Virus record (IMG/VR): IMGVR_UViG_3300003323_000257
Span: 62,001 to 126,000 of that record
From: a virus
Length of the DNA: 64,000 bases
Direction: 5' to 3' (one strand)
A program made the translations under genes and the position numbers. Positions 1 through 64,000 of the stretch are shown in pieces (within the stretch, counting starts at the first letter, position 1; each line of letters opens with the position of its first letter). The notes under the pieces are model-generated. The model was not told where the DNA came from. It was given only the letters and a program-made list of their open reading frames with translations, and did no database searches.

Positions 1-1
1 C

Positions 2-406
2 ATGACCAAAACAGACGAAGGACGCAAACAGCGCGCTCAGTACGTTCGAATCGTTGGTCTTAAAACCGGCTACCTCAAATCAGGATTAGGATATGTGGCG
101 TGTAAGTCCTATTCAACTCATAAGGTAAATGAGCAAGGCCGTTTGGTTCGTGTTCCGAACCCTGAGCACCACATTACAGTGATTACGTTTATCGATAAAA
201 AGCTACACGTACACCATGCGTGTTCTTGCCAAGACAATTTGTTCCGATGGGAGTGGGCGAACACGCAGAAGAATGCATCCGAAATCGAATACTCCAACGG
301 TGAGCCTCCTACCACTACCAATCCTCGCTTCAAAAACTCTTTGTGCAAGCACGGGGTTGCTCTGGTAGAGAGAATTCGTCCTAAACTTCCTCCTGGTACT
401 GTATGA
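2..406 (+). CDS. SWIM-type zinc-finger protein
   Basis: A 134-residue reading frame begins with ATG at base 2, so the true start may lie upstream of the window. It has the SWIM zinc-finger pattern: C74-S-C76, then after a 38-residue spacer C115-K-H117. SWIM fingers bind DNA or protein and occur in phage nucleic-acid proteins and in MuDR-type transposases. Nothing here indicates a transposase. Its stop overlaps the ATG of the next gene by four bases, so the two are probably co-translated. The exact role is unknown. Confidence 0.7.
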   Translation: MTKTDEGRKQRAQYVRIVGLKTGYLKSGLGYVACKSYSTHKVNEQGRLVRVPNPEHHITVITFIDKKLHVHHACSCQDNLFRWEWANTQKNASEIEYSNGEPPTTTNPRFKNSLCKHGVALVERIRPKLPPGTV

Positions 407-1377
407 GCGCGCAATACGAACACTCTATAGTCTTCCAAAGGATGAAGACTGTAAAAGAAAAAATCCAAACCAACTATACCAGTCTTCAGTATCTACAGAC
501 GTTAAACCATTTCTTATGGAAAGCCTTGCAACCGATTGCTATTGAGTGTCCTGAATTCTTTAAGGGCTACCTATGCAAGGTAGTAGCTCGTCAGACCATT
601 AAGGCCAGTGCTAAATTTACTTCCAATGATCGGCAGAAACTTCCTGTACAGCTATTCAATTGCTTAAGGTCTACCGACCAGAAAATGCTGGACCTAGCCA
701 AGGATATGCACGTTAACCGAGGTTTGCTGTTTGGTTTGATTTCGTTCTTTTTGAACCACGTGGAGACCTATAAAAGGCTACATGAGAAAGCGGCCTTGTC
801 AGTTCGTACCCGAAGTATCTGTTGGCAAGTGGAACGCCAGCTAGGATTGCGCGACGGAGGGGAACTATATCAGGCTATTCTAGAAGTTGAATACTGGTCA
901 ATAAAGGCACGAACCTGGAAAGAGCAAATCATCGAGAAGTACACTCGCATGGCCCTTCTGCAGGCACAGGCGACATATAAGGACTACAACCATGTGGTAC
1001 GCTTAGACGACATTGTCCAGATTTACCTTATGGTTGTGTCCAGGGCTATTGATCGATGTGATTCGCGCCACGGGGTTATTACAACCTTCATGCAGTCTTG
1101 GTTCAAGTCTGCCAAATCCGAGGTGGCAAAACTTGCTGAGGGTCATCAGGATAGTTCGTACGAAGGATTAATCGATGAGCACGGCGATGCTGTTCACGAC
1201 ATACTAGGAGTGTCTGCTCCTGATATGTCGTTCGAAATGTGGCAGCACATAGCATATATAGGCAGACAGGTTGACCCTGAGGGACTGGTTCGTACCAAGC
1301 TGAACATTCCTCAGTACGTAAGTCTTAAACATCGGAAGCTATTACAGGAATTCGTCTATGAAGGACCGCCAGGATGA
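403..1377 (+). CDS. Sigma-factor-like protein (sigma region 2-like segment)
   Basis: This 324-residue protein is unlike a standard enzyme. Residues about 182-245 resemble sigma-70 region 2: a helical lead-in, then LDDIVQIYLMVVSRAIDR, CDSRHGV, TTFMQSWFKSA and SEVAKL. This matches the order in primary sigma factors of D-L-x-Q-E-G, then F-D, then F-S-T-Y-A-x-W-W-I-R. Such a protein would direct host RNA polymerase to phage promoters, as T4 gp55 does for late genes. The N-terminal 180 residues are unrecognised, and no clear region 4 is visible. The assignment is inferred from motif spacing only. It overlaps both neighbours by four bases. Confidence 0.5.
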   Translation: MSAQYEHSIVFQRMKTVKEKIQTNYTSLQYLQTLNHFLWKALQPIAIECPEFFKGYLCKVVARQTIKASAKFTSNDRQKLPVQLFNCLRSTDQKMLDLAKDMHVNRGLLFGLISFFLNHVETYKRLHEKAALSVRTRSICWQVERQLGLRDGGELYQAILEVEYWSIKARTWKEQIIEKYTRMALLQAQATYKDYNHVVRLDDIVQIYLMVVSRAIDRCDSRHGVITTFMQSWFKSAKSEVAKLAEGHQDSSYEGLIDEHGDAVHDILGVSAPDMSFEMWQHIAYIGRQVDPEGLVRTKLNIPQYVSLKHRKLLQEFVYEGPPG

Positions 1378-1730
1378 GCAATGACTTAATGACCGCGGCG
1401 CTTCAAGCTCAGGTATCTGATCTCAAGAGGTCGCAGAAGCATGCAAACGAAATGGTTTCACGCTTGATGGCACAGTCAATGACTGAAGAACAGCGCATTG
1501 GGGTCTTCGAGACCGTGATGAAGCATTTGACCGAGAACGATAACTGCAAGGCCAACCAACTGACAGGCATCATACGAACCACTCTGTTTGGTCTTAATGA
1601 TGTTGCGCAGACTACGACTGATGAGGCCACCAAATCACGGCTCATCGAGATGATTAAGGCTCTCAATGTATCCATCGGCTACGAAGAAACTGCGCGTATG
1701 GTCGTCGAGAAATCTCAATCATTGTGCTAG
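1374..1730 (+). CDS. Small helical protein of unknown function
   Basis: A 118-residue protein whose ATG overlaps the stop of the sigma-like gene (ATGA), so translation is probably coupled. The sequence looks mostly alpha-helical, with a charged helix at residues 10-45 and no cysteines suggesting a metal site. No family was recognised. It could be an accessory partner of the sigma-like protein, but this rests only on position. The stop codon TAG runs directly into the AGTAAATA word. Confidence 0.65.
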   Translation: MSNDLMTAALQAQVSDLKRSQKHANEMVSRLMAQSMTEEQRIGVFETVMKHLTENDNCKANQLTGIIRTTLFGLNDVAQTTTDEATKSRLIEMIKALNVSIGYEETARMVVEKSQSLC

Positions 1731-1736
1731 TAAATA
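1729..1736 (+). promoter_or_regulatory. AGTAAATA word, copy 1
   Basis: Exact AGTAAATA overlapping the stop codon of the preceding gene, 93 bases upstream of the next start. It resembles the T4 late promoter core TATAAATA at six of eight positions. It is one of six identical copies in + strand gene junctions. The function is inferred, not shown. Confidence 0.4.
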
Positions 1737-1741
1737 AATCT

Positions 1742-1810
1742 GCGTCATTGAGACGCTTCGCTTCCTGGATGGGCGTCCATCGCCAGGCGTTAGTGGGCAA
1801 CGAAACCACT
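1742..1810 (+). promoter_or_regulatory. Leader with three consecutive hairpins
   Basis: Three stems follow one another in 69 bases: GCGTC/GACGC (1742-1746 with 1752-1756), CCTGGATGG/CCAT..CCAGG (1764-1772 with 1777-1787, two-base bulge) and AGTGG/CCACT (1792-1796 with 1806-1810). They lie between the AGTAAATA word and the SD (AAGGAG) of the next gene, which stays unpaired. None is followed by a T-run, so a terminator is unlikely. An mRNA stabiliser or protein-binding leader is more likely. Confidence 0.5.
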
Positions 1811-1829
1811 CAACCAAAGGAGAAGTACC

Positions 1830-2375
1830 ATGAAACAAACCAATACCCCAATCGGTCACGAGTTTCTGAATAGGCTGTCGGACGATCAGATCGTCAAGGC
1901 TGTACGACATAATATTCCGATCTTCATGGGAGAGCGTAATAGCAAAGGCGGTCTGAGTTTCAAATGCCCAGCCTGCAAACGCAAACATCATCACGACGCT
2001 GAACCTGGGTTTAAGTCTCCAAATTGTTTTGCGAAGCCCCCAGTACATTCAGCAGGTTACTTCGTGCTTGAGCCTCTCACTGACAAAGGTGTAATGGCAG
2101 TGGAAAATATCAAACGGTCTAAAGTTGAAACCTTCTTGAAAGGGATCGGAGATAAACCGTTTAGTATCGACTACGTTAAGCAAGATAAGACGGAACGAAG
2201 CCTTACGGGACGTCTTGACGTAATTCCACTGAAAGGTGGGAAGAACAAAGTGGAAGCACTTGATCGTTCTTACCTTACGGTCTTTGACGTGGAGGCTAAT
2301 GGATACCGAACGGTAAACATCTCGACTGCCAATCGCCTTCGTGTGAATGGTGTGGCCTACGACGTAATCGACTAA
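1830..2375 (+). CDS. Zinc-binding protein with C-terminal SH3-like domain
   Basis: A 181-residue protein with a good SD (AAAGGAGAAG). The N-terminal part carries a possible zinc site, C46-P-A-C49, H53-H55 and C66. Residues about 120-181 form an alternating beta pattern (LTGRLDVIPL, YLTVFDVEANGYRTVNI, ANRLRVNGVAYDV). This resembles the small SH3-like barrel domains (DUF2693 type) common in large phages. No enzyme motif is visible. A structured leader precedes it and a 12-bp hairpin follows. Function unknown; probably a nucleic-acid-associated accessory protein. Confidence 0.7.
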   Translation: MKQTNTPIGHEFLNRLSDDQIVKAVRHNIPIFMGERNSKGGLSFKCPACKRKHHHDAEPGFKSPNCFAKPPVHSAGYFVLEPLTDKGVMAVENIKRSKVETFLKGIGDKPFSIDYVKQDKTERSLTGRLDVIPLKGGKNKVEALDRSYLTVFDVEANGYRTVNISTANRLRVNGVAYDVID

Positions 2376-2393
2376 GCAGTACGGCGACAGCCG

Positions 2394-2429
2394 GGAGAGT
2401 CGTTCGTGTTCCATATTGAACGACTCTCC
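2394..2429 (+). promoter_or_regulatory. Perfect 12-bp hairpin
   Basis: Stem 2394-2405 pairs perfectly with 2418-2429 around a 12-base loop. No T-run follows (AAAACACAG), so it is not a typical rho-independent terminator. It lies 15 bases before the second AGTAAATA word. It may protect the 3' end of the upstream mRNA or act as a leader element. Confidence 0.5.
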
Positions 2430-2443
2430 AAAACACAGAACAC

Positions 2444-2451
2444 AGTAAATA
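2444..2451 (+). promoter_or_regulatory. AGTAAATA word, copy 2
   Basis: Exact AGTAAATA between the 12-bp hairpin and a start-like ATG at 2484 that now leads only to a 14-codon stub. It may originally have served the SSB gene before the endonuclease gene was inserted. Confidence 0.4.
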
Positions 2452-2483
2452 ATCGAGTAGTTATTATCAACCAAGGAGCAAAG

Positions 2484-2528
2484 ATGGCAAAGAAACCTAC
2501 GGCTTATATTTGTATACGCGAGGCTTGA
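2484..2528 (+). pseudogene. 14-codon stub with intact ribosome-binding site
   Basis: AAGGAGCAAAG followed by ATG gives a translatable start, but the frame (MAKKPTAYICIREA) stops after 14 codons. It overlaps, antisense, the 3' end of the endonuclease gene. The SSB that follows the endonuclease also begins MAK. I infer that the stub is the displaced original start of that gene, left behind by the insertion. Three shared residues alone are weak evidence. Confidence 0.35.
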
Positions 2529-3603
2529 ATTTTCCATTGCCTAGCACAATAAGAACAACTCGATAGCCTGCGTCCAAGCAAGCACGGAGTTTTCTTTTAA
2601 GTTTAGGCTTATCCAGTTCAAGAGTATATGTCGACTTTACCTCAACCACAGTTCTTCCATTTATCAGCATATCTGGATGGTATACTCTGCTGCCTTTGTA
2701 GTTGTAGCGTATAGTCGGAATTCCTTTCTTTGTACCTGCGAGTATTGATTGTGGTTTTACTCCCAAACGGGAGATGAGATACTTTATAGCCTGTGGTTCG
2801 AATCCTTGCAATCCGGTAAATGTGTAGCCTTTGAACTTTAAGGTTTTAAACCCGTAGGTACTTCTTTGTATTCTTTGCAGAACTGTTTTACTTTGAGATG
2901 GATGCCTAGTTCCATGATTCGCAAAACTGGTTGCTTCGTATCCAGATATGTAGGCTGCCTTCCATTCAGGATCTTTATGGTTAGCCTTCAAGGTCTCTGC
3001 CGCCTTCAAAATCACTTCAGGATCTTGATGAGCATTTCTAACTCCATACTTGGCTAAACACGAAGCTTCGTAGGTTTCTAGGTAAGCGGATTTGTACTCA
3101 GGATCTTTAAACAAGGCTTTCTTAGCTTTCGATATACGCTCACCTGATTTTTCATATTTGCATTTAGGAGAACAAAACTCAGCTGTACAATAATTCCACG
3201 GAGTTAGTTTAGGTTTTAAGGCCAATCCGCAATGACAGGTCCCGTGGAGTAGTTCATTCCAACGGTATAAACTTGTCCAATACTCCTCAGTGCTTTTGTA
3301 TTTTGAGAGTTCTAACTGTTTAGCTTTCCTACGTGCTTTATATTGAGCCCAGTTTTCATTATCCTTCTTTTCTGGATAAGGAAAAATAATCGTCTCAACA
3401 AAAGTTATCAAACGTGGAGATAAGGCAGATTTGTATTTGTTGAAGACCTCGATAATAAGTTTTCTGCGCGTAGCTTGTGTATTCTTGGAGCCTTGACTGC
3501 TTTCACTTTTTCTATTTATAAGCGGCGCAAGTCGAATTCTTAATTCCTTGAAGAATCTGGAGTTGTTATGTTTATGGGAGGTGCTGGTAGGTGACTTAGA
3601 CAT
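2497..3603 (-). CDS. PD-(D/E)XK homing-type endonuclease
   Basis: A 368-residue protein coded against its neighbours and visibly richer in A and T. It has a zinc-type cluster C123-H-C125, C139, C144-P-K-C148. Two copies of a repeat seen in phage homing proteins follow (LAKYGVRNAHQDPE near 183-196, FANHGTRHPSQS near 227-238). The C-terminal nuclease-like fold has HPD311 and EVK321-323, the D...ExK catalytic pattern. Such free-standing nucleases cut unoccupied alleles and spread by repair. The SD is weak (AGAGTAAGTC). It separates an orphan ribosome-binding site at 2474-2486 from the SSB gene. Confidence 0.75.
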   Translation of the reverse strand: MSKSPTSTSHKHNNSRFFKELRIRLAPLINRKSESSQGSKNTQATRRKLIIEVFNKYKSALSPRLITFVETIIFPYPEKKDNENWAQYKARRKAKQLELSKYKSTEEYWTSLYRWNELLHGTCHCGLALKPKLTPWNYCTAEFCSPKCKYEKSGERISKAKKALFKDPEYKSAYLETYEASCLAKYGVRNAHQDPEVILKAAETLKANHKDPEWKAAYISGYEATSFANHGTRHPSQSKTVLQRIQRSTYGFKTLKFKGYTFTGLQGFEPQAIKYLISRLGVKPQSILAGTKKGIPTIRYNYKGSRVYHPDMLINGRTVVEVKSTYTLELDKPKLKRKLRACLDAGYRVVLIVLGNGKFKPRVYKYKP

Positions 3604-3618
3604 GACTTACTCTAATGA

Positions 3619-3626
3619 AGTAAATA
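3619..3626 (+). promoter_or_regulatory. AGTAAATA word, copy 3
   Basis: Exact AGTAAATA just upstream (on +) of the endonuclease start codon and 126 bases before the SSB start. It is the only copy followed by a long stem (3640-3715). Confidence 0.4.
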
Positions 3627-3639
3627 AGTAGTGAGGGTT

Positions 3640-3751
3640 GTACAATGCAGCCTAGATACGAGTGTCATTAGCACGTCGCTCACGAGATGATCAGTCTCTT
3701 CGTGCTGCATTGTACTTAATTAAATTGTGTAAAACATAGGAGTAATAAATA
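3640..3751 (+). promoter_or_regulatory. SSB mRNA leader: long stem plus AU-rich strand
   Basis: A perfect 12-bp stem joins 3640-3651 with 3704-3715 around a 52-base loop. It is followed by about 36 bases of almost unstructured A/T-rich sequence (TTAATTAAATT, GTAATAAATA) containing the SD AGGAG (3738-3742) and reaching the ATG. The T4 gene 32 leader has the same logic: a folded element, then a UUAAA-rich single strand that gp32 coats to shut off its own translation. The similarity is architectural. Autoregulation here is inferred. Confidence 0.45.
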
Positions 3752-5335
3752 ATGGCAAAACGACAGTCGGGCACCGACCTCGATGATGTGGCGGACAGTA
3801 ACGGTGGTAAGAAATCTCGTATCGACGACAAGATCACGCTGGTCAAGTTCCCTGAAGGCAAATGGCTGCAAGGCCGTCTGTTCGGCAAAATCTACACCTA
3901 TGGTGGATATTGGGTGAAGACCAAAAAGAAGGACGGCAAAGCTACAACCTTCTATGTGTCGTGCCCTTCTTACGATCCACAAACCCAACAACGGGACTCC
4001 TCTATCTATGATCCATGGCGTGATCTGGAAGCCCAGCAGATCGCTGACGGCGTTGAACCAAAAGACCGCCTGATTCGTTTTGCAGTCAAAGGTTACATCA
4101 ACGGTATCGTTCGTTCGGCAGAAAAAGATCGTCCACGCAAGGTCTCGGCTTCCAAGAAGGAACTGAAAACCAAATTCAAAGACAAGGACAGCGAATCGTG
4201 GACTCCGGTCTATGTCTTCCCTCTCGGCAAAGCAGCACTGGGCAAGCTCAAAGAACAAGGTCAGCTGAACACTGTTGAAGTAAAAGGTCAAACCAAGAAC
4301 TTCCCGCTGACTCATGAGAAGTATGGGCGCGATGTTCGTATCAAATACGATTCGACCAAGGCACCGGCGGACCAGTATCAGATCGTGATGGGTGACAAGC
4401 GTACTCCTCTAACCGAGGAACAGCAGGAATATCTGGTGTGGGACCTGTCCGAATTGGAAGCAGAAACCCCTGAGGCAGAAATCAAACGCGATTTTGAATC
4501 GTGGGCAACTCGCAACGGCATCAAACTCAAAGGTAAATCGAAGAAATCCAAAGACGAGGACGATGAGGACGACGAAGACCTGCCAGATGATGACGGCGAC
4601 GATGATGACGAAGACGAGCCAAAATCGAAGAAGGGTAAAAAGGACAAAAAAGCCAAGAAGGGTAAGAAGTCCAAAGACGAGGACGATGAAGACTCTGACG
4701 AAGATGATTCCGATGAGGATGATGATTCTGACGATGAAGAGGACGAGGACGAGGACGAACCAAAGTCCAAGAAATCGAAAGGTAAATCGAAGAAATCCAA
4801 AGACGAGGACGATGAGGATTTCGACGATGATGACGACGAAGACGAACCTAAATCCAAGAAGTCCAAAAAGAAATCCAAGTCTGCTGACGAAGATGAAGAC
4901 GAAGATGACATGGATTCGGATTTCGATGATGACGAGGATGAAGACGATGAACCTAAATCCAAGAAATCTAAGAAGCCAGTAAAAGGCAAGAAGTCTAAAT
5001 CTGATGACGAAGATGAAGACGATGAGGACGAGGACTTCGATGATGACGAAGATGATGAAGAGGACGAACCTAAATCCAAGTCTAAGAAGTCAGTAAAAGG
5101 TAAATCCAAGAAGTCGCGTGATGACGACGAGGATGAAGAAGACGATGAGGATGAGGAGGATGAGGATGAGCCGAAATCCAAGTCCAAGAAATCCAAAGGC
5201 AAATCCAAGAAGTCCAAAGATGAGGACGACGAAGACGACGAGGATGATGACTCGGACGATTTCGACGACGAAGATGAGGACGACGAAGAGGATGAGCGCA
5301 AGTCGAAGAAGTCCAAAAAGAAATCCAAGAAGTAA
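3752..5335 (+). CDS. Single-stranded DNA-binding protein, gp32-like, with giant charged tail
   Basis: 527 residues. Residues about 25-255 resemble phage gp32-type SSBs, with beta strands and aromatic/basic patches. The pattern VYVFPLGKAALGKLKE near 153-168, then YGRDVRIKYD near 191-200, parallels the core before the T4 gp32 tail. From residue 259 to the end the protein is low complexity: eight Lys/Ser blocks (KSKKSK type) alternate with seven Asp/Glu runs. Canonical SSB tails are short and only acidic. T4 gp32 has about 300 residues, so the tail nearly doubles this protein. The ATG has AGGAG nine bases upstream. The recombinase gene follows a terminator, an arrangement that suits replication/recombination. 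The gp32 assignment is by pattern and context. Confidence 0.65.
   Translation: MAKRQSGTDLDDVADSNGGKKSRIDDKITLVKFPEGKWLQGRLFGKIYTYGGYWVKTKKKDGKATTFYVSCPSYDPQTQQRDSSIYDPWRDLEAQQIADGVEPKDRLIRFAVKGYINGIVRSAEKDRPRKVSASKKELKTKFKDKDSESWTPVYVFPLGKAALGKLKEQGQLNTVEVKGQTKNFPLTHEKYGRDVRIKYDSTKAPADQYQIVMGDKRTPLTEEQQEYLVWDLSELEAETPEAEIKRDFESWATRNGIKLKGKSKKSKDEDDEDDEDLPDDDGDDDDEDEPKSKKGKKDKKAKKGKKSKDEDDEDSDEDDSDEDDDSDDEEDEDEDEPKSKKSKGKSKKSKDEDDEDFDDDDDEDEPKSKKSKKKSKSADEDEDEDDMDSDFDDDEDEDDEPKSKKSKKPVKGKKSKSDDEDEDDEDEDFDDDEDDEEDEPKSKSKKSVKGKSKKSRDDDEDEEDDEDEEDEDEPKSKSKKSKGKSKKSKDEDDEDDEDDDSDDFDDEDEDDEEDERKSKKSKKKSKK
4526..5332 (+). repeat. Degenerate Lys-Ser / Asp-Glu coding repeats
   Basis: About 800 bases of imperfect repeats encode alternating basic blocks (AAATCCAAGAAGTCC type) and acidic blocks (GACGAGGACGAT type), eight basic and seven acidic. 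The codons are varied between copies, which argues for long persistence under selection rather than very recent expansion. The bias also creates long false frames on the other strand. Confidence 0.85.
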
Positions 5336-5350
5336 GGAATAGATAATCAC

Positions 5351-5389
5351 GACCCGGCCCTTCCCTTTGTGGGATCGGCCGGGTTTTTT
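5351..5389 (+). terminator. Rho-independent terminator after SSB gene
   Basis: CCCGGCC (5353-5359) pairs with GGCCGGG (5377-5383), followed at once by six T's. It separates the SSB transcript from the recombinase gene 22 bases downstream. Confidence 0.9.
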
Positions 5390-5411
5390 GCTTTCGTCAC
5401 AAGGAATTCAA

Positions 5412-6842
5412 ATGGCAAAGAAAGAAAAACCAGTTAAGGAAAAGAAGATCCATAAGGAACCAAAGACAAAGAAGGTAGCAGGTTTCGACTATGATTCAAT
5501 CTATGGTGAATCCATGGACGCTATCGCTCGGCGTCAGGGTGTGGAGACCTCTGCTCTTGATGTGGTTGATCCTGTCTCCACAGGCATGCTTACTACCGAC
5601 CTGCAAATGGGCGGCGGCATTCGTCCCGGTATGTATACCAGCGCTGGTGCAGAACAGTCGGCCAAGACTACCAATGTGTTGGAGTGGATGGCCAACATGA
5701 TCAAGGAGAAGATTCCTCGAATCGAACTTTTTGATTACGAGGGATCAACGAAAAACTCCAAGTCCTACGTTATGTCGATCATGAAAGGGGCTGGCCTGAA
5801 ACTCTCCTATGCCGAGTTATTCGGTAAGAAGGATAAGGAGACTGGTAAATGGCTTATTCGCCCTCGCGTTCACTATCATGCTGAATCCATCGGCGAGAAA
5901 TTCTTTGACTATATGTCGGAGATGCTGCGACAGCTTCCTGACAAGCGTTTCATAGCTAATCAATGGTGGCTGGTATTTGAAAAAACCAAGGACAACATCA
6001 AGAAATACGGAGAGCACGGTGATGAGTCCATGCCTAAGAAATACGGCGAAGGTATTTGGATTCCAGCACCTGATGGAAATATGCAGGCAGCTATCTTTGT
6101 CGACTCCTGGCCGGCAATGAACTCCATCGCAAACGACGAAGAGGATGCAAACAATGGCCTGGCACTACAGGCTCGCATGTTCTCCAAACATCTGCCACGG
6201 GTTAAAGGTCGTTGCGCTTCCAAAATGGTGGCTTTAATCGGTGTCAATCAACTGCGTGCAGTTCCAATGGCAATGTTTGGACCTAAAGAAACTGAACCAG
6301 GTGGTGTGGCACTGCGATTCAATTCGGATGTTCGTATTCGTAATACACCGCGTGGGTCTGGTTATCCGCTGTGGGCCAAAAACTTCAATAAACAGTTCGA
6401 AGAGGTGGAGAAATCTGTTGAATTTCCGGGTCAGTTGGATCGATACCGCTACATTCATACGAAGGCCGTAAAGAACAAACTGTGGACACCTAATCGAGAG
6501 AATTGGATTCGTATTTGGATTGAGGATGGTTCAGGTACAGCACGCGGTCTGGACCCTTTCTTCGATACCATGTACTACCTGAAGCAAACTGGACAATTGG
6601 TCGGCAAAGGTCGGAAGGCCTTAACGTTGAATCTCGAAGGCCTAGGTAAAACCAAACCTTTGTCTTGGGATGAATACAAACAATGGGTGCTTGGTGATAA
6701 GGAAACCATGACAAAAATTTCCAAGAAAGCCGGTGTCAAACCTATGAGTCTTCGATCCTTCTGCTTCAAGCAAATGAAATCTGGCAAAGGTGAGGATCTC
6801 TACGTGAAATGTAAAGACACCAAAATCGACGAGGACGAATAA
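5412..6842 (+). CDS. uvsX: UvsX/RecA-like strand-exchange recombinase
   Basis: 476 residues from the ATG at 5412 (SD AAGGAA). An upstream in-frame codon at 5367 falls inside the terminator and is rejected. It has a RecA-type ATPase core: Walker A GAEQSAKTT at residues 79-87, Walker B AAIFVDSW, and the RecA signature MFGPKETEPGG followed by ALRFNSDVRIR. The protein would coat single strands and drive recombination-dependent replication and repair with the SSB encoded just upstream. In Walker A the usual Gly before Lys is Ala (S-A-K-T). The N-terminal 20 residues are Lys-rich. Very likely the UvsX equivalent. Confidence 0.92.
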   Translation: MAKKEKPVKEKKIHKEPKTKKVAGFDYDSIYGESMDAIARRQGVETSALDVVDPVSTGMLTTDLQMGGGIRPGMYTSAGAEQSAKTTNVLEWMANMIKEKIPRIELFDYEGSTKNSKSYVMSIMKGAGLKLSYAELFGKKDKETGKWLIRPRVHYHAESIGEKFFDYMSEMLRQLPDKRFIANQWWLVFEKTKDNIKKYGEHGDESMPKKYGEGIWIPAPDGNMQAAIFVDSWPAMNSIANDEEDANNGLALQARMFSKHLPRVKGRCASKMVALIGVNQLRAVPMAMFGPKETEPGGVALRFNSDVRIRNTPRGSGYPLWAKNFNKQFEEVEKSVEFPGQLDRYRYIHTKAVKNKLWTPNRENWIRIWIEDGSGTARGLDPFFDTMYYLKQTGQLVGKGRKALTLNLEGLGKTKPLSWDEYKQWVLGDKETMTKISKKAGVKPMSLRSFCFKQMKSGKGEDLYVKCKDTKIDEDE

Positions 6843-6843
6843 C

Positions 6844-7470
6844 ATGAATGAGGCCAACAAGCTGGTACCTGTGGAGCAATCAGAACTCGATAATGCCGAC
6901 GATCTGTTGGCCTCTCTTTCAGATATCGCATATTCCACAGCACCTACTAAACCAGTAAAAGAATCAAAGGCTCGGAAATCTCGTTTCTTTTTTAAGCTTT
7001 CCAAATCCTTTGTTGAGGAAGTGGAAGCCAAGAAGAAGGTCTTCGTTCCACGTCAAATGGTCCACATAGATCACGAGGTGGAGAAACGTCTTAAGGACTA
7101 TAAACAGGAGATACCTTCTGAATTGGAAGCCAACATAAATAAGGTGCGAGAATTCTTCCTCCAAGAGATCGCACCAATAACAATGGCGGCAGGTGCTGGG
7201 GCCTCCCAAGCCCAAGAGGTGGTAAAGCGTCTGGTAAATTCTGATATCGACGGAACTCAATTTGAGAAATTCGAGAAGATGATGGCCAAGGCCGTGGACA
7301 TAAAGATGGCGCGTTTCGTAGCCCGTCAGCTTGGTATGACCAAAAAAGAGGCCGCAGAAATTCTGGCCGAGATGAAGCCTCGCATTCCTCAGATTGTGCC
7401 TATAGGAGTTCCTAGTGAAAGACCCCAAGAAACCCCCAAAGGAAATAAAAAAGCTACAGACATTCGCTGA
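6844..7470 (+). CDS. Unknown protein upstream of terminase
   Basis: A 208-residue protein starting two bases after the recombinase stop. Residues 40-120 are charged and helical. Residues about 150-185 include a helix rich in Lys and Glu (TKKEAAEILAEM). No family was recognised. Being the gene just before the large terminase, it could be a small terminase subunit, but no helix-turn-helix is evident and I do not assign it. Its end overlaps the start of the duplicated terminase fragment by 56 bases. Confidence 0.65.
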   Translation: MNEANKLVPVEQSELDNADDLLASLSDIAYSTAPTKPVKESKARKSRFFFKLSKSFVEEVEAKKKVFVPRQMVHIDHEVEKRLKDYKQEIPSELEANINKVREFFLQEIAPITMAAGAGASQAQEVVKRLVNSDIDGTQFEKFEKMMAKAVDIKMARFVARQLGMTKKEAAEILAEMKPRIPQIVPIGVPSERPQETPKGNKKATDIR

Positions 7471-7642
7471 ACTATTTCCTGATTTTACTACTGATGAGCA
7501 ACGCGAAGAACTGGATAAGTGGGAGCGTAAAACCAAGAAGGCTGTTAAGGAAGGCACCGCCTCCACTATCATTCTTCCTGACGAAAAGGAAATCATTCTT
7601 CCTGACGATTTCGACATAAAGGAGGAGTGCTGCTGTGGTTAA
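7415..7642 (+). pseudogene. Diverged duplicate of the terminase N-terminus
   Basis: A 75-codon frame with a GTG start and good SD (AGGAG, 8-base spacing). Its residues about 18-69 match the N-terminus of the terminase that begins at 8269. Shared elements in order are ELFP-FTTD-QRE, W-E, KK and a final P-D-x-F-D-I-K. By eye about 24 of 53 aligned residues are identical. After the shared FDIK the frame ends in EECCCG. The endonuclease gene starts within its last codons. It is either the remnant of the original terminase start, cut off by the insertion, or a short protein imported with the endonuclease. Confidence 0.75.
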
Positions 7643-8276
7643 ACACTGTATAAAACCTCTTCCACTATCAGCTGATATTCAGGAGGCAGCTGTGCTCGCA
7701 GTAGGTTTGAGAAGTGATGATGCGCGTCAATGGCATCTCAAATGGCGAAACAAGGTAAGGACCTCCAAATATAGAGGCCTGGTCTGCACATTGAGCTTCA
7801 CTCAATATCTTCTATTAGCACTTAAGGCAGGCCTGCGTAAACCTTCAGATATTGGTGACAAGCCGGGAAGTTATGTTCTAGGCCGATTTGGTGACACTGG
7901 AGGATATACCTTCGCCAATTGTAGCTTTATTTTGTACGAAGAAAATTGCTCAGAGGTTCATAGCAACGGTAGATTGGATTACGAAGCTGTGTCCTTATGT
8001 AGAAAGGGTAAAACAAGACATGACACGGAATTTATAGCACGACAATCGGCAACTATGACAGGTCGTAGGAAAGAGACACACGCAGGTCTTGCCATAATCT
8101 CAGATAAGAACAGTAAAAACTTTCGGTTGGTATCGCCGAAAGGAAAAGTCTATACAGGAAGGAACTTAAAGGGGTTCGGCCTGAAGCATAAACTCAATCA
8201 GACAGGTCTATCCCGGCTGTGTCGAGGTGTTCACGAATCTTATAAGGGTTGGACTGGAGAGTACATCGATGACTAA
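7635..8276 (+). CDS. HNH/NUMOD-type homing endonuclease-like protein
   Basis: 213 residues, GTG start behind a very strong SD (AAAGGAGGAG). Residues 34-107 carry a pattern seen in phage HNH-type homing proteins: W-H-L-K-W-R-N-K, then YVLGRFGDTGGYTFANCSF and E-x-N. A strict H-N-H triad is not obvious. Residues about 163-209 look like a NUMOD/helix-turn-helix DNA-binding tail (VSPKGKVYTGRNL, LNQTGLSRLCRG, YKGWTGEY). It sits between the duplicated terminase N-terminus and the complete terminase and overlaps both frames slightly. Confidence 0.75.
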   Translation: MVKHCIKPLPLSADIQEAAVLAVGLRSDDARQWHLKWRNKVRTSKYRGLVCTLSFTQYLLLALKAGLRKPSDIGDKPGSYVLGRFGDTGGYTFANCSFILYEENCSEVHSNGRLDYEAVSLCRKGKTRHDTEFIARQSATMTGRRKETHAGLAIISDKNSKNFRLVSPKGKVYTGRNLKGFGLKHKLNQTGLSRLCRGVHESYKGWTGEYIDD

Positions 8277-10452
8277 AGATAGCAAGGCAGAAAAGAAACG
8301 GATTCTGCTGCTGCACGAATTGTTTCCCGAATTTACCACAGATGCTCAACGTGAATTAATCGAGAGTTGGGAAACTGACTCTAAGAAATCCCAAAAAGCC
8401 GGAAAGACCGACAACTACGTCGAGTTGAAGAATGGTGATTTCGCTGATATCCCGGACTCCTTCGACATCAAGGCTTTGATGGACTTAGCCGAGGACCCTC
8501 TTACTGGCACTATGAGGAATCTTCGTATTGATGACCGCGATCTTCCACATGCCAAAAACTATTGGGACTATTCAGCTCGCATCATCGGCAAGGATGCGAA
8601 CATGCCGTGGGCAAAACAAATGTGGACAGGTCTGATGTTGCACGGCGAGGTATGTACTGCGTGTACCAAATCAAAGTATCTGGACATTCATAACATACCT
8701 AAGGACTTTAACTCGCATGAATTTCCAAAGTTAATGACCTTGCTGGAGTATGGCATTTGTCCTAAGTGTAAGCGTCATAAGTGGGACCTGATAAAGAACC
8801 ACAACATGATGAATTACCTGGAGTTGGTGAATGTGCTGGGTCAGCGTTCAGGTAAGAGCTCCAGTTCTGCAGGCGGCTACGCTCCTTATGATGCACACTG
8901 TTGGATGAAGTTTCCGAGTCTGCCTACTCTGGCTCCTCAGTCCATGCAGGCTTCGACCGAGCTTACCACCACCTTTGTCTCACTCAACACGAGTAAAGCT
9001 ATCGGTGTTATGTGGACTCCGTTCAAGCGCCATATCGAGGACTCCAAGTGGTGGCAGCAGTATTTTGCTATCCTCGATGAATCCAAGAAGAAATATGGAG
9101 TGGAGCTCTATAGGGCCTCGACTCTGTACCTAAAGTTCTTCCATAAGAACATGCACTTCTATCCTACAGGTCCTAGGTCGTCTACACTTCGTGGTGATAC
9201 TAGGAAAGGCGCACTGCTTGACGAATTAGGCTTGTTCCCCTTGCCTCGAGGAGATCAAGAGGAGGATACGGAAAGCGAACGTGCCAACGCAGACGAGGCA
9301 CATAAATCGCTTATGAACTCACTGACCACTGTTCAAGGTATTCGCTGGAAGCTCCTTAAGCAAGGTTATAGCTCGGTTCCTTGGGCAGGCTTAATGTCGG
9401 TATCATCTCCGTTCAGCCTGCGAGATAAGGTAATGCGTTTGTATCGTCACTCCAAAACAGACGAAGGACGTAAAACAGTACTTGGTATTAATCTTCCTAC
9501 CTGGGAGGTTAATCCAGATTTTGATCGAGACAACCCTATCATCGTGGCCGCGTACGCTGCAAACTTTGAAAAGGCGGAGCGAGATTATGGGGCCAATCCA
9601 CCTGCTGTTCATTCACGCTATATGCCAGTTTCGTCTTTTGAGAAGGCGTTTATGAATGGACAGAACTCGCACACCTTCGATTACTGCTTTGATCAACCGG
9701 AATACATATATGGAAAAATCCACAAGATTAGGACATTCAGGTGGCCTTCCATAGTATCAATCGATGCCGGGTCAGTAGATAACTCGTTTACTGTCACAGG
9801 CATGCATTACGATTTTGATGCGAACAAGAGCGTGGTAACTACCGTTCTGGAATGCATGCCGCAGGAAGGGCGTCGAATAAACTTTAACATGCTGTATATT
9901 CACGTGATTCTGCCTTTGTTGAAGGATCTTAACGCCGTAGGATTGCTGGCAGACCAATGGCAGTCAATCGATATTCTGAATCGCGCCCAGGATGACATGG
10001 GAATGAATCCATTAGGTAAACCACGCTGCAAGGCCAAGCAACATTCACCCAACCGTAAGGACTTTGATGCAGTGAGGGCAATGTTAGGTGCAGGTAACGT
10101 TCTGCTGCCTTCGATCAACGAAATGGACGCCAAGAAGATTCTTGAAGGTGGGATTGCCTCATACAAACAGGAAATGGTGAATAAACCTGTTCAGCATCTA
10201 ATGCTTCAAATGAGTACGGTTAAGGACATAGGTCCAGGAAGATGCCCGACCAAAGGGGACGACATGACTGACGATATCTTTAGGGCGATTGTCCTTGGCT
10301 TGGCAAAAATGCACCACCCTAACGTAATGGAGGCCTTAAAAACTGCGTGCTCCTTTAACTACGGTAACAATGGTAATAGGGCACGGATGCCTACCCCTGG
10401 CTACGCCGGGCGTTCTGGAGGCCACGTCCATCGTTGGGCAGGTATACGATAA
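8269..10452 (+). CDS. terL: Terminase large subunit (packaging ATPase-nuclease)
   Basis: 727 residues from the ATG at 8269 (SD GGAGAG). It pumps DNA into the prohead and cuts concatemers. ATPase motifs: Walker A GQRSGKSS at 191-198 and Walker B ALLDELG at 315-321. The nuclease domain begins near SIDAGSVDNS (D499), with ADQWQ near 561-565 and a late acidic GDDMTDD motif. A possible zinc site, C129-x2-C132 and C164-x2-C167, precedes Walker A and is unusual. The first about 68 residues match the separate fragment at 7415-7642. The start overlaps the endonuclease stop. Confidence 0.93.
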   Translation: MTKDSKAEKKRILLLHELFPEFTTDAQRELIESWETDSKKSQKAGKTDNYVELKNGDFADIPDSFDIKALMDLAEDPLTGTMRNLRIDDRDLPHAKNYWDYSARIIGKDANMPWAKQMWTGLMLHGEVCTACTKSKYLDIHNIPKDFNSHEFPKLMTLLEYGICPKCKRHKWDLIKNHNMMNYLELVNVLGQRSGKSSSSAGGYAPYDAHCWMKFPSLPTLAPQSMQASTELTTTFVSLNTSKAIGVMWTPFKRHIEDSKWWQQYFAILDESKKKYGVELYRASTLYLKFFHKNMHFYPTGPRSSTLRGDTRKGALLDELGLFPLPRGDQEEDTESERANADEAHKSLMNSLTTVQGIRWKLLKQGYSSVPWAGLMSVSSPFSLRDKVMRLYRHSKTDEGRKTVLGINLPTWEVNPDFDRDNPIIVAAYAANFEKAERDYGANPPAVHSRYMPVSSFEKAFMNGQNSHTFDYCFDQPEYIYGKIHKIRTFRWPSIVSIDAGSVDNSFTVTGMHYDFDANKSVVTTVLECMPQEGRRINFNMLYIHVILPLLKDLNAVGLLADQWQSIDILNRAQDDMGMNPLGKPRCKAKQHSPNRKDFDAVRAMLGAGNVLLPSINEMDAKKILEGGIASYKQEMVNKPVQHLMLQMSTVKDIGPGRCPTKGDDMTDDIFRAIVLGLAKMHHPNVMEALKTACSFNYGNNGNRARMPTPGYAGRSGGHVHRWAGIR

Positions 10453-10487
10453 ATGCAAATTTCATGGGAAAGGAGGATATACCGAAG

Positions 10488-11093
10488 ATGGCGAAAAAGA
10501 AACAACGGAAACCAAACAAGACGTACGTCCTCGTTCCCTGTAAACGCAGTCATGATTATCGTATTCTGGCGGCCGACCCTGGTACACGTAACTATGGAGT
10601 TGCCTGTGTTGGGACCAAAGGTGACAAGGTTGAGGTAGTTGCCAATTCTCTGTTAACCAATCCTATAACACAGCTCACTGCTGGTTACCAAAATCAGCGT
10701 TCTCTATTCCGCAATGAACTTAATCAATGGTTTGATCTTTACGATCCTAACATTGTGATTGCGGAACGCTTCCAGACACGAGGTAATGGCGGACCGACCA
10801 TTGAGTTGGTCTCCTCGATGAATGCTCTTCTTGGTGTTATTCGAGCCAAGCTACCTGTGAAATATATTCCAGCTAGTCAATGGAAGGTCGCATTCAATCG
10901 ACGTTGGGGCGACGACTACCTAAAAGGTATGTATGAGGATTGCTTGACTACCCCTCACCAACTGGATGCAGTTCTTATAGGTATCTATGGTCTGGAGTAT
11001 GCCTTAAGACGGGAGCTAAAGTACACGCCGGCCAAGATTATTGAAATGGTGGAGTCCACATCATGCCTAGAACTAAGGAAGCCAAGAAATTAA
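10488..11093 (+). CDS. RuvC-like Holliday-junction resolvase
   Basis: 201 residues from the ATG at 10488 behind AAGGAGGATAT. An ATG at 10464 is a weaker alternative. RuvC/RNase H-fold acidic residues are visible: ILAADPGTRNYGVA (D30), IVIAERFQTRG (E93) and TPHQLDAVLIG (H157, D160). The enzyme would resolve branched replication or recombination intermediates before packaging, the role of T4 endonuclease VII. Its place directly after the terminase supports that. The N-terminus is Lys/Arg-rich. Confidence 0.85.
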   Translation: MAKKKQRKPNKTYVLVPCKRSHDYRILAADPGTRNYGVACVGTKGDKVEVVANSLLTNPITQLTAGYQNQRSLFRNELNQWFDLYDPNIVIAERFQTRGNGGPTIELVSSMNALLGVIRAKLPVKYIPASQWKVAFNRRWGDDYLKGMYEDCLTTPHQLDAVLIGIYGLEYALRRELKYTPAKIIEMVESTSCLELRKPRN

Positions 11094-11293
11094 CATGCGA
11101 TTGTGCTGACTGTCTTTCAGGAAAATCAGTACCGATGGAAGAATGGTTGAAGAATCCGAAGCATCAACATATTTGGAACCAAGTCGCAGCAGGTTTAGAC
11201 ACCGGCCGCATCAAAGTACAAGGAGAAACTCATGAAACTACCCCAGGCGTGGAACCCCTCATCAAAGACAAAGACAACAGCAACCAAGGTTGA
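11063..11293 (+). CDS. Small cysteine-containing protein
   Basis: A 76-residue frame overlapping the resolvase end by 31 bases and the next gene by 62 bases. It has three close cysteines near the N-terminus (TCDCADC) and no other recognisable motif. The overlap on both sides is large, so the frame could be partly fortuitous, although the SD-like GAG upstream and dense packing fit phage gene style. Confidence 0.45.
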   Translation: MPRTKEAKKLTCDCADCLSGKSVPMEEWLKNPKHQHIWNQVAAGLDTGRIKVQGETHETTPGVEPLIKDKDNSNQG

Positions 11294-11498
11294 GGCGCGC
11301 ATTGATATGAGTGCCGAGGTTGCAGGCGCAGGTTTATGTCCTGACTGCCGACAGCCTATGCAACCTATGACTGCAGGTCCTGTTGAAACTCTGACCTGTA
11401 TGGGTTGTCGAATCAGTCTGCCAATTGCAGACCCGGAAAACACAGTCGAACCTCCGGTAGAGGCTGTACAAGGCCCGTCTACCTACTTAGATCAATAA
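11232..11498 (+). CDS. Small zinc-ribbon protein
   Basis: 88 residues with AAGGAG seven bases before the ATG. A zinc ribbon is formed by CPDC and CMGC about 20 residues apart (residues about 36-59). The ends are polar and look disordered. Proteins of this type are frequent near phage terminase genes. The exact role is unknown. Confidence 0.7.
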   Translation: MKLPQAWNPSSKTKTTATKVEARIDMSAEVAGAGLCPDCRQPMQPMTAGPVETLTCMGCRISLPIADPENTVEPPVEAVQGPSTYLDQ

Positions 11499-11504
11499 TC
11501 GTAA

Positions 11505-11538
11505 GGGAGTCCCTAAGAAGGACTCCCTGTTCGCTTTT
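11505..11538 (+). promoter_or_regulatory. 8-bp hairpin just before a start codon
   Basis: GGGAGTCC (11505-11512) pairs with GGACTCCC (11520-11527), then TGTTCGCTTTT and the next ATG at 11539. It may be a weak terminator. It also occupies both SD-like stretches (AAGGGAG and AAGGAC), so it could tune translation of the next gene. Confidence 0.5.
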
Positions 11539-12183
11539 ATGCCACTCGAAAAAAAGAAACTCAAAGCCCTTCCAGCTCCTGAAACTAAGAAAAAGAAATC
11601 TCTTGAGGCCTTAGACGTAAGTGCCAAGAAAAAGAAAAAGAAGCGCACTGAGATCGTGGAATATGAGGAAGAGCCTAAACGATTATCGAAGACGCGCACA
11701 AAGACCTTACTGAAAACACAGTTTGGTACTGGAGCTGAAAAGATTCTGCGCATGCTGGAGCAGGACGAAACTGATCCTGCTTTGGCATTGCTGCACAAAC
11801 GATTACTCTCCGCAGTGGTGGACGTACTGCCTTTGGCTGAGATGGGTATTAGGGCGTCAAAAGGCACCAGAGGGATCCACGGGTTCACAATGCTGACCTC
11901 TCAAATACGCGAGTTGATAGTCGATATTCAGGCTACTCAAGATCGTGGCATGATGGGTGAGACCTTGGTACAGCAGGTTATTCAACCTGCTTTCGGTGAC
12001 CTCGCACAAGATACCGTTCAGGAGTTTTCTGTTATAGCTGCCGATGCTAAAGCCAACATGACGGAAGAGGAATATAAGTTATTTGCTCCTCTTCTACGTG
12101 ACGCCCGAGCGCGTCTGGCCAATCGCATGACCCATCATTATAATCAAATGAAGTCAGGTACCATTGATTTCTTACAACGCTAG
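11539..12183 (+). CDS. Unknown protein with lysine-rich N-terminus
   Basis: 214 residues. The first 60 are strongly basic, with runs of Lys and Arg, and look disordered. Residues 60-214 look helical. No SD lies at normal distance; the only candidates are within the hairpin just upstream. Placed between terminase/resolvase and portal, it may be a packaging or head accessory protein. No family was recognised. Confidence 0.65.
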   Translation: MPLEKKKLKALPAPETKKKKSLEALDVSAKKKKKKRTEIVEYEEEPKRLSKTRTKTLLKTQFGTGAEKILRMLEQDETDPALALLHKRLLSAVVDVLPLAEMGIRASKGTRGIHGFTMLTSQIRELIVDIQATQDRGMMGETLVQQVIQPAFGDLAQDTVQEFSVIAADAKANMTEEEYKLFAPLLRDARARLANRMTHHYNQMKSGTIDFLQR

Positions 12184-12185
12184 AT

Positions 12186-12731
12186 ATGGATGCCAATCAT
12201 ATTCGCCAATTAGTTGCCCACTACTACGCACGTAAGAAATGGCAAGTCCATTTCGAATTAGGCTTGGTTAAGAAGGGACGATTAAGGGCCGACGTAGTTG
12301 CCATGACCATGGGCGGTTATTTGGTAATCGTGGAAGTCAAAAGTTCCGTTGCTGATTTCAAGACCGACAAGAAATGGCAAGGCTATCGTCAATTTTGCAA
12401 CCAACTTTATTTCGCCATGGCACCTGAGGTGTATGCGAAGGTAAAGGATTTGATACCTAAGGGAGTAGGCGTCTTCATTGCTCTACCAAACTCAGTTAAG
12501 GTCGTTCAGAAGGCTAAGCGGCAGGAACTGGATATCAAAATCCAACTAAACATTGCTATTCGCATGGGCTATCGTTCTGCTGACGTAACCAAATTCGAGC
12601 GTAAATCCAAAACAGCTGGGCGTAAATATTTGGCACTCAAAGTGGTAGACGTTATATCTGCCTTACCTAAACCTCGATCTCGTAAGACGGTACTGGCCGC
12701 CGCAGAGACTGCTCTCAAAGGATTCGTATGA
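12186..12731 (+). CDS. MmcB-like PD-(D/E)XK nuclease-fold protein
   Basis: 181 residues, starting three bases after the previous stop. Residues 34-80 match the MmcB family: RADVVAM (D36), VIVEVKSSVADF (E50, K52), D57, then DKKWQGYRQFCNQLYFA. MmcB is a DNA-repair protein with a restriction-endonuclease-like fold, described in Caulobacter DNA-damage work. The D...ExK pattern is complete, so it may be catalytic. Its position among packaging genes suggests processing of concatemer DNA, but that is inference. The stop overlaps the next ATG. Confidence 0.8.
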   Translation: MDANHIRQLVAHYYARKKWQVHFELGLVKKGRLRADVVAMTMGGYLVIVEVKSSVADFKTDKKWQGYRQFCNQLYFAMAPEVYAKVKDLIPKGVGVFIALPNSVKVVQKAKRQELDIKIQLNIAIRMGYRSADVTKFERKSKTAGRKYLALKVVDVISALPKPRSRKTVLAAAETALKGFV

Positions 12732-13318
12732 GCCATTTACTTAGTTTCGTTCAAAGATCGCGACTCCAAGCGGCTTTAAGGACTCAGGAAGAAGTTATCA
12801 GCAAAATCGGTGGACAGCCCTTAAGTGACTCATTCGGCCGGGAACAGATGAAGAAGTTTACTCGGGTGATTCAGACTAAACCTAAATTGGTTAAGAAAGA
12901 CCTAGGGACCTCCAAAGGTTTAACCATGAATATGTTGGACGATACAACAGATCATGTGGTAACCCTTTACGACGATGACCTACAGAAAGTGGTGGCCTAC
13001 GGTAAGTTGGAAGACTCTCCTTACTCCAATCGGTATCGCATGTACAACCTGTATGTTGACAAGGATTGGCGAGGTAAAGGACTGGCCACGGTTTTGCATT
13101 TGGGAGCCTTACACGTACTCAAGCATCTTGAGTCAGATACCACTATGGCTGTAGGTGCTTTGAAAGCCTTCAAGTCCTTGGAGAAATTTGGCTATAAGGT
13201 CAAAATGTTTGATACCGATACAGGAAAGACTGTACCTTTTACCTGGGGACCTTCTGACGTTCCAGTGGTTAATGGCCACTCAATAGAGGACGAGGAACAC
13301 TATGCCTTATACGTGTGA
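12728..13318 (+). CDS. GNAT-family acetyltransferase-like protein
   Basis: 196 residues, start overlapping the previous stop (ATGA). The C-terminal half is GNAT-like: MYNLYVDKDWRGKGLAT with the acetyl-CoA loop R115-G-K-G118, a following helix, then GALKAFKSLEKFGYKVKMF, the usual last strand-helix-strand. The N-terminal 65 residues are unrecognised. GNAT enzymes transfer acetyl groups to amines. The substrate here, a phage or host protein or small molecule, is unknown. Confidence 0.75.
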   Translation: MSHLLSFVQRSRLQAALRTQEEVISKIGGQPLSDSFGREQMKKFTRVIQTKPKLVKKDLGTSKGLTMNMLDDTTDHVVTLYDDDLQKVVAYGKLEDSPYSNRYRMYNLYVDKDWRGKGLATVLHLGALHVLKHLESDTTMAVGALKAFKSLEKFGYKVKMFDTDTGKTVPFTWGPSDVPVVNGHSIEDEEHYALYV

Positions 13319-13357
13319 ACGCAAATTTAATGGTAAGGAAGATACCAAGGAGGTAAC

Positions 13358-15193
13358 GTGTTTCCACGCAACAAAATTCTAGGCGTTCACAATGGACGCA
13401 TCAAAACAGACATAGGCGGTGCCTCTCCTATGGCGGCGTACGCCTCTAAGCGATCCTACTCCGAATCTCAAACAAAAGTTACAGCAGCCCTCGGTGGTAA
13501 TCTGGGTGTAGCAGGTGGAGCAAATTCGGTTTCTATGAATTCGTTCTGGAACTCGCAGTATCAATATTGGTTCACTGGATTGATTCCTGCCGAGCCAATG
13601 TATTCTCAGTCAGCTCAACTGGCTTTGTTTTATCGGGACATTTACCTCAACGATAGCGTTGGGGGAACGGTAGTCGATTTGCAGTCGAGTTTTCCTTTCT
13701 CGGATTTTGATCTCCGAGGTGTGGATGAACGCGCTACCATCATTTATAATGATGCCATGGAGCAGCTTGATATCCAGCGAATGCTGCCTATCATTAGTAC
13801 AGCATACCTGGCCGATGGCTTCTTTGCAGGGTCCTTAATCTTTGATCCAAGAACCAAGCGTTTCGTTGACACGTTGGTTCATGATGCACTCCAATGTGCT
13901 ATTATTCCAGGCCCGTTCTTTAACCTTATGCCTCAGGTTAATGTGCAGACTTCCAGCAGCACTGTTAATCTGCTGGGATCGGATAGTCCTTACGCCAGAG
14001 AGTATGTCAATTCTCTACCTCGTGAGTTCGTGCACCTAATGAATCAAGGTCAGTACACTTTGAGTCCAATCAGCACCTTGTTCGTGGCACGTAAAACTCT
14101 GACCGATAGAGCATACGTTTCGTATCTGCACCGTCTGCTGCCAATGTATCTGATTGAGAAGACGATGTACAGGGGGACTTTAGTAGAGGCGTCTCGCAGG
14201 CAAAGGGCGACCACTCATATTACGGCAGGTGATGATGTCTGGACCCCAACTGGAGAGGAATTGGCGGCGCTGGTCTCGCAATTCCAACAAGCAGAATTCG
14301 ATCCATTAGGTGGTTGGGTATCAACTCGTAACGCAGTTCAGTTGACTGATGTACGACCTGGCGGTGACTTCTGGCGTTGGGATCAAACAGATTTGACTCC
14401 ATATAAGCTCCGTGCTCTTGGTGTGTCAGAGTCCTTCCTGAGCGGTGAGACTTCTTACGCAGCTATGGAATCTGCTTACTCCCTGTTCTTGGAATCGCAG
14501 AACGTGTATCGAAATCATTTGACGAATGCGATTTTCTACTCGACCTTGTTCCCTTTGATTGCGGTTTCCAACGGTTTGTACAAACCAGGCACACCTGAAA
14601 GTGCTAAGCTTCGTAACAGCCAGATCAGCAAATTCTTGATGCACTCCAATAATAAAGCTAATCTACTGATTCCTAAAATCATGTGGCACAAGTCTCTGGA
14701 GGCCAAGCACGAGGAATCAACCTTTGACATGCTGGAGCAGGTGTCCGAAAAAGGCGTTCCTATTCCACTTAAGCAATGGATGGCCGCAGCCGGTCTGGAC
14801 AAAGATACACTGTTGAAGGATCTCAAGGAAGACCAGGAGTTACGTAAGCTTCTTAATCGCTATACTGGTAAGGACACCACGCACGAAGGCGAAGACGAAA
14901 TTGGGGACCAAAAGGAAGAATACGCAGGTTTGAAAGTTCCTACTGCACAGTCTATCAAGAAAGGTGTCACTGGTCGACGCTCTATCCTAGGACGTAAATG
15001 GGATGATCCTCAGGACTACTCGATCGGTAAGACTGGCAAGAAGCAGTATGTTTTCAATTCTCGTTTAAAGGTACGTGATCAGAACGCGCAACTGGCAAAG
15101 ATTTCGGCAAAAATGAACATCGATGCTCACTATCGCCTTCAAGTGGCGAAGCGTAATGAACAAACACTTGGTCAATCCAAATTGGAGATTTAA
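13358..15193 (+). CDS. Portal protein
   Basis: 611 residues, GTG start four bases after AAGGAGG. It has portal-type features: FYRDIYLNDSVGGTVVDL near 90-107, a central region of mixed helices and strands, and LRALGVSESFLSGETSYA near 355-375 followed by a long helix (AMESAYSLFLESQ). Portals form the dodecameric ring at the head vertex through which the terminase packages DNA. The length fits large-phage portals. The C-terminal 120 residues are charged and probably extend into the capsid or clip. Recognised by pattern and by its place after the terminase. Confidence 0.85.
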   Translation: MFPRNKILGVHNGRIKTDIGGASPMAAYASKRSYSESQTKVTAALGGNLGVAGGANSVSMNSFWNSQYQYWFTGLIPAEPMYSQSAQLALFYRDIYLNDSVGGTVVDLQSSFPFSDFDLRGVDERATIIYNDAMEQLDIQRMLPIISTAYLADGFFAGSLIFDPRTKRFVDTLVHDALQCAIIPGPFFNLMPQVNVQTSSSTVNLLGSDSPYAREYVNSLPREFVHLMNQGQYTLSPISTLFVARKTLTDRAYVSYLHRLLPMYLIEKTMYRGTLVEASRRQRATTHITAGDDVWTPTGEELAALVSQFQQAEFDPLGGWVSTRNAVQLTDVRPGGDFWRWDQTDLTPYKLRALGVSESFLSGETSYAAMESAYSLFLESQNVYRNHLTNAIFYSTLFPLIAVSNGLYKPGTPESAKLRNSQISKFLMHSNNKANLLIPKIMWHKSLEAKHEESTFDMLEQVSEKGVPIPLKQWMAAAGLDKDTLLKDLKEDQELRKLLNRYTGKDTTHEGEDEIGDQKEEYAGLKVPTAQSIKKGVTGRRSILGRKWDDPQDYSIGKTGKKQYVFNSRLKVRDQNAQLAKISAKMNIDAHYRLQVAKRNEQTLGQSKLEI

Positions 15194-15454
15194 ATGTACT
15201 CCTGTTTAGTAGAGTCGCGCATTAAGGGTGAGGACGAGTACGAATGGTTTCGCTATCTAGGTAAGCCCATTGAAATCCCTTTCAGGGGAATTACCCGTAC
15301 GTTGGAAACCGATCAAAAGATTGGAGTTAGGAAGTCTTCCAATGGAAAACAAATTCGTATGGTCTTCGATGGAGATATCAACAGAGTAATGACCTTGGAT
15401 TTGGCATTGGCCAAAAAGATTGCTTCCAAAGTTAAACCAGTTAAAGGACGTTAA
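15194..15454 (+). CDS. Small unknown protein after portal
   Basis: 86 residues, ATG directly after the portal stop with a GGAG nearby. Charged and beta-rich (EWFRYLGKPIEIPFRG; KQIRMVFDGD). No family was recognised. The tight spacing suggests co-translation with the portal and the next gene. Confidence 0.65.
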   Translation: MYSCLVESRIKGEDEYEWFRYLGKPIEIPFRGITRTLETDQKIGVRKSSNGKQIRMVFDGDINRVMTLDLALAKKIASKVKPVKGR

Positions 15455-15455
15455 T

Positions 15456-15905
15456 ATGGAACGCCATCCTTATGTGATGGGTCTGATCTGGGATCATTTT
15501 ACTCCACAGGTGCAGGCCCAGGTTGTAAAGGATTTGATAGCTATCCAGAACCAACCAAACGGCCGAAATCTGATGGTCTATTATGATGCTGATGTTCCTG
15601 AACTAGCCGGACTCTTGAACTCCATGCAGATTAAAAGGACTCCAGCCAAAGTCTTGGCCAAACTATGGGTCCTTTATCAGACAGGTCCAGAACAGCTTGA
15701 AGCCCCAGAGCATGCTGCTGAGGTGGTAGAGCGTGATATGCAAATCGGTGTTAAGGATCCTGCGATCTTGAATACGGATGAGCAGTCAGGCTTCTATTTG
15801 GCTCCTCAGGGGCGTAACATATCCCCTACTCTGGATTTAAATCGTCCTATGCCAGGTTGGTATCCAGGTGGCCCTACCGCAGATTTGGTCTGGCTATGGG
15901 GATAA
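15456..15905 (+). CDS. Unknown protein, possible head or neck component
   Basis: 149 residues from the ATG at 15456 (SD AAAGGA), one base after the previous stop. The N-terminal half looks helical. The C-terminal half is Pro/Gly-rich (NRPMPGWYPGGPTADLVWLWG). No family was recognised. It ends the portal transcription unit and is followed by a structured junction and terminator. Confidence 0.65.
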   Translation: MERHPYVMGLIWDHFTPQVQAQVVKDLIAIQNQPNGRNLMVYYDADVPELAGLLNSMQIKRTPAKVLAKLWVLYQTGPEQLEAPEHAAEVVERDMQIGVKDPAILNTDEQSGFYLAPQGRNISPTLDLNRPMPGWYPGGPTADLVWLWG

Positions 15906-15906
15906 C

Positions 15907-15984
15907 ACAATTTAATGACTGTAGCCTACACGAGGAACTGGGTTTCGTAAGAAACCGACTCGCGGAAGGGTGCAGTCTCTTCGT
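15907..15984 (+). promoter_or_regulatory. Structured junction element with ACAATTTAATGACTG
   Basis: It starts with ACAATTTAATGACTG, found again at 27049-27063. GACTG (15917-15921) can pair with CAGTC (15973-15977). Inside is GGTTTC-GTAA-GAAACC, a stem with a GNRA-type tetraloop. The 3' end has CAGTCTCTTCGT, also found in the SSB leader (3692-3703). Possibly a structured RNA or a promoter-associated element ahead of the tail genes. Confidence 0.45.
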
Positions 15985-15988
15985 TTTA

Positions 15989-16033
15989 GGGGACGGTTAG
16001 GTCTGTAGGCCCTCACAACCGTCCTCTCTTTTT
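15989..16033 (+). terminator. Rho-independent terminator before tail module
   Basis: GGACGGTT (15991-15998) pairs with AACCGTCC (16017-16024), followed by TCTCTTTTT. It closes the portal unit. The remaining 74 bases up to the next ATG hold an SD (AAAGAGGA) and AT-poor sequence with no other clear signal. Confidence 0.8.
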
Positions 16034-16107
16034 ACCCATGGGCGTAGCTGACTCATGAGGATCTTCTCTCCGGCTATTCCCAAGGGTCCTTTTAAAGAGG
16101 ACCATTC

Positions 16108-17073
16108 ATGGCATCTCTCAATGATCTACTTGCAAAGGCACGTTTGACTCCGCCTTCAGCTATTCTGAGTCCTGATGTTCGAAATAATGCGGTTACTCAG
16201 TTTAGGTCCACTACCAACCAAATTCGAAATATACCGGCATCCATTTTAGATGCTTCTGCTGCAAAGCTTCAAGGTGCTGTTGGTAATGCTGTACAGACTG
16301 GATTGTCTGACGTTCGTGGTGCAGTCGTCCAAGCTTTGAGCGGCGATTTCAGCGGTGCTCTAACAACCATAGCACAGGGCCCTCAGGATGTTCTGGGGAT
16401 GATTGAAGCATCATTTGGGTCCAATACCAGCGGTACTCCAAATCCATTCCTAGCTAATGGCGCACCAGTGAACACGCTGCAAGGAGCATTAGGTAGAAGC
16501 GATCCACTCATGAGCTTCCAATGGTATTGCGATCTGCCGACTGTTACTCCTATCGGAGGCGCCCCTGCAAATCTCTCCTGGGAATATGTGGAGGAAGCAA
16601 CTCCAAACTTTAGGGTGTTCGAAGTTCAGTCCATGCACTTTCAAGGCCGCAATCGTAATATTGTAGGCAAGTATTCGGTGGACCCTTTGCGCTTGAATTT
16701 CTACGCCGATGTATCGAACACTGCACTCCTGTATCTGCAGGCATGGAACGGTGCGGTACTTCGTCCGTTTGACGAATCCCAGGCTTCTTCTATGGGCGGT
16801 GGCTTCGGAAGACCATCGGACTATATGAAGCCCATTAATCTGTACCTGTTTGACCCAACCAAGGCCTTAGTGTTTAACCTTAGCTATACCGAGTGCTGGC
16901 CTACTTCCACAGAAGGTTTACACCTAGATAGCGGATCATCTACGCGATTGACCTTCAATGTTTCCTTTAGTGTAGGCGATGTTTTCATTCAGGCCCTCAA
17001 GATCAATAACAATCTTAGCGGGCAGTTTTTGCTCAACACCATAACCAATAATCTGCTTTCTGGCATACTCTAA
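16108..17073 (+). CDS. Tail-tube-like / baseplate protein
   Basis: 321 residues. Residues 1-110 are Ala-rich and helical. From residue about 130 comes a tube-type beta domain: LMSFQWYCDLPTV, FRVFEVQSMHFQGRN, LRLNFYADVSNTALLYLQAW, then INLYLFD and a last beta pair. This resembles gp19/gp54-type proteins that form or initiate the inner tail tube of contractile tails. The N-terminal extension argues for a baseplate-tube adaptor rather than the repeated tube subunit. It opens the tail module. Confidence 0.6.
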   Translation: MASLNDLLAKARLTPPSAILSPDVRNNAVTQFRSTTNQIRNIPASILDASAAKLQGAVGNAVQTGLSDVRGAVVQALSGDFSGALTTIAQGPQDVLGMIEASFGSNTSGTPNPFLANGAPVNTLQGALGRSDPLMSFQWYCDLPTVTPIGGAPANLSWEYVEEATPNFRVFEVQSMHFQGRNRNIVGKYSVDPLRLNFYADVSNTALLYLQAWNGAVLRPFDESQASSMGGGFGRPSDYMKPINLYLFDPTKALVFNLSYTECWPTSTEGLHLDSGSSTRLTFNVSFSVGDVFIQALKINNNLSGQFLLNTITNNLLSGIL

Positions 17074-17087
17074 TAAAGGAGTCCATC

Positions 17088-18161
17088 ATGGACCAACCAA
17101 CAGAACAATTCGTACCCTTCCCAGCCGAAAAACGTCAGCAACTGGAATCCAAAGTAAAGCCTGGAACTATTCACAATCCGCATCACCCGAACAACCGCCA
17201 GCCAGCTCAAAACATTCAGATGGCTGGTGGACCTCGTGTAATTCAAGGTAATCCGCCCGGTGTAGCTGCATATCGTGAATCTGCTAATGCAGGACCGATA
17301 CCGGGTACACTTGCCTACAATAGGCAGCCGATACCTATGGCTGCTCCTATTCCTGAGCCACAACCTTATGTTCATGTAACTCCGAACTCTGAGGATGAGG
17401 CAGTTTCGTTTGAGCTGCCTTCCAATTTCCTGTTCTATGATTTCAAAGACTTGTATATCAAACCGTTTAAAGGACGTCAGTTCTCCAAACTGCACCGTGC
17501 GCGTGAGGAAGAGTCCTTGCTTCATGTGGTAGAAGCGGTAAGTGCTGTCATTAGCACTGCTACTATCAAGGAAGGCCTAGGCTTCTGGCTTACACTTCCA
17601 GACTTCTATGCTTGTTTGTATTGGCTGAGGATGCACTCGTTCCTTAAGCACGGATTCACACATCAGACTATTTGCAGGTCTAAGAAGCACCACGAGTGGG
17701 TAGAGAAAGGTCGCCTGGCTGAGAATGGTGAGACTCGTATTCCTGTGGCTGCAGATACGCTTAAGCACGCAGAGATCATCAATAAGGCTTCGTTGAAGAC
17801 CAGAAATCTTACAGAGCTTCCGAATCTTGAAGATTTCCAACTTTCCTATCCAGGACTGAAGTTGGTGCCGGTACTGATGCGCGATGTTCTGGAAATCACC
17901 ATGAACGAATCTACTGATCGATTTGCTGCGCGTACAGCTTCGTCATTCCAGTTTGAGGATCGTTTTGCTACCCTTCAAGAGCGTATGGCAATTGTCGATG
18001 ATCTTTCAGGTGATGACATCGCTACTATTGCCGCCTGGGAGAAGGCTTGTTCCAATTACGGCGTAGAGGAATCCATCAAATGGACTTGCAAAACATGCGG
18101 TCACATTCATACCGATGAACTCCAGATAGAGGCCCACAGTTTTTTCCCATCGGCAGCATGA
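17088..18161 (+). CDS. Baseplate hub assembly protein (gp26-like candidate)
   Basis: 357 residues with SD AAAGGAG. Residues 1-100 are Pro/Gln-rich and look disordered. Residues 105-320 look like a helical globular domain. The C-terminus has a zinc-type knuckle, WTCKTCGH, then FFPS. This resembles hub or tail-assembly chaperones of T4-like phages (gp26/gp51 group) by its tail and position before the tape-measure-like gene. The assignment is tentative. Confidence 0.5.
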   Translation: MDQPTEQFVPFPAEKRQQLESKVKPGTIHNPHHPNNRQPAQNIQMAGGPRVIQGNPPGVAAYRESANAGPIPGTLAYNRQPIPMAAPIPEPQPYVHVTPNSEDEAVSFELPSNFLFYDFKDLYIKPFKGRQFSKLHRAREEESLLHVVEAVSAVISTATIKEGLGFWLTLPDFYACLYWLRMHSFLKHGFTHQTICRSKKHHEWVEKGRLAENGETRIPVAADTLKHAEIINKASLKTRNLTELPNLEDFQLSYPGLKLVPVLMRDVLEITMNESTDRFAARTASSFQFEDRFATLQERMAIVDDLSGDDIATIAAWEKACSNYGVEESIKWTCKTCGHIHTDELQIEAHSFFPSAA

Positions 18162-18322
18162 AGTCCTATCTTGAACTACATGGATTGATTGCTGCGGAGT
18201 ATCACATAACACTGCCTGATACCACGCCGTTGTATCAGATTCAGTATATGGCATCTCTGGCTGAGAATCGACGTAATGACAGATTAAAAGCCGCGCAAGA
18301 GGGGAAAGTGTGGGTTGGATAA
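18158..18322 (+). CDS. Small coupled protein in baseplate module (54 aa)
   Basis: A 54-residue frame whose ATG overlaps the stop of the previous gene (ATGA), ending 11 bases before the next start. The sequence (MKSYLELHGLIAAEYHI..., then RRNDRLKAAQ) looks helical. The position matches the small second subunit encoded after tail-assembly chaperones in many contractile-tail phages, so it may act with its upstream partner. No family was confirmed. Confidence 0.65.
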   Translation: MKSYLELHGLIAAEYHITLPDTTPLYQIQYMASLAENRRNDRLKAAQEGKVWVG

Positions 18323-18333
18323 AAGGATAAGTA

Positions 18334-19932
18334 ATGACACTCAACACACGAAACCAGTCCAAATGGGATAGTTTGCAGGACCAAGGCCAGCATACGATAG
18401 ACAAGGTGCTGGCCGGTAAGGCTACTGAAGCTGATCTGTCCCAACTGTCTAAATTGCTCACCGAACAGCACGAATTGGCAGGTAAGATTTTTGACCAAGG
18501 AGTGGAAGACGCTAAGCTTACGGCAGATACCATAGTCGATAAGTTGAACAAGGAGCGTATCGAGTCTGGTAAGAGATCATTAACTCAGAAGGCTTTCAAT
18601 CGGATTTTCCAGACGACCTTCCAACAAGTCATGAGTCAGGCCATAGAGGATATTCTAGGTCAGGTGCATGATGAGTTTGAATCTCAGTCTGAGGAAATCA
18701 AGACCAAAATCGATAAAGCCCTAGAAGGTATCAGAGGCTTTCATGCGCCTACTGAAGCACCGCGAACTCCAACGGATCGTCTTCTAGGTAAGAAACCTGA
18801 AAAGGAAGCGCATCTAGCTGAAACCGCGCCTTCTGAGAAGTCCTTGATGGATCGTGTTTTGAGTCGCCAGGACAAGGCAGATCAACAGCGTACCGAAGTC
18901 ATGCAAATGATACGTGACACTGCGGCGTCTGTGAAGGATAAGGTTACCAGTTTGTACGACCGATTCACCAAGCGTAACGAAGATGACGAAGAGGAGAAGA
19001 AGGCGTCTATTTGGATGCGTAAGCTCCGTAGCATTTTTCAGCCATTTAAATCAGCATGGTCAAAGGGTAAAGCAGCCAAGAATAAGGTTCAAAGTCTTTT
19101 GGAGATGATAGGTAAGCCTTTGCTCTTGGCTGTTATGAACCCTGCCTTGATAAAAAGCATTACCGATGAGGTGTCACAGTATTTGAACTTTGATACCATT
19201 TCCAAGTTTATGTCCGATATGTGGGATGACGCAAAGAAGGTAGGTTCAGATTCCATAGATTGGATTATTGACAAGGTAAAGACATTCTTTGGATTCGGTA
19301 AAAAGGAAAAGCCGAACGTAAAGCCTAAGGTTGACACGATTGCACAAGCGGCAGCAGGTACAACTCAAACGCTTCCTTCCTCTATAACACCGGCGCAGGC
19401 GGCATCAGAAATACCTAAAGCTCAAAATGGGCTAGAACAGGCGCAAAAGACGTTGGCGGATGCACAGGCTCGGTACAAGGCACAGCCTACACCTGCCAAT
19501 AAGAAGGCAGTCGACTCTGCTCAGATGACGCTGAACTATTGGCAAAATCGCGTTACGATGTACACGCAGCGCGCTAGTCAGTCCAAGCTGGCTGGTCAGA
19601 GTGTGGACCAAGCACAGATCATTGTAACTCCGACGCAGCCGATAGCAGGTCCTGCTTCTACTGAAGTTGCTGCATCACAAACTACAGTAACCCAAGGTGC
19701 TCCAGCTGCTGTACTGAATCAATCTTCAGTTGCAGCACCACGTACCGAGGTTATTATGGACATGCCAAAAATGACACCAGGTAAAGCTTTTGTTCCACCA
19801 GAAGCTGCCGCAGAGGAGAAGGCTCAAGCAGATCAGAAGAATGCTGCAATCTCTCAGATCGGTATAGGGTCCTTTGGCTTCGACTCAGGTGACGCGGCTC
19901 TTAATATCCTGAACTTAGGCATGTTAACTTAA
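18334..19932 (+). CDS. Tail structural protein, tape-measure-like candidate
   Basis: 532 residues, SD AAAGGATAA. Residues 1-250 are highly helical and charged with coiled-coil character. Residues about 260-330 hold amphipathic or hydrophobic helices (KPLLLAVMNPALIKSI, WIIDKVKTFFGFG). Residues 330-480 are Ala/Gln/Pro-rich. Composition, length and position between hub chaperone and tail lysozyme fit a tape-measure protein (T4 gp29 is about 590 residues) or a hub partner. No decisive motif. Confidence 0.45.
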   Translation: MTLNTRNQSKWDSLQDQGQHTIDKVLAGKATEADLSQLSKLLTEQHELAGKIFDQGVEDAKLTADTIVDKLNKERIESGKRSLTQKAFNRIFQTTFQQVMSQAIEDILGQVHDEFESQSEEIKTKIDKALEGIRGFHAPTEAPRTPTDRLLGKKPEKEAHLAETAPSEKSLMDRVLSRQDKADQQRTEVMQMIRDTAASVKDKVTSLYDRFTKRNEDDEEEKKASIWMRKLRSIFQPFKSAWSKGKAAKNKVQSLLEMIGKPLLLAVMNPALIKSITDEVSQYLNFDTISKFMSDMWDDAKKVGSDSIDWIIDKVKTFFGFGKKEKPNVKPKVDTIAQAAAGTTQTLPSSITPAQAASEIPKAQNGLEQAQKTLADAQARYKAQPTPANKKAVDSAQMTLNYWQNRVTMYTQRASQSKLAGQSVDQAQIIVTPTQPIAGPASTEVAASQTTVTQGAPAAVLNQSSVAAPRTEVIMDMPKMTPGKAFVPPEAAAEEKAQADQKNAAISQIGIGSFGFDSGDAALNILNLGMLT

Positions 19933-19946
19933 ACCTAGGAATGGAA

Positions 19947-21413
19947 ATGAACTATACGCTTGATAGATTTCCTGCTAAAGAAGACGTTCCTGTTTTGGAA
20001 GCTTTCGAAGGTCTCAAGACCTTATCAGTTATGGCAGGTAACTTGGAACGTCTTCTTGAAAACTTAGGAACGCGCAGGCGTGATCGCAAACAAGCAGCAA
20101 AAGCCATGCAGGCAGTCATTAAGATGGCAGAGAAGGTGGAAGCGTCCACCACAGAAGAAAGCAGCACCGATTTACTTGGCAGCCTTCTCGGCAAGGTTTT
20201 AAAGTTCATCGGAAAGAAGATCATTAAGGCTATCGTTCGACCTATTCTTCGCTTCGCAGCAGAGACTGCAATGAATATGGTACGAATAGCTGCGCGAACT
20301 GTTATGCGGTTTGTGTTGGTCCCAATATTTGAGGCCGTAGTTGGATTTGCTGTGGCCAACCCCGTTACAGCTGCAATTCTTGGTGTAGGTGCATTAGCTG
20401 CTGGTGGATATGCACTGTACAAAAAGTATTTTGCTGCGCCTGAGGTAGAGGAAGTCGAGGTTACTCCAACTGCTGCTGTAGTTGAAGGTGCTCCTGCGGA
20501 GACCCTACCAGAACAGCCCCAAGCTAAAACTCCTGAGAACAAAGTAGAAGAGGTTGTTTCCAAGGTAAGGGAGAGTGAACCTATAAAAGCAGTGGAGAGG
20601 TTTATTTCTCAACCAAAGATTTACAAGGAGAAGCCTCGAACTGGTAAATTCAAGGGCTTTGGTAGTGACGTGGATCAATACATCAGAGAGGCCTCTGCTC
20701 GTTATCCTATATTACCTATTGATGTTTTGCGGGGCTTTGTGAAGATGGAAGCCGGCTGGACTGGCGCGATGTCTCCTACTGGTGCTATCGGCACAGGACA
20801 GTTCACTGCAGGTCCTTGGAATGCGCTGATTAGTCAAGGCGGTTCTGAAATAGGTATGACACCTATTACTGGTATATATGGAGAGGAAAAGGATAAACAC
20901 GGTAAGCCAATTAGGCCACACGTGCAGCCTAATCCTAAAGGTAACTTTAGAACCGAGAACGATCCACGTTTTGATAAACGCATCAACACGTTGGCTACTG
21001 CATTACTAGCCTCAAAGAATGCTGAAATGTTGAAGCGGGCAGGTCTACCTGTAACTGGAGCTAATCTGTATATGATGCACAATATTGGACCTGGCATTAT
21101 ACCTGTAATGAAAGGAGCGCCTGCTTCTGCGGCTACATTGAAAGCAATGAGGCAGAACGGTATGGTGTCCGACATGACTGATAGAGAGTTCCTGGAGTTT
21201 CAGAAGAAACGGTTCGAGAGCGCCTACCAAGAATCTAACACTTCGACGGAGCTGGTATCGGACCAACCTAGAATGGCTGCAGCTCTGACCACTGAGCCTA
21301 AACCCCGAACTCCTACTAAGGCAGGCCCTACTGCGACTCCAGGCCCCTTGGCACAGACTAACTCTACATCGAACCTAATTAAAGGTGTAGGGAATTCCAT
21401 AGTGAGAATCTAA
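19947..21413 (+). CDS. Tail-associated lytic transglycosylase with membrane segments
   Basis: 488 residues from the ATG at 19947, chosen because AGGA lies six bases upstream; the ATG at 19941 has almost no spacing. Residues 75-165 contain long hydrophobic helices (around 125-160), so the protein may insert in a membrane during DNA entry. Residues about 238-420 resemble SLT lysozyme/transglycosylase: catalytic Glu in FVKMEAGW (about 268), then SPTGAIGTGQF, and NLYMMHNIGPG. It probably opens peptidoglycan during infection and may share the tape-measure role with the preceding gene. Confidence 0.75.
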   Translation: MNYTLDRFPAKEDVPVLEAFEGLKTLSVMAGNLERLLENLGTRRRDRKQAAKAMQAVIKMAEKVEASTTEESSTDLLGSLLGKVLKFIGKKIIKAIVRPILRFAAETAMNMVRIAARTVMRFVLVPIFEAVVGFAVANPVTAAILGVGALAAGGYALYKKYFAAPEVEEVEVTPTAAVVEGAPAETLPEQPQAKTPENKVEEVVSKVRESEPIKAVERFISQPKIYKEKPRTGKFKGFGSDVDQYIREASARYPILPIDVLRGFVKMEAGWTGAMSPTGAIGTGQFTAGPWNALISQGGSEIGMTPITGIYGEEKDKHGKPIRPHVQPNPKGNFRTENDPRFDKRINTLATALLASKNAEMLKRAGLPVTGANLYMMHNIGPGIIPVMKGAPASAATLKAMRQNGMVSDMTDREFLEFQKKRFESAYQESNTSTELVSDQPRMAAALTTEPKPRTPTKAGPTATPGPLAQTNSTSNLIKGVGNSIVRI

Positions 21414-22235
21414 ATGCGCCTGAACAATCCAGATTATTTGGTGATAATCAAACAAGTGGCAGACCCGGCTAATCCTGCAGCAGGTGGGGCTACTGTAATA
21501 GCCCCGCTGCCTGAGTCGTTTGCCTATGACACCTCCAGTAATTACGAGGCCCCATTTGCTCAAGGTATGTTAGGTGGAGGCACTGCGGCGACTACGTTAG
21601 CAGCCTACGGCATTCGATTGACCACCCAGGCGATGACTGCTCAGCTTTGGCAAGGTTCAAATGACAGCAATCTTACTCTTGATCTTGAGTTTCAAACTTT
21701 CGACGATCCAGACAAAGACGTAAGGACTCCAGTACTGACATTAAAAAAGATGGCGGCTCCTTCAATCAATGCAGCAGGACTACTTCAAAGCCCAGGGCCG
21801 CGTATTAGCTTAGAGGATACCGGTAAGCTTATATCGTCTTCTGGAAGCACAGTATTCAATGAGGCCAAACAGGTCGCTAACAGTATAGCTTCGACTGTAG
21901 GTATTCCAGGTCGCTTGGACGTAAGCAAATCACTGACTGGTCAAAACGACAATCTAAACTCCAATCAGAAGGCTAACGCTCCTCCGCAAGTGGAGAATGG
22001 GTTAGGAGGTGCGCAGTTCTGGAAGAACGTAATTCGTAACCAGATTAGCATTCAAATCGGCAGCTACGCCTTCTTTGATTCTGTGGTGATATTCAACGCG
22101 CAGGAGACTTGGAGCAATCAGATTGACGCACGTACTGGATTACCTTTGCATGCAAAGGTTACCATAAACTTTAAGCCTTTATTCTTGGTCACTCAACAAG
22201 ACCTTGATAACATTTTCAAACGGAGACCTCGATGA
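21414..22235 (+). CDS. Baseplate tube-cap-like protein
   Basis: 273 residues, ATG right after the previous stop. The N-terminus (NPDYLVIIKQ) and C-terminus (QIGSYAFFDSVVIFNAQETW, then LHAKVTINFKPLF) are beta-rich. The end resembles gp48/gp54-like baseplate proteins that seat the first tube ring. The middle, about 100-190, is Ser/Asn-rich. It overlaps the next gene by four bases. Confidence 0.55.
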   Translation: MRLNNPDYLVIIKQVADPANPAAGGATVIAPLPESFAYDTSSNYEAPFAQGMLGGGTAATTLAAYGIRLTTQAMTAQLWQGSNDSNLTLDLEFQTFDDPDKDVRTPVLTLKKMAAPSINAAGLLQSPGPRISLEDTGKLISSSGSTVFNEAKQVANSIASTVGIPGRLDVSKSLTGQNDNLNSNQKANAPPQVENGLGGAQFWKNVIRNQISIQIGSYAFFDSVVIFNAQETWSNQIDARTGLPLHAKVTINFKPLFLVTQQDLDNIFKRRPR

Positions 22236-22567
22236 GTCAAGATTTCGACTATTCAAAGTTTACTCCTCTTGATAATACACTCCAACAGTACAACATATTC
22301 CGTTCGGCCTACAAGAATATACGATTTGCGCTTCCTGTAAATGAAACCATTACAGTTAAGGAGCACGACATAGGAAATCTTGCAGGACTGGCGTTCAAGT
22401 CCTATGGAGACGTGAGTATGTGGCGTGTAATTCAAGAGTACAACGGAATCCAGGACCCTATTCAGGATATGTGGGCAGGGCAGATTCTCAAACTACCTTT
22501 AAAGTCTGCAGTCATTCAGTATATGAACGATCAACTGCACTCCAAATCACAGACCTTCATTATCTAG
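22232..22567 (+). CDS. gp53-like baseplate wedge protein (LysM-like)
   Basis: 111 residues, SD GGAG. Residues about 45-90 form a LysM-like domain: GNLAGLAFKSYGDVSMWRVI, QEYNGIQDP and AGQILKLP. This is the pattern of gp53-type wedge proteins, where the LysM fold contacts other baseplate proteins rather than peptidoglycan. It sits between tube-cap and hub genes as expected. Confidence 0.65.
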   Translation: MSQDFDYSKFTPLDNTLQQYNIFRSAYKNIRFALPVNETITVKEHDIGNLAGLAFKSYGDVSMWRVIQEYNGIQDPIQDMWAGQILKLPLKSAVIQYMNDQLHSKSQTFII

Positions 22568-22575
22568 GTTACGCT

Positions 22576-23703
22576 ATGAGCTATTTGGTTAATGATCGCC
22601 TTGAGGTATCAGTCTATGTTGCGGACATCGAGTACCCCTTACAGGCGATCAATCTGTTGAACTGGCTTCATATAGCCACTACAGTGCGAATTGGCTTACC
22701 TACTTTGGGTATGCAGATCAAGGATGTTCAGCACGTCTTCGATAAAATAGGTCTTCTGGATGGTACCCCTATTCGAGTGGTCATTAAAGCCTTAGGCAAG
22801 GACAGCAAGACCTACGTCTTTAGAAAGTTTAATCACAAGCGTGTGCTAACAGGTGACGCTTATACGTGGACTATCTTTGGTTACTGGGATGCCCCGCTCT
22901 ATTGGGCTGCCTCCTCTGTCGAGGCTCTTGAAGGTACTGCTGATAACGTACTCCAGCAAATCGCGTCCACCTGTGGCTTAAAGTACGATGGTACTCCTAC
23001 CAATGATAGCCAGATATGGGTCCCGCGCAACCGTACCTATAGAGCATGGGCAAAAGACATAGCAGACCATGCTTGGGTTAACGACACTTCCTGCATGATT
23101 CTAGGTATTGACCTTGACGGCACCTTACGCTTCAAGGACGTGAATAACCTACCAGACGCGCAAATCAAAATCATCGGCTATACCTACGCTTCGGACGCGC
23201 TTACGGCCACCGATCTCGAGGTTAACGCAGCCTCCGGCTTGAACAACGTGCTTTCTGGCTACCAAAACATGAGGGTATCTCAATCGCAGATTACTGACGA
23301 CACACACACCGTCATAAAGGATTTGGCGTTCACTCCTGACGTAAAAACCCCTCACTATAATGACGCTTTGAAACAAACATTGAATCGCGGGGCAGTTCGA
23401 TTCTCTCCAATTGACGCAGGTAACGTTCATGATAATTATGAAAAAGCCTCTTACCAAAATTTGCGATATCGTAACCTGCTTAGCTTCGGTCTGGATGCTC
23501 TTATGGTGGATGCCACTGATGTTCCGTTAATTGCGCGTGTTAATCTAGGGCTCCAAGTAGAAGGCTCTGCGCAGGACACATCAAACTCAGGTAATTACAC
23601 CACTACCGGACATGCAATCTACGTCCAAGGGGCTAATTATTCGGAGAAAATAGGCATGTGCCGACACGGCACCAACGAGATTGCCAACGGTACACAGAAC
23701 TAG
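22576..23703 (+). CDS. Baseplate hub protein (gp27/gpD-like)
   Basis: 375 residues from the ATG at 22576. A longer frame from 22420 overlaps the previous gene and is rejected. It is beta-rich, with a two-domain layout seen in hub proteins (VRVVIKALG..., then WVPRNRTYRAWAKDIADHAWV, LRFKDVNNL). It lies directly before the gp5/VgrG-like spike, as gp27 and gpD do in contractile tails. No enzymatic motif. The assignment is by position and general pattern. Confidence 0.6.
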   Translation: MSYLVNDRLEVSVYVADIEYPLQAINLLNWLHIATTVRIGLPTLGMQIKDVQHVFDKIGLLDGTPIRVVIKALGKDSKTYVFRKFNHKRVLTGDAYTWTIFGYWDAPLYWAASSVEALEGTADNVLQQIASTCGLKYDGTPTNDSQIWVPRNRTYRAWAKDIADHAWVNDTSCMILGIDLDGTLRFKDVNNLPDAQIKIIGYTYASDALTATDLEVNAASGLNNVLSGYQNMRVSQSQITDDTHTVIKDLAFTPDVKTPHYNDALKQTLNRGAVRFSPIDAGNVHDNYEKASYQNLRYRNLLSFGLDALMVDATDVPLIARVNLGLQVEGSAQDTSNSGNYTTTGHAIYVQGANYSEKIGMCRHGTNEIANGTQN

Positions 23704-23712
23704 GAGTAGTCC

Positions 23713-24399
23713 ATGTCAATGAATTCAGTTAATGATCGTCTTGAAGAGGCAATCGAGGACGCCAAATACGAAGGCTACGTGGTGGGATTCGTTACAGAAA
23801 ATAACGATCCAAAGGGCGTAGCACGAGTCAAGGTGAAAATCCCGCAGGTACTTGATACTGACCAGGGTCCTGTACCCTGGTGCTTGCCTTCTAAGAAGTC
23901 TCCTTTTGGCCAAGGGATGGGCTACGGAGTATATGGTTCACCAAAGATCGGAAGTCCTGTTCGGATTACCTTTCAAAATGGAGATCCTCATTATCCAGTT
24001 TATGAGTGTGATGAGTATTTGGCAACGCACGCTAATCCAAAGTTCCAAGATCCTAACACCTGGGGATATAAAGATCCTGGCGGATCGGAATTGTTCGTCA
24101 ACATGACAACTGGAGCATGGGAATGGACTCACCAAACCGGATCATTATTCAAATACGATGGACAAGGTAATCTGACCGTCCATAACGTTAAGAACGAAAC
24201 TACTCAGGTTGATGGTAACTCTCAGAAAACCATCAACGGAACTCTGAATTTCACTGTAATAGGAAATGCTACTTTTGATGTTCAAGGTTCTTTGCAGGCC
24301 ACTGTAGGCGGCGGAGCCACCATGAACGTTACAGGCGACACCAATCTGACTTCGAGTGGTGCCGTGAATATATCCGGCTCTACCATCAACCTGAACTGA
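23713..24399 (+). CDS. gp5/VgrG-like tail spike with beta-helix needle
   Basis: 228 residues. The N-terminal OB domain is typical of central spikes: GYVVGFVTENNDPKGVARVKV, then GPVPWCLP and IGSPVRITFQNGDP with YPVYE. From residue about 150 short repeats (DGNSQKTINGTLNFTVIGN, GSLQATVGGGATMNVTGD) suit a trimeric beta-helical needle. No lysozyme domain is inserted, unlike T4 gp5. SD AGGAG; an ATG six bases later is possible. Confidence 0.85.
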   Translation: MSMNSVNDRLEEAIEDAKYEGYVVGFVTENNDPKGVARVKVKIPQVLDTDQGPVPWCLPSKKSPFGQGMGYGVYGSPKIGSPVRITFQNGDPHYPVYECDEYLATHANPKFQDPNTWGYKDPGGSELFVNMTTGAWEWTHQTGSLFKYDGQGNLTVHNVKNETTQVDGNSQKTINGTLNFTVIGNATFDVQGSLQATVGGGATMNVTGDTNLTSSGAVNISGSTINLN

Positions 24400-24407
24400 G
24401 GCCTTTA

Positions 24408-24665
24408 ATGTCAGCTGTATCTAGATTAGGTGACTCGTCAACACACGGTGGCTCCATAATTTCAGCATCCACAAATAAGAAGGCAAACAGTAAAGGCATT
24501 GCTAGACAAGGAGATCAGTTTCAATGTCCTACGCACGGTCTTCAAACACTGAATGCTATAACCACTAAGACCTTTGTAGATGGTAGGTTAGTAATAACTG
24601 TAGGGGCTCATGTTACCTGCGGTGCTACCATCACTCAAGGCAGCCCAAACGTAAATGCGGAGTAA
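24408..24665 (+). CDS. PAAR-repeat spike tip protein
   Basis: 85 residues. It shows the PAAR pattern: SRLGDSSTHGGSII, GIARQGDQFQCPTHG, VTCGATITQGSPNVN. The histidine and cysteine residues (H in STHGG, C and H in CPTHG, C in VTCG) would bind the tip metal ion. The protein caps the gp5-like spike encoded just upstream and forms the membrane-piercing point. Confidence 0.92.
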   Translation: MSAVSRLGDSSTHGGSIISASTNKKANSKGIARQGDQFQCPTHGLQTLNAITTKTFVDGRLVITVGAHVTCGATITQGSPNVNAE

Positions 24666-24668
24666 ACA

Positions 24669-25082
24669 ATGGCGACCGCCTACCAGCTGAGTCTTGCCGA
24701 TGCTTCGTGGATCGATGTCAATACCGATTTCACGTTAAACAATCTGCCTGACCGAATACCAGACGATCTGTCAATCGTCTATGCCTCTTTGATCAATCTA
24801 TTCAGGTGTCCAATAGGAGCAAGGGGAAAAATCTTCCAACCAGAATACGGATCAGAGTGGTATCAATTCCTGCAAGAACCTATAGATCAAGTCACAGCGG
24901 CCAAGATGCAAATCGCAATGATACAGGCTATTGCCCGATGGGAACCTCGGATCCAACTTGACTACTCAAAAACCTCAATCACGGCAAACACCTTGATACC
25001 GGGCTACGAGGTCCGCATTGTAGGTGTAGATACATTAACCAAAGGCGTCATTGCGCTTTCATTCCAAGAACAGGCAGGCTAA
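24669..25082 (+). CDS. gp25-like baseplate wedge protein
   Basis: 137 residues. It shows the gp25/W family order: IDVNTDFTLNNLPDRIPDDLSIVYASLINLFRC is split by an early helix, GKIFQPEYGSEWYQFLQEP is the hallmark, then an acidic helix and RWEPRIQLDYS before the final strands. gp25 joins the inner wedge to the sheath. T4 gp25 is 132 residues, so the length is normal. Next gene starts one base after the stop. Confidence 0.92.
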   Translation: MATAYQLSLADASWIDVNTDFTLNNLPDRIPDDLSIVYASLINLFRCPIGARGKIFQPEYGSEWYQFLQEPIDQVTAAKMQIAMIQAIARWEPRIQLDYSKTSITANTLIPGYEVRIVGVDTLTKGVIALSFQEQAG

Positions 25083-25083
25083 G

Positions 25084-26841
25084 ATGGCTCAAGACCTCGT
25101 AATTCCGGATACCGCTACCGATTTCACCGATTTTGTCAACACGTTCCAAGACTATTTGTCCACAAAAGACGTTTGGCGCGGCACACTGACTACGATGACC
25201 TCGCAGACCTTGATTGAGCTTGTGGCTGCGGTAGGTACTTTCATGGAAGCTCGCAATATCCGCGTTGCTGAAGATGCTTTTGCAGAGACCGCTCAATCGG
25301 ATGATTCTATCCGATCGATCACTCAAATGCAAGGTCTACGTATGACCCGCAAACTGCCTGCGGGTCTGGAAGTTACAATGACTTCTACAATTACGCAGAC
25401 TATCAATCCGATGACACAGTTCCTGTGTGCAGGTCAGTACTACTTCAACAGGGAGCAGTTATTCTTCCAAGCCGGTGTGGCTCAAAGTATTACATTGTTC
25501 CAAGGGCAGGTGTTTGCCTTTGCAATGAATGGCTTAGGTAGCCCCCGTCAAACCTTCCTGTCAGACGAGGATGCCTTCGCAGTGTCTGACCAAGACGTGA
25601 GGGTATACATCAATAGCACTCTGATTCCAAAAACATTCGGTACTCTCTGGAATTACAGAGACCTGCCGGCGTACGGTGATCTCACAACCTCAGATGGTCG
25701 TCTATTGATCGTGTTTGGCTCCGAACAATTTGGCTATACTCCATTAGTGGCCGATACAGTAGTGATTCAATACGCCATAACACAAGGTGCTGATGGCTCC
25801 AATCAAACACTACAAGGTAAGCCTGTAACAGTCGACGGCCATCCTGAAATCACAGGGAACGCTACAGCGAATCCTACGGGTGGTGGTGATGAACAGCCGG
25901 TGCAGACTTATAAGAACCTGAGTTCTGGTGCATTTGGTACATACTCTTCGGCTGTGACCAAATCGCAATATCTGGCAACCATCGGTACATATCCAGGTGT
26001 AATCGATTCGGTGACTCAAGCACAACGCGACATCAACCCAATGGCTTTGGAATGGATGAATGTCATTCGTATTTCTGCACTGACTACCACCCAATGGACG
26101 CAGCAACAGCAGCAGGACTACATAAAATACCTGCAGACTGTAACGATGTATGCACCTCGATTCGTATGGCAGGATCCTGTTCCAGTGCTTCAAACAATCG
26201 AGGTCACGGTCTATTGCTTTAACACTGCTATTCTCTCCAAGGTGCAGGCAGACTGTGAGGCCAAAATTGAGCAATTGTTTGCTCCGCGCAGTGGCTTGTT
26301 GATGACCAACTTCTATAACTACGATTTGGAGAACGCTTGTCGTATTGCAGGAGCTGGTGCTGTTTCGTACGTAAAGGTTACCAAACCTGTCGATCCAATG
26401 ATTGTGACTGCCCCTCCTAGCCCTTCTGTTGAATACGAAATCATCACGGGTGCAGGTACACTTACCCCTCTGGTGTATGCGTATGGTATATCTGCTGTTA
26501 ATGCTGATGGAGAAGAAGGCCCGCCGGCTAACTGGGTGTTCCCGCAAATCACCAAAGTGATGGGTAACTCAAACTCAGTTAAGCTAACGTGGCTCCCTTT
26601 AGAAATTGCAGTGTCCTACAAGGTATATGGACGTAAGGCAGGTTCTGTTGGATTGCTGGCCACCATACCAGCTACGAATCCTCTAACTTTCACAGACGAT
26701 GGCAGCATTACTCCTGGTGTCGCCCCTCCAGGAACAGCCAATGTACCAATTCGCTACAACAAGATCCAGCAGTTGACCGTCAACGTGGTGTTTGCAGAAC
26801 GTCAGCAGCGCATTCAAGACACTCCAACTAGGCTAGCATAA
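25084..26841 (+). CDS. gp6/J-like baseplate wedge protein with FN3-like insert
   Basis: 585 residues from the ATG at 25084. A longer frame from 25051 overlaps gp25 and is rejected. The order is gp25, then this gene, as in W-J of P2 and 25-6 of T4. A J-like region, LDPMALEWMN-type core, lies around 330-440 (NPMALEWMNVIRISAL, VTVYCFN...). Residues about 455-550 look like an added FN3/Ig-like domain (YAYGISAVNADGEEGPP; VKLTWLPLEIAVSYKVYG). The protein ends in strands that typically close J-like proteins. Confidence 0.75.
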   Translation: MAQDLVIPDTATDFTDFVNTFQDYLSTKDVWRGTLTTMTSQTLIELVAAVGTFMEARNIRVAEDAFAETAQSDDSIRSITQMQGLRMTRKLPAGLEVTMTSTITQTINPMTQFLCAGQYYFNREQLFFQAGVAQSITLFQGQVFAFAMNGLGSPRQTFLSDEDAFAVSDQDVRVYINSTLIPKTFGTLWNYRDLPAYGDLTTSDGRLLIVFGSEQFGYTPLVADTVVIQYAITQGADGSNQTLQGKPVTVDGHPEITGNATANPTGGGDEQPVQTYKNLSSGAFGTYSSAVTKSQYLATIGTYPGVIDSVTQAQRDINPMALEWMNVIRISALTTTQWTQQQQQDYIKYLQTVTMYAPRFVWQDPVPVLQTIEVTVYCFNTAILSKVQADCEAKIEQLFAPRSGLLMTNFYNYDLENACRIAGAGAVSYVKVTKPVDPMIVTAPPSPSVEYEIITGAGTLTPLVYAYGISAVNADGEEGPPANWVFPQITKVMGNSNSVKLTWLPLEIAVSYKVYGRKAGSVGLLATIPATNPLTFTDDGSITPGVAPPGTANVPIRYNKIQQLTVNVVFAERQQRIQDTPTRLA

Positions 26842-26842
26842 T

Positions 26843-27040
26843 ATGGTCTATATGTACAAGCATGGCAATCGTTACTTCGTTGCCGAAGGCTCTTCACTGG
26901 AAGAGGCTGTAATCAAGTTCTTTAACATGATTCTCAGTACTCCTAGTTCTAAAACGTTTGAAGTTGGAGGTATAACAGTGACTGAATGTCCTGAACGAAT
27001 GGTCTCAACACCTGAACTACGAGAGGTCATGTATAGGTGA
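26843..27040 (+). CDS. Small unknown baseplate-module protein
   Basis: 65 residues, ATG one base after the previous stop. Short alpha/beta sequence (NRYFVAEGSSLEEAVIKFF). No family was recognised. Its stop codon TGA is part of the long stem that sequesters the next gene's SD. Confidence 0.6.
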   Translation: MVYMYKHGNRYFVAEGSSLEEAVIKFFNMILSTPSSKTFEVGGITVTECPERMVSTPELREVMYR

Positions 27041-27154
27041 TAACTCCGACAATTTAATGACTGAACGCGTGAGGGAAAAGGCCGGCCAGCCCTGCGATGC
27101 CGCAATCATCGCTACCTCTCGTGGTTCAGTCACCTAACTATTGCGGAGTTATCA
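27038..27154 (+). promoter_or_regulatory. Nested hairpins sequestering the endonuclease SD
   Basis: The outer stem 27038-27048 pairs perfectly with 27144-27154 (11 bp) and contains GGAG (27145-27148), the only SD of the endonuclease whose ATG is at 27156. Inside, TGACTGAAC (27058-27066) pairs with GTTCAGTCA (27123-27131), and GCGATG pairs with CATCGC. Read-through mRNA would hide the SD. T4 homing-endonuclease mRNAs are known to hide their SD this way. The element begins with the word ACAATTTAATGACTG. Confidence 0.7.
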
Positions 27155-27155
27155 G

Positions 27156-27989
27156 ATGTCTCGTTCAGAACGAATGGCACCTTTAGCTGCCATTATCAAT
27201 TCCTATAAGACCAATACTCAGCCATATACCAACTACCTACACAACTTAGCTGCATTAGCTATCCAACTCAAGAGCCTCAAAGATGACCGATGGATTCTAG
27301 AAGAGGAGCTATGCGAGCACTACGTTTACGTGTACCTAGATCAACGTAAACCACATGGAAAATACAAATATGTTTGTCCAAGTGGTAGGATTGTAGCGTT
27401 CCCACATCCACCTTTCTATGTTGGCAAGGGAAAACACGGAAGAGTGGATGCTCATCTAAGTGAAGCAGAAAAGCGCAAAGGAAAACCTGGCCAACACGGA
27501 CATAAACTAAATACTATCTGGGCCATTCAAGATGAACTTGGTGTCGATCCAATTAGGATAGTTACAGCTTCATTGCAAACAGATTGGATGGCACAAGCCT
27601 TAGAGATAGACCTCATAGCTGGAATAGGAAGAAAAAATCTCAAACTAGGACCTTTAACCAATCTAACAAATGGTGGAGACGGAAGTAGTGGAAACGTACC
27701 GACTGTAGAGGCTAGATTAAAAGCTAGTGAATCTAATAAAGGTATGAAGTTTTCCAGTGTTTCTGTGAGAAAGCGGGTAAAAACCAGAACACTACGCGGT
27801 AGGTACGCTGTTCCTCTTGAGCGTCGCAAAAAGATAGGTAACAAGCTAACAGGTCGTAAGAATGGACCACCTTCTGAGGAAACTCGTAAAAAGATAAGTG
27901 TGTCCAACACAGGAAAAATAATCTCAGAGGAAACAAGGAGAAGACAGCGTGAGGCAAAGCTAGGTGGTTCTCTATCAAAAAAATCATAG
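27156..27989 (+). CDS. GIY-YIG homing endonuclease with NUMOD3 repeats, frameshifted
   Basis: 277 residues. GIY-YIG-like core: YVYVYLD (56-62), FYVGKGKHGR (87-96), a Glu in ALEIDLIAGIG (E150), and LTNLTNGGDG (169-175). Residues 195-270 carry NUMOD3-type DNA-binding repeats (SEETRKKISVSNTGK, SEETRRRQREAKLG). The frame ends in SLSKKS at an A7 run (27977-27983). Removal of one A would continue into the frame of the next fragment. The nuclease core is intact, so it could still cut but may lack its last DNA-binding unit. Inserted between two baseplate genes. Confidence 0.85.
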   Translation: MSRSERMAPLAAIINSYKTNTQPYTNYLHNLAALAIQLKSLKDDRWILEEELCEHYVYVYLDQRKPHGKYKYVCPSGRIVAFPHPPFYVGKGKHGRVDAHLSEAEKRKGKPGQHGHKLNTIWAIQDELGVDPIRIVTASLQTDWMAQALEIDLIAGIGRKNLKLGPLTNLTNGGDGSSGNVPTVEARLKASESNKGMKFSSVSVRKRVKTRTLRGRYAVPLERRKKIGNKLTGRKNGPPSEETRKKISVSNTGKIISEETRRRQREAKLGGSLSKKS

Positions 27990-28161
27990 AAAACATATAA
28001 GTGAATCTATGAAAAATTATAAAATGACAGACGAACACAGAAAAAATCTAAGTAAGAGTGCACAAAATCAACCTATTGCCAGATGTCCGCACTGCCCTAT
28101 GTCAGGTAAACTAGGTGCCATGACGCGCTGGCATTTTAATAATTGTAGACACCGAACATAA
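27964..28161 (+). pseudogene. Detached C-terminus of the GIY-YIG endonuclease
   Basis: The +1 frame continues the endonuclease after the A7 run: NHRKHISESMKNYKMTDEHR (another NUMOD3-like unit), then CPHCPMSGKLGAMTRWHFNNC. A terminal zinc-type CPHC...H...C tail is the common ending of phage homing nucleases of this class. It has its own weak GTG start at 27964, but the continuity with the preceding frame indicates a single interrupted gene. Confidence 0.8.
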
Positions 28162-28162
28162 T

Positions 28163-29359
28163 ATGGAAACTGCTAAAGAGCGACAGCGTTTAGGAATTAC
28201 AGTTCCTCGTAGTACATTACTCCCTCCTTATCTGGCGTCGAATGACTATTTTATTGAATACTGCAATGCAATGGACACTATATACGGTCCTACCATTGAC
28301 TCCCAATTGAATGTACTTAAAAACATAAGAAACGTTTGGCCACAGAGCCCTCAAACAGAAACCTATGTAGATTCCAATCAGATAATTCCAAGTGAAGCCT
28401 GGCCTAGGTTTAGTAGAGATTTAATTGTTAAAATCACCAACAGCCTCGGAATGAAGCTCCAATCGGCAGGTGTGGTATCTGACGATGCATACCAAACGAT
28501 CAGTAGATTTGTAGGCATGTATTGGTTCGGGAAGGGTACTGGGGCTTTTATAGAATTCATCAACTACTGTTTGTCTTCGGATTTTCAAGTGTTCAACCTG
28601 TGGACAACAGACTACGTGAACTTTGTTCCAGAGGGGGACTCCTCTATAGGTACACCAATATGGGATGGGGGCCCCTGGTATCCAACAACTCATGTGCTAA
28701 TAGAAGCGCACGGAGGTCTGCAAGGCATTGATATTCTGACCCTTCAGCAATTTTTCTACGAAATTGCAAACTACAATTTGGTGCTACAGGCCATCGATGC
28801 TTCATTTGATATGTACATTGTGCCAGATAACACTCCTGACGGAAAGACCGCAGACATAGTTGCTATGGGGCTGGCTAATGATTTCCAAGTTGTGCTATCC
28901 AACTTCGTTAATCGCGGCGCGGCACCTCCTCCGATGTTTGCGACCGAGCAGTTACCATCTACCTATTACGCTATGGGCGGAGTGGATGCAGACTTCTCTA
29001 CGGCCTTCCTGTTGGCACAACCTACCGGATGGACGTACATAGACGACGCGCTGACCATGAAGGTGCCGGTGTACAATACGCATGCTCAATTGGTAACCGA
29101 TGAGGCTGACATTGGAGTAAAGCTTGTAGGTAATAATGGACCACAGTTTAATCTCCTGTATGGACCAGTTCAATGGATGAAGGTACCTGGCTCTTCAAGC
29201 TCGAATGCACGCATTCCATACTTCACTACTGGAAGTTCCACTATCAAAGATGGTGTTCAGGTTTCAGCACGTGCTGTAGGTATGCAGCGCACACAATTAC
29301 TGGTTAATCCAACAGGTTTCTTCCAATTGGCCCCAGGACAATATGTCCCATACTGGTAA
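28163..29359 (+). CDS. Baseplate wedge / tail protein (possible gpI-like)
   Basis: 398 residues, starting two bases after the fragment stop. The N-terminal 60 residues are helical (TLLPPYLASNDYFIEYCNAM; IDSQLNVLKNIRNVW). The rest alternates helices and strands. It follows the gp6/J-like gene once the homing endonuclease is set aside, the place of P2 gpI or of a T4 outer wedge protein. I infer a fibre-linking baseplate role. No catalytic motif. Confidence 0.5.
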   Translation: METAKERQRLGITVPRSTLLPPYLASNDYFIEYCNAMDTIYGPTIDSQLNVLKNIRNVWPQSPQTETYVDSNQIIPSEAWPRFSRDLIVKITNSLGMKLQSAGVVSDDAYQTISRFVGMYWFGKGTGAFIEFINYCLSSDFQVFNLWTTDYVNFVPEGDSSIGTPIWDGGPWYPTTHVLIEAHGGLQGIDILTLQQFFYEIANYNLVLQAIDASFDMYIVPDNTPDGKTADIVAMGLANDFQVVLSNFVNRGAAPPPMFATEQLPSTYYAMGGVDADFSTAFLLAQPTGWTYIDDALTMKVPVYNTHAQLVTDEADIGVKLVGNNGPQFNLLYGPVQWMKVPGSSSSNARIPYFTTGSSTIKDGVQVSARAVGMQRTQLLVNPTGFFQLAPGQYVPYW

Positions 29360-29371
29360 ACGAAAGACATC

Positions 29372-30478
29372 ATGACGATCTCCTACTACAAAGCAGTTAT
29401 TTATAAGAACTCAACTCATCAACCTCTTGGAACAGGCGACAAGCTGACTGCGGACTCCATTCCTGTCTCTGCATTACCTGGTAACGGCATTCGTGCTGTC
29501 TCCGATGGGCTCTATGTAGGTGGAGCTACTCCTCAAGTATATTATGTCAGTACTTCGTTAGGTAACGATGTGCCGACCGCAGGATCCAAAGCTGCCCCTT
29601 ACAAAACATTGTCCTATGCACTGGATCAGATTATTGCCAATTACGATTTGAATAATCCTGGATCTACTCAGAATATTCTAGGCAATGTTACGGTTGCTTT
29701 GAAGGCAGGTGAAACTTTCCCTTTAGATAAATCATACGAGATTTATGGTTATTTGCGTCTTACATTCTGGGGTGATCCACAATACGGAGATTTTAATGGA
29801 CCAACCGTAGGACTAGCGCAGGCAGCTTTCTTGAGTGATCTGCAGCGCCCTATAATAGCTCCTGCAATCCAGCCGTCTACTGTTAATGGTGTAAACCATT
29901 TTCAAGCTCACGACGCCTCACCTCCGGCCACGTTAAATCTCTTTGGAGTTCGCGTTGATCTCCCAGCAGGTGCGGCCAGCAATTCTGATTACTGCTCCTT
30001 CTTTAACACAGCATATTCAGAAGGTGGACGCCTTCAGCTATGGGGTTCCATTATCAACAGACTGGATACTACAAGCTCATACGGTGCTTTCGGAGTTCAC
30101 GCACGTTCACATAATGCAATCCTGGAACAGTATTGCAGCCAATTTTGGATTCAAGGGCAACCTATAGTTCCCGTAACTGGAGGCTTTCAACCAACTAATG
30201 ATCAACTATTAGCACGTAAATGGTTTATCATTTTCTATCCTGACTTACACGGCAACAACCAATCAGGTGGTCAACTTTTAGACGGCCCAGCTCCGAGTGG
30301 ATTGATGCAACTTATCTGGAGTGTGGTGCCGAACGAACCTGTTCCTGTAGGAAAAACCAATTTGGCTACCTTCCCAGTATTGAACGATCAATCTTTTGGG
30401 ATCGCAAATTATTTCTTCAATCTGACTCGTGACAATCAGAGTAGGCCGCTGAACTGCCAGAGTGCCCAACTCTTCTAA
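29372..30478 (+). CDS. Beta-helix tail-fibre or baseplate spike protein
   Basis: 368 residues. The N-terminal 60 residues look like an attachment region. Residues about 58-90 (VYYVSTSLGNDVPTAG, AAPYKTLSYAL) are the usual entry to a pectin-lyase-type beta-helix. Beta-rich sequence follows to the end. It may be a short fibre or an adaptor for the adhesin encoded next. No glycosidase residues could be identified by eye. Confidence 0.55.
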   Translation: MTISYYKAVIYKNSTHQPLGTGDKLTADSIPVSALPGNGIRAVSDGLYVGGATPQVYYVSTSLGNDVPTAGSKAAPYKTLSYALDQIIANYDLNNPGSTQNILGNVTVALKAGETFPLDKSYEIYGYLRLTFWGDPQYGDFNGPTVGLAQAAFLSDLQRPIIAPAIQPSTVNGVNHFQAHDASPPATLNLFGVRVDLPAGAASNSDYCSFFNTAYSEGGRLQLWGSIINRLDTTSSYGAFGVHARSHNAILEQYCSQFWIQGQPIVPVTGGFQPTNDQLLARKWFIIFYPDLHGNNQSGGQLLDGPAPSGLMQLIWSVVPNEPVPVGKTNLATFPVLNDQSFGIANYFFNLTRDNQSRPLNCQSAQLF

Positions 30479-30490
30479 AGGAACTACACA

Positions 30491-32158
30491 ATGCCTACCT
30501 TTCAAACACCTCAGCTTATCATTACCACAGCGGGACTGGCGGCCGCCTCGGTAGCAACTCCAACAGGACCGTTCATTGAGATCGATAAATTCCAGATCGG
30601 TTCGGCCTACGGATACACACCTCAAAAAACCGACACCTCGATTAATGGTGATCTGCTGTTCGAAGGCGCTCCGCTTACCTACAAATATGTAGGTGATAAC
30701 ACTCTGGATATCGTGTGTCGTCTGCCTGTGGACGCTGGTCCTTTCCAATTCGGCGAGGTAGCACTGTTTCTCACAGGCGGCGTAATGTTTGCCAAGGCAG
30801 CATTTGCTGATCCGCAAATTAAGTACTCCAGTTTGGGTACCAATGTGTTGTCCACGTACACCTTCAACTGCCTGCTGAAACTAGATCAATCGGTAGCAGT
30901 GTTTAAGATCAACACGAATTGTTTGCCTCCAGATATCTGGGAAGTTGATTTGTGGTCTGATGTTTATCCATCTGGCATTTCGGCGAACCCTGATATCCCA
31001 GCCATTCTGGTACGCGAACCTGATGTCTATGGAAACTCTACTCTGATTACCAAAGCATCGGACGTACACTGGTCAATGGCCGGTAATTATCGTGCAGTGA
31101 ATCAAGGTACAGTGGTAGCCTCCACAACTACCTCGATTGATTTTGCTCAGTCAGAGCTGATTAATGTGAACCCAGGCACGCTAGCCAATGAGTACGTGAT
31201 TGAGACCGCGGATGGATACTTGCGTGCGTGTTCCAGTGAGGTGTTTGTAGGATCAAACATTCGGTTCAATCTGACCGCACCCCTTCCGGTAGCACCACCA
31301 GTTGGATCCAAAATTATATTGAACTCGATGCTTACGAATCAGACTCGTTTGATCATAGAGGGTTCTGCATCAGGTAGTGCAATCATAAAAGGCAGTAGTG
31401 TTCACATGAATCTGGCAATTACGCCAGGTGCTGCACTGGCACGATCACAGACGTGGAAGACTGCAGGTATCTATCAATTCACTGTACCTGATGATGTACA
31501 TTTCCTGTATCTGGATGGCGGCGGTGCAGGTGCTGGTGGCGGGGGTGCAGGCGGGGGTTGGCCGACCTCAGATTGGCCCTACACCTCAGAACCTGGATGG
31601 ACCAACGCTCAAGCATATTTGGCTGGTGGCGGTGGCGGTGGCGGTGGTGCAGGTCACAGTGAAACCTCCCTGGTAATTCCTGTTAATCCAGGGGAGATCG
31701 TCACAATCGTAATTGGTGCTAAGGGTTTAGGTGGTGCTGGTGGCGCACCAGGTAACAACGGTATTGATGGCACAGATGGTGGCGCAACTACCATCAGCGG
31801 CTCCTTCGGAACAATTACTCTTCCAGGTGGTACAGGTGGTGGTGCGGGTGCAGGTTATGGATTACCGTCTGGTCAAACTGGTGCAGGCGGCCCTCCAGGG
31901 TTGCCAGGCGGTTTCTTTGGCATTGACGGCCACGTTGGTTGCGCAGGGGGCAACGGTGGCACTTCTCCATTTGGTGCTGGTGGTCCAGGTGGTCGCGGTG
32001 CTACTGCAGGCCCAGGCAATAAAGGTGCCGACGGTGGCGATGGTAGTGACAATTCTTCTGGTGGTGGCGGTGGTGGTGCGGTATATATCGCTACCTCGAC
32101 CAATACTGGTGGGGATGGCGGTGATGGTACTGACGGATTTGCGAATCTGCGTTGGTAA
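30491..32158 (+). CDS. Tail adhesin with polyglycine-rich C-terminus
   Basis: 555 residues, SD AAAGGAAC. Residues 1-150 form an attachment domain shared with the fibre at 50799-53096 (IDKFQIGSAYGYTP / FKIGSAVNYVPLPTDT; QFGEVALFLTGGVMFA / DWGEVGLFYQGQLFA). From residue about 340 to the end the protein is Gly-rich, with clusters such as GGGGAGGG and GGGGGGGGAG separated by variable loops. This recalls the polyglycine-II sandwich of Salmonella phage S16 gp38-type adhesins, whose loops bind receptors. The receptor is unknown. Convergent with the - strand genes. Confidence 0.75.
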   Translation: MPTFQTPQLIITTAGLAAASVATPTGPFIEIDKFQIGSAYGYTPQKTDTSINGDLLFEGAPLTYKYVGDNTLDIVCRLPVDAGPFQFGEVALFLTGGVMFAKAAFADPQIKYSSLGTNVLSTYTFNCLLKLDQSVAVFKINTNCLPPDIWEVDLWSDVYPSGISANPDIPAILVREPDVYGNSTLITKASDVHWSMAGNYRAVNQGTVVASTTTSIDFAQSELINVNPGTLANEYVIETADGYLRACSSEVFVGSNIRFNLTAPLPVAPPVGSKIILNSMLTNQTRLIIEGSASGSAIIKGSSVHMNLAITPGAALARSQTWKTAGIYQFTVPDDVHFLYLDGGGAGAGGGGAGGGWPTSDWPYTSEPGWTNAQAYLAGGGGGGGGAGHSETSLVIPVNPGEIVTIVIGAKGLGGAGGAPGNNGIDGTDGGATTISGSFGTITLPGGTGGGAGAGYGLPSGQTGAGGPPGLPGGFFGIDGHVGCAGGNGGTSPFGAGGPGGRGATAGPGNKGADGGDGSDNSSGGGGGGAVYIATSTNTGGDGGDGTDGFANLRW

Positions 32159-32161
32159 ATA

Positions 32162-32199
32162 AAAGAGGGAGCTTCCTTTTGATAGGAAGCTCCCTCTTT
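32162..32199. terminator. Bidirectional terminator between convergent units
   Basis: A perfect 15-bp inverted repeat (32162-32176 with 32185-32199) has A-rich and T-rich ends on opposite sides, so it can stop transcription from both directions. Confidence 0.88.
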
Positions 32200-32200
32200 C

Positions 32201-32587
32201 TCATTGTGCTGTCGTCACGTAATGTAGATTTGCTCGTACAGTTTCCGTATTGATGTTGGTCAACTTGAACGTTCGAAACTCGGTATCTAAAACCATCATT
32301 CGATTGACCGGCAGTTTAACCGTAGTGTTGTCAGGCTGTATGCCTTCGAATATCAGGTTGCCTGAACAGGAGATCACTATGCGTTGAAACGTCTCCTGTG
32401 GATTCGATTGCCATATCTTTAACTCCTGGAGTTCAATATAGGAGTCTTGAATATTGGCACCGTCCGCAAAGTATAGAGCAGAATAGTTCCCTACCTGCCG
32501 TTGGACTTGATTACGTCCCACATTCACCTGTAGCTGCAAACCTAGGCTTTGAGGTGGGGTCAAGCCTTGACTAACTATGGCCACCAT
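32201..32587 (-). CDS. Unknown beta-rich protein
   Basis: 128 residues with strong SD AAGGAGGAG on the minus strand. Mostly beta-strands (SLGLQLQVNVGRN; YIELQELKIWQ; RIVISCSGNLIFEG). No signal peptide or catalytic motif. It may be a small virion or fibre-associated protein. Overlaps the preceding minus-strand gene by 17 bases. Confidence 0.65.
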   Translation of the reverse strand: MVAIVSQGLTPPQSLGLQLQVNVGRNQVQRQVGNYSALYFADGANIQDSYIELQELKIWQSNPQETFQRIVISCSGNLIFEGIQPDNTTVKLPVNRMMVLDTEFRTFKLTNINTETVRANLHYVTTAQ

Positions 32588-32789
32588 TCTTTCTCCTCCT
32601 TAAGAAATCGTATTCGTCCCTACATTCAGGACTACAGAACACCTTTGGATATTCAAGGTCGTCCTCACATTTTGGATTTTGGCAGCTTCCATTTGGGGTC
32701 ATACGAGTCGATAAATTCCTGCGCTCTCTGTCAATAGCGGCTGCTGTAACGAGTTCAGTCATTTCTGAGCTAATGTCTGCAAAGTCCAT
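32571..32789 (-). CDS. Small DksA/TraR-like zinc protein
   Basis: 72 residues with SD GGAG. The layout is a helix (residues 5-25), then C36-x4-C41 and C52-x3-C56, then a short helix (RDEYDFLRRR). This follows the TraR/DksA plan of helix plus C4 finger, although spacing differs from the classic CxxC pairs. DksA/TraR proteins bind RNA polymerase through its secondary channel. Another small zinc-finger role is possible. It lies in a minus-strand unit near the fibres. Confidence 0.5.
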   Translation of the reverse strand: MDFADISSEMTELVTAAAIDRERRNLSTRMTPNGSCQNPKCEDDLEYPKVFCSPECRDEYDFLRRRKNGGHS

Positions 32790-32790
32790 A

Positions 32791-33501
32791 TTAATTCTCC
32801 AACAGCAGTTTTGGTGTCTCCAGTTCTTGGATAACTTTATTCATTGTTTGCTCCGGAGCCACCAGTTGCCCCCTTGTGTCTCGCGCTCCTATCAAGGCAA
32901 TCTTATCATGCATAATCTGAATATAAGGAGCAATCTCGTCCTTGAATTTTGGATGCAATCGCATCGTATCAAAATGATCGTGAGGAATTGTACCTGCAGT
33001 GATCAAAAAGTTTTCAGTACGTCGCTTTAGCTCTCCCAACCATTCATCTTCCTGTGATGCTTCCGACATTTCCAAGATAGGTAGATGGGCATGTTTGCAG
33101 TTTGGCTTGATCTCTAACATCAGGGCTTCGATATCGGCCAACTCCTGTTTTGCCGCCTCAAAATTCATATCCCATACAGGAATGTCAGCTTCAACTTCCA
33201 GGCGTTCTGCTTCAGCTTCCAGTAGGTCAGCCTCTGCTTTCAGAATTACGTGAAGTAGGCCAGTGCCTTCATTATTCTTAGCAGCGTCCAACACATGCTG
33301 AGCTTCTGCTTGTTTTGCTTCAGCCGCCTTAAGGCGCGCCTGCCGCTTTTTAAGTTGCGACTCTGCGTGCCGTAACTTACCTTGCATATCAATCAGTTGA
33401 CCATACATCAGTACGTAGGCGCCATCTGGGGTGGAACACGATCCAGCTAGAAAATGGCGAAGTTGGAACCTACTATTTTGGCGATGCGGTTTTGAATTCA
33501 A
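32791..33501 (-). CDS. Coiled-coil protein of unknown function
   Basis: 236 residues, TTG start seven bases behind AAAGGAG. Residues 35-145 are almost pure charged helix rich in Ala, Glu and Lys (LKKRQARLKAAEAKQAEAQ; EADLLEAEAERLEVEAD), a likely long coiled coil. The C-terminus is a mixed small domain. It could be a fibre chaperone or trimerisation factor, suggested only by its place after the fibre genes. Confidence 0.65.
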   Translation of the reverse strand: MNSKPHRQNSRFQLRHFLAGSCSTPDGAYVLMYGQLIDMQGKLRHAESQLKKRQARLKAAEAKQAEAQHVLDAAKNNEGTGLLHVILKAEADLLEAEAERLEVEADIPVWDMNFEAAKQELADIEALMLEIKPNCKHAHLPILEMSEASQEDEWLGELKRRTENFLITAGTIPHDHFDTMRLHPKFKDEIAPYIQIMHDKIALIGARDTRGQLVAPEQTMNKVIQELETPKLLLEN

Positions 33502-33560
33502 AATTATACTCCTTTAGCGGAAGGGTTGTGTTCTCTTAATGGAACCGATCTAAAATTGTA

Positions 33561-33590
33561 AAAGAGGACTGCCCGTTAAGACAGTCCTCT
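33561..33590 (-). terminator. Terminator after the fibre operon
   Basis: GAGGACTG (33564-33571) pairs with CAGTCCTC (33582-33589). On the minus strand the stem is followed by TTTTAC, giving a termination signal just after the LamG-domain gene. Confidence 0.75.
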
Positions 33591-33596
33591 CTAACA

Positions 33597-34310
33597 TTAC
33601 ACCAGTGGGAACGGAGTATTGAAGATAGGATAATTAGCGGTGTACCTGCAAACACCTTTCGTTACCCGAATGTCCTTCATGTATCCGGTGAGCGGTCCTG
33701 CTGGGGCTAGCGTTGCGCCCAATGCACAGCTACCATCAGATGCGTTAATAGCCGCTCCTGTTACAGAACCTTGCAATTTACCGTCGAGGAACAGACGCAT
33801 GGTGTCATTAGAAGCATCATGAGCCAAGCATACTTGGTGCCATGTACCAGTAGTGAAGCCAGTTCCTGATGGAGCAATGAACTGGTTGGTATACGTCGAT
33901 GCTGCTAACTTACCAGTGGTCTGACCTAACTGCAAGATCACCCCGCTGTTTGAGCCTACATTACAGAAGGACAGCAGGTCAACCAAAGAGGCCAAGCTTG
34001 TTGCATTGACCCAGCACTCGATGGTAAACGCGCCTGTACCGAACTGGAAGTTTGCCCCTGTCGGCGCCGTAATGTAACTACTGCTACCCAACTTGATAGC
34101 AGTAGTACCGAACGGCATGGAAACATCATTAGCATATTGAGCGGCACTACCGTGTGTCGTCAGCGTATTTTTACCACTGTCGTCAGTAAAAGTAGTGCCA
34201 CCTACCGTACCCTCCCCTGTGATCCTCAGAGTAACGCTAGAAAGAAAAGGATCAGAAAGAGGAGGGAAAAAGTGTTGGCCTTGAAAGCCACGGCTACCCG
34301 ATGTAAACAT
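33597..34310 (-). CDS. LamG/concanavalin-A-like domain protein
   Basis: 237 residues. Residues about 45-230 show the LamG-like jelly-roll pattern: FGSGAFTIECWV-type strand (QFGTGAFTIECWVNATSL), GTWHQVCLAHD, MRLFLDGKLQGS, and the closing GYMKDIRVTKGVCRY. Such domains bind sugars and sit on phage fibre tips. Its ATG overlaps the stop of the giant fibre gene (TAATG), so translation is coupled. I infer that it decorates or caps that fibre. Confidence 0.85.
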   Translation of the reverse strand: MFTSGSRGFQGQHFFPPLSDPFLSSVTLRITGEGTVGGTTFTDDSGKNTLTTHGSAAQYANDVSMPFGTTAIKLGSSSYITAPTGANFQFGTGAFTIECWVNATSLASLVDLLSFCNVGSNSGVILQLGQTTGKLAASTYTNQFIAPSGTGFTTGTWHQVCLAHDASNDTMRLFLDGKLQGSVTGAAINASDGSCALGATLAPAGPLTGYMKDIRVTKGVCRYTANYPIFNTPFPLV

Positions 34311-37300
34311 TAGTAGTTCCTTCCGCCATCGTTACCGAGCCAAGCAGTACCAGCTCGATTGGATTTGAAGATATACACGTCTGCCTTACCGTTGGTTGAC
34401 GTTGCTGTCGGAACAGTACCGTTGGCCCAACGTACGGTGCCACCTGCAAACGTCAGCGTGTGTGCACCGCCGTAGTTGATGGTCAAAGTAAAGCTCTTAC
34501 CAGCAGCTGGCGTAGGCAACGTTGCAGTGAAGTTTGCGTTGGTCGTGAATTCCCAATCAGTACCTTGCGTAAGGTCAACCGTACCAGCCGAACCTGCTGC
34601 TGGCGAGCTACCACTTTCTGTGAAGTTGGTGATAGTCGGATTGGTCAGGGTAGCACCACTGGAGTTACCTGACACCGCTTGACCATTAGCCTTCGTATAG
34701 AAGTCACAACGCCAGTTACCAGAACCCAGCGAGGTAAACTGCGCAACGTCACCTGCTGCAGTAGTGATGTTTGCAGCTCCAGGCAGAATCAACGATGTAC
34801 CGTTATGAGTCAGCGTCAGTGCACCTTGGAACGTCAACTTACGGCGTGCACCACTTGCAATGGTGTCGAATGCAGTAATCGTCGTCGTACCTGAGATACT
34901 GATATCGTTGGCAGCAGCTGCACCAATATTCACAGTAGCAGCAGAGGCCAACGTTGCGATCGGAGCATTGTTAAGCGCACCGCTCATGGTACCACCAGCC
35001 AATGGCAGTTTGGTAGCATCCGGTGTTCCAACAAATGCCTGACCGTTAGCTCGCGAGTATGCGATACATACCCACACACCACTACCTTTCGACACAAATG
35101 TTGCTTGGTCGTTTGTTGCCGTCTGAATGTTGGCCGCACCAGGCAAGAGCAAGGTACTTGCATTGTAAGTCAACAGCGGGGCACCAATAAAGTTCAAGGT
35201 CTTCACTGCACCGTCAGGAGCAGTATCGAACGCTGTTATCGTGGTCGAACCAGTGATATTGATAACGTTGGAGTTAGCTGCACCGATGTTAGTCGTTGCG
35301 GCCGCACCTACGTTGATCGTTGCTGCCCAATTCAAGTTACCCGACATCGAGTCACCTGCCTTGTTCACTGGTGTGTAACCCAAGGCAGTAGTCACATCAC
35401 CGGAGGCCAGATTAGCACCTACCGTCACACGGCCTTTTGCGTCCACTGTTACTTTAGTGTAAGTACCGGCAGTAACTCCTGAGGCAGCCAGAGTAGTTGC
35501 ACTGGAACCTGAAGTAGTAACATCACCACTCAGGTTAGGCACTGCACCTGTTTGACCAAACACCGAAGTCACCGCAGACGAGCTGACGACAGCCTGGCCA
35601 TTGGCCTTGGTATAGAACTCACAACGCCAGTTACCACCACCTAACGATACGAACTGAGCCACATCCCCTGCGGCAGTGGTAATGCTAGCTCCACCTGGCA
35701 GAATCAGCGAAGTCGCATTATGGGTGAGAGTAAGTGCTCCGTTGAACGTCAGAGTCCTTACTGCACCACTTGCGATGGTATCAAACGCAGTAATGGTAGT
35801 AGTACCAGTGATGGTGATCTCATTGGCTGCCGCTGCTCCGATGTTCACAGTAGCTGCCGACGCCAACGTTACAGCGGCAGCACCATTAACTGCACCACTG
35901 AAGGTATCACCTGCCTTATTAGCTGGTGTGTAACCCAGGGCAGTAGTCACGTCTGACGAACCAATATTCGCACCTACTGTTACCTGGCCCTGTGCATTCA
36001 CAGTCACCTTGCTGAACGTACCAGTGGACACGCCAGTGTTGGTGATCGAGAATTGGTTACTGCTCAAGGTCAGACCAGTGCCGGCAGTGTACGGAGTGCT
36101 ACCTACTACAGCTTGACCGTTGGCCTTTGTGTAGTAATCACATACCCAGTTGCCTGAGCCTTTCGAAGTGAACTGCGCAACGTCACCTGCTGCAGTAGTG
36201 ATGTTTGCTGCACCTGGAAGTATCAGCGAAGTAGCGTTGTGGGTTAAGGTCAGCGCACCAGCAAATACCAGTGTACGGACGGCCCCTGAAGCAATGGAGT
36301 CAAACGCAGTAATGGTAGTAGTGCCTGTAATGCTGATATCGTTGGCTGCCGCTGCTCCGATATTTACGGTCGATGCCGAAGCGAGAGTTACCGTAGGTGC
36401 GTTGTTGATAGCACCACTCATCGTGCCACCAGCCAACGGCAATTTGGTAGCGTCAGGAGCACCAACCAACGCCTGACCACTTGCTGAATTGTAGCTTATG
36501 CATTTCCAGTTACCGCTACCTAAGGACACAAACTCGGCAACGTCTCCAGCCGCCGTCTGAATGTTGGCACCAGTTGGCAGAATCAGCGAAGTTGCGTTGT
36601 GAGTCAACGTCAAGGAAGCCGCAAAGATCAGAGTACGGTAAGCACCCCCAGCAATGGTATCGAATGCTGTGATGGTCGTCGTACCCAGCACATTAACCGT
36701 ATTGGTGGTTGCTGCGCCAATCGGTGTCGTAGCTGCGGCGGTTACGTTGGCCAACGGAGCAAGATTAACTGCACCGCTGAAGGTATCACCAGCTTTGTTA
36801 GCTGGAGTGTAGCCTAATGCCGTAGTCACATCACCGGAGGCCAGATTTGCACCTACCGTCACACGACCTTTGGCATCAACAGTTACTTTTGTATAGGTAC
36901 CAGCCGACACACCGCTGTTGGCTAATGCTACAGTGATAGCAGTGCTGCCGCTGCCAGTAGCGTCTCCGCTCAGTGTGATCGTCTGGTTTGCAGAGATATA
37001 ACCGCTCGGATTCGCTGCGTCGTAAGGAGTAAAGCCTAACGCCGTAGTTACGTCTGAAGATGCAATGTTCGCACCAACAGTTACGCGGCCCTTCGCGTCT
37101 ACCGTGACCTTGGTGTAAGTACCGGCAGTTACGCCAGAAGCCGCCAGCGTAGTGGTAATAGAGCCAGTGCCAGAACCAGTGACATCACCAGTCAGAGTAG
37201 TGGAGCCAGAAGCACCACTGGTTTGTGCGTACGTTACCCCAGTAGTACCTACAGTAATCGTACCTGTATTGGTGTTCAGCCACTGTGTATGAGCATTTGC

Positions 37301-40300
37301 AGTACCGTTCAGAACCATTACGATCTGATTCAGCAGTTGTGCTCCTGTAGCTGCGTCGGTTGCACGAGTCCAGGCGCCTGAAGCCACTACATAGATACCA
37401 TTCTGGGCCGAAGTACTTTGATCCTTGGCAAGTACGCGATCTCCAACCTGAGCGGCATAACCGTCGATTGTTTGCGTGCCGCTCAGAGTCAGGTCCGCTG
37501 TAGACGCTACTTGCACCACTTGTTTCCAAGATACTGCATTCAACGTAGCAGTGTCGCCTGCGTCCGTGTACGACTTATTAGACACATCAGTGTTACCTGA
37601 AGGATTTGGCACGCCTGTCACGGTAGCGCCACCAGTCATGACGATATTACCGGTCATTGTGCCGCCAGCCAGTGCCAGGGCGTCAGTGATGCCGAAGCCA
37701 GCTAACGTCGTTGGATTCGTACCGTTGGTAACACGACCTTTAGCATCTACGGTTACAGACTTGTAAGTACCTGCAGTCACTCCAGAAGCTGCCAGAGTCA
37801 GAGCAATAGCAGTAGTACCGCTACCTGTAGCATCTCCGGAAACAGTGATGTTCTGGTTAGCCGAGATATAACCACTCGGGTTAGTTGCATTGTATGGAGT
37901 GAATCCCAATGCAGTAGTAACATCCGACGAATTCAGGGACGCACCAGTGGTTACTTGGCCTTGAGCATTTACAGTCACCTTGGTGTAGGTACCAGTTGTA
38001 ACGCCGGTGTTGGTGATCGAGAACTGATTTGAGGTCAGAGTCAGACCGGTACCAGCGGTATAAGGAGTGCTTGCGCCCTGCAATTCAGTGTAGGAGATTG
38101 GATCGGTATCTACAACAGGCTGAGTCGAATTGGTGTTCACCCACTGCGTCAGTTGCTGAGTTGTTCCGTTAAGCACCAGAATTGCCATGCCTTGGATTTC
38201 TACACCAGTATCAACATCAGTGGCTCGCGACCACGCACCTGCAGCCGCAACATAAACACCGTTTTCAACAGGGTTTGTCTGATTCTTCACCAGAACACGA
38301 TCACCTGATTGTACAGCATAACCATCAATGGTTTGCAGGCCACTCAGAGTAATATCTGCCGTAGTTGCAACCTGGGCGTTAGCTTTCCACGAAATGCCAT
38401 TCGACAGACTTGCGATTTGCGACTGTACCCACGACATTGAGGCGGCATCTCCTGGATTAACCGGAGTAGGAACACCTGTAACAGTAGCACCGCTGGTCAG
38501 TGTGATATTGCCTGATACCGAACCGCCTGTATTAGCCAGAGCATTGGTGATGCCATAACCGGCCAGTGTAGTGGGGTTAGCACCTGTAGTCACTCGGCCT
38601 TTGGCATCCACAGTAACCTGCGTATAAGTACCTGCAGAAACGCCACTGTTGGCCAGCGTAAGGGCAATCGAGGTCGAACCTGTGCCAGAAGCATCACCAG
38701 AAACAGTGATCACTTGGTTGGCAGTAAGGAAGCCGTTAGGATTGGTGCCACCGTTATACGGAGTGTATCCCAGAGCAGTGGTAACGTCCGAGGAATTCAG
38801 TGATGCACCTACAGTCACACGGCCTTTGGTGTCCACCGTTACTTTGGTGTATGTGCCTGCAGAAACGCCACTGTTGGCCAGCGTCAACGCGATAGCTGTG
38901 GTGCCACTACCTGAGGCGTCACCAGATACCGTAATGTTTTGGTTACCTGAGATAAAGCCGCTTGGATTGGTGCCGCCATTATAAGGGATATATCCCAAGG
39001 CAGTAGTCACATCACCGGAGGCCAGAGAAGCTCCAACAGTTACACGCCCCTTCGCATCTACTGTTACTTTGGTGTAGGTACCAGCAGTCACGCCTGTGTT
39101 GGAAAGCGTAGTCGCAATGGAGCCTGTACCTGATCCGATAACATCACCAGTCAAGGTAGTGGAACCTGCCGTTGCCGACAGTATGCCAGAACCGTCTATG
39201 GAAAGGCCACTACCAACTCGAATCACACCCAGAGTCGATGCCGACGCAATCGGTGAGCTACCTGCAGTGGCTGCAATAGTCAGAGTACCGTTGCCGTCAT
39301 CGGTAATAGTAACGTTGGTGCCTGCTGCAATGTCTTTCAGTTGAGCGGCACTACCTACCTGCTGACGATACAACGAGGTAGCTACGCCTGAACCCTCAAC
39401 CGATTGCAGTGCGCTGTTGATGGTGTTCATCACAGCAGTTTTGATGTCGATGTTACCATTCACATCCACTGAAATATTGGATGCGTTAGGCACAATTACA
39501 CCGCCCAAACCTGTCGAAGTGGCTGGGGTCAACGGCATGTCGGCTGATGCGATGGTTACTGTGCCTAATCCATCGTCAGTAAGCGTAACATTGGTACCAG
39601 CCTTGATGGACTTCAGATTCAGAACACCGCCACCTTGGTTATTAACCAGAGAGGTACCAGTTCCTGCCGAGGTAGCTGCGCCAAATTTACCATTTATGGT
39701 AGTGATCAAGGCTGCCTTAATATCGACATTACCCTGCACATCAACAACCAGATTCGAAGCACTAGGAACAATCACACCACCTAATACAGTAGTAGTGGCA
39801 ATTGGCAGAACGTAAGGAGCCGGGGCGCCGATCAGATCCGAATATTGACCTGTCTTACCAACAGTCGATATACCGCCGATGTTGGCTGCAGTCAGCAGAA
39901 CATTGCCACTGCCGTCTGGCATCTGGCCGTTTACTGAAGTCACAGTGCCAGAACCGCCACCGCCGCCTGCAGGTGGAGTACGTACAGCGTATACGGCGTT
40001 GCCATGAACAACATTCAGGCCGCCTTGTTGTACACCATTTTTGAAGACTGTCGAACCTGTAGGTGCAGTCACATCATCGGTATGGTTACTATAAACGTTG
40101 ATGGTGTCGCCTCGGATTACCGAATAGCAGACATCAGGATACGGCATGGCAAACTGCCAGTGCGTACCCAGGAAGACGTAAAGACCTTGCTTCAAATCAC
40201 CAACATCGTTGAGCAGAATCGTTACCTCATTGTCAGGTTCCAGTGGAAGAGTGTGCACAACCTGCGCAACGTCTGGGCTGCTGGCAGAGTCCTGGTGCAC

Positions 40301-40336
40301 TGTAACTGGATAGTAAAACACTGATTGGGTTGTCAT
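34310..40336 (-). CDS. Giant modular tail fibre (2008 aa)
   Basis: SD AAAGGTC. Residues 1-125 are an anchor shared with the proteins at 41318-44680 and 46084-46803 (GLYVFLGTHWQFAMPYPD; STVFKNGV). The body is built of repeats: nine short units of the type GVTAGTYTKVTVDAKGRVT; five about 90-residue units (TTTITAFDTIASGA, LTLTHNATSLILP, GDVAQFTSLGSGNWRC); and two about 100-residue units (TIDGYAVQSGDRVLVKNQT, NGVYV). The last 110 residues are a different cap. This would be a long trimeric fibre. Extensive DNA repetition should promote recombination. The LamG gene follows in overlap. Confidence 0.85.
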   Translation of the reverse strand: MTTQSVFYYPVTVHQDSASSPDVAQVVHTLPLEPDNEVTILLNDVGDLKQGLYVFLGTHWQFAMPYPDVCYSVIRGDTINVYSNHTDDVTAPTGSTVFKNGVQQGGLNVVHGNAVYAVRTPPAGGGGGSGTVTSVNGQMPDGSGNVLLTAANIGGISTVGKTGQYSDLIGAPAPYVLPIATTTVLGGVIVPSASNLVVDVQGNVDIKAALITTINGKFGAATSAGTGTSLVNNQGGGVLNLKSIKAGTNVTLTDDGLGTVTIASADMPLTPATSTGLGGVIVPNASNISVDVNGNIDIKTAVMNTINSALQSVEGSGVATSLYRQQVGSAAQLKDIAAGTNVTITDDGNGTLTIAATAGSSPIASASTLGVIRVGSGLSIDGSGILSATAGSTTLTGDVIGSGTGSIATTLSNTGVTAGTYTKVTVDAKGRVTVGASLASGDVTTALGYIPYNGGTNPSGFISGNQNITVSGDASGSGTTAIALTLANSGVSAGTYTKVTVDTKGRVTVGASLNSSDVTTALGYTPYNGGTNPNGFLTANQVITVSGDASGTGSTSIALTLANSGVSAGTYTQVTVDAKGRVTTGANPTTLAGYGITNALANTGGSVSGNITLTSGATVTGVPTPVNPGDAASMSWVQSQIASLSNGISWKANAQVATTADITLSGLQTIDGYAVQSGDRVLVKNQTNPVENGVYVAAAGAWSRATDVDTGVEIQGMAILVLNGTTQQLTQWVNTNSTQPVVDTDPISYTELQGASTPYTAGTGLTLTSNQFSITNTGVTTGTYTKVTVNAQGQVTTGASLNSSDVTTALGFTPYNATNPSGYISANQNITVSGDATGSGTTAIALTLAASGVTAGTYKSVTVDAKGRVTNGTNPTTLAGFGITDALALAGGTMTGNIVMTGGATVTGVPNPSGNTDVSNKSYTDAGDTATLNAVSWKQVVQVASTADLTLSGTQTIDGYAAQVGDRVLAKDQSTSAQNGIYVVASGAWTRATDAATGAQLLNQIVMVLNGTANAHTQWLNTNTGTITVGTTGVTYAQTSGASGSTTLTGDVTGSGTGSITTTLAASGVTAGTYTKVTVDAKGRVTVGANIASSDVTTALGFTPYDAANPSGYISANQTITLSGDATGSGSTAITVALANSGVSAGTYTKVTVDAKGRVTVGANLASGDVTTALGYTPANKAGDTFSGAVNLAPLANVTAAATTPIGAATTNTVNVLGTTTITAFDTIAGGAYRTLIFAASLTLTHNATSLILPTGANIQTAAGDVAEFVSLGSGNWKCISYNSASGQALVGAPDATKLPLAGGTMSGAINNAPTVTLASASTVNIGAAAANDISITGTTTITAFDSIASGAVRTLVFAGALTLTHNATSLILPGAANITTAAGDVAQFTSKGSGNWVCDYYTKANGQAVVGSTPYTAGTGLTLSSNQFSITNTGVSTGTFSKVTVNAQGQVTVGANIGSSDVTTALGYTPANKAGDTFSGAVNGAAAVTLASAATVNIGAAAANEITITGTTTITAFDTIASGAVRTLTFNGALTLTHNATSLILPGGASITTAAGDVAQFVSLGGGNWRCEFYTKANGQAVVSSSAVTSVFGQTGAVPNLSGDVTTSGSSATTLAASGVTAGTYTKVTVDAKGRVTVGANLASGDVTTALGYTPVNKAGDSMSGNLNWAATINVGAAATTNIGAANSNVINITGSTTITAFDTAPDGAVKTLNFIGAPLLTYNASTLLLPGAANIQTATNDQATFVSKGSGVWVCIAYSRANGQAFVGTPDATKLPLAGGTMSGALNNAPIATLASAATVNIGAAAANDISISGTTTITAFDTIASGARRKLTFQGALTLTHNGTSLILPGAANITTAAGDVAQFTSLGSGNWRCDFYTKANGQAVSGNSSGATLTNPTITNFTESGSSPAAGSAGTVDLTQGTDWEFTTNANFTATLPTPAAGKSFTLTINYGGAHTLTFAGGTVRWANGTVPTATSTNGKADVYIFKSNRAGTAWLGNDGGRNY
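34680..36740 (-). repeat. Five about 90-residue fibre modules (type B)
   Basis: Five related coding units lie roughly at 34680-34930, 35035-35290, 35595-35850, 36115-36370 and 36475-36730. Each encodes IGAA, TTTITAFDT, TLTHNATSLILP and GSGNWxC landmarks. Boundaries are approximate. Confidence 0.8.
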
Positions 40337-40386
40337 AACTGGACCTTTACTCTAAAAAGGATTGAAAACTAAAATTGATCATTTTG

Positions 40387-41271
40387 CTAGATCGTAACCC
40401 CAGTAATGCCATTAGAAACACCGACGCCGCTGCCAATGTTCGTGGCAAAGGTTGCAGAGCCACCTGTTATGGCATCATTGGAATACTGGTAGACATTGGT
40501 TGCCGTTCCCACGGTGAATACGCCTACTGTGTCGTTGCCGCATCCACACCCACCTGTGTTACTGAGGGCCAAACCGGAAACTATTGCTGTTGTTTCTCCG
40601 GCATATACATATTTCTGCATCAAGTTTGTACCGGTGCTGGACTGAGCAAATACTCCAAGATTTGCGTTACCTGCACTCATACCGATGGAATAAAATCCAG
40701 TTTGTGTTTGGAACGAAGTTCCTGCAGTTACCGAACCGCCTGACCATGTGTACTTGTTAGTGGTCTTAGTACCATTACCTACACCTACGATTGCATAGGT
40801 TGTATTAGCTGTGGTACCGCCTCGGAGTTCATTATTTATGACCGAAACTACTGATGAAGTCGAGGATGCATGTGTATATATTATGGCGTTTGGTGTATTA
40901 CCTCCGCACATTATCAAACCTGTGGCAGCAGTACTAGCTCCTGCGCTGCTGTTAACCACCGTAGACGCCAAAGCAGCTCCTGCTATGGACGTAGACGAAG
41001 GGAACTGCCATTTGGAACTATTGGCAGTACTGGCTGCCAGTGCAATAACACCAGTACTTGAATTAGATAAACCTGCACCGTATGAACCAAGTTGAGATGA
41101 CAGATTACTGGAAGTAGCAACTGCATTGTTTGAAAAATTGTAGAGTACAGTGGTGGTTGTGGCTGCGGGTTTGGCAAACAAACCTTGCGTTCCTACTGGA
41201 AGCTTTGTTGCCTTTAAGAACTGACCAAAACCCGTGGCACTCATTATGCCTCGTGACGCTATGATTGGCAT
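40387..41271 (-). CDS. Repeat-built adhesin, paralogue of 49918-50799
   Basis: 294 residues, SD AAAGGAATC. The N-terminus FLKATKLPVGTQGLFAKP matches the start of the protein at 49918-50799 (VKLPNGTQGIFIKN). The rest has imperfect about 45-residue beta units (NKYTWSGGSVTAGTSFQTQT; QKYVYAGETTAIVSGLAL), each followed by N-x-T-G-V or similar. Its C-terminus GVSNGITGVTI matches GASNGVSGVSA in the paralogue. The repetition suggests a beta-propeller-like receptor-binding protein. Located between the two largest fibre genes. Confidence 0.65.
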   Translation of the reverse strand: MPIIASRGIMSATGFGQFLKATKLPVGTQGLFAKPAATTTTVLYNFSNNAVATSSNLSSQLGSYGAGLSNSSTGVIALAASTANSSKWQFPSSTSIAGAALASTVVNSSAGASTAATGLIMCGGNTPNAIIYTHASSTSSVVSVINNELRGGTTANTTYAIVGVGNGTKTTNKYTWSGGSVTAGTSFQTQTGFYSIGMSAGNANLGVFAQSSTGTNLMQKYVYAGETTAIVSGLALSNTGGCGCGNDTVGVFTVGTATNVYQYSNDAITGGSATFATNIGSGVGVSNGITGVTI

Positions 41272-41292
41272 CTTGATTCCTTTGTGAAGGGA

Positions 41293-41310
41293 GGGTCTCC
41301 GAAAAGACCC
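41293..41310 (-). terminator. Short hairpin between adhesin and fibre genes
   Basis: GGGTCT (41293-41298) pairs with AGACCC (41305-41310) around a six-base loop. On the minus strand it is followed by CTCCCTT, a poor T-run, so termination would be partial at best. Confidence 0.35.
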
Positions 41311-41317
41311 TTTACGC

Positions 41318-44300
41318 TTATTTGTACTGAGACTGAGCAGCCAATACGGTGTAGGTACCTGACGCTGTTTTGATTATGGTGTAGGTATACGCATCGATAC
41401 TATTCGCGTTGCCTGCTGCAGGAGCTCCGTTACCACCTAACCACCTTTGGGCTACCGCTGATCCGTCAATCTGGAAAGAGGTAGGAGCAAATGGTGTTCC
41501 GCCCTGTGTAGCTGCGATTACGACTGTCAAGGCGTCTCCAATCGACATAATGCTATTCAGAGTTACCCCTGCAGCCCATTGAATGTTAGGCACCCAGTTA
41601 GCAGTAGCTGCGCCAGTGTACAATGTGACAGCACCGCTTGATACGTTAATGGTAGCCGCAGCAGGAACACCGCTACCAACCACATTCACTAACTCTGCTA
41701 CATCAGTGAACTTAGCAGCTATTGCTCCGGTGGAGCCATTGAATATCTGAGTTGTGGTAAACGGAGAACCAGTGGAAAGAGCGCTGCCATTAGCACGCTG
41801 ATACCACAGGCACCGCCAGTTACCGCTGCCAAGGGATTCGAATTCAGCTGAATCTCCAACGGCTGCATTGATGGATGCTGATGTTGGCAGAATCAGAGCA
41901 GTCGGGTTGTACTGCAGCGTCAGACTACTTCCAAATACCACAGTACGGCAGGTACCTGCTGCCACGCTATCGAATGCTGTGATAGTGCCGGCACCTGAGA
42001 TCGTGACATTATTGGAATTGGCAGCTCCAATGTTTACCGTACTTGCGGTAGTTAAAGCAACAGCGGCAGCAAAGTTCACTGCACCTGTCATCGTGCCACC
42101 AGCCAACGGCAGCTTGGTAGCGTCTGGAACTGCTACCAATGGTTGACCTGTTGCCCTCGTGTAGAAGTCGCAACGCCAGTTGTTCGAACCTAGCGAAGTG
42201 AATTCTGCCACGTCTCCTGCAGCTGTGGTAATGTTGGCCCCAGTTGGCAGGATCAGATTGCTGCTGTTGGTCAATGTCAACGCACCAGCAAATGTTAGTT
42301 TACGAACTGCACCAGCAGCGATGGTATCAAATGCATTAATGGTTGTTGTGCCAAGAATCGTCAGATCGTTGGCATTGGCCGCGCCAATTGGCGTGGTTGC
42401 AGCAGCCGTCAGAATAACTTGAGGAGCACCGTTGATAGCACCGCTCATCGTACCACCTGCCAACGGCAGTTTGGTGTTATCCGTTGCTGGCGCCAAAGGT
42501 TGACCATTAGCTCGCTGGTAGCTTATGCAACGCCAATTGCCTCCACCTAAGGATTCAAACGTTGCTGTATCACCTGCTGCCGTGGTGATATTAGCTGCAG
42601 TAGGCAGAATCAGAGAGGTTGCGTTGTAGGTCAGTGTCAACACACCGTTAAATGTTACATCACGAGTCGCACCGCTTGCAATGGTGTCGAACGCTGTGAT
42701 GGTGGTTGTACCAGAGATGATAACTGCATTCGAACCGGCTGCACCAATTGGCGTGGTTGCTGCTGAGGACACAGTAACAAGAGGTGCCCAATTAAGCGCA
42801 CCAGCCATTGTGTCTCCAGCCTTGTTCACAGGAGTGAACCCGAGTGCAGACAGAATCTGTGCTTGAGAAATCGAACCGCCTACAGTTACACGGCCTTTAG
42901 CATCCACCGTCACGGAGGTGTAAGTACCAGCAGTAACTCCACTATTGGCCAGCGTTAAAGCTATGGAACCACTTGCGCCAGATACAACTGCGGTGCCTGT
43001 TGCATCTCCAGTTGCGGTCAATCCACCGATGAATCCGCTTGGGTTGGTAGTACCGTTATACGGCGTGTAGCCTAACGCCGTATTTATGTCTGAGGCGCTA
43101 AGGTTGGTGCCTGCAATTACCTGACCCTGTGCATTCACAGTCACCTTGGTGTAAGTGCCTGCGGCAACTCCAGTATTAGCAATGCTAACAGTTAGGCCAG
43201 AAATCTGGATACCTGCACCTGCCGTGTACACGTTTGCTGCCCCGCGGAGCTGGCCCCATGTAATAGGATCGGTACCAACAACCGGCTGAGTCGAATTGGT
43301 GTTGGTCCATTGTTCCAGTGCTTGCGTAGTTCCGTTGAGAATCAACACTGCGGCATGGAAGATTTCAGCACCAGTGTCGGTGTCAGTGGCACGAGTCCAC
43401 GAACTGGACGATGCTACGTACACACCGTTTTCAATCGGATTGGTTTGGTTTTTAACCAGAACGCGATCACCTGATTGCACGGCATAGCCATCAGTGGTTT
43501 GAAGTCCGGAGAGCGTCACGTTCGCAGTAGTCGCTGCCTGGACAGAAGTCTTCCAGAATACACCATTGGCTGCTGCTGCAAGTGCGGCGTCCAGGCTTTG
43601 TTTGTTCACCGAATCCAACGGATTAACCGGATCAGGAATACCAGTCACGGTGGAGCCTGAAGACATCGTGATGTTGCCGGTCATTGTACCGCCAACCAAA
43701 GGCAGTGCATCGGTAATGCCAAATCCTGCCAACGTTGTTGGATTTGTTCCTGCGGTCACACGACCTTTGGTGTCCACCGTCACTGATTTGTAAGTGCCCG
43801 GAGTTACTCCTGTAGCAGACAACACAGTAGGAACGGTACCTGTGCCACTACCAGTAACATCTCCTGTCAGTGTAACTGTTCCACTACCACCTCCAGTGGA
43901 AGCGATCACCAGTCCGTTGTTACCATCGTCAGAAATCATGATGTTAGTGCCGGCTACCAGTGAACGCATATTTGCGTTACCACCGCCTTGCGAGGCAATC
44001 AGTGAAGAGCCAACACCGAGAGAAGTTAAAGTTCCGATCTTACCATTGATCAGCCCCATGGTGGCCGAACTTAAATCAATATTACCTTGGCCATCTACGG
44101 AAATGTGTGAGGTAAGAGGCACCATAACTCCACCCAACACGGTTGCCGTAGCAATTGGCAACACGTAAGGATCGGGAGCACCAATCAGATCAGAGTACAG
44201 GCCAGTCTTACCAACAGTCGATATACCTGGTATATCATTGGCTGTCAGCGCGATGTTACCATTCACGTCAGGACCGATATTGTTGACGAACTTGACCTCG

Positions 44301-44680
44301 CTTAAAGCCGCCCCAGAAGGATAGCGTACAGCATAAACCGCTGCAGCCGGTTCGATGTCATGACCAACCTGCAGCTGGCCATTGCGATAAACAATAGACG
44401 TTGGTCCTAGTGTTTGAGACCCGGTAATGTTTATGTAGACTGCACTGGTGTCACCACCAACAACGATGGCACTCACTGCCTCTATAGGCATGGCATAGCG
44501 CCACGTCTGAGTGTCATCATATACATACATACCGGCCACGAACGTACCTACTGGAGCATCCAGAATTACAGCACGGCTGGATGTAGGCACTATAGGCAGT
44601 GCGTCTACGTAAGGAATGAGAATAGGTCCGGAGTTTGGACCATCGTACAGAGTTGACTGTATGAAGAGAGGAGTAGCCAT
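41318..44680 (-). CDS. Modular tail fibre (1120 aa)
   Basis: SD AAAGGAAATC. Residues 1-125 carry the shared anchor (GMYVYDDTQTWRYAMPIEA; SIVYRNGQL). Then come segments also found in the giant fibre (DIPGISTVGKTGLYSDLIGAP is nearly identical), three short GTYTKVTVNAQGQV-type units, three type B modules and one TTDGYAVQSGDRVLVKNQT module. The last 150 residues are unique (WLGGNGAPAAGN, YTYTIIKTASGTYTVL). Likely a second trimeric fibre attached at the same kind of site, or a segment joined to the giant fibre. Confidence 0.83.
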   Translation of the reverse strand: MATPLFIQSTLYDGPNSGPILIPYVDALPIVPTSSRAVILDAPVGTFVAGMYVYDDTQTWRYAMPIEAVSAIVVGGDTSAVYINITGSQTLGPTSIVYRNGQLQVGHDIEPAAAVYAVRYPSGAALSEVKFVNNIGPDVNGNIALTANDIPGISTVGKTGLYSDLIGAPDPYVLPIATATVLGGVMVPLTSHISVDGQGNIDLSSATMGLINGKIGTLTSLGVGSSLIASQGGGNANMRSLVAGTNIMISDDGNNGLVIASTGGGSGTVTLTGDVTGSGTGTVPTVLSATGVTPGTYKSVTVDTKGRVTAGTNPTTLAGFGITDALPLVGGTMTGNITMSSGSTVTGIPDPVNPLDSVNKQSLDAALAAAANGVFWKTSVQAATTANVTLSGLQTTDGYAVQSGDRVLVKNQTNPIENGVYVASSSSWTRATDTDTGAEIFHAAVLILNGTTQALEQWTNTNSTQPVVGTDPITWGQLRGAANVYTAGAGIQISGLTVSIANTGVAAGTYTKVTVNAQGQVIAGTNLSASDINTALGYTPYNGTTNPSGFIGGLTATGDATGTAVVSGASGSIALTLANSGVTAGTYTSVTVDAKGRVTVGGSISQAQILSALGFTPVNKAGDTMAGALNWAPLVTVSSAATTPIGAAGSNAVIISGTTTITAFDTIASGATRDVTFNGVLTLTYNATSLILPTAANITTAAGDTATFESLGGGNWRCISYQRANGQPLAPATDNTKLPLAGGTMSGAINGAPQVILTAAATTPIGAANANDLTILGTTTINAFDTIAAGAVRKLTFAGALTLTNSSNLILPTGANITTAAGDVAEFTSLGSNNWRCDFYTRATGQPLVAVPDATKLPLAGGTMTGAVNFAAAVALTTASTVNIGAANSNNVTISGAGTITAFDSVAAGTCRTVVFGSSLTLQYNPTALILPTSASINAAVGDSAEFESLGSGNWRCLWYQRANGSALSTGSPFTTTQIFNGSTGAIAAKFTDVAELVNVVGSGVPAAATINVSSGAVTLYTGAATANWVPNIQWAAGVTLNSIMSIGDALTVVIAATQGGTPFAPTSFQIDGSAVAQRWLGGNGAPAAGNANSIDAYTYTIIKTASGTYTVLAAQSQYK
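41780..42770 (-). repeat. Three type B fibre modules
   Basis: Three units homologous to those at 34680-36740 lie near 41780-42035, 42140-42395 and 42490-42760 (landmarks TTTITAFDT or variants, SLILPT, GNWRC). Boundaries are approximate. The two arrays lie about 5 kb apart in the same orientation. Confidence 0.75.
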
Positions 44681-44691
44681 GATTTCCTTTG

Positions 44692-45066
44692 TTAGCTGAC
44701 GAACCAGCGAGTTTGCGAATGAATATACTGTATGGTTATAGATTGGTTTGCTACAAGCGAATTAGGCAAACCTGTTACTGTGGCCCCGCTACTAGACCAT
44801 GTAACCGCCGCTCTATTTGTTGTAGAAGAAAACGTAAGCAATAATCCGTCTATTGATGCAGATGCAGCAGGCAGCGTTACAGCTAAACCTGCTCCAGACG
44901 TTCCATTAAGGAAGTGATACCGAGTTGATGCTGTTACTGCGGTAACAGTACCAGTAAAAACTGTTCTTGATAGATTGGATATCATACCTTCTATCAAATA
45001 GTCGGTGAGCGAATTTTCCGTTATAGTGCCACTCACATTCACTAAAGGGCGTCGTGGTGCTACCAT
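44692..45066 (-). CDS. Small fibre-domain protein A (tandem pair)
   Basis: 124 residues. Begins RRPLVNVSGTITENSLTD and ends SITIQYIHSQTRWFVS, nearly the same as the next gene upstream on the minus strand. The body (RYHFLNGTSGAGLAVTLP, GATVTGLPNSL) resembles fibre module B. No SD is present before the ATG (CAAAATCAAAAAA), so translation may rely on reinitiation. Probably a tail-tip or fibre accessory protein. Confidence 0.65.
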   Translation of the reverse strand: MVAPRRPLVNVSGTITENSLTDYLIEGMISNLSRTVFTGTVTAVTASTRYHFLNGTSGAGLAVTLPAASASIDGLLLTFSSTTNRAAVTWSSSGATVTGLPNSLVANQSITIQYIHSQTRWFVS

Positions 45067-45084
45067 TTTTTTGATTTTGATGAA

Positions 45085-45462
45085 TTAACTAACGAACCAT
45101 CTTGTTTGTGAATGCACGTATTTTATGGTGACTGATTGGTTTGCAGTTAACGACCCAGGAAGCCCGGTCACCGTACCTCCGCTTGAAGACCACGATGTTA
45201 ATGCTCTGCCAGCAGTAGAGGTAATGGTCATAAGTTGACCATCTATTGAATCTGAAGCGGCAGGAAGAGTGATGGCTAAGCTCAGTCCTGCCGTACCAGT
45301 CATAAACGTGTAACGCGTTGTTAGTGTTATGGCTGTTACGCCGTTGGCTGTATTAATCGTATCGGATAAATTGGACTCCATTCCTTTGGTTACATTGTCC
45401 GTGAGCGCAACCTCTGTAATAACGCCGCTCACGTTGACTAAAGGGCGGCGTTGTTGTCCCAT
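45085..45462 (-). CDS. Small fibre-domain protein B (tandem pair)
   Basis: 125 residues, clear paralogue of the neighbour at 44692-45066 (RRPLVNVSGVITEVALTD; TRYTFMTGTAGLSLAITLP; VTIKYVHSQTRWFVS). About half of the residues agree by eye. The ATG lies close to the previous stop, with only a weak SD (GGCG). It shares the VSGxxTE start motif with the gene at 45466-46074. Confidence 0.68.
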   Translation of the reverse strand: MGQQRRPLVNVSGVITEVALTDNVTKGMESNLSDTINTANGVTAITLTTRYTFMTGTAGLSLAITLPAASDSIDGQLMTITSTAGRALTSWSSSGGTVTGLPGSLTANQSVTIKYVHSQTRWFVS

Positions 45463-45465
45463 GAT

Positions 45466-46074
45466 TTACGCCAACACGATTGTTTGGAACGGTGCGAACT
45501 TGATTGAGGTGGAGCTGGTAGCTACACCAACTTGCTGCACAACTTGACCACTTCCAGAAGGAGCTGTTCCCTGCGTACCGCCAGGAGTGGTTACACTCAG
45601 ATAACGATCACCTGCAGTCAGACCAGTTAAGTGGGTATTGGAGCCTTCCAGATAGACCAGAGCAGTACCTGCGGAGGCCACCGCAGCCAGAACGAAACCG
45701 TGTGCTTCTTTGCCAGTTACGGAAGCATCAGCTTTCCGCACATTAGGAGTACCTGCGTTATTCCAGATGTTTACGAAATCACCGTCGGCAAGTGCTTCGG
45801 AAGCCACTACCGAAGCAGTCTCAGGAACTACGCCTACTGGCATCGTCGATTGATCGAGGCGGCCGGTACCATCCAGAATCGGAGTCTGACCTGCAGATGG
45901 ATTGCCAGTAGAAACCACAGTACCATTCAGAATCGTGGTATCCAGAACGCCGGAAGCATTTAACGCCGGAATCTTATTAGCATCCGCTGAACCTGCAGTT
46001 GTGGTTAGTGCGGCTTCTTCAGTCAAAGTTCCGCTAACTTGTTTGATGAACTTTTTGGTCGACAAAGTGCCCAT
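45466..46074 (-). CDS. Fibre-associated beta protein
   Basis: 202 residues, SD AGGAGA. The N-terminus (FIKQVSGTLTEEAALTTT) carries the VSGTLTE motif of the two small proteins that follow it in the operon. The middle GSADANKIPALNASGVLD is typical of phage fibre or decoration proteins. The second half (GFVLAAVASAGTALVYLEG, GDRYLSVTTPGG) is a compact beta domain. Probably part of a fibre or its base. No enzymatic motif. Confidence 0.65.
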   Translation of the reverse strand: MGTLSTKKFIKQVSGTLTEEAALTTTAGSADANKIPALNASGVLDTTILNGTVVSTGNPSAGQTPILDGTGRLDQSTMPVGVVPETASVVASEALADGDFVNIWNNAGTPNVRKADASVTGKEAHGFVLAAVASAGTALVYLEGSNTHLTGLTAGDRYLSVTTPGGTQGTAPSGSGQVVQQVGVATSSTSIKFAPFQTIVLA

Positions 46075-46083
46075 TTAATTCTC

Positions 46084-46803
46084 CTAGGTAAGAATGATTG
46101 GTTGCTTCAATAAAATCAAGATAGTCGTCGCATCTATAGCTATGCCAACTATCAAGCTATATCCTGCTGAGGGTTCGGTTTGTGTTAGCAAACCATTGAT
46201 TCCATTGAACACGGGACCCTCTACCCAGTTCCAACTCGGCTCGGTTATTTCGCCTTCCGCTTGAATCTTAATCGGTTGACCTTGTGCAGCAGCGCCAACG
46301 GTTAAACCTACTACTGTATTGGCGTCTGCTGCATTATCTGAAGAAGCATAGTCCGCTCCACCAAACACTGCTTTGACAACTCGATGACCGCTAAGGTCCC
46401 TTAAAGCAGGGAGCCATATTGATGTACCGCCCTGCGATTGTGGTTCGATCACGCAGAATATTGATCGTCCTTCTAGCAGGATACTGTTGAATAAAATTCC
46501 GTTTTTGAAAACAGTTGCGGTTGGACTTACGTCAATCGGCGTGTCTAGTCCAAGATAGATATCAACTGTTGCCCCCTTTATTAGGATCTCTGTTAAGATA
46601 GGCTGGGGCATAGCGAATCGCCAGCAAAGACCATCCAACACGTAGAGGCCTTGCTTGAGAGATCCTAAAGTGGCAATCTGAACATACGCTCCGAGTCCTA
46701 TATCTATGGACGGGCTAACTGGTAGCATTGGGGCGTACGTCAGATTCTCCACCTCACCTTTGTGTATGTTGACTGGCAAATACAGAAGTGATTCGGGAGC
46801 CAT
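46084..46803 (-). CDS. Short fibre protein with shared anchor domain
   Basis: 239 residues, SD GGGAGG. Residues 1-125 match the anchors of the two large fibres (GLYVLDGLCWRFAMPQPI; ATVFKNGILFNS). Unlike them it has no repeat shaft; the remaining 110 residues are one small beta domain (GGTSIWLPALRDLSGHRVV; GYSLIVGIAID). It may occupy the same attachment sites, or form a base piece onto which longer fibres are built. Confidence 0.7.
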   Translation of the reverse strand: MAPESLLYLPVNIHKGEVENLTYAPMLPVSPSIDIGLGAYVQIATLGSLKQGLYVLDGLCWRFAMPQPILTEILIKGATVDIYLGLDTPIDVSPTATVFKNGILFNSILLEGRSIFCVIEPQSQGGTSIWLPALRDLSGHRVVKAVFGGADYASSDNAADANTVVGLTVGAAAQGQPIKIQAEGEITEPSWNWVEGPVFNGINGLLTQTEPSAGYSLIVGIAIDATTILILLKQPIILT

Positions 46804-46812
46804 TGTGCCTCC

Positions 46813-47445
46813 CTAGAATACTTGGTTGGCTTTATTCAGCACTTGTAGGCGAGCAGGAACTGTTGCGGCTGAACCATTAACGACTTCTGTGATTTTGGTC
46901 AGCATATCGGCATCGGCCAATTCATTGAGCCTATGAACGCCCCAGAACCAACCTGCACTCATCATGGCATCTGCCGGCTGGCCCACCATATCAGGATTCT
47001 CAACACACCGATCATCACCGTACACGTCTTTAGAGTACTGCAGGTAATTATCGAGGAATGTCAGGTGGAAGCCACCTCGTCCTCTAAAGTTCCATCCGTC
47101 TCCTGACGCGACGTCACCATTTCCGTTTCGATTGGCATAAACGAGACTTGCTAATTTCTGAGGACTCTTTATGTAATCTGGAGCGTAAACCATCGTTGAG
47201 GAACAACTTGCTTTATCGCAGGTGAATCGATGAGGCCATACAGCTACCAAACGTTCCGGCGTCGAGTAATAAAGATTCTCTTCGAACTTGGTGAACGATT
47301 GGGTTTCAAAGCAGGCCTGCGTCATGAAGTGATTAATGCGCCTTGAGGTATTGATTTCATATCGTTGCATTACTGCGTTTATCGCGTCTACCAAATCTTG
47401 ATTTTTGATGTTGGCAAACCGATTGAGTTGGTCTATTGTAATCAT
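46813..47445 (-). CDS. Endolysin, GH19 (chitinase-like) lysozyme
   Basis: 210 residues. GH19 landmarks: ACFETQSFTKFEENLYYS with the catalytic Glu in CFET (E47) and second acidic residues E55/E56, SxERLVAVWPHRF, YANRNGNGDVASGDGWNFRG and GRGGFHLTF, NY. The enzyme cuts peptidoglycan at lysis. No signal peptide is seen, so it depends on the holin. Its ATG overlaps the stop of the membrane protein gene (ATGA) with GGAG in place. Last gene of the lysis cassette in transcription order. Confidence 0.94.
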   Translation of the reverse strand: MITIDQLNRFANIKNQDLVDAINAVMQRYEINTSRRINHFMTQACFETQSFTKFEENLYYSTPERLVAVWPHRFTCDKASCSSTMVYAPDYIKSPQKLASLVYANRNGNGDVASGDGWNFRGRGGFHLTFLDNYLQYSKDVYGDDRCVENPDMVGQPADAMMSAGWFWGVHRLNELADADMLTKITEVVNGSAATVPARLQVLNKANQVF

Positions 47446-47843
47446 GGATTCTCCACGTAGATTATTGCCAGCGGGAGTTCTAGTTCACTAGATCGTATTG
47501 GATTCAGCTGGTACCCAATGATCACATGAGCTTCATAGCGACCCTTTGTAAGTTGGCTATAGGTAACGAACTCATACCGGATGTTCGGATCGTATTGCAC
47601 CGTGTCTGTTTCTTTGACCACAGCACCAAATTTATTCTTAACTTGAGTCTTCATCGTGAAGTCGCTTAATGCTTCAGCGTAGTTTTCAGCTGGCACATCA
47701 ATTGATATGCTGTCACCTTCCTTCTGACTCACTATCACAACTTTGTTGGGTTTGACCCATACATCCGACTCCGTAAGCCAGTATACTGTTATGACTACAA
47801 CGCATACCAGAGTCAGCACCACTACCAACTTCAAGATTTTCAT
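47442..47843 (-). CDS. Membrane-anchored lysis-cassette protein 2
   Basis: 133 residues. One N-terminal membrane helix (residues 5-23, LVVVLTLVCVVVITVYWL), then a beta-rich domain that would face the periplasm. Its end (KGRYEAHVIIGYQLNPIRS ... LAIIYVENP) matches the end of the protein encoded just before it (PGEYQLRAQVHYVINPLKY ... VASIQVD). The two are paralogues. Placed between holin and endolysin, it may do the outer-membrane step normally done by spanins, but it has no lipobox or coiled coil. Confidence 0.65.
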   Translation of the reverse strand: MKILKLVVVLTLVCVVVITVYWLTESDVWVKPNKVVIVSQKEGDSISIDVPAENYAEALSDFTMKTQVKNKFGAVVKETDTVQYDPNIRYEFVTYSQLTKGRYEAHVIIGYQLNPIRSSELELPLAIIYVENP

Positions 47844-47844
47844 T

Positions 47845-48288
47845 TTAGTCCACTTGTATTGAGGCCACCTGCACTGTTTGGTCTACGTACTTGAGTGGGT
47901 TAATCACGTAATGAACCTGCGCTCTAAGTTGATACTCTCCTGGTTTCACCGATTTAGGTATCGGCAACATCACGTTGTCCAAACGTGGAGTACCAGAACT
48001 TTCCACCTGTGGAAAAGCAACGATATCACCTGTCACTGGGTTTACCAGCTCCAAGTGATATCGCACCTTTAAAGGTTCCTGTGTAAACTGTAGGTCGCCT
48101 TTTAACTCATGGCCACCTACAGTTTTGAAAGCGTGTAGCGAGGAGTGAACACTACCTGGGTGTTCGAATACCCATGCAAGTGGTGCCACTGCTATTGTCG
48201 GCACCACCACAAGAGAACTAATGGCAAAGATACCATCCCAAAGTGATTTATAACTTTTAATCCACACCACTGCTGTCTCTATATTCAT
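47845..48288 (-). CDS. Membrane-anchored lysis-cassette protein 1
   Basis: 147 residues from the ATG at 48288, preferred because GAGGA stands just before it and it overlaps the holin stop (ATGA). The longer frame from 48354 lies inside the holin gene. One membrane helix at about 17-41 (IFAISSLVVVPTIAVAPLAWV), then a beta-sandwich-like domain. C-terminal similarity to lysis-cassette protein 2 (Y...V-x-Y-x-x-NP). Role unknown; an unconventional spanin-like or holin-modulating function is inferred from context. Confidence 0.65.
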   Translation of the reverse strand: MNIETAVVWIKSYKSLWDGIFAISSLVVVPTIAVAPLAWVFEHPGSVHSSLHAFKTVGGHELKGDLQFTQEPLKVRYHLELVNPVTGDIVAFPQVESSGTPRLDNVMLPIPKSVKPGEYQLRAQVHYVINPLKYVDQTVQVASIQVD

Positions 48289-48629
48289 TTTGGTTCCTCG
48301 TCTTCGTTCTTTAAGCCGAATTTGATTCGCCAGATATTCTCCAGTTCGGTCCACGCTTTATTCCCCATTGCACCTGTGACTGCGATCAGCACTGCACTCA
48401 TCGGCCCGTGAATGTCTCGGGCTTCACACAGCCAGAACGTAATGACCCCGGTAAATCCTGCAGTCATCATATCGAGAATGAACATGCCTATCCTGAAGCG
48501 CTTCATTGCCTTAAAGTGTTTTATCACGCCAGCAACACACGCGATAAAGATCACCCATAAGTATGTGGTCCAGGGATATCCCAAAGGGTCTTTCCATGCA
48601 GAGATGGACTCAATAATTTTCGGATCCAT
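48285..48629 (-). CDS. LydA/phage-21-type holin
   Basis: 114 residues. Three hydrophobic segments, about 22-38, 50-67 and 76-90, with GFTGVITFWLCEARDIHGP followed by AVTGAMGNKAW, the pattern of the LydA holin family. It would form membrane lesions that release or activate the endolysin. SD AAGGG on the minus strand. First gene of the lysis cassette; the 89-base divergent gap upstream must hold its promoter, and CAATTTTATGAC at 48652-48663 (minus strand) resembles the word ahead of the tail genes. Confidence 0.8.
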   Translation of the reverse strand: MDPKIIESISAWKDPLGYPWTTYLWVIFIACVAGVIKHFKAMKRFRIGMFILDMMTAGFTGVITFWLCEARDIHGPMSAVLIAVTGAMGNKAWTELENIWRIKFGLKNEDEEPK

Positions 48630-48690
48630 GGTACCCTTTTAATTTAAAAGTATGTCATAAAATTGAGGCCCTTATTGAGGCACTCAAGTT

Positions 48691-48698
48691 AGTAAATA
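48691..48698 (+). promoter_or_regulatory. AGTAAATA word, copy 4
   Basis: Exact AGTAAATA 20 bases before the ATG at 48719 and seven bases before the SD AAAGGAGG. A small stem TTGAG-GCA-CTCAA (48675-48687) precedes it. If it were a promoter core, the transcript would start almost at the SD. Confidence 0.4.
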
Positions 48699-48718
48699 TT
48701 AGGCAAAGGAGGATAACT

Positions 48719-49000
48719 ATGAGCTGCGTTGGAATACTAATCGAACCTTACACCTGCAGGGCAGTATTCAATCCTGAACTAGCCATCGCTCAAGGTAATC
48801 ACATAATCACTAACAGTCGTAACGACATCGATCCGCAGATATTACGTGCCAAGGTAGAGGCCAAGGTGCGTAGAAGCTGCCCTCATGTTACATTGAAGTT
48901 CATGGACTTCTGTGACGAACTGGAAGTCGAGACACCAAATGGAGATTACCTTCTGGTGATCTGCCAGGAGTCACCAATGTATTCAGGGAGTATGCACTAA
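48719..49000 (+). CDS. Small unknown protein before exonuclease
   Basis: 93 residues with an excellent SD (AAAGGAGG). It contains cysteines (SCVGILIEPYTCRAVF, RRSCPHVTLKF, FCDEL) and a small alpha/beta pattern. No family was recognised. Its stop overlaps the exonuclease ATG by one base, indicating a two-gene unit. Confidence 0.7.
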   Translation: MSCVGILIEPYTCRAVFNPELAIAQGNHIITNSRNDIDPQILRAKVEAKVRRSCPHVTLKFMDFCDELEVETPNGDYLLVICQESPMYSGSMH

Positions 49001-49875
49001 TGGCAAAAGGACGTATTTTTGTGGTTGATGGAAATTGGTACCTACATCGTTGTTGGCATACCGTCAAATCCAGCAGACCAATGCCGGAGGTCTTACCACA
49101 GGCCGTTGTAACCTTGATCCTGAAGGACGCGGTGTCCACAAAATGTACTCATGTCCTGGTTGCTTTTGATGGATCAAAAGTGTTTCGTTATGATGTGTAC
49201 CCGAATTACAAGGCAGGTCGATCTGAGAAGAAGGCAAGTTCAGTACCAGAGGATGCTGAAGAAGATCGCGGCGATGTTTATGACTCTCTACCTAATCTGC
49301 GTAAGCTGCTGACCGATCTTGGTCTTGTGTACGTACAGCAGAAGAAGTACGAGGCCGATGACGTGTGGGCGTCTGCCGCCGAGCAGTATTCCGAGGTGGG
49401 CTACGATGTTATCGGTGGATGCAAAGACAAGGACGGATATCAAGCGTTGAAGAACGGTGTTCGCATGTACGACTCTTCGTTCAAACCTGAGCCTCGCTAC
49501 ATTGACGCCAAATTGGCAGAGAAGTTGAAGGGCGTATCGGTGTCGAAGATGATCATGCTTCAGACGCTACTCGGAGACGCTATCGATGATGTACCTTCAA
49601 TCCTGAGTCCTGCAAAAGCCAAGAAGGTATGTCAGCAGCACAAGTCGATCAAAGCGTGGTTTGAGGCTTCTGATAAGGCGACCAAGAAGTTTATTCGAAC
49701 AAAGCAATCGCAGATGATGATCAACAAGGAGTTGGTCACTTTAAGAACTGATCTGGCACTACCGGAACCACATACCTTGAAGCCGGATAAGCGGAGAGTA
49801 GAAGGGATGTCGAAGTGGTGGTACGCCCACCAGGATCTGTGCTATCCGAAATCTAAAGGACTGTTCAGAAAATAA
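49000..49875 (+). CDS. 5'-3' exonuclease / flap endonuclease (FEN family)
   Basis: 291 residues. Metal-binding acids of the FEN/PolI 5'-nuclease family appear in order: VVDGNWYLHR (D10), VAFDGSKVFRYDVYPNYKAGR (D57 and the basic patch), YEADDVWA (E118, D120, D121), CKDKDGYQAL (D143, D145) and GDAIDDVPS (D193, D196, D197). The T4 counterpart is RNase H, which removes Okazaki primers. The length fits. The helix-hairpin-helix follows GDAIDDVPSI. Transcribed as an island opposite to the flanking fibre genes. Confidence 0.92.
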   Translation: MAKGRIFVVDGNWYLHRCWHTVKSSRPMPEVLPQAVVTLILKDAVSTKCTHVLVAFDGSKVFRYDVYPNYKAGRSEKKASSVPEDAEEDRGDVYDSLPNLRKLLTDLGLVYVQQKKYEADDVWASAAEQYSEVGYDVIGGCKDKDGYQALKNGVRMYDSSFKPEPRYIDAKLAEKLKGVSVSKMIMLQTLLGDAIDDVPSILSPAKAKKVCQQHKSIKAWFEASDKATKKFIRTKQSQMMINKELVTLRTDLALPEPHTLKPDKRRVEGMSKWWYAHQDLCYPKSKGLFRK

Positions 49876-49914
49876 AAGAAGGAGCCACCTGTTGCCGGGT
49901 AGCTCCTTCTTTTT
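49876..49914. terminator. Bidirectional terminator after exonuclease
   Basis: AAGAAGGAGC (49876-49885) pairs with GCTCCTTCTT (49902-49911), followed by TTT on + and with A-rich sequence on the other side. It separates the convergent exonuclease and adhesin genes. Confidence 0.85.
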
Positions 49915-49917
49915 CGT

Positions 49918-50799
49918 TTATGCGCTTACTCCACTTACGCCATTCGATGCACCACCTGCACCTGACAAACTTGGCTGATTAATTCCCAGCGTTGTACCAT
50001 CAAGTACGGTATCTCCAGCATAGATATACTTTGCAGTGTCCACATTGCTGCTGGTATTGGCGAACAGTGCGTACGTTGCATTACCGGCCCCTGCACCGGC
50101 ACCTGTTGAGAGCACTGTTGTTGCTGCCGCAGTATCCCCGGCAAAGGTGTATTTGTTGGTTATCGTACCACTACTAGTGTTGTTGTGAATGATGCCGAAC
50201 GCACTGATGGACGCGCCATAAGTGTTCACGCAGGTGACTGTAAGATTACCCCCTACTGTCGAGATGTCCGACGCATAATCGTACTTCATCGTGCCGTTGG
50301 TGGGGTTGGCCGCCACATCAGCCTTGGGGAATACACCGGTTGTACTATTTCCAATGGACTGACGAGCACACGAACTAAAGTTCTGACTGCCTGACGCCAT
50401 GTTGCCACCGGCCGTTACTATGTCACCTGCATACTTGTATTTCGAGGTTTGAATTGGAACTGCACCGGTACCAACCATGAATACGGCGGTGGTGCTGTTA
50501 GTAGTAGCTCCTGTAGGAAACGCAATAGCCGTCAAAGAAGTTCCTGAACTAGTAATAGTGGTAGGAAAATTGTACTTGTAGGTCGTTGCCGTAGGCTGTG
50601 ACTTCGCTGTTACCATAGTTGAAGGAATCCCAACTGCAGTTGGATTCGATGTAGTGGCAGGCAGCGAAGTTGTTGGTGAGACTACGTCCGATCCAAAGTC
50701 GTAGATCGTCATAGCGAGACCACTATTCTTGATGAAGATGCCTTGGGTCCCATTTGGCAACTTAACGGGACCGCTGGAGAAGAATTTCGTCTTGAGCAT
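49918..50799 (-). CDS. Repeat-built adhesin (beta-propeller-like)
   Basis: 293 residues from the ATG at 50799, which overlaps the stop of the fibre gene (TAATG) with AAGGTG upstream. Five or six about 45-residue units carry KYxYAGD, V-x-x-G-G or T-T-x-L, and N-x-T-x-x-V-F (for example TSKYKYAGDIVTAGGN, NKYTFAGDTAAATTVL, AKYIYAGDTVLDGTTL). The even spacing suggests propeller blades. Paralogue of 40387-41271. Probably the receptor-binding tip of the fibre encoded just before it. Confidence 0.7.
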   Translation of the reverse strand: MLKTKFFSSGPVKLPNGTQGIFIKNSGLAMTIYDFGSDVVSPTTSLPATTSNPTAVGIPSTMVTAKSQPTATTYKYNFPTTITSSGTSLTAIAFPTGATTNSTTAVFMVGTGAVPIQTSKYKYAGDIVTAGGNMASGSQNFSSCARQSIGNSTTGVFPKADVAANPTNGTMKYDYASDISTVGGNLTVTCVNTYGASISAFGIIHNNTSSGTITNKYTFAGDTAAATTVLSTGAGAGAGNATYALFANTSSNVDTAKYIYAGDTVLDGTTLGINQPSLSGAGGASNGVSGVSA

Positions 50800-53096
50800 T
50801 ACATCACCTTGCAATAGACAGTAGTACCATTATCATCAGTGAAGAAGACGACAAAATCAGGACCTGATGTTTGGAAGTTTGTGGTACCTCGTTGATTGCT
50901 GAGTACTGTTGCGAGGCTAGTAGTGAGCGAGCCATCTGGATTGATAAACTTCACTGCAGGTGGGAACGTGTGAGTGGCCAGTCCACCATTGACAAGTTTG
51001 AACTGAACCTCTGAATAACCAGCACCAGGCCACGTGAAAGTCCATGTCACTGTACCGCCAGTGAACGTAGCTATCTGAACGTTTGCCGAGGCTGCGCCCA
51101 CACCGACAATACTACCACTTGCTTTAGTTCCCAAGTTCAAGAGGGTCCAGCTCATGCCAGTGGCAACACCATTCACCTTGTCCAGCTTAGTGGAATCAGA
51201 AGCCACTGCGATGTTACCACTCAGGTCCGGCGATTGACCGTTCACTGTCAGTAGCTGGGTTTTCAAAATACCGGAGCCATCGATGGTTAAGCCTGCACCT
51301 ATACGTACACCTCCTAAAGTACCAGCCGACGCTGTAGGCAATACGTAAGGTGTAGCTGTTGCAGACAGCGTTCCATCCCCTGCGATGGCCAGTCCGCTTC
51401 CCACCTTGATACCACCCAGAACGGTTGCTGAAGCAATAGGCAATGCCGTTCCATTCCATGACAATGTGCCGTCCCCTGCGACTGATAGTCCACTACCAAC
51501 CTTCACCACACCCAAGCTGGAGGTCGTGGCAATAGCAGGACTACTCACCTCAATCCAAGAACTCCACACACCTGTGGTGCTCATGCGCCACCAGATTTGC
51601 GTAGCATTGGTCCAGCGTTGAATGGAGTCACCTGTACCTAAAACTGTTAATGGTACTACCTCAAGAGTTGCCGCACCTGTAGCAACTGGAGCGTTGGACA
51701 AAGAAGGAGTTACTGCTGCCGAAACAGTAAATAGACCGGTGGTTTGCATTCCATTCAGGTCTGTCCCATTTGCTACAGCTACCGGATTGATCAGCCCTAT
51801 ATCTGTGGTTACCACAGTGATGTTGCCATTCACGTCAGGGCCTACATTGTTGACGGTCTTTACTGGAGAAAATCCAAGATCGATTACTCCTGAGCCACTG
51901 ATAGTGAGATTACCGCTGGTAGGGGCCTTGACTCCACCTAATGTAGACAGAGACGCAGTTGGCAGCACGTAAGGCGTTGGTTTATTGATCAAGTCGTTAT
52001 AGTCGCCTGTAGTCGCCACAGTTGCGAGCCACGGAAAGTCTGAGGCAACCAAGGTCACTGCCCCGCCAGTTCCTGCCCCAGTTTTGCCATTGACTGACGT
52101 AACCGCATTTAAGGTCGTGGTATCAACCGAACATACTCCGTCAAGTGTTACCTTCAGGCCCGAACCAATCTTGATGGCCCCTAACACTGAGGCGGTGGCT
52201 ATAGGGATTACCAGTTCTGCCGACAAAGCTACGCGGGTAAAGACCAGAACTTTGTCCCCAACCGCAGGAACCACTGCCATAGGTGTTTGGAACCCTAAGG
52301 TTACTGTGGAACCGGATTGAATAGCGCTTTGAACATAACGGCAGATCGAATACAACTGACCTGTGGTAAACTCTAAAGCCACTTGACCAAAGTATGTAGG
52401 ATTCATATTGGTTGAGTAGTCGCTCAACGCAATGGTGACGCTCTGATTGTCTGCGTGAACCACCGAGGCAGGCATCCCAGTAGAGAACTGGTAGGCGTCG
52501 AAATTCCACAGGCCAGTGCGATCAGTGTACGCCAGGAAGGAGCTTTGGTTGGATTCAGCGGCGCTAATTATATAAGTGTTGGGAGTGGTTTGGTTTGATG
52601 GTGGGAGTTGATCGATGGTAGACAGCGATGCCGTCTGGAAAAGATTCGACGAGTCAGCTTGATCCATGATCATGTTGTAGTTAGTGCCAACCACAGTCAG
52701 GAAGGCATCCAGACGCACCATGTTCCCTTGATCGATTCCTATTTTCTTCTTTGTCTGCAGGCTGTTCGAAACAGCGAGGGCAAACAGCTGACCTTGGTAG
52801 AACAAACCGACCTCGCCCCAATCGAAATCACCAACCGAGGTGTCCATTGAAATCGTGTACTTCACTACGTTCGCATTTATGACCACAGGCGGAGCAATCA
52901 CACCAGAGAACTTCAGAGTTCCGTGAATGTCTGTATCGGTAGGAAGCGGCACATAGTTTACGGCCGAGCCGATTTTGAAAACATCGAGAGTTGGTGTAGG
53001 GTTTGTACCTAACACACCAACCGCGTAATTGGTTAATTGCAGGATCACCGTAAGCTCCTTATTATAAGGCGAAATATTAAAATTGACTAAGCTCAT
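50799..53096 (-). CDS. Tail fibre with shared N-terminal attachment domain and pyocin-knob-like segment
   Basis: 765 residues. Residues 1-150 match the start of the glycine-rich adhesin at 30491 (FKIGSAVNYVPLPTDTDIHG; WGEVGLFYQGQLFA). The middle contains fibre segments (SVNGKTGAGTGG, TTGDYNDLINKP, TLGGVKAP) and a pyocin-knob-like stretch (NGMQTTGLFTV ... RWTNATQIWWRMS ... WSSWIEV), followed by three related LGxIKVGSGL units. The C-terminal 100 residues are a separate beta domain. Start codons of this gene and the divergent nuclease gene nearly coincide, and no SD is visible. Confidence 0.8.
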   Translation of the reverse strand: MSLVNFNISPYNKELTVILQLTNYAVGVLGTNPTPTLDVFKIGSAVNYVPLPTDTDIHGTLKFSGVIAPPVVINANVVKYTISMDTSVGDFDWGEVGLFYQGQLFALAVSNSLQTKKKIGIDQGNMVRLDAFLTVVGTNYNMIMDQADSSNLFQTASLSTIDQLPPSNQTTPNTYIISAAESNQSSFLAYTDRTGLWNFDAYQFSTGMPASVVHADNQSVTIALSDYSTNMNPTYFGQVALEFTTGQLYSICRYVQSAIQSGSTVTLGFQTPMAVVPAVGDKVLVFTRVALSAELVIPIATASVLGAIKIGSGLKVTLDGVCSVDTTTLNAVTSVNGKTGAGTGGAVTLVASDFPWLATVATTGDYNDLINKPTPYVLPTASLSTLGGVKAPTSGNLTISGSGVIDLGFSPVKTVNNVGPDVNGNITVVTTDIGLINPVAVANGTDLNGMQTTGLFTVSAAVTPSLSNAPVATGAATLEVVPLTVLGTGDSIQRWTNATQIWWRMSTTGVWSSWIEVSSPAIATTSSLGVVKVGSGLSVAGDGTLSWNGTALPIASATVLGGIKVGSGLAIAGDGTLSATATPYVLPTASAGTLGGVRIGAGLTIDGSGILKTQLLTVNGQSPDLSGNIAVASDSTKLDKVNGVATGMSWTLLNLGTKASGSIVGVGAASANVQIATFTGGTVTWTFTWPGAGYSEVQFKLVNGGLATHTFPPAVKFINPDGSLTTSLATVLSNQRGTTNFQTSGPDFVVFFTDDNGTTVYCKVM

Positions 53097-53940
53097 TAAA
53101 AAGCAGGTGGTGTCAGAACTCTTGGGAACCTATTTGGAGGCCCAGGACGTGGTAGTGGCTTCCAAACGTGACGCTTCCCGAATCAAATTCCTACGGCCGT
53201 CCCAGATGCCATTCTGCCCAGTTGGATTCTTTGTCCAACACGCCACTCAAGGCATGGTGTCCACTTTAGATATGTTAGGGTCTTTCTACACCTCTGTAGG
53301 AACAACAGTTCATGAGGTAGTGCAGCGCCACCTAAGCCCCACTGGGAAATTTCTAGCCGACTGGAAGTGTCCAATCTGTAATAGGTGGCGCAGAATGTCC
53401 ACCAAAAGTGAGTGCTGCGATTTCACAATGGACTACCATGAGATTCAAATCTCGCACAAAGGAGTTGTAGGTCACATCGATGCTGTATTCAAGGACCGAA
53501 AAGGTCGCTATTGGATTCTGGATTTCAAAACCTGTACATTGAGCGGCTCCGAGTACAAACATAAGAGTCCAGGGCCGGCCTACATCGAACAGGTGGAGAC
53601 CTACGCACTCATGTTGTACCTTCAGTACGGTATCAAGGTCGAAGGTGTCATGTTGATGTTCATTCCGCGTGACGATCCAACTAAACCAAAAGTATGGATT
53701 CGTTTATTGGACAGCGCCGATTTCAAACGAATCAAGGCCCGCATCAAGTCCTATAAGAAGCAACACAAGGAAGCTCTTAATGCGTTCACACTGGAAGAAG
53801 CGTTGGCCTTATCGCAGTACGGTCGCTGCAAAAGCGATTGGTGTAAAACATGCAAGAGTTCACTGTCACTGAAAACACAGCTTAGGTCAGCCTTTAAAAC
53901 CGGCCAGAAGCTAAAGCATCTACCACTCATCAATCTATAG
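53083..53940 (+). CDS. Cas4/RecB-like PD-(D/E)XK nuclease with cysteine cluster
   Basis: 285 residues from a TTG at 53083; GTG at 53107 or 53110 would avoid overlap with the divergent fibre gene, and none has a good SD. Nuclease core: H77, GHIDAVF (D133), WILDFKT (D147, K149) and IEQVETYA (Q170), the RecB/Cas4 order. C45 together with C249, C254 and C257 (GRCKSDWCKTC) could hold an iron-sulfur cluster as in Cas4/AddB. A second Cys set, C96-x2-C99 and C111-C112, may bind zinc. Probably a DNA-end-processing exonuclease serving recombination. Confidence 0.8.
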   Translation: MTKLIKKQVVSELLGTYLEAQDVVVASKRDASRIKFLRPSQMPFCPVGFFVQHATQGMVSTLDMLGSFYTSVGTTVHEVVQRHLSPTGKFLADWKCPICNRWRRMSTKSECCDFTMDYHEIQISHKGVVGHIDAVFKDRKGRYWILDFKTCTLSGSEYKHKSPGPAYIEQVETYALMLYLQYGIKVEGVMLMFIPRDDPTKPKVWIRLLDSADFKRIKARIKSYKKQHKEALNAFTLEEALALSQYGRCKSDWCKTCKSSLSLKTQLRSAFKTGQKLKHLPLINL

Positions 53941-53946
53941 TAAATA
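53939..53946 (+). promoter_or_regulatory. AGTAAATA word, copy 5
   Basis: Exact AGTAAATA overlapping the last base pair of the nuclease stop and ending only 12 bases before the ATG at 53959, directly against the SD AAAGGGG. The closeness argues against a simple promoter core and for a translational or processing site. Confidence 0.4.
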
Positions 53947-53958
53947 AAAGGGGTCCAC

Positions 53959-54171
53959 ATGAAACGCAAAACCATATCCGTAACGATCACTAAGACCAAA
54001 CAGGTCGTCCAATTTGAGCCTCTAACCGTTACCGTGACTGAGGTGGCTGAACTAGAAGAAGGTGACAAAGCTTCAGACGCTAAGGCCAAGCTCTACGAAT
54101 CAGTTTCGAAGTCCGTGAAGCAGTTTATGGAAGAGGAGACAACAAAATGGAAAAAGCGAGCAAAGGATTGA
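53959..54171 (+). CDS. Small charged protein
   Basis: 70 residues with SD AAAGGGG. Beta-strand start (TISVTITKTKQVVQFEPLTVTVTEVAEL), then a charged helix (KLYESVSKSVKQFMEEETTKWKKRAKD). No family was recognised. Overlaps the next gene by 25 bases. First gene of the clamp-loader unit. Confidence 0.65.
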   Translation: MKRKTISVTITKTKQVVQFEPLTVTVTEVAELEEGDKASDAKAKLYESVSKSVKQFMEEETTKWKKRAKD

Positions 54172-54467
54172 GGCAATGGATGTGTAGGATGCTCAAGTGC
54201 GAGGATCCTCAGCCGACGATCACCAAAATCGGAAACAACTTAGAGGTCTTCGAATACGATGGATACCATATCGAGGTCTCCCTACACGCTGATTATTTGA
54301 ATGTTGATGTGTACCTAAAAGGTCTTCCAGTAATGGGTGGACGTAGCAGCAGATCAGGATTCACATGGGAGCATGGACCTTCCATAGTCCGGCCTAACTA
54401 CAAGGTAAGAGCGTACCTCCGCGAGTACGCAATGAAAAGATTAACTGAACTAAAGGCAAAGAAATGA
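54147..54467 (+). CDS. Unknown small protein before clamp loader
   Basis: 106 residues. N-terminal basic segment with two cysteines (WMCRMLKC), then strands (IEVSLHADYLNVDVYLKG) and a final helix. The GGRSSRSGFTWEHG loop is distinctive. No family was recognised. Overlaps the clamp-loader ATG by four bases. Confidence 0.65.
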   Translation: MEKASKGLRQWMCRMLKCEDPQPTITKIGNNLEVFEYDGYHIEVSLHADYLNVDVYLKGLPVMGGRSSRSGFTWEHGPSIVRPNYKVRAYLREYAMKRLTELKAKK

Positions 54468-55555
54468 CAGATGCATTCCACTTAAAATATCGGCCAAAAA
54501 ATCTTAGCCGCGTAATTGGTCACGAGGCTGTAGTTACACGCCTCAAGGGCATGGTTGAATCCGGTAAGACGCCTTCTGCTTTGGCGTTCTTCGGATCCAG
54601 CAGTACAGGCAAGACTACCTTGGCTCGTGCGTTGGCTGCTGATTTGAATGGATTAAAATCCATTGGCGAATCGCGCGATTATGTTGAAGTCAATGCGTCG
54701 GCGAACAAGACGATGGAAGACGTTGCAAAGTGGAAGCAGACTGCGAGGTTTAAGCCGCAACACAAAAAGAGGGTAATGGTCTTCGACGAGTTCCAAGGCA
54801 TATTGAGCAATGGTCAGGCAGCCAACGCTTTCCTCAAAGATTTGGAAGAGCCTCCTTCTTCAACTTTGTTGGTCATCTGCTCAATGGAACCAGCCAAGTT
54901 CCAGGCCACTGAAACAGGTCGTGCAATCCTGTTTCGCTGCAATCAATTTGTTCTGCAGGAGCACACCACCAATGATCTGTATAAGCAAGGCTTAAGGATT
55001 GCTAAGGCCGAAGAGATGGCCTACGTCATGCACGATGATAACGCCCTCATCAAGGCAGTGGCGAAGTCAGTTACCGACATGCGCTCGCTGGCAAACACGA
55101 TGGAGGCCTTGCAGCAATACTACAATGGCCTGGACAAAAAGCCAAAACGCCTAACCGAGGAACACATTACTCAGGTGTTGAAATCGTCTGAATCGTCGGA
55201 TGATGAATTGGCCTACAAGACCATGTTAGCTGTCTACCAAAAGCAATTCAAGCAAGTAATGCGCTGCCTGCTGGATGTTCAAGACGACTACCATTTCGTT
55301 ACCAAGCTGCATTGGATGAACTCCGCAGTTCTTAACAACACTGTGCTGGAAGGCGCACGCCATCGTAAAGGTTGGACCAACAAATATGGTCAGCAACTGA
55401 TCAAAGATGCTGCTAAATTGAAAATCACCTTAGGTACATTGGCGGCCGTCAACGCAACTATCATTGAAGCAAAGGCGCAGGCTGCTACGTTCCAAATGCC
55501 TGCAACTGATTTGCTGTCGGCAAAGCTGTATCGCGTAATCAAGGACATGCAATGA
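54464..55555 (+). CDS. Clamp loader ATPase subunit (gp44-like)
   Basis: 363 residues. AAA+ clamp-loader signature: KYRPKNLSRVIGHE at the N-terminus, Walker A GSSSTGKTT (44-52), Walker B VMVFDEFQ (104-111), sensor 1 STLLVICSM, and GRAILFRC with the Arg-Cys of the SRC-like motif. The C-terminal collar is helical. It would load the DnaN-like clamp encoded at 61131 onto primed DNA. A small subunit (gp62) is not evident nearby, although the unknown gene at 58739 has a suitable size. Confidence 0.93.
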   Translation: MTDAFHLKYRPKNLSRVIGHEAVVTRLKGMVESGKTPSALAFFGSSSTGKTTLARALAADLNGLKSIGESRDYVEVNASANKTMEDVAKWKQTARFKPQHKKRVMVFDEFQGILSNGQAANAFLKDLEEPPSSTLLVICSMEPAKFQATETGRAILFRCNQFVLQEHTTNDLYKQGLRIAKAEEMAYVMHDDNALIKAVAKSVTDMRSLANTMEALQQYYNGLDKKPKRLTEEHITQVLKSSESSDDELAYKTMLAVYQKQFKQVMRCLLDVQDDYHFVTKLHWMNSAVLNNTVLEGARHRKGWTNKYGQQLIKDAAKLKITLGTLAAVNATIIEAKAQAATFQMPATDLLSAKLYRVIKDMQ

Positions 55556-55893
55556 CTACCTACTCTCGTGTTTGGTCTTTCGAATATGACACCAGGTATA
55601 AAAGTAGTCCAGTAGAACTTCCTATAGGAACAACTATTTTAGGTGCTCAATGGGCTGGTCCAGATAAACCTGGAGTAGTGGAAGTTCATGTAATGAGTAA
55701 TCAGGAAATGGCATCTTTCAATAGCTCCATTCGAGAACCTAAAGTTAAGAAGACTCATTCGTCTGTTTGGCTTAACGTAACTCGTGTAGGAGATGTTCTT
55801 CCAGTGGGTTTAGCCTGGTGTGTTAACCCGGTTCGTATCGACAGCGAGCACTACCTTTTCTCGGCACACAGGTTTGACAAGGAACCTAAATGA
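55552..55893 (+). CDS. Conserved-type small phage protein
   Basis: 113 residues, ATG overlapping the clamp-loader stop. The start WSFEYDTRYKSSPVELPIGTT, with ILGAQWAGPDKPGVVEVHVM, resembles small proteins frequent in phage genomes (DUF7352-like: GA-x-x-x-G, L-W-x-x-V). Function unknown; cytoplasmic. Confidence 0.65.
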   Translation: MTTYSRVWSFEYDTRYKSSPVELPIGTTILGAQWAGPDKPGVVEVHVMSNQEMASFNSSIREPKVKKTHSSVWLNVTRVGDVLPVGLAWCVNPVRIDSEHYLFSAHRFDKEPK

Positions 55894-56294
55894 ATAATTT
55901 TGCTTCCGAAACATATCGCATATCAAGCGCTCTTGATCAGGTGAATACAGCGCACCTTATTAGTATGATTAAGAAAAAGCTTGAAGACGAAGTTCTTGAC
56001 CGCTTTGAATCTGGAGAAGACAATGTCCCTTCATTTAACATCAATACTCCTTACGCCCAGATAATAAGTTCTGGGATGATCGCCAGTTTCAAGGTTACCA
56101 AACGTGGCGATGTAGTATTCTATGCCTCAGATGGTAAGATTGTACCCAGTAAGAATTCAACTCGTTATAGATCACGTCGAACCTTACGTAAATGGGCTAA
56201 ATCAAAAGTTGGCCTCATGATAGCAGACGTTCTGTTAAAACCGTTGATGCCTGTGGAGTTTATTAGTCTCAATATAAAGTTGGATACCAAATGA
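55890..56294 (+). CDS. Unknown small protein
   Basis: 134 residues, ATG overlapping the previous stop. Helical N-terminus, a short beta part (GMIASFKVTKRGDVVFYA), then a basic helix (RYRSRRTLRKWAKSK). The basic patch could touch nucleic acid. No family was recognised. Confidence 0.65.
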   Translation: MNNFASETYRISSALDQVNTAHLISMIKKKLEDEVLDRFESGEDNVPSFNINTPYAQIISSGMIASFKVTKRGDVVFYASDGKIVPSKNSTRYRSRRTLRKWAKSKVGLMIADVLLKPLMPVEFISLNIKLDTK

Positions 56295-56533
56295 AAACTT
56301 TAGAGGAAGTTCTTGAGCCGTTTGATGGAAAGCCGATGACAGAGGAAACCCAGCAACAGTTATTTAAGGCGCTAGATGATTGGAGAGACGAAACGGGTTA
56401 TCACGTCTGGGCCGAAACGTTTATAGACGAGACCGTAAAGACAAAAGAAGATCAAGCAGTAACACTCTCAATAACGTTCAAGTACGCACCTAAGCGGGAC
56501 AACAATGCAACACATCCATTCGTTTTGGCTTAA
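56291..56533 (+). CDS. Unknown small acidic protein
   Basis: 80 residues, ATG overlapping the previous stop and end overlapping the SbcC-like gene by 29 bases. Helix-strand pattern (QLFKALDDWRDETGYHVWAETF). No family was recognised. Confidence 0.6.
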   Translation: MKTLEEVLEPFDGKPMTEETQQQLFKALDDWRDETGYHVWAETFIDETVKTKEDQAVTLSITFKYAPKRDNNATHPFVLA

Positions 56534-58742
56534 GGATACACTACTATTCAAGGACCTGAAGTTTGAGATTCCTAAAGGGATCAGCGTCATATATGGTTTG
56601 AATCGCACCAACGGTCGAAAGTCGATGCAAGCCAACGGTGCAGGCAAATCATCTGCGTTCGCCTCTATCGGAGAGATACTTTACGAAGAACCAATCGTTG
56701 GCCTTAAAGAGGACACTGTTAAGCAAGGCACTCGTGGTGTGCGGTTAATGCTCAACAAGAAGCAGGTTGACGTTGTAAGGAAGAACAGCAAGCTGGAAAT
56801 CCTGATCAACGGAAAACCCAAGGAGTTCCGTAAAAAGTCAGATGGACGAGAATGGTTGAAGCGTAATCTTCCGATCTCGCAAACGGAATTCAATACCTAT
56901 GGCTTCCTGGATGCTCGGGTTCCTCACCCATTGGTGATGGGTTCTTCGACAGAACGAAAACGCTTCTTTACCGAAGCGTTTGGACTCGATAAGATTGATA
57001 TTGAGCGCCGTTTGTTTGAAGCCGAGTTGGCCAAACTCAAGCGGGTAAGAGCTGCCTACAAAGAACTGAAGGCAGTATTTGATGCCGACCGTGAAAAGGC
57101 ACTGTCCAAGGAGAAGAGGTTAAGCCTCGAACAGCGAGTACGAGAATACGAAGAGGAACTCAAGGACCTCAATGATAAGAACACCAGGCTCCAGGTTATC
57201 TCCCAATTGATGGCCTTTGAGCAATCCGCTATAAAGCAAATTAAAGCCTTCGATACGCTGTGTCCGAATTTGGAAGAATTCAGCTCTCTCCAAGAAGAAA
57301 TAGAGAAGAACCTGAGGGACAACAAGGTCAAGCTTCGTGATGCGCACGCCTGGGCTGATTACCAGCGAGATAGCCGCAAGTATACCAAAGCGATTGCGGC
57401 TCTTTCGGATGACGCTAGTTCTTTAATCAAAAAACTAGGACTGAAGAAGGCCATCAAGAAATGCCGAGAAGCAGCTGATGAATTGGATGAACTGAAGTCC
57501 AAGCTCGACAGACACCAATACCTTAAGGACAATGAGGTCTCAAAGCCTATCGAATTAGAAGGTCGTCCACCAAAGGTCGGCAGGAAAGAATTGCAAGCCC
57601 AGCTGGAATCTCTTGAACACCGCTTGGAGCACGCACAGAAATTCAATACTGGAACTTGTGATTCGTGCGGCCAAGAAGTCAAGGTCAAAGATCCTAAGAA
57701 AATCAAAGCCAAGATCGCTGATGTTGAGCGAGCATTAGATGATTGGGCACAGATTGCTGATTACGAGGAGCAATCTGAACGCTACAAGGAATGGCGTAAG
57801 GAGTTCAAACCTTTAAACGCCGAGATCGAGGACATCAAGCAACACCTGACTAAGGCAAAGCTCCACAAGACAATCGGTAAAGAACTGCGAAATCTACCAG
57901 AAGAGCCGGAACCTTTCGAGGGCCGTAAACTTGAGGTCGAAGTCTGTGAACGAATGGTTGAGGAAGACAAACAGCAACTCCAGCTGTTGGACTTCATGCA
58001 ACCGAATCTTGACACTGTAGCGTCCTTGCGCAAACTGACCGATAAACAGCGCAACGCGGCAGCTGTTGCTCCGCGCCTTCAGCAGCGTATCAATGACGTC
58101 CATGAAAAGCTGTCCAAGCTCAAGGCCCGTCTTGAAGTGAATGAGATGGTGTGCTCCTCGTTAAGGAGTCATAGAACCAGACTGGAAGAAATGAAAGCCG
58201 AACTGGTTCATGAGGAGCACCTAAAACTTCTGGTTGAAGCTTACTCCGATAAATCGATGAAGCGCATGGCCATTAAGGCCGTCAGCCGACGCCTTATGGC
58301 TGAGGTCAATAAATACGCCAAGGCCATCTTCCCGGAAGACTACGATTTTGGATTCAGCTGGGAATCGTCAAAGATTAGTCTGACAGTAACGCGCAAGTAT
58401 CGACAAGGTAAGAAAGTCAAGGTGCTGACCTCTGATGTGCGTAAGCTCTCTGGTGCTGAGTCAAAGCTCTACACCTTCATCTTGGTGTTGGCCCATTTGA
58501 CGTTTGTTCCTTCGAGGAAGCGTAGCAACGTGCTGATCCTCGATGAGCCAAGCGCCAACTTCAGTGCAGAAACTACAGAGTCCTTCCGCAAGCTCCTACC
58601 AATTCTAAATAAAATCATTCCATCGATTGTCGTTATTACTCCACGTACTGACGAACGATACGAGAATGCACAGGAGTTTACAGTCTTGAAAGAGAAAGGA
58701 GAGGCCAAGATTGTTAGAGGCCATCCACAATCAATAAAATGA
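56505..58742 (+). CDS. SbcC/Rad50/gp46-like recombination ATPase
   Basis: 745 residues. N-terminal ABC half has Walker A NGAGKSS (44-50) preceded by a 12-residue insertion after GLN. Long coiled-coil arms (about 170-380 and 400-600) flank a zinc hook C385-D-S-C388. The C-terminal half has an SGAESKL signature and Walker B LILDEP (677-682). With an SbcD/gp47 nuclease it would resect DNA ends for UvsX-driven recombination. The nuclease partner gene is not in the window. No SD at normal spacing; start chosen by the conserved N-terminal strand. Confidence 0.92.
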   Translation: MQHIHSFWLKDTLLFKDLKFEIPKGISVIYGLNRTNGRKSMQANGAGKSSAFASIGEILYEEPIVGLKEDTVKQGTRGVRLMLNKKQVDVVRKNSKLEILINGKPKEFRKKSDGREWLKRNLPISQTEFNTYGFLDARVPHPLVMGSSTERKRFFTEAFGLDKIDIERRLFEAELAKLKRVRAAYKELKAVFDADREKALSKEKRLSLEQRVREYEEELKDLNDKNTRLQVISQLMAFEQSAIKQIKAFDTLCPNLEEFSSLQEEIEKNLRDNKVKLRDAHAWADYQRDSRKYTKAIAALSDDASSLIKKLGLKKAIKKCREAADELDELKSKLDRHQYLKDNEVSKPIELEGRPPKVGRKELQAQLESLEHRLEHAQKFNTGTCDSCGQEVKVKDPKKIKAKIADVERALDDWAQIADYEEQSERYKEWRKEFKPLNAEIEDIKQHLTKAKLHKTIGKELRNLPEEPEPFEGRKLEVEVCERMVEEDKQQLQLLDFMQPNLDTVASLRKLTDKQRNAAAVAPRLQQRINDVHEKLSKLKARLEVNEMVCSSLRSHRTRLEEMKAELVHEEHLKLLVEAYSDKSMKRMAIKAVSRRLMAEVNKYAKAIFPEDYDFGFSWESSKISLTVTRKYRQGKKVKVLTSDVRKLSGAESKLYTFILVLAHLTFVPSRKRSNVLILDEPSANFSAETTESFRKLLPILNKIIPSIVVITPRTDERYENAQEFTVLKEKGEAKIVRGHPQSIK

Positions 58743-59446
58743 AGAACGTAATCCATGCCTACGGGGTGTTGGCATCCCCTTTGCAGTTAAGCGCTGCTCT
58801 TTCTGGCTTAGGTATCTCGCATGTGATAATCGATAGTTCGCTGCAGGCCCGACCTACCGTGAAGGATTTGGCGACCAAACAGCCTGCCTGGCCTGTCATT
58901 GTGCCTTCACTGAAGGCTTTAGGCCGTCATTGGCTGCCTTACCAACGTCAGATCCTTTATGTATGTGGTTCAGCAGGTGAGCTGAAGACTTCAAATCTGA
59001 AGGTCATAAAGGATTGGCGACTCCATCTTCAGATGAGCCTAAAGCACGCATTGGTGAACGAATTCCCTAAAGATTGGCAGCTGGTAATCGATGAGCCTAC
59101 CATGGAGGATTTTGTTCATGTGGCAACCAAACCTTCGTTCCTTAATCACGTACAGGCAGAAATATACAAACTTACTCCGTACGATCTACGGAAGACTACT
59201 CAGTCCCTGGTAGTTGGATACCTGGCTGGCCTTGAGCCCTTAACCAAACTGAGACAGAAGCTTAACTCCTCGTACAAGCTGGAGCGTCTCAAGACTCTGA
59301 TGGCTGATCCAAAATGTCAGGTACTAAGGCAGGCAGTAGCGGACTATCGACGTAATCAAGACGAAGTGCAGGTGGCAAAATTTCATGGAGTGGAGCCGTT
59401 TGAAATCATGTATCTGGTCAAGTCAACAGCCAAAAAGTCAATTTAA
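58739..59446 (+). CDS. Unknown protein after SbcC-like gene
   Basis: 235 residues, ATG overlapping the SbcC-like stop. N-terminal alpha/beta part (GISHVIIDSSL; WPVIVPSLKAL; QILYVCGSAGEL), then helices (LRKTTQSLVVGYLAGLEPLTKLRQKL). No metallophosphatase motifs, so it is not SbcD. Size and position would allow a clamp-loader small subunit or helicase loader. I do not assign either. Confidence 0.65.
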   Translation: MKNVIHAYGVLASPLQLSAALSGLGISHVIIDSSLQARPTVKDLATKQPAWPVIVPSLKALGRHWLPYQRQILYVCGSAGELKTSNLKVIKDWRLHLQMSLKHALVNEFPKDWQLVIDEPTMEDFVHVATKPSFLNHVQAEIYKLTPYDLRKTTQSLVVGYLAGLEPLTKLRQKLNSSYKLERLKTLMADPKCQVLRQAVADYRRNQDEVQVAKFHGVEPFEIMYLVKSTAKKSI

Positions 59447-59457
59447 TAGGACAAACG

Positions 59458-59808
59458 ATGATCATTACAGTGCTTCTACCTTCAGGCGCACAAGCGACAT
59501 TAGGTGTAGCCGAAAACACGTTGGTCTTCAACGGACAGGACTTTGTCACACCAGAAGACCTTCAATACGCAGAGCTTTACACTGTACCTGTCCAGGCTTT
59601 ATCAATGCCATACAGACAGCTTAGTTCCTTGATGTTGAGCACCATGGTAAAGATCAAGGCCCTCGTGACCGCAAAAGATCCTACTGTGGTTCCAACAACC
59701 GACACTCAATTGGTTGCCGCCGACGATCCTACTTTAGGGCAGTGTCTGTGTGGATTAACTTGCAGTGGAGTTGACCTGCGTTTTGTTACTGTATCTGTGG
59801 AGAGCTAA
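59458..59808 (+). CDS. Unknown small protein
   Basis: 116 residues, SD AGGAC. Beta-rich start (IITVLLPSGAQATLGVAENTL is a pair of strands), a helix with methionines, then CLCGLTC. No family was recognised. The next ATG follows the stop directly. Confidence 0.6.
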   Translation: MIITVLLPSGAQATLGVAENTLVFNGQDFVTPEDLQYAELYTVPVQALSMPYRQLSSLMLSTMVKIKALVTAKDPTVVPTTDTQLVAADDPTLGQCLCGLTCSGVDLRFVTVSVES

Positions 59809-60048
59809 ATGAAGCATGCACGTGAAGATTACAATCGTATTCAAGACCCGGAGAACAAAATCGGAGAAGATGAACCTGTGTTCCTTCTAAGGGCTCAGGA
59901 CGTAAGTGCACCAGATACTCTACGCTTTTGGGCGGAGGAAAATAAACGTCGAGGTGGAGACCCGGCGTTATCTGCTATGGCGCACGTTCACGCAAACGAA
60001 ATGGCTTTATGGCAAATCCAAAATGGATTCAAACCCGCTGACTTATAA
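59809..60048 (+). CDS. Small conserved-type phage protein (EDEPVFLLRAQD motif)
   Basis: 79 residues. NKIGEDEPVFLLRAQD, then APDTLRFWAEEN, and HANEMALWQIQNGFKPADL. I recognise this pattern from unannotated small proteins of many phages. Its function is not known. Tightly packed between neighbours. Confidence 0.75.
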   Translation: MKHAREDYNRIQDPENKIGEDEPVFLLRAQDVSAPDTLRFWAEENKRRGGDPALSAMAHVHANEMALWQIQNGFKPADL

Positions 60049-60056
60049 GGACAATC

Positions 60057-60854
60057 ATGAAACAACCTTTTGCAACCGACAATAAAATCGGTCTTCCTTT
60101 GGAAGCGCCTTCTACTCAAACTATCCTACCAGTTATCTGTGGAGGTAACGGCAACATTCGTGGCTGGCTGTCTATCGCGTCCACAACCTTCAACGGGACT
60201 GAAACAGAATACACCACATCTGACGGTCCTATTCCTGTGAGTTCGGTAACCTTACCAACAAAGTTAGATAACGGGTTGGGCTACAGGGTACCACAATACA
60301 TGGCGGCTTACTTCCCAGACACAGAGCAATCGGCACAACCCTGGCTAGGTTATTCTGCATTCATTGATATCAATGAGAGCCAGTACGCTGCACGCTGGGT
60401 CAACGCAACCGAAGGCGGTAGTCGTCTGATTCTCAATCGAGGACCGTTGGTTACCAATCTGACGGTGTCTATGGACACAGATGCAGGTACGATTCCACCT
60501 CTCCCACCAGGACCTAACGTGAGCAACGGAACATTGCGCTGGGCAGCAGCGATGACGATGAACGATCTCCAACAGGAATGCGGCTTCATCGATTTCAACT
60601 GGGTTCAGTTGTTCCAAGCGCAGTCTCAAAATCAACCGCTGAGAATCGAGATCGTAAGTAATCCAGTTAGCGGTGAGTTCAAGACCACAATCGTACCGTT
60701 CCCTACTGTACAGATGACTGGTGGAGTTGAGTTCAATACGCTGAGGATCATCAAGCTCAAACCAGTAACTCCAGGGTCCTACGTTTTTAATTACAACGTG
60801 GTGGACCAGGCTAATCAAAAGACTCCTGTGGTGTTCACTCTTACTGTTGTATAA
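60057..60854 (+). CDS. Ig-like beta protein of unknown function
   Basis: 265 residues with SD AAGGAC. Almost entirely beta, with Pro-rich linkers (IPPLPPGP). The last 70 residues (EFNTLRIIKLKPVTPGSYVF, VVDQANQKTPVVFTLTVV) look like an Ig-type domain. It reads like a virion or surface protein, yet lies among replication genes and ahead of a terminator. No signal peptide. Confidence 0.6.
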   Translation: MKQPFATDNKIGLPLEAPSTQTILPVICGGNGNIRGWLSIASTTFNGTETEYTTSDGPIPVSSVTLPTKLDNGLGYRVPQYMAAYFPDTEQSAQPWLGYSAFIDINESQYAARWVNATEGGSRLILNRGPLVTNLTVSMDTDAGTIPPLPPGPNVSNGTLRWAAAMTMNDLQQECGFIDFNWVQLFQAQSQNQPLRIEIVSNPVSGEFKTTIVPFPTVQMTGGVEFNTLRIIKLKPVTPGSYVFNYNVVDQANQKTPVVFTLTVV

Positions 60855-60860
60855 CCAATC

Positions 60861-60889
60861 GACCTGCGGACTTATTCGCAGGTCTTTTT
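60861..60889 (+). terminator. Rho-independent terminator
   Basis: GACCTGCG (60861-60868) pairs with CGCAGGTC (60877-60884), followed by five T's. It closes the clamp-loader/SbcC unit. Confidence 0.9.
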
Positions 60890-60937
60890 GACCTCGTAGG
60901 GGTCCGAGTTCCGCATTGATCCCTCAACTTAGAGACC

Positions 60938-61111
60938 ATGATGAAAATATTCCTCACTGTCCTACTTTGGATCACCACATACGCCGTATTCAAAATAACA
61001 CCACATGCTTGGACCACAATAGACCTCAAGGTCGTGTTAATCCTCTCTTGGTTATTAGTTGGTGCAATGTGGATTGGTTGGTGGCACCTGCTCTGCGACG
61101 ACAGTAAATAA
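60938..61111 (+). CDS. Small two-helix membrane protein (57 aa)
   Basis: A 57-codon frame starting ATG-ATG at 60938. Two hydrophobic segments: residues 4-19 (IFLTVLLWITTYAVF) and 32-50 (VVLILSWLLVGAMWIGWW), then LLCDDSK. The SD is weak (AGAG), and ATG at 60941 is an alternative. Such small membrane proteins in phages act as antiholins, exclusion factors or inhibitors; the role here is unknown. Its stop lies inside the AGTAAATA word ahead of the clamp gene. Confidence 0.55.
   Translation: MMKIFLTVLLWITTYAVFKITPHAWTTIDLKVVLILSWLLVGAMWIGWWHLLCDDSK
61103..61110 (+). promoter_or_regulatory. AGTAAATA word, copy 6
   Basis: Exact AGTAAATA ending 20 bases before the sliding-clamp ATG, with SD AAGGAA between. 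It overlaps the stop codon of the small membrane protein. Confidence 0.4.
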
Positions 61112-61130
61112 TAGATTTGCAAGGAACAAT

Positions 61131-62198
61131 ATGAACTTCAAAATAGAAGCCGCAGCCATTCAAGAAGCCCTCCGCGTCATTGGACGTCTGGCCCCACCAG
61201 ATTCAGGCAACGTAACCATCAGCTCAACTGGTAAGAAGATTTTTGTCCACTCCTCATCAGAGACCTCTCGTTGTCAAGTCAACGTACCTGCATCCGTCGA
61301 AGGTAAGGCTAGTTCGTTTGCTATCCCAATGGTTGCCCTCCGCGACGCCACAAAGGGTCGTAAGGAACTGGAAATCGAATTCTCCAAAGCAATGTGCAAG
61401 ATTAAAAGTGGTTCGTACCGTGCAGAACTGGCTACGGTCGACGCGCTGGAATTGGATGCTAACGAATCGGAAAAAGGTACAGTGATTGAGTTCACTGCCG
61501 AACAAGCAAGTTGGCTGACCTCTGCGGTCAACACAGTGGCCCTAAAGCCTACTGCGTTGCTGTCATCCTTCATGCCGTTGGCCGTTAAGTTGACCTCCAA
61601 AGGTGCGTTCGTTGCCTGCTACGATGTGAACCATATGGCCTATTTGAATTCCGACGAGGCCAAAGGTGATATGGAGCTCAAGCTTCCACTCGATACCTTG
61701 ACTGCTGTGTTGGACGCGTTCAAAGCCTCTGCATTCACATTGGAGCTAGGTAAAGCCTCCGTTAATGTGGCGAATAAATTGGTGAAGGTTAATCTGAGCC
61801 TACCTCAGGAGGAAGAAGGTGAGCTACAATTAGCCGACGTAATCGAAATGGTAAAGTCGTCTAAGAAGGCTGACGGCCAATCCTTGGTTGTGAAGAAAGA
61901 GGAAGTGCTGGCATTCCTAGACAACGCAAGGGCTATCGCAACCAAAGAGCGTTCCGAAGTTAAGGTCTCTGTTTCTGATGGTAAGCTCAAGATGGAGGTC
62001 GTTACCGTCCAAGGTTCCGCCAAGGCCATGATGAAGGTCAAATCGAAGAACTGCGAGTTCGCCATTGACTTCGAATATCTGGACGAGGCAGTTCGAAAGG
62101 CTTCCGATAACGTGGAGATGAAACTCGTGAAAGACGAATTCCTTTCAGTCCATCTGAAGAACTCGACAATCCTGCTGTCACTGAACCAAGAACAATGA
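61131..62198 (+). CDS. Sliding clamp, DnaN-like
   Basis: 355 residues from the ATG at 61131 (SD AAGGAA); the frame is open upstream but without an SD. N-terminal FKIEAAAIQEALRVIGRL is the first helix of clamp domain 1. Three similar domains of about 115 residues follow, the bacterial beta-clamp plan, whereas T4 gp45 is about 228 residues with two domains per subunit. It would tether polymerase and, if the T4 model applies, late transcription factors. It overlaps the next ATG by four bases. Confidence 0.82.
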   Translation: MNFKIEAAAIQEALRVIGRLAPPDSGNVTISSTGKKIFVHSSSETSRCQVNVPASVEGKASSFAIPMVALRDATKGRKELEIEFSKAMCKIKSGSYRAELATVDALELDANESEKGTVIEFTAEQASWLTSAVNTVALKPTALLSSFMPLAVKLTSKGAFVACYDVNHMAYLNSDEAKGDMELKLPLDTLTAVLDAFKASAFTLELGKASVNVANKLVKVNLSLPQEEEGELQLADVIEMVKSSKKADGQSLVVKKEEVLAFLDNARAIATKERSEVKVSVSDGKLKMEVVTVQGSAKAMMKVKSKNCEFAIDFEYLDEAVRKASDNVEMKLVKDEFLSVHLKNSTILLSLNQEQ

Positions 62199-62566
62199 AA
62201 TCCCTTATAGACCTGTGCGTTGGAGTCTTTCACGAGATTTCAGGCCACTACCTAATACTTGTTCACGAACTTAAAGCACAAACAGAAATCACTATCGGGC
62301 CACGTTTACCTGTCACCTGCATGTTCGATATCAACTATGCGATGGTTGATGGTCAACGTGCAGGCTTTCTTTTCACCTCCCGTTTTGAAACCGTTAATGG
62401 TGGTTCGTATCTAATGACCTACCTACATAACAAGGGAGCGGCCACTGAATCGGAGACCTTGATTAAGGACGAACATCTGGTAGTATTCCACTACCCCAAC
62501 AAAGGTACGTTGGCCATAAGTCCCCTGGTGAATCCAGAGTTAGATATCGTCTTCCAGGAGCAGTAG
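62195..62566 (+). CDS. Unknown small protein after clamp
   Basis: 123 residues, ATG overlapping the clamp stop. Beta-rich (HYLILVHELKAQTEITIGP; GFLFTSRFETVNGGSYLM). No family was recognised. Part of the clamp-to-helicase unit. Confidence 0.65.
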   Translation: MKSLIDLCVGVFHEISGHYLILVHELKAQTEITIGPRLPVTCMFDINYAMVDGQRAGFLFTSRFETVNGGSYLMTYLHNKGAATESETLIKDEHLVVFHYPNKGTLAISPLVNPELDIVFQEQ

Positions 62567-63091
62567 ATGGGAATCAAAGCTGACATCCGCGAATCGTCGG
62601 ACTACAAAAAATTCCGCAAGATCGTTCAGAAGGTACAGGCTGCGCTTCACATTGATAAGGATCGTGAAGAGGCGCTGTCCATGCATGCCGGTAGGACATC
62701 ACGCAAGCTCTATGGTGAACGCAAATACTCTCCGAAGGCTTTGCTTGATGCCTCCATGAATGACATGGCGGTAAGGTCCCGCTTGGTAGAAATTCGTGTG
62801 AAGTGTTCGAACCAGATTGACATCCTGCACGAAGCTTGTAAGGCAATGAAGCATTCGATGTCCACAAACTTCAGTGAGGAAATCAACAAGCGATTTAAAA
62901 CCGTAGGTGAGCGCAATTCATTTATGGAAACTATGATTGCGTCCTCGTTGGAAATCGAACACGAAGGTCATGCGCTGATCAAACTTTTGGATGACCTGGT
63001 TACTGACATCGATAAATCATCGTTCCATCTTCGGCACATGATTGACTCCTTACAACTTCTTGAAGGCTCTAAGGGAGGTAAAGTAATATGA
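62567..63091 (+). CDS. UvsY-like recombination mediator candidate
   Basis: 174 residues, starting right after the previous stop. All-helical and charged. The segment LLDASMNDMAVRSRLVEIRV, helices following, then KTVGERNSFMETMI and DLVTDIDKSSFHLRHMIDSL, resembles UvsY-type mediators of large phages by my memory of their pattern. UvsY loads UvsX on SSB-coated DNA. The position before a UvsW-like helicase supports this, but no diagnostic motif exists. Confidence 0.5.
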   Translation: MGIKADIRESSDYKKFRKIVQKVQAALHIDKDREEALSMHAGRTSRKLYGERKYSPKALLDASMNDMAVRSRLVEIRVKCSNQIDILHEACKAMKHSMSTNFSEEINKRFKTVGERNSFMETMIASSLEIEHEGHALIKLLDDLVTDIDKSSFHLRHMIDSLQLLEGSKGGKVI

Positions 63092-63360
63092 CCACCATTG
63101 CTTCGTATCAGCAACGCGTCGGCAACCATTGGGAAGTAACCTTTGGTGATTTCCATATGGACGAAGTGCCATATTTGGTTGATGGTGTGGTGCAGGATTA
63201 CGTTGAAAACAATATGTTTCAGCTGGACATACTGAACTGGAACGAGACAGTGGAAGCCTTAGTTACTGCCATGATTCATCGAGGATTCATTCTGAGTACC
63301 CAACGCGGCGACAAGGGTGAAGTGATTCAACGATACGTGTGGAAACGCAATGGGTACTGA
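63088..63360 (+). CDS. Unknown small protein before helicase
   Basis: 90 residues, ATG overlapping the previous stop and end overlapping the helicase start by 11 bases. Small alpha/beta sequence (WEVTFGDFHMDEVPYLVDG; ETVEALVTAMIHRGFILS). No family was recognised. Confidence 0.65.
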   Translation: MTTIASYQQRVGNHWEVTFGDFHMDEVPYLVDGVVQDYVENNMFQLDILNWNETVEALVTAMIHRGFILSTQRGDKGEVIQRYVWKRNGY

Positions 63361-64000
63361 ACTGAAGGTAGTGGCGCGCGAAGCATTCTTTATCCGCAAA
63401 AAAGATATCAAGCCTACAGATGTGGACGCGCTGGTAAAACGCCACACTCACCTGTTCTTCGAGAAGGACGGGAAGATATGCGAGGACTGCGAGTTCAATG
63501 AGGAACGGATGGCTTCCGATACTGGACTGAGTGATCAGTGCCCGAACTGTGCAGCCTTCAAAGGTGGGGTCTCTCTGGTTAAGGACGTCAAGATCGGAGA
63601 CAATAAGTATCTTAGTATTCCTGCAGGTGATCGCAAGGGACTCAAGGAACTGTTGAAGCACCGTGAGCTGGTCTTCAAGTCGCGCCGTCCTAAAACGGTG
63701 ATGAAACGTAGAATCAAGTTTACTGGTGAGCTGCGTGATTATCAACGTGACGCAGTGGACTCCATAAAGGCCACGAAGTACGGTATTGTTAAAGCACCGC
63801 CGCGTTCAGGTAAAACCGTTTTGAGCACGGCTGCTGTTTGTGAGATCAATGGTAAGACCATGATCCTGGCGGCCCAAAAAGAATGGCTTGATGGCTTCTA
63901 TGAGACGTTCTGTGGCTCCTCAACTCAGAAACCTCTGACCAACGCAAAGAAATCGCAAGTTGGTTACTGCCGAACCTTGGCCGACTTTGAGAAATACGAT
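63350..64000 (+). CDS. UvsW-like superfamily 2 helicase (3' end outside window)
   Basis: 217 codons are visible and the frame is open to the window end. The N-terminal part has a zinc site, C44-x2-C47 and C64-x2-C67. The helicase core starts with LRDYQRDAVDSI (Q-motif-like) and Walker A APPRSGKT near 149-156, followed by MILAAQKEWLDGF (motif Ia). Such helicases branch-migrate and unwind recombination intermediates. The start overlaps the previous stop; no strong SD is seen. Confidence 0.82.
   Translation, partial: MGTELKVVAREAFFIRKKDIKPTDVDALVKRHTHLFFEKDGKICEDCEFNEERMASDTGLSDQCPNCAAFKGGVSLVKDVKIGDNKYLSIPAGDRKGLKELLKHRELVFKSRRPKTVMKRRIKFTGELRDYQRDAVDSIKATKYGIVKAPPRSGKTVLSTAAVCEINGKTMILAAQKEWLDGFYETFCGSSTQKPLTNAKKSQVGYCRTLADFEKYD

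Follow-up and report, generated by a model that had tools for sequence, protein, structure and literature searches.

In the genome of a large bacterial virus, the gene for the terminase large subunit (terL) is still whole although a mobile gene lies inside it, apparently because the inserted endonuclease brought along a diverged version of the gene's front end. The native 5' end of terL (7415-7621) stops at the codons for FDIK. Next comes the gene of an HNH-type endonuclease, which has a ribosome-binding site to itself, and beyond this gene lies another terL 5' end; the latter is deeply diverged and continues in frame, at the same FDIK codons, into the native body of terL. The locus clearly bears the traces of an insertion in which a gene end was replaced, with homing as the most likely route, and we consider it probable that it represents a homing element of the gene-end-replacing kind. 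The DNA analysed (hereafter the window) comprises 64,000 nucleotides, bases 62001-126000 of a 133,922-base virus record, and all positions refer to it. For comparison, 58 terL relatives were gathered, of which the closest (L001-L005) are termed group A and members of the next clade (L009-L012 and L045) group B. The window terminase has its nearest matches in IMG/VR phages, followed by BcepSauron and BcepSaruman, jumbo phages of Burkholderia (53%), and the order recA-like gene, 208-aa gene, terL, RuvC is common to the window and BcepSauron. The genes flanking the locus are group A-like (ssb-like 82%, upstream gene 71%, ruvC 79%). The features of the locus are as follows.

6844..7470, plus strand: upstream gene of 208 aa, adjoining terL throughout this phage clade, with its 3' end overlapping the native terL start (identity to relatives; overlap in relatives).
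7415..7621, plus strand: displaced native terL N-terminus (the remnant), codons 1-69, an intact frame with a GTG start and AGGAG at 7404-7408 (identity, HMM, tree).
7610..7622, plus strand: left 13-nt direct repeat TTCGACATAAAGG, containing the FDIK codons; left junction of the insert (repeat search; native homology ends here).
7622..7642, plus strand: tail EECCCG and stop of the 75-codon frame, non-homologous, holding most of the endonuclease Shine-Dalgarno sequence AAGGAGGAG (sequence; not in relatives).
7635..8276, plus strand: predicted free-standing HNH-type homing endonuclease gene, 213 aa, GTG start, sharing 8 nt with the stop of the remnant's frame and another 8 nt with the start of terL (PHROG 2081; I-HmuI profile match; absent from the site in sampled relatives).
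8269..8472, plus strand: putative incoming N-terminus of the complete terL, residues 1-68, with GGAG at 8256-8259 (identity; head scores higher with group B).
8461..8473, plus strand: right 13-nt repeat TTCGACATCAAGG; right junction, with group A-like sequence from here (repeat search; alignment).
8473..10452, plus strand: native terL body, 659 codons (PHROG 17415 terminase large subunit, 3.5e-204; groups with group A at 100/100).

The four frames of the locus follow one another closely: the 208-aa gene (6844-7470), the 75-aa frame (GTG at 7415, stop at 7642), the endonuclease (7635-8276) and terL (8269-10452) overlap successively by 56, 8 and 8 nt, and a Shine-Dalgarno sequence precedes each start of the last three. 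The upstream gene shares 65-71% identity with its counterparts in L001, L003 and L004 and 45-49% with those in L009, L011 and L012, and its overlap with the terL start is present in all six. Relatives with an intact 5' region possess one terL start, which lies close to the end of the 208-aa gene or overlaps it. A sequence-only reading of this DNA had described a terminase N-terminus present twice, on either side of an endonuclease that begins directly after the FDIK codons, with a complete downstream copy. Both frames are indeed as it described them. The endonuclease starts at a GTG 14 nt downstream of the AAG of FDIK, behind a perfect Shine-Dalgarno sequence at 7619-7627, and the downstream terL extends from ATG 8269 to the stop at 10452 (727 aa) and aligns to its relatives across the entire length. 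The gene has thus not been left as two complementary pieces, as in the split gene of the Aeh1 nrdA type. A group I intron or an intein was considered and rejected, since no Rfam intron family matches in the region and the endonuclease is read in a frame of its own, with a separate stop codon on one side and a separate start codon on the other; with its own start, stop and Shine-Dalgarno sequence, it is free-standing.

The two N-termini are clearly similar and deeply diverged. The remnant and the N-terminus of the complete terL are identical at 26 of 66 aligned residues over the full length (39%) and at 23 of 50 from LFP to FDIK (46%), with a local match of 48% over 52 aa (E about 4e-9 to 9e-9); the similarity is far above chance and ends at FDIK. 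The sequence-only reading had noted diverged third codon positions, and the count agrees: shared amino acids use the same codon in 13 of 25 cases, against 10.8 expected from codon usage alone. Synonymous codons this near to random argue that the copies are not a recent duplication, and that they were not duplicated at the insertion unless the insertion is very old.

Identity, profiles and the tree of the terL body together identify the upstream fragment as the native 5' end, still at its old site, and the complete terL as a hybrid. With the N-termini of L001, L003 and L004 the remnant shares 69, 61 and 68% identity, respectively, and it scores 119 bits with a profile of group A N-termini against 67 bits with that of group B. 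The N-terminus of the complete terL shares 35-36% with these same three relatives, whereas the remainder of that protein shares 78-82%, and the step in identity is located at the FDIK codons, precisely where the upstream copy ends. The head of this second N-terminus (first 44 residues) scores 46.3 bits with group B and 35.7 bits with group A, shares with group B an LL before the LFP motif and LIE or MIE after it, and has lost the IILP motif; its last 24 residues match nothing well. The alignment and tree of both N-termini with endonuclease-free relatives, which the sequence-only reading had proposed, place the remnant inside group A (support 96/95) and the N-terminus of the complete gene outside it on a long branch, while the terL body groups with A (100/100). 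The 75-codon frame is evidently the virus's original terL N-terminus, at its ancestral site overlapping the upstream gene, and the functional terL is by the same comparisons a hybrid of an incoming 5' end on a native body. The native copy, in other words, is the upstream one, opposite to what a quick reading implies. The remnant's frame is undecayed and its branch is as short as that of L004 (0.22 against 0.24), which suggests a fairly recent insertion; taken with the diverged synonymous codons, this indicates that the second N-terminus had diverged before its arrival. Two origins had been put forward in the earlier reading, and the results divide them: the profiles and the identity step give good support to an endonuclease that carried flanking terminase sequence with it out of a distant relative, while rescue of the gene by duplication is disfavoured by the near-random codons.

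An older duplication nonetheless deserves consideration. The native N-terminus might have been duplicated in tandem long ago, and the endonuclease could have entered between the two resulting copies; the downstream one would then have diverged fast, perhaps under selection to escape cutting, and the upstream one would have been kept. The remnant is intact, and within the core it is by a small margin the nearest match of the second N-terminus (46%); moreover, a sister relation of the two is disfavoured by the AU test at p = 0.07, which lies above the 5% rejection level, and for this reason we keep a small share of probability for an old duplication in which both copies were retained. Against it stand the LL and (L/M)IE residues that the second head shares with group B, together with its advantage of 10.6 bits there over group A. 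Near-random synonymous sites beside a remnant evolving at a normal rate would, furthermore, demand very long selection on the remnant. We accordingly regard an old duplication as unlikely.

The intact remnant raises a second, decidedly improbable reading, in which the 75-aa product is a functional separate subunit, a split or duplicated terL N-terminal domain that acts in trans with the hybrid terL or in the regulation of packaging. The frame does have its own GTG and Shine-Dalgarno sequence and overlaps both neighbours, and split genes are tolerated by phages, as in the Aeh1 nrdA case (PMC2988022). Its intactness, however, also fits a recent insertion, and the completeness of the downstream terL removes the need for complementation by such a product. 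A conserved 75-residue gene in endonuclease-free relatives, the observation that the sequence-only reading had named as speaking against its account, was not encountered in any relative: the N-terminus is fused to terL where the 5' region is intact, and among annotated phages the collection searched has no stand-alone gene related to the 75-aa frame.

The endonuclease itself belongs to a sporadic family. It matches PHROG 2081 (HNH endonuclease, 4.9e-10), and the profile of its family aligns with I-HmuI in that enzyme's C-terminal part (PDB 1u3e, 7.7e-6), consistent with an I-HmuI-like DNA-binding part; a Pfam I-HmuI NUMOD-like match on the homologue L008 falls below the cut-off (5e-4). Pfam, including its HNH families, and NCBIfam gave no match to the endonuclease, and its AlphaFold model (pLDDT 49) is too poor for a fold search. 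The family shares a conserved stretch, R-GD-GxY-xxxCxFI-N, and occurs in 2 of 17 related records. A second member in the same genome, 38% identical (L063:1438-2148; G000:C1:43934-44524), lies directly after a full-length polA and overlaps its stop, and further homologues are found in L071, L072 and Burkholderia phage FLC9. No partial gene duplication was seen beside the other copies whose flanks were compared (L063, L071, L072, L008, L076-L079), so that one example of a duplicated gene end is known. One homologue (L078/L079; G008:C1:177666-178139) aligns to the family profile as two segments, the middle being absent, and is possibly a deleted copy. It could be argued that the HNH gene has been domesticated as a nuclease for packaging, as with the HK97-type HNH beside the terminase, and that its position is functional and not a homing footprint, as HNH genes upstream of the terminase can act in cos cleavage (discussed in PMC10448857). 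We think this very improbable: the endonuclease is absent from the terL site in the approximately 50 related loci examined, its homologues adjoin unrelated genes (e.g., polA and a helicase), and the duplicated gene end would be left unexplained.

The insert measures 851 bp, carries the HNH-type endonuclease and the diverged N-terminus, and is flanked by the 13-nt repeat TTCGACATMAAGG, for which the search pattern TTCGACATNAAGG has just two matches in the 64 kb (0.01 expected), 851 bp apart. In the upstream copy native homology ends after TTC GAC ATA AAG G, and in the complete terL group A-like sequence starts at TTC GAC ATC AAG G; recombination between the two repeats would give back an in-frame native terL. 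Exact junction scans found neither junction in another public contig, as might be expected if the assembly had fused two related phages of the metagenome. Such a chimera is the least credible of the alternatives, since the sequences joined at the left junction share only about 5 nt (AAAGG) and the outcome is three overlapping frames with Shine-Dalgarno sequences, an in-frame complete terL and homology that breaks off at one and the same codon on both sides. The native N-terminal fragment also contains an exact 17-nt direct repeat, ATCATTCTTCCTGACGA, with copies 24 nt apart (window 7568-7608; IILPDEKEIILPDD), which the second N-terminus lacks.

For the replacement of the gene end, we propose the following course of events. 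The endonuclease would recognise and cut an endonuclease-free terL near the FDIK codons, and the break would be repaired from a co-infecting donor phage carrying the endonuclease before its terL. On the right side, recombination would take place at the conserved FDIK codons, and on the left the ends would be joined at or very near the cut. The outcome would be a whole hybrid terL, its half of the target probably uncuttable, and a displaced native 5' fragment. This fragment and the terL body may then flank the cargo like two homology arms, in which case the locus could home into a related endonuclease-free terL by ordinary break repair, as has been put forward for the yeast WHO elements. Searches with the endonuclease, its family alignment and the incoming N-terminus found no donor phage with this endonuclease before terL, and no terL was found in bacterial genome contigs; a Pfam TerL search of the virus's own genome gave no match and is uninformative. 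Somewhat more speculatively, the locus could be an active phage homing cassette, complete in itself, that moves the endonuclease jointly with a cut-resistant 5' gene end and uses the displaced fragment as its homology arm. It would then be a mirror image of the WHO elements, of independent origin in phages, and would drive the mosaic evolution of terminase N-termini; this extension we advance tentatively.

Within the literature searched, the route of a replacement gene end is so far known only from yeast nuclei and fungal mitochondria. The yeast WHO nuclease cuts FBA1, and repair from the WHO-bearing chromosome installs the nuclease together with a resistant 3' end, the old 3' end being left behind as a gene fragment and acting as a homology arm (PMC7282813). 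In the WHO elements of Torulaspora and Lachancea yeasts, as at the phage locus, an endonuclease gene stands between a complete hybrid target and a displaced native-end fragment, and no splicing is involved (PMC7282813). The phage counterpart of the target is a complete gene with one end diverged and the rest native (35-36% against 78-82%), and beyond the endonuclease gene lies the displaced native end (119 bits with group A). The differences are that WHO affects the 3' end of the nuclear FBA1 and encodes an intein-zinc finger nuclease, whereas here the 5' end of a phage terminase and an HNH-type enzyme with an I-HmuI-like C-terminus are concerned; and cleavage and resistance have been shown for WHO, whereas for the phage locus we infer them. 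As nuclease type and gene end differ, the locus is not a member of the WHO family, though it would work like one. Similarly, mobile ORFs in the atp6, atp9, cox2 and nad3 genes of fungal mitochondria (Glomus) consist of an endonuclease ORF with a diverged foreign piece of the host gene, the native piece persisting on the far side, but they replace C-terminal pieces, encode LAGLIDADG or GIY-YIG nucleases and are mitochondrial (PMC3630166). An Allomyces atp6 mobile ORF is cited in the same paper (PMC3630166).

Phage endonucleases offer partial likenesses. According to PMC2988022, free-standing homing endonuclease genes (HEGs) inserted in phage genes are reported as split genes, with homing otherwise occurring between genes with co-conversion, and Aeh1 mobE in nrdA and T4 mobA in gene 60 are transposition-like insertions. 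They share with the present locus a free-standing, intronless phage HEG inside an essential gene, but there the gene is split into two needed polypeptides (PMC2988022), while here the downstream gene is complete and hybrid. The intronless homing of the T4 seg and mob genes and the HEG-islands likewise involve an HEG beside an essential gene, cutting of the neighbour and co-conversion of the flank; repair there uses homology on both sides of the HEG, and the excerpts of PMC2988022 and PMC10448857 used here make no mention of a displaced gene-end fragment. HEGs are also described as marking boundaries of genetic exchange in phages (PMC10448857). No precedent for a 5'-end replacement that restores a whole gene in phages was found in the open-licence PubMed Central papers searched. 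The earlier description of the entry route as unusual thus holds for phages and has to be qualified for fungi, where equivalent 3'-end events are known (PMC7282813, PMC3630166). Bringing a replacement gene end would be a third route for free-standing phage endonucleases, besides the usual ones of sitting between genes or splitting one. It would explain how an intronless selfish gene enters an essential gene without killing the phage, offer a driver for the fast, mosaic evolution of terminase N-termini, and predict a specific, assayable cut site.

Several further observations concern this genome and its relatives. The recA-like gene (window 5412-6842) is a second discordant segment, less than 2 kb from the terL insertion: it is 77% identical to L011, 66-69% to L009, L012 and L038, and 52-54% to group A, and the genes on either side are group A-like. 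The interrupted terL or recA genes of L018, L041, L054, L057 and L060 were considered as parallel cases and rejected, being continuous long frames with intein-like sequence or a fractured intein. Intein-like insertions occur at differing sites in long continuous frames in L054, L057 and L060/L061 (terL) and in L018 (recA). The recA of L041 (L041:1-4383) has an intein-like insertion and is further on apparently fractured, with an N-part, approximately 2 kb containing a separate 703-aa frame, and a C-part opening with intein-like sequence that ends in VSHN. In this phage clade, mobile elements have repeatedly targeted both terL and recA. The tail-protein repeat seen in L074 proved unrelated. The protein encoded at 3752-5335 bears a long low-complexity tail rich in D, E, K and S (window 4378-5335), which is also present in relatives, and is annotated as ssDNA-binding in the relative Motura. 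Finally, on the minus strand at 34313-46812, two large neighbouring frames of 2013 and 1147 aa are paralogous, with 61% identity across 567 residues, and have their N-terminus in common with a 242-aa frame; at 44695-45465, two frames of about 126-130 aa lie in tandem and are 66% identical. The frames of this region are possibly fibre-like genes.
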